Of a stretch of 17,122 nt of DNA, positions 1-17,122 are shown piece by piece (position 1 is the stretch's first letter; each line of letters begins with the position of its first letter). The DNA lies in the NCBI GenBank assembly GCA_027484885.1, contig JAIXSD010000462.1, positions 1 through 17,122 of the forward strand. The letters are read 5' to 3'. A model generated the notes under the pieces. It was given only the letters and a program-made list of their open reading frames with translations, did no database searches and was not told the DNA's origin. A program made the translations under genes and the position numbers. The stretch comes from Rubrivivax sp. GTDB lineage: Bacteria; Pseudomonadota; Gammaproteobacteria; Burkholderiales; Burkholderiaceae_C.

Positions 1-509
1 TTCGTGTCGATGGCAGCGATCAGTGCCAGGTGCAGCTGCGTGACCATGCCCTTGGACAGGCTCTTGACCTTGTCCTGCGTGCCCACGCTGGTGCGCTTGA
101 GCAGGGCGCGGGCGCGCTCGGCCGAGAACTTGGGCTGCAGGCCGCTCATCAGCGTGATCAGCTCATGCACGCGCGCCCAGCGCGGCAGCACCGCCACATC
201 GGGGATGTAGGACAGCGATTCCAGCAGCTCGCCGCGCTGGTTGCGCGGGTCCAGGCCCAGCACCTTCAGCTCGCCCGTGCCGCCGATCAGGCCCACCATG
301 GCCTTCATCAGCGAGGTCTTGCCGGCGCCGTTGTGGCCCAGCAGGCCCACCACCCGGCCCTTGGGGATGTGGAAGCTGATGTTGTCGACGGCGGTCTTGC
401 GGCCGTAGCGAAGGCTGAAGTCGCGGGCTTCGATCAAGTGGCTCATGGTGGCGGAGGGTGCGAGGGTGGAAGGGGCGGGGTGGGCGATTGTGGCGGCAGC
501 GGTGCTCAT
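1..509 (-). CDS. ABC transporter ATP-binding protein (partial, C-terminus outside window)
   Basis: This is the nucleotide-binding subunit of an ABC transporter, acting at the inner face of the cytoplasmic membrane. The 169 visible residues contain a Walker A motif (GHNGAGKTS, residues 58-66) and the start of the ABC signature (LSKGM, residues 151-155). Walker B lies beyond the window edge. The ATG at 509 overlaps the stop of the upstream gntR gene (ATGA) and has a GGGAGG ribosome site just before it, so I chose it over the internal ATG at 446. The pairing with a YtrA-type GntR regulator is the usual layout of small regulated ABC exporters of the YtrB/CcmA type. The substrate cannot be told. 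It is host chromosome, not transposon. Confidence 0.93.
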   Translation of the reverse strand, partial: MSTAAATIAHPAPSTLAPSATMSHLIEARDFSLRYGRKTAVDNISFHIPKGRVVGLLGHNGAGKTSLMKAMVGLIGGTGELKVLGLDPRNQRGELLESLSYIPDVAVLPRWARVHELITLMSGLQPKFSAERARALLKRTSVGTQDKVKSLSKGMVTQLHLALIAAIDT

Positions 510-856
510 GTGGCCTCCCAGTTCAGGTCTTGGGCGCTCAGGCCCAGGCGGCGCAGCTTGTCGCGCAGCTGCGGCCACTCGGTGTGCAAGAACTGCTCGC
601 GCTTGGCTTTCAGCAAGCGCTCGCGGGCGCCGCTGCGCACATACATGCCCACACCGCGGCGGCTCTCGATCAGCTCGTTGTCCACCAGGGCCTGCAAAGC
701 CCGGGTCACCGTCAGCGGGTTGATCAGGTACTGGCTCGCCAGATGGCGCACCGAAGGCAGGGCCTCGCCCTCAGGCGGCGAGCCATCCAGCAACTGCACG
801 GCCAGGCGATCGGCCAGCTGCTGGTAGATGGGGGCTGAGTCGTTCCAGGTTTGCAT
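506..856 (-). CDS. GntR-family transcriptional regulator, YtrA subfamily
   Basis: This is a 116-residue DNA-binding repressor. Residues 8-75 form the GntR winged helix-turn-helix (APIYQQLADRLAVQLLDG, then LPSVRHLASQYLINPLTVTR). The short C-terminal helical tail instead of a large effector domain marks the YtrA subfamily. Such proteins usually repress their own operon, which includes an ABC transporter, and here the gene is coupled to the ATPase gene by an ATGA overlap. I chose the ATG at 856 because it starts right at the family's N-terminus. The frame stays open upstream across the transposon end to 1189, but that extension encodes transposon end repeats and is not credible. A likely operator lies at 876-899. 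Confidence 0.93.
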   Translation of the reverse strand: MQTWNDSAPIYQQLADRLAVQLLDGSPPEGEALPSVRHLASQYLINPLTVTRALQALVDNELIESRRGVGMYVRSGARERLLKAKREQFLHTEWPQLRDKLRRLGLSAQDLNWEAT

Positions 857-875
857 AACGGTCGAGGCCGAAGCC

Positions 876-899
876 GGTGTGTTACTGATGTAGCACACC
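876..899. promoter_or_regulatory. Likely GntR/YtrA operator
   Basis: This is a 24-bp imperfect inverted repeat with perfect outer arms GGTGTG and CACACC; 9 of 12 positions are symmetric. It lies 20 bp upstream of the gntR start, between the gene and the transposon. Autoregulatory sites of this size and place are typical of YtrA-type repressors. Assignment to this regulator is inference. Confidence 0.6.
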
Positions 900-979
900 A
901 TAACAAGCCGACCGTGGCCGCCCAAGGCGGGCGCGACAGACTGCAGAAAAGGGGGGATGAAGCGGAAGCGCCTGATGTA

Positions 980-984
980 TCGGC
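980..984. repeat. Target-site duplication, left copy (TCGGC)
   Basis: The five bases TCGGC directly precede the terminal TGTCGG of the element. They recur directly after its other end at 16837-16841. A 5-bp duplication is what Tn7-family transposition produces. Confidence 0.9.
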
Positions 985-1050
985 TGTCGGTTTGCGCTGA
1001 ATGTCGGTTTGCGCTGAAGTTCGAACTGTTTGCGCTGAAGTTCGAACTCA
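985..1050 (+). repeat. Left transposon end: terminal repeat and three packed TnsB-binding repeats
   Basis: The core TTTGCGCTGAA occurs three times, at 991-1001, 1008-1018 and 1029-1039, in one orientation. The first two copies carry the full TGTCGG prefix. The second and third are followed by GTTCGAACT. Spacings of 17 and 21 bp mean the sites abut or overlap, as in the R end of Tn7. The role as TnsB sites is by analogy. Confidence 0.88.
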
Positions 1051-1206
1051 ATCCGCTTTGGATCTGAATGCTTGAGCCCCCGAGAAAGCTGAGATTCAGA
1101 CCCTCCGGCGCCTCATCCCTACTCCCCCTAAAGTGGGCACACCCTGGCGGGATGGATGCTCTGCAAGCTATCGCGGATGCTTCTGCCATCGTTGGAGGAG
1201 AGCTGC

Positions 1207-1407
1207 ATGCACACCGCCCACCAACCCGCCGGCCACAAGTTCACTTCAGCATTGCTCAAGACATTGCGGCGAACTGAATCACTGCTTGAGCTACGCCTTG
1301 AGGCGCAAGAACGCGCTGAAGTGCTTCACAGCCTTGAAGTGACAGAGTCCACCTGGGGAGCGTGGGAGCTGGCAATGCAAGAGTGGAATTCGGAGTGGGT
1401 TCGCTAG
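1207..1407 (+). CDS. Small hypothetical protein (66 aa)
   Basis: I do not recognise this protein. The ATG at 1207 has a good ribosome site (GGAGGAG, about 7 bases upstream), which is the main support. The product has a short polar N-terminus, then a stretch from about residue 10 rich in Leu, Glu, Arg and Ala that is probably helical (LLKTLRRTESLLELRLEAQE), and ends in a Trp-rich tail (three Trp in the last 20 residues). It has no signal peptide or membrane segment. It lies just inside the left transposon end and reads inward, apart from the main cargo. It could be a small regulator or chance; the frame is short. Confidence 0.45.
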   Translation: MHTAHQPAGHKFTSALLKTLRRTESLLELRLEAQERAEVLHSLEVTESTWGAWELAMQEWNSEWVR

Positions 1408-1698
1408 GCCCGGTGTTGCAGTTCCAATCAACCGAGAACGTCCTGGCGAACTGCTGCTACGCAGCGGTTGCAGCCTCTCAGATGCCGAGCCTAGATGGCT
1501 GCTTTGTGCCCGGAGCAGACATTTGCTCCCGGCCTTTATCAGGCAGTTGATGAGCCCAAAGTTGTCATTCCTAGCGCCCGGTGCGTTACCCAACCGTAGT
1601 CGTTCAAAGCCAAATTGAACTGACGTCTCGCGGAAAGCACGAGACGCCCCCTGCTGAAAGGCCAACTAGGCTGACGGCTGTTACGAACTCGCGGCGAC
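1408..1698. other. Gene-free stretch with hairpins
   Basis: No credible gene is seen. It holds two inverted repeats: GGAGCA/TGCTCC around 1518-1535, and CGTCTCG/CGAGACG at 1624-1630 and 1640-1646. The second lies about 50 bp past the stop of the minus-strand gene at 1699 and could help end its transcript, but no T-tract follows. Confidence 0.4.
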
Positions 1699-2262
1699 TC
1701 ATTCACCGATAGGCCGCGCTTCTGGCAAGGTGAACGTGTAAGTTCCATTTGCCTTGCCACACTCACAACTAACGTGAACTTCTTGCATTTCGCGCTGTTG
1801 TGAAGACCTAAGTGCCAGTCGGCTCTGGCAAGCTGGGCAAGATTGAGTGACAGGTTGGCCGGCGCGATACAGCCTTAGCGCATCAAGAACTGCAGCATCC
1901 TCGTCGTTCTTTGGTGCCCTTTTGCCGATCTCTTCCGTTAAATCGCTGGTCGGCCCCATCGAGAGCCCTGCAATCGGTATCCAAAAAAGGAAGAGCTCAA
2001 GAAGAGCGATGGCTATCCAAACGTAGGCATAGTTACTCTCATGCGCAGGTTTAACGAACGGCCCAAACAGGCCCTCACTGAAGGTGAGCAGCACCAGAGG
2101 CAAAGGCACAACTATGGGCCAGCCAAAAATGAAGTAGCCAGCCTTTGACTCTCGAAAGAACCATACGCCGACGACTACTGCCGCCAAGATGATGGCGTAC
2201 TTGAAGGCCATGCCCATCGGCGTCCACCAGCTGGGGTGATCCAGGATAAAGAGACTGATCAC
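1699..2262 (-). CDS. Membrane protein with C-terminal zinc ribbon, unknown function
   Basis: The protein is 187 residues from a GTG start at 2262. Three hydrophobic segments (about residues 18-36, 43-62 and 78-102) predict an inner-membrane protein. The tail after residue 105 is soluble and holds a four-cysteine zinc-ribbon pattern: CPAC at 142-145 and CEC at 166-168. A possible ribosome site (AAGG/TAGG) precedes the GTG, and the internal ATG at residue 16 is an alternative start. The small inverted repeat CCTAA/TTAGG at 2269-2281 sits right upstream and could be an operator. The gene reads opposite to the tns operon and stands alone near the left end, as cargo often does. I recognise no family. 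Confidence 0.75.
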   Translation of the reverse strand: MISLFILDHPSWWTPMGMAFKYAIILAAVVVGVWFFRESKAGYFIFGWPIVVPLPLVLLTFSEGLFGPFVKPAHESNYAYVWIAIALLELFLFWIPIAGLSMGPTSDLTEEIGKRAPKNDEDAAVLDALRLYRAGQPVTQSCPACQSRLALRSSQQREMQEVHVSCECGKANGTYTFTLPEARPIGE

Positions 2263-2375
2263 TTAAAACCTAACCTTTAGGTGACTGGCAATACTCGGCG
2301 AAAAGTGCCGTCGAGCGGTCACGGTAGTATCGGCGGCGATTGACAGCCCTGGAGGTGAGCTTCCGCTTTGGGCAC

Positions 2376-2414
2376 ATTGCAGCCGCTCGACTGCCCGAGC
2401 CGAACGGCTGCAAT
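2376..2414. repeat. Long inverted repeat / hairpin
   Basis: Perfect 10-bp arms ATTGCAGCCG (2376-2385) and CGGCTGCAAT (2405-2414) enclose an inner CTCG/CGAG pair with a 6-base loop. The hairpin overlaps a short segment that recurs, diverged, at 14922-14949. Its role is unknown. Confidence 0.7.
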
Positions 2415-2712
2415 CAGCCTAATGCAGACCCTTCCCAGATTGCCGCGCAGTTTCCTTCCTCCACATGCGTTCAAGGCTATGGCGTATGTGGGCGTGCATA
2501 GTTTGACCTGTTTAGCTAACAGTTTCCCTAATGCGAAGGCATCTTCGTGAAAAGCGATGGCTTTGCTCTTGAAATCAGTTTTTTTGCGTCAGACGTAAGT
2601 TTCGCGCCCGAATCGACGTGGATTTCGGTCGATGGCGCATCAATCTGCATTGATCGGCGTGTGTGGGAACAGCGCGCCGCAGAAGAATGCTGAGCTCAGC
2701 GCTAGATTTTCT

Positions 2713-2757
2713 TGTTCAAGAAAAAAGTGCTGTTTTCAAGACTCTGTTCTTGAACAG
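2713..2757. repeat. Cluster of GTTCAAG-type inverted repeats (possible operator)
   Basis: TGTTCAAGAA at 2713-2722 is the exact inverse of TTCTTGAACA at 2747-2756. The right half is itself a palindrome, CTGTTC-TT-GAACAG (2744-2757), and a third partial copy TTTTCAAG lies between them. Clustered dyads upstream of the tns operon suggest a regulator-binding site. The CTGT-N6-ACAG spacing does not fit the E. coli LexA box, which has N8. Confidence 0.45.
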
Positions 2758-2829
2758 CTTGCGCTGCAGGCACTTGGTTGCGCATTTGAGCCGCGACAAA
2801 TAGAGTCCGCGCCACCTCGCGTCGGGGTA

Positions 2830-2886
2830 TGTCGCAAGCGCCGACTTGTTAACAGCAAATCTACAGGCGCAAGTCGTGCTGCGACA
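2830..2886. repeat. Nested inverted repeat / candidate structured RNA
   Basis: Outer arms TGTCGCA (2830-2836) and TGCGACA (2880-2886) and inner arms CGACTTG (2842-2848) and CAAGTCG (2870-2876) pair in register to make a 14-bp stem with a small internal loop and a 21-base end loop. It could be an RNA structure or a protein site. The inner stem recurs at 11028-11054. Confidence 0.5.
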
Positions 2887-3087
2887 GATCTACCGCTTTT
2901 CGCGACTTCCGCCGTGCTTGCTGAAAGCACAGCGAATTTCCTATGGGAATCAGATTCGGTAGGCGCGTCTTCTACGACCCGGAACGCTTAGTCCCACAGC
3001 ATTCAGCAACTAGCTTTGCTAATCAACTAACGCGCTATGCACTGACCAAGGTGCCGCGTAAATCAACCCATTGAAACGGAGAACACC

Positions 3088-3249
3088 ATGACGTAAGAAC
3101 GCCGATCACCCTTTCGAATGACCGGCGTCTGTTTGCCGGGAGATTACCCAACAGTTTGGCGACTCGAGTATCTCCCTGCAGCTGACGGTGGTCAAGCTCG
3201 CCCCTACGACTTTGCGCGTAGGGAACACCACCATCTCGCAAGGAGAGGT
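3088..3249 (+). promoter_or_regulatory. tnsA leader: two-codon ORF, alternative hairpins and a possible coupled upstream ORF
   Basis: A GGAG ribosome site (3078-3081) precedes ATG-ACG-TAA (3088-3096), a complete two-codon ORF. Right after it ACGCCG (3099-3104) can pair with CGGCGT (3123-3128), but the same bases are needed for CCGGC/GCCGG (3122-3139), so the two hairpins exclude each other. A third, long stem follows: GGTGGT/ACCACC (3187-3192, 3227-3232) around CCCTACG/CGTAGGG (3202-3208, 3217-3223). In the same stretch an open frame from after the TGA at 3119 ends in TGA at 3251-3253, overlapping the tnsA ATG as ATGA. The layout suggests translational control or attenuation of transposase expression; this is inference. 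Confidence 0.45.
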
Positions 3250-3927
3250 ATGAATACGCCTGTACGTCGGCTCATCAAGCCGACCACGCCTCGAACCGTC
3301 CACCTGCTGAACCTGAGAGGCGTCTTGCCTTCTTCGGTCCAGGCTGAGGCCACCACCGAAAGCGCCTTTGTACAAGTCGCGGCTTTGTGCCCAGCGACCC
3401 TCAAGGTCTCTTCTCAACCCGAGACCCTTCAACTACCTGGATGCAACTACACGCCCGACTACCGCGTCGAAACCATTGACGGTCGATTGGCGATCTGGGA
3501 AGTCAAGCTCGAGTCCAAGGTGCCAAAGCACCGATCGTTGTTCAATCTGGCCGCCCGACATCTGGCCGAGCGTGGGCAGCAGTTCTACGTCATCTCGGAA
3601 GAGTCACTCCGACGGCGCGACCAACACGAGACCGTGCGGCGCGTGCTGCGCTACGCCAAGGGGCACTTCGAGTCTGCTGACATTGCGCGGGTCACGCAGC
3701 ACCTGCTGGTGCACCCGCAGGGCGCATCGATACAGCGTCTGGCGACAGAGCTGATGGTTCCGCGAGAGCTGCTGTTTCACCTGGTCGCCACCCGCGTCAT
3801 CACCTTCGCAGGTGCCATCAGCGTTGCGCCGAACTGCCGCCTCATTCACACCCAATTTTTGGAGAACAACGATGCCGTTTACCTTGCACGCTGGCTTGGC
3901 GTTTCGCCGTGGCGCACGGACGTATGA
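3250..3927 (+). CDS. tnsA: Tn7-like transposition protein TnsA (endonuclease)
   Basis: TnsA is the restriction-enzyme-like nuclease that cuts the 5' ends of the element, so that with TnsB it leaves the donor by cut-and-paste. The product has 225 residues (Tn7 TnsA has 273). The nuclease core is visible: E37, then D70 in NYTPDYRVE, then E84 and K86 in IWEVKLES. These match the Glu, Asp and Gln-x-Lys active site of Tn7 TnsA, with Glu in place of Gln. The C-terminal half is helical and probably contacts TnsC. I chose the ATG at 3250 because AAGGAGAGG sits just upstream. A longer frame from 3118 has no ribosome site. It is the first gene of the operon and overlaps tnsB by 56 bp. Confidence 0.93.
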   Translation: MNTPVRRLIKPTTPRTVHLLNLRGVLPSSVQAEATTESAFVQVAALCPATLKVSSQPETLQLPGCNYTPDYRVETIDGRLAIWEVKLESKVPKHRSLFNLAARHLAERGQQFYVISEESLRRRDQHETVRRVLRYAKGHFESADIARVTQHLLVHPQGASIQRLATELMVPRELLFHLVATRVITFAGAISVAPNCRLIHTQFLENNDAVYLARWLGVSPWRTDV

Positions 3928-5854
3928 ACTGATCCGCGAGTTGCCAGATGGCATCCTGAGCTATGAGGACTTCCACACCCGGCATCCGCGAACGATATCC
4001 AAGGCGAAATTCATCAAGTCCGTTTGGGACGGTGACATCGTCCTGATGGGGCATGACAGCGCACCCGCGCCCAAGGACGATAAGACGGCCTCGCCGCGCC
4101 TTGTGGCCTATGACAACCTCAAGGGTGCCAAGCTGGAGCGTTTCAAGCAAAGGATGGTCTACATCACGGCGATTCGTCAGGCGCATCTCAGTCGCGGGAT
4201 GCGTCGCCCCATCGAAGCCTTGATCAAGAAAGTGGCTCAGCGAAATAGAGACGCAAATGCACCGTCGGGCAGCACCGTGATGAGATGGCTGAGAACGTAT
4301 GAGAAGTCACAGCACGCGCCGCAGTCCTTGGTCGATGGCCGCTCGCACAGGGTCCTCACCAAGAAGCTGAATCCGACGATGGACCGGCTCGTGATCGACT
4401 CGCTGCGCAAGTACTACCTGACCCGAGATCGGTTTTCGCTGCGCCATACCCTCGCGATGATTCATGCACAGGCAAAACCTCTTGTTGCTGAAGGTAAGTT
4501 GGCAGAGGCGGAATCTCGAATCAGCCTGAGTACGCTCTCGCGACGGGTCGCTGCAATGGATCAGCATCGTGTCATTGAGGCACGGGAAGGCACGGCACGG
4601 GCTCGGATGGTGACGCGCACCGCGATGGATGGCACTGTGGCCCGGTATCCATTGGATGTCGTCGAAGTGGACCACACGCCATTGAACTGGGTCGTGATCT
4701 GCGATCGAACGGGCTTGCCGCTCGGGCGCCCGATGCTGACGGTGATGATTGATGCCTACTCGGGCTATGTGCTCGGGTTTTACGTTAGCTTTTACGGCGC
4801 GGGCCTGAGCAGTGTGAGTGGGGTGGTGAGGTGTGCGCTGAGTTTCAAAGCGGACATGGTCGCTGGGATCAAGCTGGAGAACGACTGGATCTCTGAGGGT
4901 ATCCCGGACACCCTCAAGCTGGATAACGGGCTGGAGTTCCACTCACCAGTATTCCAGCGCATGGGAAGGGAGTTGGGCAGCAGCTTCACGTATTGCCGAG
5001 TCCGTACTCCATGGCTGAAGCCTCATGTTGAACGCTTCTTTGCATCACTTGACCACCTGACCCTGGCGCGTGGCCGAGTGCACAAGCGTGTGGCCAATGT
5101 CATCAACATGGACCCCAACAAGGACGCCGCCATCATGTTCACGGCATTCGTCCGTGGACTGTTGATGTACGTAGTCGATTTCCATCCGTTCCAGATCAAT
5201 GAGCGCAAGCTGGCGCGGCCCTATGACCTGATGAAAGATGGGTTGCTCAGCGTGCCGCCTGCGCGATTTCCTCACAACATGGAGCGATTGCGCATGGTGT
5301 CGGCACTGTCCAAACAGTTGACCGTTCATCAAGGCGGAGTAGATCTCCATGGCTTGCCGTTCGGTGGCGCGGAGTTGCTGCCTTTGCGTCAAGCGCACGG
5401 CAAGACCTTCAAGGCCTGGGTGAAGTGGGATCCAGACGACCTGTCGCACATCTGGGTGGAGGATCCGGTCAGTCATCTGTGGGTGGCCAGTCCATGCCGA
5501 TGGGGAAGGTACGCGAATGGGCTGAGTTGGAAGCAGCACTTGGTGATTCGCCAGTTTGCACGCCAGGAACTCAAAAGCAATGGCGCTTATGAAAACCTGG
5601 AACGAGCACGCCTTCTGCTGCATGACCACTGGCAGGAGTCCGTGAGCTGGAAAACAAAAGCGGATCAAAAGCTCGCGGCCCGTTTCAGCGGAGCCACATC
5701 TGCCCGAGTTTTTGGCTCATCCCTTTCCTCTCAGCCGAGCGAAGAGGCGCCTCCATCGGCATCAAGCTCAGCCCCGATTGAGCCGGTCTGCAAGCAAGAA
5801 GTCCCTGCGTACTCGTTTATCGACGACGACAACTATCAAGCCATTGATCTTTGA
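3872..5854 (+). CDS. tnsB: Tn7-like transposase TnsB (DDE recombinase)
   Basis: TnsB binds the end repeats and carries out 3'-end cutting and strand transfer. The 660-residue product (Tn7 TnsB has 702) has N-terminal helix-turn-helix DNA-binding regions (about 1-245) and an RNase H-fold rve core. The triad is D267 (VVEVDHTP), D351 (KLDNGLEFHS) and E387 (KPHVERFFAS), a DD(35)E spacing. A beta-barrel region follows. The acidic, Ser/Pro-rich tail (last ~45 residues, ending DDDNYQAIDL) is like the TnsC-binding tails of this family. The ATG at 3872 has GGAGA 7 bases upstream; the in-frame ATG at 3812 lacks one and would overlap tnsA more. All key residues are present, so it looks functional. Confidence 0.95.
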   Translation: MPFTLHAGLAFRRGARTYELIRELPDGILSYEDFHTRHPRTISKAKFIKSVWDGDIVLMGHDSAPAPKDDKTASPRLVAYDNLKGAKLERFKQRMVYITAIRQAHLSRGMRRPIEALIKKVAQRNRDANAPSGSTVMRWLRTYEKSQHAPQSLVDGRSHRVLTKKLNPTMDRLVIDSLRKYYLTRDRFSLRHTLAMIHAQAKPLVAEGKLAEAESRISLSTLSRRVAAMDQHRVIEAREGTARARMVTRTAMDGTVARYPLDVVEVDHTPLNWVVICDRTGLPLGRPMLTVMIDAYSGYVLGFYVSFYGAGLSSVSGVVRCALSFKADMVAGIKLENDWISEGIPDTLKLDNGLEFHSPVFQRMGRELGSSFTYCRVRTPWLKPHVERFFASLDHLTLARGRVHKRVANVINMDPNKDAAIMFTAFVRGLLMYVVDFHPFQINERKLARPYDLMKDGLLSVPPARFPHNMERLRMVSALSKQLTVHQGGVDLHGLPFGGAELLPLRQAHGKTFKAWVKWDPDDLSHIWVEDPVSHLWVASPCRWGRYANGLSWKQHLVIRQFARQELKSNGAYENLERARLLLHDHWQESVSWKTKADQKLAARFSGATSARVFGSSLSSQPSEEAPPSASSSAPIEPVCKQEVPAYSFIDDDNYQAIDL

Positions 5855-5859
5855 ATAAC

Positions 5860-6819
5860 ATGAACAATTTCGACATCATTGATACCGGAGACGCTGACGA
5901 AGAGGAGGCTCGGCAGGTCGCTGAGCGCCGCATGTTCATGTACTCGCCTGCTGCAATCCTCGCATCCGATGAGGTGGCCAGGAAGTATGTGCTGTTCGCT
6001 GACTTGCATATGGTTCTGGCCGCCTTTGACCGAGCCTACCAGCTGGCGTTGCGCCCCAACTGCCCACAAGGCATTGTGGTGTCAGGCCCGCCGGGCACAT
6101 CCAAGACCAGCGTCTCCGAGTACTTTCGCAAAAGCCTTCCGACAGCCACTGACATCGTCGAGGGCTATGGGGCGCTCAGCATACGGCTTCGATCGAATCC
6201 ATGCGCAGGCAGCATCGTGTCGCTCTTGCTGCGGGCGGTGCACCACCCCTTCACGGCTGTCAGAAGGGGGCGCTTTGACAGCATGCGCGACATTGCTTTC
6301 GAGGCGCTTGAGCAGCAGCGCACACGCATCATCTTCATTGACCAGGCGCATGTGCTCGAGCAGTCTGTCCGCAAATCCAAAGCCCCGAAAGCGACTGAGA
6401 CGACGGCCTCGGAGGTACTGCGCGATCTGATGGACGAAACCGGCATCGCACTGATCTTCCTCGCCAGCAACAGCTTTGGTGGTTTGGAGAATGTGGACGA
6501 GTCTTTGGCGGACCGCGTGTCTGTTCGACTGAGTCTGAGGCACTTTGACGACGATGAGCCTTGGGCCAAGTTCTTGGGGGAGATCGGAAGGCACACGCGC
6601 TGCATCGACTTTTCAATTCTTGCCGAAAAGGAAATGGCCAAGCGCACGCACAAGGCTGTTCTGGGCAACCGTCGGCGAGTGAAGCTGTTGCTGACGGAGG
6701 CGGTGCTGGTCGCCTTTGATGCGAAAGCGCAGGCCGTCGATCTCAGTCACTTTCAGATTGCCTTTCAGCGCATCAGCGGTTCGTCCAGCCAAGTGGTGAA
6801 TCCTTATGCCTCCGCGTGA
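5860..6819 (+). CDS. tnsC: Tn7-like AAA+ regulator TnsC (TniB-like size)
   Basis: TnsC is the ATPase that forms filaments or rings on target DNA and links the target selector (TniQ) to the TnsAB transposase. The product has 319 residues, nearer to TniB and CAST TnsC (~300-330) than to Tn7 TnsC (555). Walker A is SGPPGTSKTS (residues 75-84). Walker B is RIIFIDQAH, with D161 followed by Gln162 where Glu is usual. Sensor 1 is LIFLASN (198-204), and ESLADRVSVRL (214-224) is the arginine-rich lid-side region. I used the ATG at 5860; a TTG at 5851 overlapping the tnsB stop is a possible alternative. The end overlaps tniQ-1 by 14 bp. Confidence 0.93.
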   Translation: MNNFDIIDTGDADEEEARQVAERRMFMYSPAAILASDEVARKYVLFADLHMVLAAFDRAYQLALRPNCPQGIVVSGPPGTSKTSVSEYFRKSLPTATDIVEGYGALSIRLRSNPCAGSIVSLLLRAVHHPFTAVRRGRFDSMRDIAFEALEQQRTRIIFIDQAHVLEQSVRKSKAPKATETTASEVLRDLMDETGIALIFLASNSFGGLENVDESLADRVSVRLSLRHFDDDEPWAKFLGEIGRHTRCIDFSILAEKEMAKRTHKAVLGNRRRVKLLLTEAVLVAFDAKAQAVDLSHFQIAFQRISGSSSQVVNPYASA

Positions 6820-7774
6820 GCAGAGCCGGCTGGGGATTGTTGTGCCGCCGATGCCGGAGGAGTCGACCATGAGTTGGCTCCTTCGTGCATTTCAGGCCAA
6901 TGGCATCCAGTACGAGGAGGGTATGCGTTGGCTGGGGCTGGATCGGCGTACCGGGCTTAGCGACAGCGACGTCGTGAAGGTGGCGTGGGCGCTGCATGCA
7001 GACGCTGACGAGGTGCGTGGCCGGATGACCTTGCTTGAAAGCAGAACCGGTGGACGTTGGGTGCACCTGGCTGGCCATCGCCTATGTCGCTGGGTAGCCC
7101 CGACGACCATGATGGCAAAGCTGTGTCCGCTCTGTCTTCGTGAAGCCGGCTTCGCTCGCATCGACTGGCTCACGAGGGCAGTGCCCGCATGTCGGCGGCA
7201 CAGTTGCAGCTTGGTGCAGGCATGCGCTTCCTGTGGCCGAAAAATCCATTGGGCCAGACCTGGCCTGCGCATCTGTCGCTGTGGGCGCTTCTTCAAACCG
7301 TTTGAAGTGGGCGGCTCTCTCGAGCCCGAGCTGGTTGCCTGGTTGGAGTGGGTCGAGGCAGTTCTACTCGGTGACGCGGGCGTAGCCAGAAGCGCCTCCC
7401 TCCGGCTGCCGCCGCTGCTTCAGGATATGACCGTGGATGGTGCCTATCGCATGGTGGAAGCATTCGGCCTGCTCGAGCGCCCAGGTGCGCCGGTGCGCGC
7501 TGTGCGGCACAGCTCAGTGAGTCTGTCAGCAGTCGGTGCCATGCTCACACGCGGTTTGCGACGTCTTTCTGAGGTCGGCCGCGCGGAAGGTATGGCGCTG
7601 CAGGCGTTCGAAGATGTCCACTTCCCGGTACTCACTGAACTGGCTGAGGAGCCTGCTGCTGATGTTGATGGCCGCCGCGCGGCCTGGTTGCTGGATTGCT
7701 ATCGCGCGATGCGGCCATCAGGGATGCGCCGTGTTGGCTCGCGTCCGCGCCGTCAGATGCCATTGTTTCTATGA
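6806..7774 (+). CDS. tniQ: TniQ-family target selector, first copy
   Basis: TniQ/TnsD proteins recognise the target, directly or through a partner, and recruit TnsC. The 322-residue product begins with the family signature (VVPPMPEESTMSWLLRAF, residues 12-29). It then has zinc-finger cysteines: CPLC at 107-110, C129-x2-H132-x-C134, CASC at 140-143 and CRC at 157-159. The C-terminal part (about 170-322) is helical. It is longer than CRISPR-associated TniQ cores only modestly, and much shorter than Tn7 TnsD (508). The ATG at 6806 overlaps tnsC; ATGs further in would cut the signature. Its stop overlaps tniQ-2 (ATGA), so the two are likely made together. Confidence 0.9.
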   Translation: MPPREQSRLGIVVPPMPEESTMSWLLRAFQANGIQYEEGMRWLGLDRRTGLSDSDVVKVAWALHADADEVRGRMTLLESRTGGRWVHLAGHRLCRWVAPTTMMAKLCPLCLREAGFARIDWLTRAVPACRRHSCSLVQACASCGRKIHWARPGLRICRCGRFFKPFEVGGSLEPELVAWLEWVEAVLLGDAGVARSASLRLPPLLQDMTVDGAYRMVEAFGLLERPGAPVRAVRHSSVSLSAVGAMLTRGLRRLSEVGRAEGMALQAFEDVHFPVLTELAEEPAADVDGRRAAWLLDCYRAMRPSGMRRVGSRPRRQMPLFL

Positions 7775-8580
7775 GTGCCGATCAAGCCGCTTCGTTGAAG
7801 TATGGCGTGCCGCAGCCCTTCCAGTTTGAAGCGCCCAGCGCGTGGTTGACAAGACTGGCCTGTGCACAAGGCGTCGGCGAGCTCGACGAGCTGATGCACT
7901 TCCTTGGCCTTCCTACTCAGGGGGATTTGGACTGGCATCTCCAAGGCGAGGCGCTGGACGGTCTGCGGCAGCGTTGCCACCTGCCGCCCAGCAGCTTTGC
8001 GGTCTCCAGTCGATTGATGGAAGGTGTGGCTCTATCGGGCATGGGACCGCACAAGCTTCTGCTGTCGGGCGAGGACGGCAAGGCACGGTTCCGGTTCTGT
8101 CCTTGCTGCCTTGCAGAGCGCAGACTTCCCTACCTCGACATTCACTGGCGGTTCGCGTGTTGGCGTTGGTGCCCGATCCATGACACCGTCTTGCAAGACG
8201 CTTGCCCGGATTGCGAAGCGCTTGTTCAACATCCTTGTCTGATCGAGTCGACGCGCGCTGGTCGAGCAGGACATGCGTCTCTGAGTCGCTGCATTTTCTG
8301 CAGTGGTCGCCTGGCAGGCCTGCCAGTGCAACAGCTTGCGCGCGAATGCCTGCAATCACTGGGCAGGGTTGAGCGGCTTTGGCTGAAAAATGGGCAGGCG
8401 ACAGTGGCCGCGCTTTACAAGCAGTACTTCAAGCTGCGCGGCAAGTGGCACATCATTCAGGGCCTGGGCGGCGAGTATGGGTTGCTCGTGGGCTTTGGCA
8501 GTCGGCGTATCGACCGGAAGCTCAAGGCTTGGCGTTTGACGCGACAGTTCCTTGCGGAAGATTCCCATCCTGCCAACTGA
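7771..8580 (+). CDS. TniQ-family protein, second copy
   Basis: This 269-residue protein repeats the TniQ layout: an N-terminal PFQFEAPSAWLTRLA signature (residues 16-30), then zinc-finger pairs at C110/C113, C134-P-I-H137, CPDC at 145-148 and CIFC at 174-177, and a basic C-terminal region (KLRGKWHIIQG, then RRIDRKLKAWRLTRQ). The ATG at 7771 overlaps the stop of the first tniQ as ATGA. A longer frame from 7696 would run deep into tniQ-1. The two proteins differ strongly, so this is not a recent duplication. The pair may form a heteromeric target reader, or each may serve a different target path, as TnsD and TnsE do in Tn7. Which one binds DNA is unknown. Confidence 0.87.
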   Translation: MSADQAASLKYGVPQPFQFEAPSAWLTRLACAQGVGELDELMHFLGLPTQGDLDWHLQGEALDGLRQRCHLPPSSFAVSSRLMEGVALSGMGPHKLLLSGEDGKARFRFCPCCLAERRLPYLDIHWRFACWRWCPIHDTVLQDACPDCEALVQHPCLIESTRAGRAGHASLSRCIFCSGRLAGLPVQQLARECLQSLGRVERLWLKNGQATVAALYKQYFKLRGKWHIIQGLGGEYGLLVGFGSRRIDRKLKAWRLTRQFLAEDSHPAN

Positions 8581-8789
8581 GGCGAGCCTGAGGCCGTGTT
8601 GCAGCTTGGACAGCATTGGACCTTGATTGCCCTATCAGTTCGAGCGCCTGACTCTTGGGGCCCGGTGGATAGGGCCTTCAGGTCAGGGCATGCCCCCCTT
8701 ACACGTCCCTCACTTCTTTCGAGACGCCACTTTTAGGCGCCACCAGATAGGCCCAAAATCAGTCGCCCATCTGTTCCCTGGAGAGCATC

Positions 8790-9035
8790 ATGAAGCAATC
8801 ACACGTGCAAATCATTGAAACCGTGGAGGCAGCGCAGCCCGTCATTGAGTGCCTAATCGAACGCCTTTCGACGGCACGATGCATTCATGATCTTGGTGAT
8901 CTTTCTGTAATCCAAACGACGATCAGAACGATTGAACAACTTCTCGACGTAGCTGCGGAGTACGAGGTTGCATTGCGACGTCAGCTGGCACGCACGAATG
9001 TCCGGCTCTCGACTTCGCGGACTGAGTCACATTGA
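8790..9035 (+). CDS. Small hypothetical protein (81 aa)
   Basis: I do not recognise this protein. The ATG at 8790 has a clear ribosome site (GGAGAG, 6 bases upstream). The product is almost all helical in look (heptad-like hydrophobics from residue 7 to 70), with no signal peptide, membrane segment or cysteine pattern. It has a basic tail. It opens the cargo after a 209-bp gap from tniQ-2, and 126 bp separate it from the next gene. It could be a cytosolic regulator or antitoxin-like partner of the cargo, but nothing in the sequence shows which. Confidence 0.6.
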   Translation: MKQSHVQIIETVEAAQPVIECLIERLSTARCIHDLGDLSVIQTTIRTIEQLLDVAAEYEVALRRQLARTNVRLSTSRTESH

Positions 9036-9161
9036 TCAGTTTGAATCGCCCCGTGACGATTCATTGGCAGGTTGGAGGGGCACGCAGCGTTACATCCTCA
9101 CACTTGTGGAAGCGAGGTCAAGCACCCGAATGCGAGCATGCGGAAAGGGGGGGAGCTAGTA

Positions 9162-9920
9162 GTGACACATCTGACTCTTGCATTCAATTGCGCGACACGA
9201 TCTTGCCTGCGCATCGTTGGGGTTGCCTTCATTCTTTTCGTTCCGCTCATTGCCCTGAGTTCTGCCGAGGCAACAAACTGGTGCCAGGAAGCGGAACGAA
9301 GCCTCACCGACAAAGCGGGAAAGTCCATCAGTTGCAGTTCCGAAGCGAAACGATGCGTTCGCATGAACAACTACTGGTGTCAGAAGCACAGCTCGAGCCC
9401 CTGGAAGGGCACCCCCAAATCCGATGGGAAAGATGGCAATAGCGACGTAGACGGGCATGCGATCTTTGAGTCGGTAGAGTGGTCGGCAAGGGCAATTGCG
9501 GTGGACCTCCGCGCAAAGTACAAGCGAGGGCTTGTTACAGCGGTCGACATTGCTAGCGCTCATTCTCCATGGTGCGACACACTCGGATCAAAGGCCGTGG
9601 TCAATGGGCGCGGCCGTACATGCCTCGACGGTCGCGCGAACCCTCCAGTGGGATTTAGTGGCCCCTTCTGCGAGAAACCAAAGGCCCCGAACCCCAGTCA
9701 AGACGAATGCGCTGTCGGTTGCAATTGCCCGCCAAGCATCGCAAAGGTGCTTACTGGAGGGCTGAATCTTGGCATCCATGATGACCTAAAACTCTTCGAT
9801 GCCGCAGGCCGGCCCCAACCCAATCTCGTTGCCGTAATCAGAAATCTGGCGCTCCAAGAACAAGGGATCTATGTCAAGTCGAGCGTCATCAAAGACGGAA
9901 TTGCCGGGCTTTCGCATTGA
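9162..9920 (+). CDS. Secreted cysteine-rich protein, possibly peptidoglycan-active
   Basis: The product has 252 residues from a GTG start at 9162, chosen because a G-rich ribosome site (GGGGGGGAG) lies 6-7 bases upstream and a signal peptide then begins the protein. The signal peptide has a hydrophobic core at about 16-32 and likely cleavage after AEA (residue 37). The mature part holds about ten cysteines, suggesting disulfides in the periplasm. The segment GHAIFESVEWSARAIAVDL, followed by KRGLVTAVDIASAHSP, loosely resembles phage P5-like and other peptidoglycan-related proteins. That match is by eye and weak. The C-terminus is a defined helical block (LVAVIRNLALQEQGIY). It is followed by two genes with spanin-like features, which supports an envelope role. 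Confidence 0.7.
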   Translation: MTHLTLAFNCATRSCLRIVGVAFILFVPLIALSSAEATNWCQEAERSLTDKAGKSISCSSEAKRCVRMNNYWCQKHSSSPWKGTPKSDGKDGNSDVDGHAIFESVEWSARAIAVDLRAKYKRGLVTAVDIASAHSPWCDTLGSKAVVNGRGRTCLDGRANPPVGFSGPFCEKPKAPNPSQDECAVGCNCPPSIAKVLTGGLNLGIHDDLKLFDAAGRPQPNLVAVIRNLALQEQGIYVKSSVIKDGIAGLSH

Positions 9921-10028
9921 TGCTTCACCGGTTGTACGAGGTGTCCTGGCAATTGGCGTTGCACCGGCCAGCTCTAGAGCCAGGGGGACGCCTTCTGGAA
10001 TTCAACCGACACAGGAGATCTTGAATCC

Positions 10029-10544
10029 ATGCTACCGCTCAACGGATTTCTGACTAGGTTGATGCCTGGTGCGCTTGCCGTGTTGCTGCTTGGCGGGGTC
10101 GGCTACTACGCGGGCCTCAAGGCAAAACAAAGTGAAGTCGACAAACTGCAGGCGCGACTCTACGAATACAAAAGCCTGGGTGGCCAAATGATGGAGATCA
10201 AGACCGCTATCGAAAAGGACATGAGAGACAAGAATCAAGCCCTTGTCGATGCCTACAAGGTAGAAATTGGGACCATCCGCACCGAATTCGACACGGCACG
10301 TAGAGGCCTAGAGTCTGCCACCGGTGACCTGAAGAGAGGGGGGAAGGACGTAACCGCCTCGACCGGATCACTCGTAGCAGCCATCAAGAATTTGCCGCCG
10401 GGCGCAGAAAGAGACGAAAAGATTTTCAAATTCATTGAACTCATGACCGACCCGCAAAAGCGGCAGCAGCTTTGCGCAGTCACTCGGGTCGCCGATAGTC
10501 AAGTGCAGAGTCTCAAGAGTGGCTTCACGATAGGTGCCCCATGA
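10029..10544 (+). CDS. Membrane-anchored coiled-coil protein (inner-spanin-like)
   Basis: The 171-residue product has one N-terminal membrane segment (about 8-30, MPGALAVLLLGGVGYYAGL). A long charged helix with coiled-coil pattern follows (about 31-105), then a short domain (NLPPGAERDEKIFKFIELM). With a short cytosolic end and the rest in the periplasm, this is the topology of phage i-spanins (Rz), but no sequence family is recognised. The AGGAG before the ATG at 10029 is about 11 bases away. The stop overlaps the start of the lipoprotein gene (ATGA at 10541-10544), which is the arrangement expected for an Rz/Rz1-type pair. Other single-pass coiled-coil proteins would look similar. Confidence 0.75.
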   Translation: MLPLNGFLTRLMPGALAVLLLGGVGYYAGLKAKQSEVDKLQARLYEYKSLGGQMMEIKTAIEKDMRDKNQALVDAYKVEIGTIRTEFDTARRGLESATGDLKRGGKDVTASTGSLVAAIKNLPPGAERDEKIFKFIELMTDPQKRQQLCAVTRVADSQVQSLKSGFTIGAP

Positions 10545-10894
10545 ACACATTTCGAGTCGCTTTGACTTCCGCTCTTGTGCTGTGCTCTTCCGGCTGCTGT
10601 CATACAGTGATCATCCGTCCCGCTAGCGCGCCTAACTGCGAAATTCCTGCTGAATTTCTGAACGCGTGCATTGAGAAAGCGAAGCCGGGTGACGCGCTAA
10701 CCTACGGCGATCTACCGGATCTTGTTCTAAGTACGCGTAAAGACTTTGTCGAGTGCCGGAAAACTTACCAAGAGATCACGAAGTCGTACAGCACATGTGT
10801 TGCAGGCCTATCGAAGTACAACAAGAGTCTGAAGACTCTTGAGGATCAGATGAAGGGCAAGTACAAGGACGCGACCATCGTCCAACAGGACTAA
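10541..10894 (+). CDS. Rz1-like lipoprotein (outer-spanin-like)
   Basis: The 117-residue product has a lipoprotein signal peptide with lipidation at Cys19 (LCSSGC). The mature part starts with IIRPASAPNCEIPAEFLNAC. It continues with TYGDLPDLVLSTRKDFVECR, and ends in a Lys-rich helix. The order Pro-rich start, P-x-E-x-L-x-x-C, then T-x-G-D-L and a helix with a spaced Cys is what Rz1-like outer spanin subunits of many phages of GC-rich hosts show. It would sit at the outer membrane and pair with the product of the upstream gene, whose stop it overlaps. It is longer than typical Rz1 (60-100). The Rz1 reading is a pattern match, not a proven homology. Confidence 0.75.
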   Translation: MNTFRVALTSALVLCSSGCCHTVIIRPASAPNCEIPAEFLNACIEKAKPGDALTYGDLPDLVLSTRKDFVECRKTYQEITKSYSTCVAGLSKYNKSLKTLEDQMKGKYKDATIVQQD

Positions 10895-11883
10895 GCACCT
10901 TCATCGCTGCATTGGATGTCTACAAGCCAGCTGTTAAAAATGGACCTACCGCAGTGAACGCAGACTGTTTCCTTGTGGCCAGAGGATTGACATACATCGC
11001 CAGTCTCAGCGAGCCCGGACCAGATTGCCGACTTGATCGATATCGACAAGTCGGTGCGGCTGTTGCCGAGCTTGCCGAACAGCAGGATCGGCTAGAAATG
11101 GGCCGAGCTCTCCAATTCAATCGCCGCGAGGGTCTATCCATGCGCCTGCTGCCGTTCCGATTTGGCTGACCAGCACCTCATCTGGCGCGGCCGAGTTCGA
11201 CCGTGCGAGCCCGAAATTCGGATATGCCAACGTGGATCGCCTGGCCGGCGATCCCGAGTCGCCACTTGCAGCCTGCACCAAGCGCGCCTCAGTCACCCGA
11301 TGTGCACATGCACCGGCGGTTTCAAACTAGATGCGCCAAACGCAAGTTCACTTTGAAACCGTATCGGTCGGATAAGCGCATGTACGAAGCCAAACCCGGA
11401 CGAAGGCCCACACGGGACGCCGTTTAAGTCTTTTCTCAAAAGTGGCGTGAGGAGAAAACAACCTACCGCTGGCGGCGGTCGTGCGCAGAATGCCGACCAA
11501 GTTCGAGGTCGGCCAAATGGCTGGGGCCGAGGCCAGCCGAACAAGCGCTCCCGGTCATCAGCGGTTCTACAGGTCGCGGCCTCATTTTGGGCAACGACAC
11601 GCCTTCGAACGACGGCTACCTGGCGAGCTACTCAGGCCTCCCGCCGGCTCGACTCGGTCATTTCTCGACGGTCGCGGAGCGCTAAGAAAGCTTGTCTGCA
11701 AGCACCCGCTAGGGACAGCTTCTCGGCGATCGATCGACAGTCAGGCTGACCTCACAAGCACAGCCGACGTCGCGACCTTCAGTCGTCATCATCTTGAAGG
11801 ATGGAGAGATTGCGGACACCTGATACAAACCGCACTCGAATTCGGGGTCAGTAACAATCAGAACGCTTCTTCGGGGGGGGGCG
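10895..11883. other. Gene-free, hairpin-rich stretch between two cargo clusters
   Basis: Nearly 1 kb has no gene I can support. A frame at 10912-11169 has no ribosome site, and one at 11481-12023 runs into the lipoprotein gene at 11884. Perfect inverted repeats occur at 11028-11054 (CCGACTTG/CAAGTCGG), 11492-11513 (GCCGACC/GGTCGGC) and 11519-11538 (GGCTGG/CCAGCC). The last two are only five bases apart. Some short frames look protein-like (for example around 11180-11290), so it may be decayed coding DNA. It may also contain the promoter of the caspase cluster. Confidence 0.5.
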
Positions 11884-12477
11884 ATGAACCAAAGTCAGCG
11901 TGGACGCCTTCTTGCCCTTTGCTTTGCCGGAGCACTGTCCGCGGGTTGCTCGACGGTCGAGCGACGCGCAGATGCAATCGTCGGTACACCGTTCCAGAAC
12001 GGTGGGCTGTCGACGAAGAGTAGAGAACTTCTGCAGACAGTTGAGGCTATGAAGGGGACGGCGCCCCAGAAGGTTGTCCAGGACGCCAAGAGCCAACTAG
12101 CGTTGGATTTCTCCTCCGTGGTCGCTCAGTGCAAGGACTCTCTGGATTCCAATGACTCAAAGCTTCAGAGATCGAACAATTGGGCGCTTGGAGCATCAAT
12201 AGTCGGCTTAATAGCAGGGATAGGTGGCTCGGCATTATCTGCCCAAGCATCCGTGTCCAAATCGACTATCGCGGCCCTTAGCGGAATCGCCGGCGGGACG
12301 AATTCTCTGCAGAATCAGCTCAAGCAAAGTGGTTACGACCCGGTGGAGTACGCAAAGCGCTCTACCACTATTCGGGAAGCCATACTTGCAAAAACAAAGG
12401 AGTTCCAAGAGGGTGACTTGGAACGCCAACAAGCCGCAATGCGGGATCTTGTCGCGACGTGCGTGGCTTATTCATGA
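11884..12477 (+). CDS. Lipoprotein with an internal membrane-like segment
   Basis: The 197-residue product has a lipoprotein signal peptide with lipidation at Cys22 (ALSAGC). Residues 23-100 are soluble and helical. Residues 101-123 (ALGASIVGLIAGIGGSALSA and on) are glycine-rich and hydrophobic, like a membrane helix or a membrane-inserting segment. The rest is helical and ends in LVATCVAYS. A run of nine G (11873-11881) serves as the ribosome site two bases before the ATG, so its length may affect expression. It stands first in a cluster with the caspase and the cysteine hydrolase, so a membrane partner, substrate or inhibitor of one of them is a fair guess. I recognise no family. Confidence 0.8.
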   Translation: MNQSQRGRLLALCFAGALSAGCSTVERRADAIVGTPFQNGGLSTKSRELLQTVEAMKGTAPQKVVQDAKSQLALDFSSVVAQCKDSLDSNDSKLQRSNNWALGASIVGLIAGIGGSALSAQASVSKSTIAALSGIAGGTNSLQNQLKQSGYDPVEYAKRSTTIREAILAKTKEFQEGDLERQQAAMRDLVATCVAYS

Positions 12478-12496
12478 CAACCAGCAGGTTCCGCCC

Positions 12497-13777
12497 TTGA
12501 AAACGCGGCTCATCTTCAAATTCCTGTTAGGCGGTCTTCTTTTCATCCTTTATGGGATGACCTGGGCACAGGAGGTGGACCAAAAGACGATTTACCGCTT
12601 TGCACTGGTCGTTGGCAACAAGGCATATACCGGGAAGCCATGGCGGCCACTAAAGGCTCCAGTAAAGGATGCCAAGGATCTAAGCGACGTACTGCGCAAT
12701 GCTGGATTCCAGATTGATAGCGATTCATACATCGAAAACGGTACAGGACGAGACCTTAGGGCGGCTATAGATGGCTTTGGTACCAAAGTCAGGCAGAAGC
12801 GCAGAGACATTCTTCGAAGAAATGCGCAGGATTCCGAAGGCATAGTCGTTGTTGTCTTCTTCTCAGGGCACGGCTTCATGGTCGACGAAGCGGCGTACCT
12901 CGCTGGCGTCGACGCAAACGGCAAGTATGTCGAGGAGATCATGCAGCAGAGTGTGAAATTGAATCGACTGGTGCAAGACCTTACACCAGATGAGCGTGAT
13001 GTCGATCTCTTGTCTATTCTGCTCATCGATGCCTGTCGGTCCCAGGCTAATATGCCAAGCAAATCCGGGGGGGCCGCGAAGAGCATGCTGGCAAACTCGA
13101 CAAATCCGTTTCGGCAGATATCAGGGTTTGGTCGGATATCCGTATTTGCTACAACGGATGGGAAGGTGTCATTCGACGGACGGAACGAAGGGGAAAACAG
13201 CGTCTTTACGGCAGCACTACTTGAGGCCGCTCAAAAACCTTCCTCACCAAAAAACTTTTCGGACTTTGTGGAGCGAGTGGGTATGCTTACCCCAAAAATC
13301 GCAAAGCAGCGCTTTTCAATCGAACAATATCCAGAAATCTATAAGACTGGGGCAGCCTACGACTTCTATTGGAGCCAAGGACAAGCGAAGGACGTCCAGA
13401 ATAATGTTCTTGCCCTAAACAGTGCCAAAGGCGCCAATGACGCTGGAACGAGTCGCCTAGGATGGATATGGATAGGGGACTATTCGAAGAATGGTACAGG
13501 CATTTGGGATGTGTCTCGCTTTGCAGTCACAGACTCACAAGGTCTTCCGGCACCGAGCGAACTACGAGTAGGCCAAGAAATTCAGATTCGGGCAAATCTC
13601 AACGTTCGGGATAAATTTCCGATCCGCGATAGCAACTGCACGAAGAAATACCAAGAGTGTGCTGCATTACTCGGGACGATTCCAAAGGGTCTAAAGGTCG
13701 AGATCGCGGAGGGTCCGCGAGCGTTTGGCCAACAGAATTGGGTGAAAGTAAAATTCAATGCCAAGGCAATATACTAA
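12497..13777 (+). CDS. Secreted caspase-fold peptidase (family C14) with C-terminal SH3b-like region
   Basis: The 426-residue product has a signal peptide (residues 1-24, likely cleavage at TWA-Q) and a caspase-fold domain (about 33-290). Its strand-turn start is RFALVVGNKAY. The catalytic His125 lies in VVFFSGHG and Cys180 in LLIDACRSQ, both intact. After a linker, residues 367-421 (LNVRD, then GTIPKGLKVEI and WVKVKF) resemble an SH3b domain, which often binds cell wall. Bacterial caspase-like proteases cut after basic or acidic residues and often trigger cell death, but most act in the cytosol; this one is predicted to be exported. I chose TTG at 12497, as it starts the signal peptide and lies 19 bp past the lipoprotein stop. 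A seven-G run at codons 190-192 lies just past Cys180. Confidence 0.88.
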   Translation: MKTRLIFKFLLGGLLFILYGMTWAQEVDQKTIYRFALVVGNKAYTGKPWRPLKAPVKDAKDLSDVLRNAGFQIDSDSYIENGTGRDLRAAIDGFGTKVRQKRRDILRRNAQDSEGIVVVVFFSGHGFMVDEAAYLAGVDANGKYVEEIMQQSVKLNRLVQDLTPDERDVDLLSILLIDACRSQANMPSKSGGAAKSMLANSTNPFRQISGFGRISVFATTDGKVSFDGRNEGENSVFTAALLEAAQKPSSPKNFSDFVERVGMLTPKIAKQRFSIEQYPEIYKTGAAYDFYWSQGQAKDVQNNVLALNSAKGANDAGTSRLGWIWIGDYSKNGTGIWDVSRFAVTDSQGLPAPSELRVGQEIQIRANLNVRDKFPIRDSNCTKKYQECAALLGTIPKGLKVEIAEGPRAFGQQNWVKVKFNAKAIY

Positions 13778-14630
13778 GGTCCGCTTGATTAGCCAATACA
13801 TCGGAATCGCGGCAATGGCGATGACTTGCCTTCAAGCACGAGCCACAGAGGAAGGACTATTTAACGCGTACATTTTGAAGGCGGTTGAGGATCTGGCGCT
13901 ATCGAGAGCTGGTCTTGGCTATGGACCAGCAGCTTATACGCGAGATCTCCGACTCGCGGGACGTATTGTTAAAGCCAGCAGACCACCACTGACAATGTGT
14001 GTCGCCGCGCAGGTGGAAGTGATTGCGAAAGCTTTGGAAATCTACGAGTCCGATACCAAGGATAGGTCATATCGTTCCTTCGTTCCTCTCACTCAGTGGA
14101 AATCTCTTCGACCGCACTCGCTGAGAGGCAAAATCTGGATCGTTGAGAAGTCTGGCTCATCTGGAACTGCCAGCGCGCTTGAGACGTTCGGAATGGGTGA
14201 ACAGATGCCTTTCGAAGCGCTCAAACCTGGCGCCTTCTTGAACCTCAACCGCGAACGTACTGGGCATGCCGTGATCTTCTTGAGCTACTTGGATAGCTCC
14301 GGGGAGCCAATGCAACAATACAGCGACAAGGTGGCTGGATTTAAGTACTTCTCCTCGCAAGGCTCGCCTGAGAACGGAGGCTTTGGCTACCGATATGCCT
14401 TTTTCTCAGACGCGGGCTGCCCAAAGTTGGCTGAGGGCAAGAAGAGGGACTGCGGAGTTATTCGGTCATCGAACCAGCGCTTTCTAAATACCGGGCACAT
14501 GCTGGCGCCGAAACATTGGAACAGCAAGCGAAGAGACCAAGCTCTTGCTGTGTTCAATGCGACCAAGAGCATTGGTGGCGAGGGCGCTTTCGATCCGATG
14601 TACTTTGACGGCAAGACAACAGACGACTGA
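13758..14630 (+). CDS. Secreted cysteine hydrolase, NlpC/P60- or CHAP-like
   Basis: The 290-residue product has a basic start and a signal peptide (to about residue 29, QARA). Cys81 in PPLTMCVAAQVEVIAKAL begins a helix, and His170 in LKPGAFLNLNRERTGHAVIFL sits in a strand. This Cys-helix then G-x-F/H strand order is that of papain-like NlpC/P60 and CHAP hydrolases, which usually cut peptidoglycan peptides or amides. FKYFSSQGS with a following GYRYAFF fits the later strands of such proteins. The start overlaps the caspase gene by 20 bp, so the two are probably made together and may work in the same compartment. Homology is by motif only; the substrate could be protein rather than cell wall. 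Confidence 0.75.
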   Translation: MPRQYTKVRLISQYIGIAAMAMTCLQARATEEGLFNAYILKAVEDLALSRAGLGYGPAAYTRDLRLAGRIVKASRPPLTMCVAAQVEVIAKALEIYESDTKDRSYRSFVPLTQWKSLRPHSLRGKIWIVEKSGSSGTASALETFGMGEQMPFEALKPGAFLNLNRERTGHAVIFLSYLDSSGEPMQQYSDKVAGFKYFSSQGSPENGGFGYRYAFFSDAGCPKLAEGKKRDCGVIRSSNQRFLNTGHMLAPKHWNSKRRDQALAVFNATKSIGGEGAFDPMYFDGKTTDD

Positions 14631-15155
14631 GTCCTGGCTTCGCCAGCTCGACATCTGGTGGGACTTGCTCCAACCGGCAAGGTGACGGCAGCAGACGATG
14701 GATCTGCCGGTGTCGGCACGTCTGGCCTGACGCCAGCCACGCTTTCGTCCTCTCTGCCTCTCTGGCGAACGCAGAGCTTCAGCAGTGGGAAACGTCTGGC
14801 AGAGATTGCCCACTCAGAATTCAGGAGAGCCAAAAAAATCCGGTGGCCGGGAGCTGCGGCTTCGTGTACGAGAATAGGGGGGGAACTGATGTTCAGTCGT
14901 GCGGCAGCTTCCGGCAACCGCGAGCTTCAGCAATGGGCACATTGCCGCCATACGGACTACTGCCGCGACCGCCAGCAACCGCTGCTGAGTTGCCGCTCGC
15001 TCAGCGAGCATAAACAACTGGACCAGGCCAGCAGTTTGATCCCAAGCCTGCGCTGCAAATCTGCCCATCGAAGACGTCGAGTGGCCTTCTGAACGTATCG
15101 CGCGTGATGCATGGCCAGTCTGGCTCTACGATTGGCGGCTAATCTGCAGATCGCA
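14631..15155. other. Gene-poor stretch with repeats
   Basis: About 525 bp separate the hydrolase from the last cargo gene. It holds a diverged copy (14922-14949) of a segment also found at 2357-2384, and a 7-bp palindrome GCTCGCT-C-AGCGAGC at 14995-15009. One small frame (14889-15092) is listed separately. Apart from these I see nothing. Confidence 0.45.
14889..15092 (+). CDS. Doubtful small ORF (67 aa)
   Basis: A seven-G run (14877-14883) lies five bases before the ATG, the same type of start as the lipoprotein gene at 11884. The product (MFSRAAASGNRELQQWAHC and on) is rich in Arg, His, Gln and Cys, and overlaps the repeat at 14922-14949. The composition suggests a chance frame. Only the ribosome site speaks for it. 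Confidence 0.15.
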   Translation: MFSRAAASGNRELQQWAHCRHTDYCRDRQQPLLSCRSLSEHKQLDQASSLIPSLRCKSAHRRRRVAF

Positions 15156-16229
15156 ATGAACACGCCAGCAATCACTGTCGAGGCACTTCCTGCGGGCTAC
15201 GGCGACTGCCTCCTGATCTCCTGCCCGGTCGGTGCGCGCACCTGGCGGCTTCTCATTGACACCGGGCCAGACGAGTGCCTCCCCGCCCTGGTGGAACGCT
15301 TGAAGGCGATTCCCCTGAACGCGCAGGGCCGCCGCCGGATTGACCTTGCGGTCATCAGCCACATGGACCACGACCACATAGGCGGTGCAGCTAGGCTTTT
15401 TGCCGATACATCGCTGAAGCTGGAGTTTGGAGACGTCTGGTTCAACGCGCCAAATCGACCGGTGGCCCGGGGCGTCCGGGAAGGTATCGGCCTCGCGGCT
15501 GTTCTCGGGGCTGACGCGCGAGGTTTGCCATGGAATCTGGCTTATGGTGGTCAAGATGTGGTGACCGGCCCAGATCTGTTCGGTGAGGTGCCACGCAAGC
15601 GGGGGGAGCCACGGATCACTCTCCTGTCGCCGACCCGCTTGACGTTGGATGAGCTCTACCGGGTGTGGGCGAAAGAGCTGCCGAAGGTGAAGGTGCCGCC
15701 CGACCCGGCGCCCCTTGCAACGACAAGAAGCGCGCTGGACGTCGAGGCGCTTGCCCGCTCTGTGACGCCTGAAGATCGTGCGCCGGCCAACGGGTCCAGC
15801 ATCGCGTTCTTGCTCGAACATAGAGGAGCAACGGCACTTCTAACCGCCGACGCATTTCCGTCCGTCCTTCAGCGCGCCCTGGCCGCGCTTGCAGCTAGCA
15901 GACGGGAGACGCTGCCCTGGACGCTTGACTTCATGAAACTCAGCCACCACGGCAGCCAAGCGAACACCACAAACACACTGCTTGATACGATACGGGCTCC
16001 CCGCGTCCTAGTGAGCACGAGCGGCGCAATCTTCGGCCACCCAGATCAGGTAGGCATCGCCCGCGTTATCGCCAGAGGCCCGCAGGGAAGTGAAATCTGG
16101 TTTAACTTCAAGACAACTCGGACCGAAGTCTGGGCTCCTGAATCGATCCAAGCGCGGTATGGCTATGTTGCGCGGTTTCCGGCTGCAGCGGGATCCATCA
16201 CCACGATCCACTTGCCAGCAAAGGTGTAG
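15156..16229 (+). CDS. Metallo-beta-lactamase-fold hydrolase, ComEC-like
   Basis: The 357-residue product carries the metal-binding motif VISHMDHDHIGG (H69, D71, D73, H74), later a core strand ALLTADAFPS and the LSHHGSQANT motif. This set (H-x-D-x-D-H with HHGS) is that of the MBL domain of ComEC/Rec2 and its stand-alone relatives, which are nucleases or phosphodiesterases when tested. There is no signal peptide or membrane region, so it acts in the cytosol, unlike the rest of the cargo. The ATG at 15156 begins the first strand (ITVEALPAGYGDCLLIS); a start at 15111 is possible, and neither has a strong ribosome site. MBL proteins of this type recur in conflict systems, sometimes with caspases or trypsins. 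A link to the caspase cluster 525 bp upstream is inference. Confidence 0.9.
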   Translation: MNTPAITVEALPAGYGDCLLISCPVGARTWRLLIDTGPDECLPALVERLKAIPLNAQGRRRIDLAVISHMDHDHIGGAARLFADTSLKLEFGDVWFNAPNRPVARGVREGIGLAAVLGADARGLPWNLAYGGQDVVTGPDLFGEVPRKRGEPRITLLSPTRLTLDELYRVWAKELPKVKVPPDPAPLATTRSALDVEALARSVTPEDRAPANGSSIAFLLEHRGATALLTADAFPSVLQRALAALAASRRETLPWTLDFMKLSHHGSQANTTNTLLDTIRAPRVLVSTSGAIFGHPDQVGIARVIARGPQGSEIWFNFKTTRTEVWAPESIQARYGYVARFPAAAGSITTIHLPAKV

Positions 16230-16286
16230 GGTGAAGGATGTCCATCTGGCCCTAGTTTGCGCCATCAAGGCGCCCGGGCGAGCAGC

Positions 16287-16329
16287 CCCGAGAGCCTGCT
16301 TAACAGGGATCGCGCTGTCGGGACTTTTT
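16287..16329 (+). terminator. Possible terminator after the MBL gene
   Basis: CCCGA (16287-16291) pairs with TCGGG (16318-16322), enclosing CCTG/CAGG, and five T follow at 16325-16329. The stem is imperfect, and it lies 58 bp past the stop of the last cargo gene, where a terminator is expected. Confidence 0.3.
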
Positions 16330-16418
16330 CGATCAGATCTCTGTCTGTTTTGAGATCTTCAGCACATCATTTACCTCGACGCCGCGGTAGCGCACGGAAG
16401 ACTGCTGCCCATTTGACA

Positions 16419-16472
16419 CCCGACATTAACGCAGCCAATTCTTGTGCCGGTCAGTGACTGCTCAATGTCGGG
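16419..16472. repeat. Inverted repeat CCCGACATT/AATGTCGGG
   Basis: Perfect 9-bp arms at 16419-16427 and 16464-16472 are separated by 36 bases. It lies next to the hairpin at 16497-16530. Its role is unknown. Confidence 0.6.
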
Positions 16473-16496
16473 CACCGTGAGTCGAGCCCTCGTCCG

Positions 16497-16530
16497 CCAA
16501 TTACCGCAGACGCTGCGTAGCGGTAATTGG
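16497..16530. repeat. Perfect 11-bp inverted repeat with 12-base loop
   Basis: CCAATTACCGC (16497-16507) and GCGGTAATTGG (16520-16530) are exact inverses, and the flanking ACCGTG/CACGGT can extend the pairing. No T-tract follows. It could be a protein site near the right end, an RNA hairpin, or the remnant of another small element. Confidence 0.7.
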
Positions 16531-16701
16531 TGCACGGTTACGACCAGCAGCCCAGTCGATGCAAACAGGCCTTTGGTCAATGCTGGCCGGCTCTCGCAAT
16601 CGCGCTCGGGCGGCAGAACTGGCTTTTCGCTCGCAGCTTGCGCGCGGTCTAGCGGGCTGCGGCCATGATGAGCCTCATCCTGTCGGCCACGCTCAAGCGA
16701 A

Positions 16702-16836
16702 AATTCAAACTTCAACGAGACAAAAAGCCGCGAATTCAAACTTCAGTGAGACACGGGTTCAGACCTCGATGGGACAAAAATCGCTAAGTATCGGATTTGA
16801 TGGAAGCCGCAGTTCAACCTTCAGCGCAAACCGACA
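16702..16836 (-). repeat. Right transposon end: terminal repeat and spaced TnsB-binding repeats
   Basis: Read inward from 16836, the terminal copy is TGTCGGTTTGCGCTGAA followed by GGTTGAAC (16812-16836). Three more repeats in the same orientation lie at about 16757-16779, 16733-16753 and 16702-16724, spaced out as in Tn7 L. The inner three share GTCTC or GTCCC followed by TGAAGTTTGAAT and differ from the terminal type. Confidence 0.85.
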
Positions 16837-16841
16837 TCGGC
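16837..16841. repeat. Target-site duplication, right copy (TCGGC)
   Basis: TCGGC directly follows the terminal CCGACA of the element and equals the five bases at 980-984. After it the host sequence resumes. Confidence 0.9.
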
Positions 16842-16973
16842 CCTGACGAGGCCCTATGGGACAGCCCTGCTGTCAAGACACCTTCCCCGAAAGGGGCGAG
16901 GTTGAAACCCGGGTTATCGAGCTTTGCCCTGCGAAGCGGCGGCTGACAATGCAGTTTGGGCGCCATGCGCCTT
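16842..16973. other. Host intergenic DNA right of the insertion
   Basis: It holds a GAAA-loop hairpin CCCC/GGGG at 16885-16896, extended by CCT/AGG, and the palindrome AACCCGGGTT at 16906-16915. The hairpin may end transcription of the minus-strand ORF to the right. No tRNA or other RNA gene could be folded here by eye. Confidence 0.4.
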
Positions 16974-17117
16974 TCAACCTGCTTGTGCAATCGAATGCCT
17001 CTTTATTGCTTCCATCAGTGCGTCATCGATACCACGCGGCATCGGCTGATGGTGGGTCAGCAGCCGGTGGCGATACAGCCCTTGATCTTCGAGTTGCTGC
17101 TGTTTCTTGCCAGCCAT
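16974..17117 (-). CDS. Small hypothetical protein (47 aa), possibly longer beyond the window
   Basis: I do not recognise it. The product runs from MAGKKQQQLEDQGLYRHRLL to IKRHSIAQAG; it is basic, polar and helical, without membrane or signal segments. The frame is still open at the window edge, so the true start may lie outside. Before the insertion it would have been about 260 bp upstream of gntR and on the same strand. Confidence 0.45.
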   Translation of the reverse strand: MAGKKQQQLEDQGLYRHRLLTHHQPMPRGIDDALMEAIKRHSIAQAG

Positions 17118-17122
17118 CCCAA

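Follow-up and report, generated by a model that had tools for sequence, protein, structure and literature searches.

An exported caspase encoded beside a putative cell wall hydrolase in the cargo of a Tn7-like element from Rubrivivax sp.

The window analyzed here, the whole 17,122-nucleotide stretch of Rubrivivax sp. DNA, belongs as contig 169 to an assembly of 4.06 Mb (779 contigs, 76% complete) and carries a Tn7-like element with three adjacent cargo genes, encoding a lipoprotein, a caspase and a papain-like hydrolase (Table 1). The inverted repeats of the element (985-1013 and 16808-16836) are 83% complementary and are flanked by a 5-bp target duplication, TCGGC, at 980-984 and 16837-16841. 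Among its transposition genes, TniB and two TniQ score above the Pfam cut-off, with matches to rve, Mu-transpos_C, and TnsA remaining under theirs. By its transposase genes, inverted ends and target duplication, the element is Tn7-like, which is the setting that the original prediction had given for the cargo. The three open reading frames also lie where that prediction placed them, with the 19-bp gap between lipoprotein and caspase genes that it described; its 20-bp overlap between caspase and hydrolase genes holds for an ATG start at 13758, but becomes a 7-bp gap if translation begins at the alternative TTG at 13785, located behind an AAGG. A promoter scan upstream of the three-gene cluster found none.

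Table 1. Features of the window and of caspase/hydrolase loci in other genomes
Feature	Position	Strand	Remarks
Tn7-like element	985..16836	.	Carries caspase operon as cargo; ends TGTCGG...CCGACA
Spanin-like pair upstream of caspase operon	10029..10894	+	PHROG, Pfam LysC match
Membrane-anchored spanin-like protein	10029-10544	+	PHROG 1327 Rz-like spanin, E 0.004
Lipoprotein-like spanin partner, overlapping	10541-10894	+	PHROG 456, E 9e-6
Lipoprotein (Cys22)	11884..12477	+	Gly/Ala-rich hydrophobic segment; signal test, alignment, sub-threshold profiles
Exported caspase (Peptidase_C14)	12497..13777	+	TTG start, signal peptide; His125/Cys180, D178-A-C180, C-terminal conserved Cys381/Cys388
Papain-like hydrolase, NlpC/P60-type by predicted fold	13758..14630	+	Cys81/His170, C-terminus TTDD
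Variovorax (L002)	caspase 5682-7001, hydrolase from 6998		4-bp overlap, caspase first
Pseudorhodoferax soli (L004)	hydrolase to 7855, WD40-caspase 7864-11526		8-bp gap, caspase second
Rhizobium sp. ASV8 (L059)	hydrolase ORF to 7963, caspase from 7966		tblastn
Rhizobium lusitanum plasmid (L081)	hydrolase to 8906, caspase ORF from 8908		1-bp gap by longest ORF, caspase second

Other cargo genes surround the cluster. The spanin-like pair, an unusual cargo for a Tn7-like element, also gives a LysC match under the Pfam cut-off (E 1.9e-4), and its tie to the caspase operon is unproven. The product of 9072-9920 is Cys-rich and probably secreted, lacks a Pfam match, and is related to plasmid-encoded proteins of Cupriavidus (37%) and Roseibium (39%), whose genes lie close to those of integrases or recombinases. 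It was rejected as a member of the module: tblastn of the stretches around the two plasmid relatives returned neither a caspase nor a hydrolase. The cargo closes on the right with 15111-16229, which stands alone and encodes an MBL-fold protein, kin of LmuA and Avs1a; no partner gene was seen between it and the element end at 16836.

The Peptidase_C14 profile matches the caspase at E 9.3e-23 (81.5 bits against a cut-off of 21.4), and His125 and Cys180 are invariant across alignments of 12 and 19 rows, the window counted in, which bears out the predicted caspase with its dyad intact. Its model shows the caspase fold in a comparison spanning residues 24-291 only; in the C-terminal tail, SH3b-type motifs are apparent by eye, with no Pfam match at E <= 1. 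A hydrophobic N terminus is present in the window caspase and in 7/7 close relatives, and the start at 12497 is supported because a 93% identical caspase (P0125) begins at the same residue. The Asp178-x-Cys180 motif, as in metacaspases and paracaspases, presumably predicts cutting after Arg or Lys. Alignment to the MALT1 paracaspase covers the caspase part only (residues 29-290), and the window protein differs from it in being bacterial and exported. We found this caspase in its own genome alone, both in a search of the genus (1/18) and, for the subfamily at E <= 1e-40, in the order (1/399). Against the anti-phage systems of PADLOC-DB, the trio gave no system match except for one generic caspase model (32.5 bits), with no system-gene match for either the lipoprotein or the hydrolase. 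The two-gene EACC1-caspase membrane conflict system (PMC7159879) has a similar arrangement, with a small membrane-associated protein encoded 5' of the caspase gene; however, NCBIfam NF047832 reaches only 41.3 of the 140 bits that its cut-off demands, the window lipoprotein has no EACC1 match, and the window caspase is exported.

The hydrolase was predicted to be NlpC/P60- or CHAP-like, and the former assignment is upheld by predicted fold, whereas no sequence match to Pfam NLPC_P60 or CHAP was obtained in any of 25 family members at E <= 1. In the model, a catalytic-type Cys sits at a helix start and a His on a strand, as in the NlpC/P60 endopeptidases MepS/Spr and RipA, with which there is no detectable sequence similarity. 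Foldseek against the PDB returned nothing at E <= 0.001, and NlpC/P60-type entries came from the VIA structure comparison alone, where the best match was MepS from its complex with NlpI. We take the 17 entries ranked above Tse1 in that comparison as peptidoglycan peptidases or lysins, 3/17 being titled merely “bacterial peptidase”, and count them in favor of a wall-directed hydrolase. The family profile gave just two chance matches among PDB sequences (E 0.12 and 0.19) and no useful HHalign match to the CHAP protein of the Pseudorhodoferax locus. We describe the hydrolase, whose family has no name, as NlpC/P60-like by predicted fold. Cys81 is conserved in 199/200 alignment rows and His170 in 200/200 (window counted in; four rows are duplicates), and the sole row without Cys81 (L070) is a gapped fragment. 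A TTDD tail (window 14616-14627), which MepS/Spr and RipA do not share, is conserved across phyla (Thr287 in 181/200 rows, Asp289 in 184/200) and sits in a region of low model confidence.

Export of all three proteins had been proposed. The signals of the lipoprotein and caspase are clear, but that of the window hydrolase is weak, with no hydrophobic segment and a hydropathy of 1.67 against the threshold of 1.7; among the 120 relatives listed, 81 pass at 1.7, 70 at 1.9, and 85 at 1.4. In the family, 2/399 genomes encode the hydrolase, namely the window's own and G376, which has a hydrolase resembling the Pseudorhodoferax one. A plasmid search recovered it in one record, and 30 pattern matches in viral contigs contained zero hydrolase relatives. 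The structural ranking also bears on the idea of an interbacterial weapon, in which the released hydrolase attacks other cells, the lipoprotein serves as immunity protein, and the caspase matures the toxin. Tse1 falls far below MepS. Pfam finds no delivery domain on the window hydrolase, and the lipoproteins at two other hydrolase loci (L006 and L007) may be unrelated to that of the window. We regard such a weapon as quite unlikely.

As predicted, the lipoprotein carries a membrane-like segment, a single Gly/Ala-rich hydrophobic stretch at about residues 101-119. It passes a simple signal test, and Cys22 is invariant in an alignment (A3) of five rows, two of which are the window's own sequence. 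The window's box, LSAGC, has Ser at -3 and does not match the strict lipobox pattern used; its relatives have LAGC (P0122 and P0124) or LLGC (P0123). Below curated cut-offs, the protein resembles two-helix membrane families (CyanoTRADDas_TM, E 0.006; SLATT_4, E 0.03), which is consistent with an alternative in which the caspase acts on the lipoprotein so that its hydrophobic segment inserts into a membrane, much as pore formers released by proteases do, but in the periplasm, with the hydrolase a separate helper. A metagenomic caspase (P0131) and a lipoprotein relative (P0124) sharing the same longest contig figure, 3421, point the same way. These profile matches are nevertheless sub-threshold, and searches of the Variovorax and both Rhizobium loci gave no related lipoprotein, so we consider this alternative very unlikely. 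The Pseudorhodoferax locus holds one weak match (32.3 bits) on the opposite strand, adjoining a CHAP/peptidoglycan-binding protein. The lipoprotein is therefore an accessory, not a constant member of the pairing of caspase and hydrolase.

Of the 79 GTDB loci encoding the hydrolase, three have an adjacent caspase (Variovorax, Pseudorhodoferax, and Rhizobium sp. ASV8), and the remaining 76, of which 36 are titled Elusimicrobia and 18 Myxococcota or Deltaproteobacteria, have none within flanks of at most 7 kb, often less. Among the ten loci taken as alpha-, beta- or gammaproteobacterial (L002-L007, L059, L060, L072, and L077, leaving out four titled only “Proteobacteria”), three have a caspase neighbor. 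The caspases of these pairs are very different: the window caspase is 37.8% identical to that of Variovorax and 25.3% identical, over 198 residues, to that of the R. lusitanum plasmid, and it matches that of Pseudorhodoferax over 25 residues only. The ASV8 caspase is 79.6% identical, apparently to that of R. lusitanum. All four outside caspases pass the Sec-like test. Pfam confirms Peptidase_C14 in the Variovorax and R. lusitanum genes, and a Peptidase_C14 match at G413:C3:21711-22439 is taken as the WD40-caspase gene of Pseudorhodoferax, for which all 25 families listed, of 53, are propellers. The annotated start of the R. lusitanum caspase, 9169, would cut into the caspase domain. The Rhizobium caspase escaped our initial caspase profile but was found by tblastn in the ASV8 locus; the remade profile contained the Variovorax, Pseudorhodoferax, and R. 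lusitanum sequences, which makes their detection by it circular.

Three further pairs come out of seven close metagenomic relatives of the caspase, on the sole basis of equal longest-contig figures (P0128/P0008, 27914; P0129/P0003, 5198; P0130/P0007, 15746). On the hydrolase tree (46 rows), members with a known caspase neighbor are scattered in several places, with contextless rows scored as unlinked. A single origin of the pairing was considered and rejected (6 label changes on 46 rows, at least 5 of them forced; 37/500 shuffles equally low), although the scoring of rows without readable context as unlinked means that the number of changes cannot be read as a number of gains. Caspases number 5, 3, and 3 in the roughly 8 Mb of the Variovorax, Pseudorhodoferax, and ASV8 genomes, so that an order-of-magnitude estimate puts chance adjacency at about 1 in 1000 per genome. 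The absence of a caspase neighbor from most hydrolase loci, and the presence of Peptidase_C14 in 64/120 genomes from the bacterial family to which the window belongs, would suit fortuitous neighbors within cargo-rich mobile DNA. Against this stand the tight adjacency in three outside lineages, the different caspases, and the occurrence of both gene orders, and we hold coincidence to be highly unlikely. Because pairs occur in three lineages with very different caspases and varying order, on apparently shared metagenome contigs, and scattered over the tree, we read the sequence data as a sign that caspase and hydrolase are functionally linked. Co-occurrence outside the element, the check proposed with the original prediction, holds for these two in independent lineages and not for the lipoprotein, and 76/79 hydrolase loci lack a caspase within the flanks covered.

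Additional exported or wall-directed proteins are encoded near some of these pairs. In R. lusitanum, one annotated frame at 12723-14807 (-) joins a caspase to a GH25 lysozyme and adjoins a second annotated GH25 gene, and a caspase-GH25 frame that looks alike by eye lies at 11590-13809 (-) in ASV8. The Pseudorhodoferax stretch 7864-12873 encodes, directly after the hydrolase, the WD40-repeat caspase (1220 aa) and then an eCIS_core-domain protein with HELKH. Exported HExxH proteins are found near the hydrolase in L003, L004, and L007; by motif only and in small numbers, they account, across the ten proteobacterial loci, for 4/48 genes at most four places from the hydrolase, against 0/46 farther away and 3/502 in other loci.

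As a control, we examined 30 caspase loci of the same bacterial family (L090-L119), picked from the best Pfam scores and thus no random sample. That family is probably Burkholderiaceae, as it includes G376 and its Pseudorhodoferax-like hydrolase. Sec-like signals were found in 26/35 caspase frames by a lenient test that scores every possible start, keeps the best one and so leans to yes, and several of the other nine have twin-arginine-like starts by eye. Among 56 frames beside these caspases there is one M23 wall peptidase, and the 25 families listed, out of 28, include neither NlpC/P60 nor CHAP nor amidase. The proposal that caspases generally lie beside wall hydrolases is not borne out in this control. 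Sigma-70 region 2 was seen in 4/56 of the neighboring frames. It is the hydrolase partner, not caspase export, that is distinctive, because the control caspases mostly carry Sec-like signals yet rarely lie beside wall hydrolases. We know of no substrate for any exported caspase. For the window's own bacterial family, the signal counts contradict the premise of a mostly cytosolic location of bacterial caspases, and the 2012 survey of Asplund-Samuelsson already describes likely extracellular metacaspases (PMC3501461); for both reasons the export of the window caspase is not odd. The survey also reports four caspase-Amidase_2 fusions, which likewise couple a caspase with an enzyme that cuts peptidoglycan, in a probably extracytoplasmic location, but within a single protein and with another hydrolase family, whereas the window has separate genes and a hydrolase family without a name. 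An exported caspase with a wall hydrolase is a pairing of a known sort; the window adds a hydrolase family without a name and a mobile gene cluster, and we recognized no description of the three-gene unit in the open-licence literature.

An exported Asp-x-Cys protease encoded beside a wall hydrolase most simply suggests proteolytic control of that hydrolase. Our leading reading, tentative and somewhat short of an even chance, is that of a periplasmic wall-hydrolase module under protease control, with roles that parallel those of Prc-NlpI-MepS. The hydrolase would be exported too, its signal being weak in the window copy and clearer in relatives, and the caspase, expected to cut after Arg or Lys, may process it in the periplasm, with the lipoprotein anchoring or presenting either protein at the membrane. 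An envelope trigger might then switch the caspase on, and the activated caspase would release hydrolase activity, leading to sacculus damage. As this reading rests mainly on the adjacency of caspase and hydrolase, the weak hydrolase signal leaves its odds unaffected. Activation is the favored direction, with almost the same likelihood for the opposite sign, in which the caspase would hold the hydrolase down. We lean toward activation because caspases make limited cuts instead of degrading processively and because caspases fused to wall hydrolases are found elsewhere.

Restraint of this kind has precedents in NlpI-Prc-MepS of Escherichia coli and LbcA-CtpA of Pseudomonas aeruginosa, where a lipoprotein recruits cross-link hydrolases for the protease in the periplasm, MepS in the first case and four wall hydrolases in the second (PMC11211486 and PMC6050968). 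The window trio parallels Prc-NlpI-MepS in its three predicted roles of lipoprotein, periplasmic protease, and NlpC/P60-fold hydrolase, and the MepS entry that tops the structural ranking of the hydrolase comes from the NlpI complex itself. The parallel is not one of homology: the window protease is a caspase, neither it nor the lipoprotein has a Pfam match to a PDZ tail-specific protease or an NlpI-type adaptor, and the genes form one mobile-element cluster. Under such a scheme the caspase would degrade or trim the hydrolase with the lipoprotein as adaptor, tuning the host wall or helping the element, and no cell death would follow. The limited nature of caspase cuts speaks against it, as does the lack of a caspase within reach in most hydrolase hosts, and we judge it doubtful, though a real contender.

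The original observation is partly confirmed and its interpretation partly supported. A bolder version, which we consider unlikely, is a mobile two-gene core of an exchangeable exported caspase and the NlpC/P60-like hydrolase that would run caspase-triggered wall lysis from the periplasm, for programmed death or against an invader and wholly outside the cytoplasm, with a lipoprotein or other exported peptidases as accessories. A role in anti-phage defense is a guess, prompted by the mobile DNA around the genes and by the neighboring MBL-fold gene. Since the caspase travels with one conserved candidate substrate in unrelated genomes, two or three small proteins would suffice to address directly what periplasmic caspases cut. 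Were the caspase to release the hydrolase, bacteria could undergo a caspase-driven lysis that needs no cytosolic sensors.
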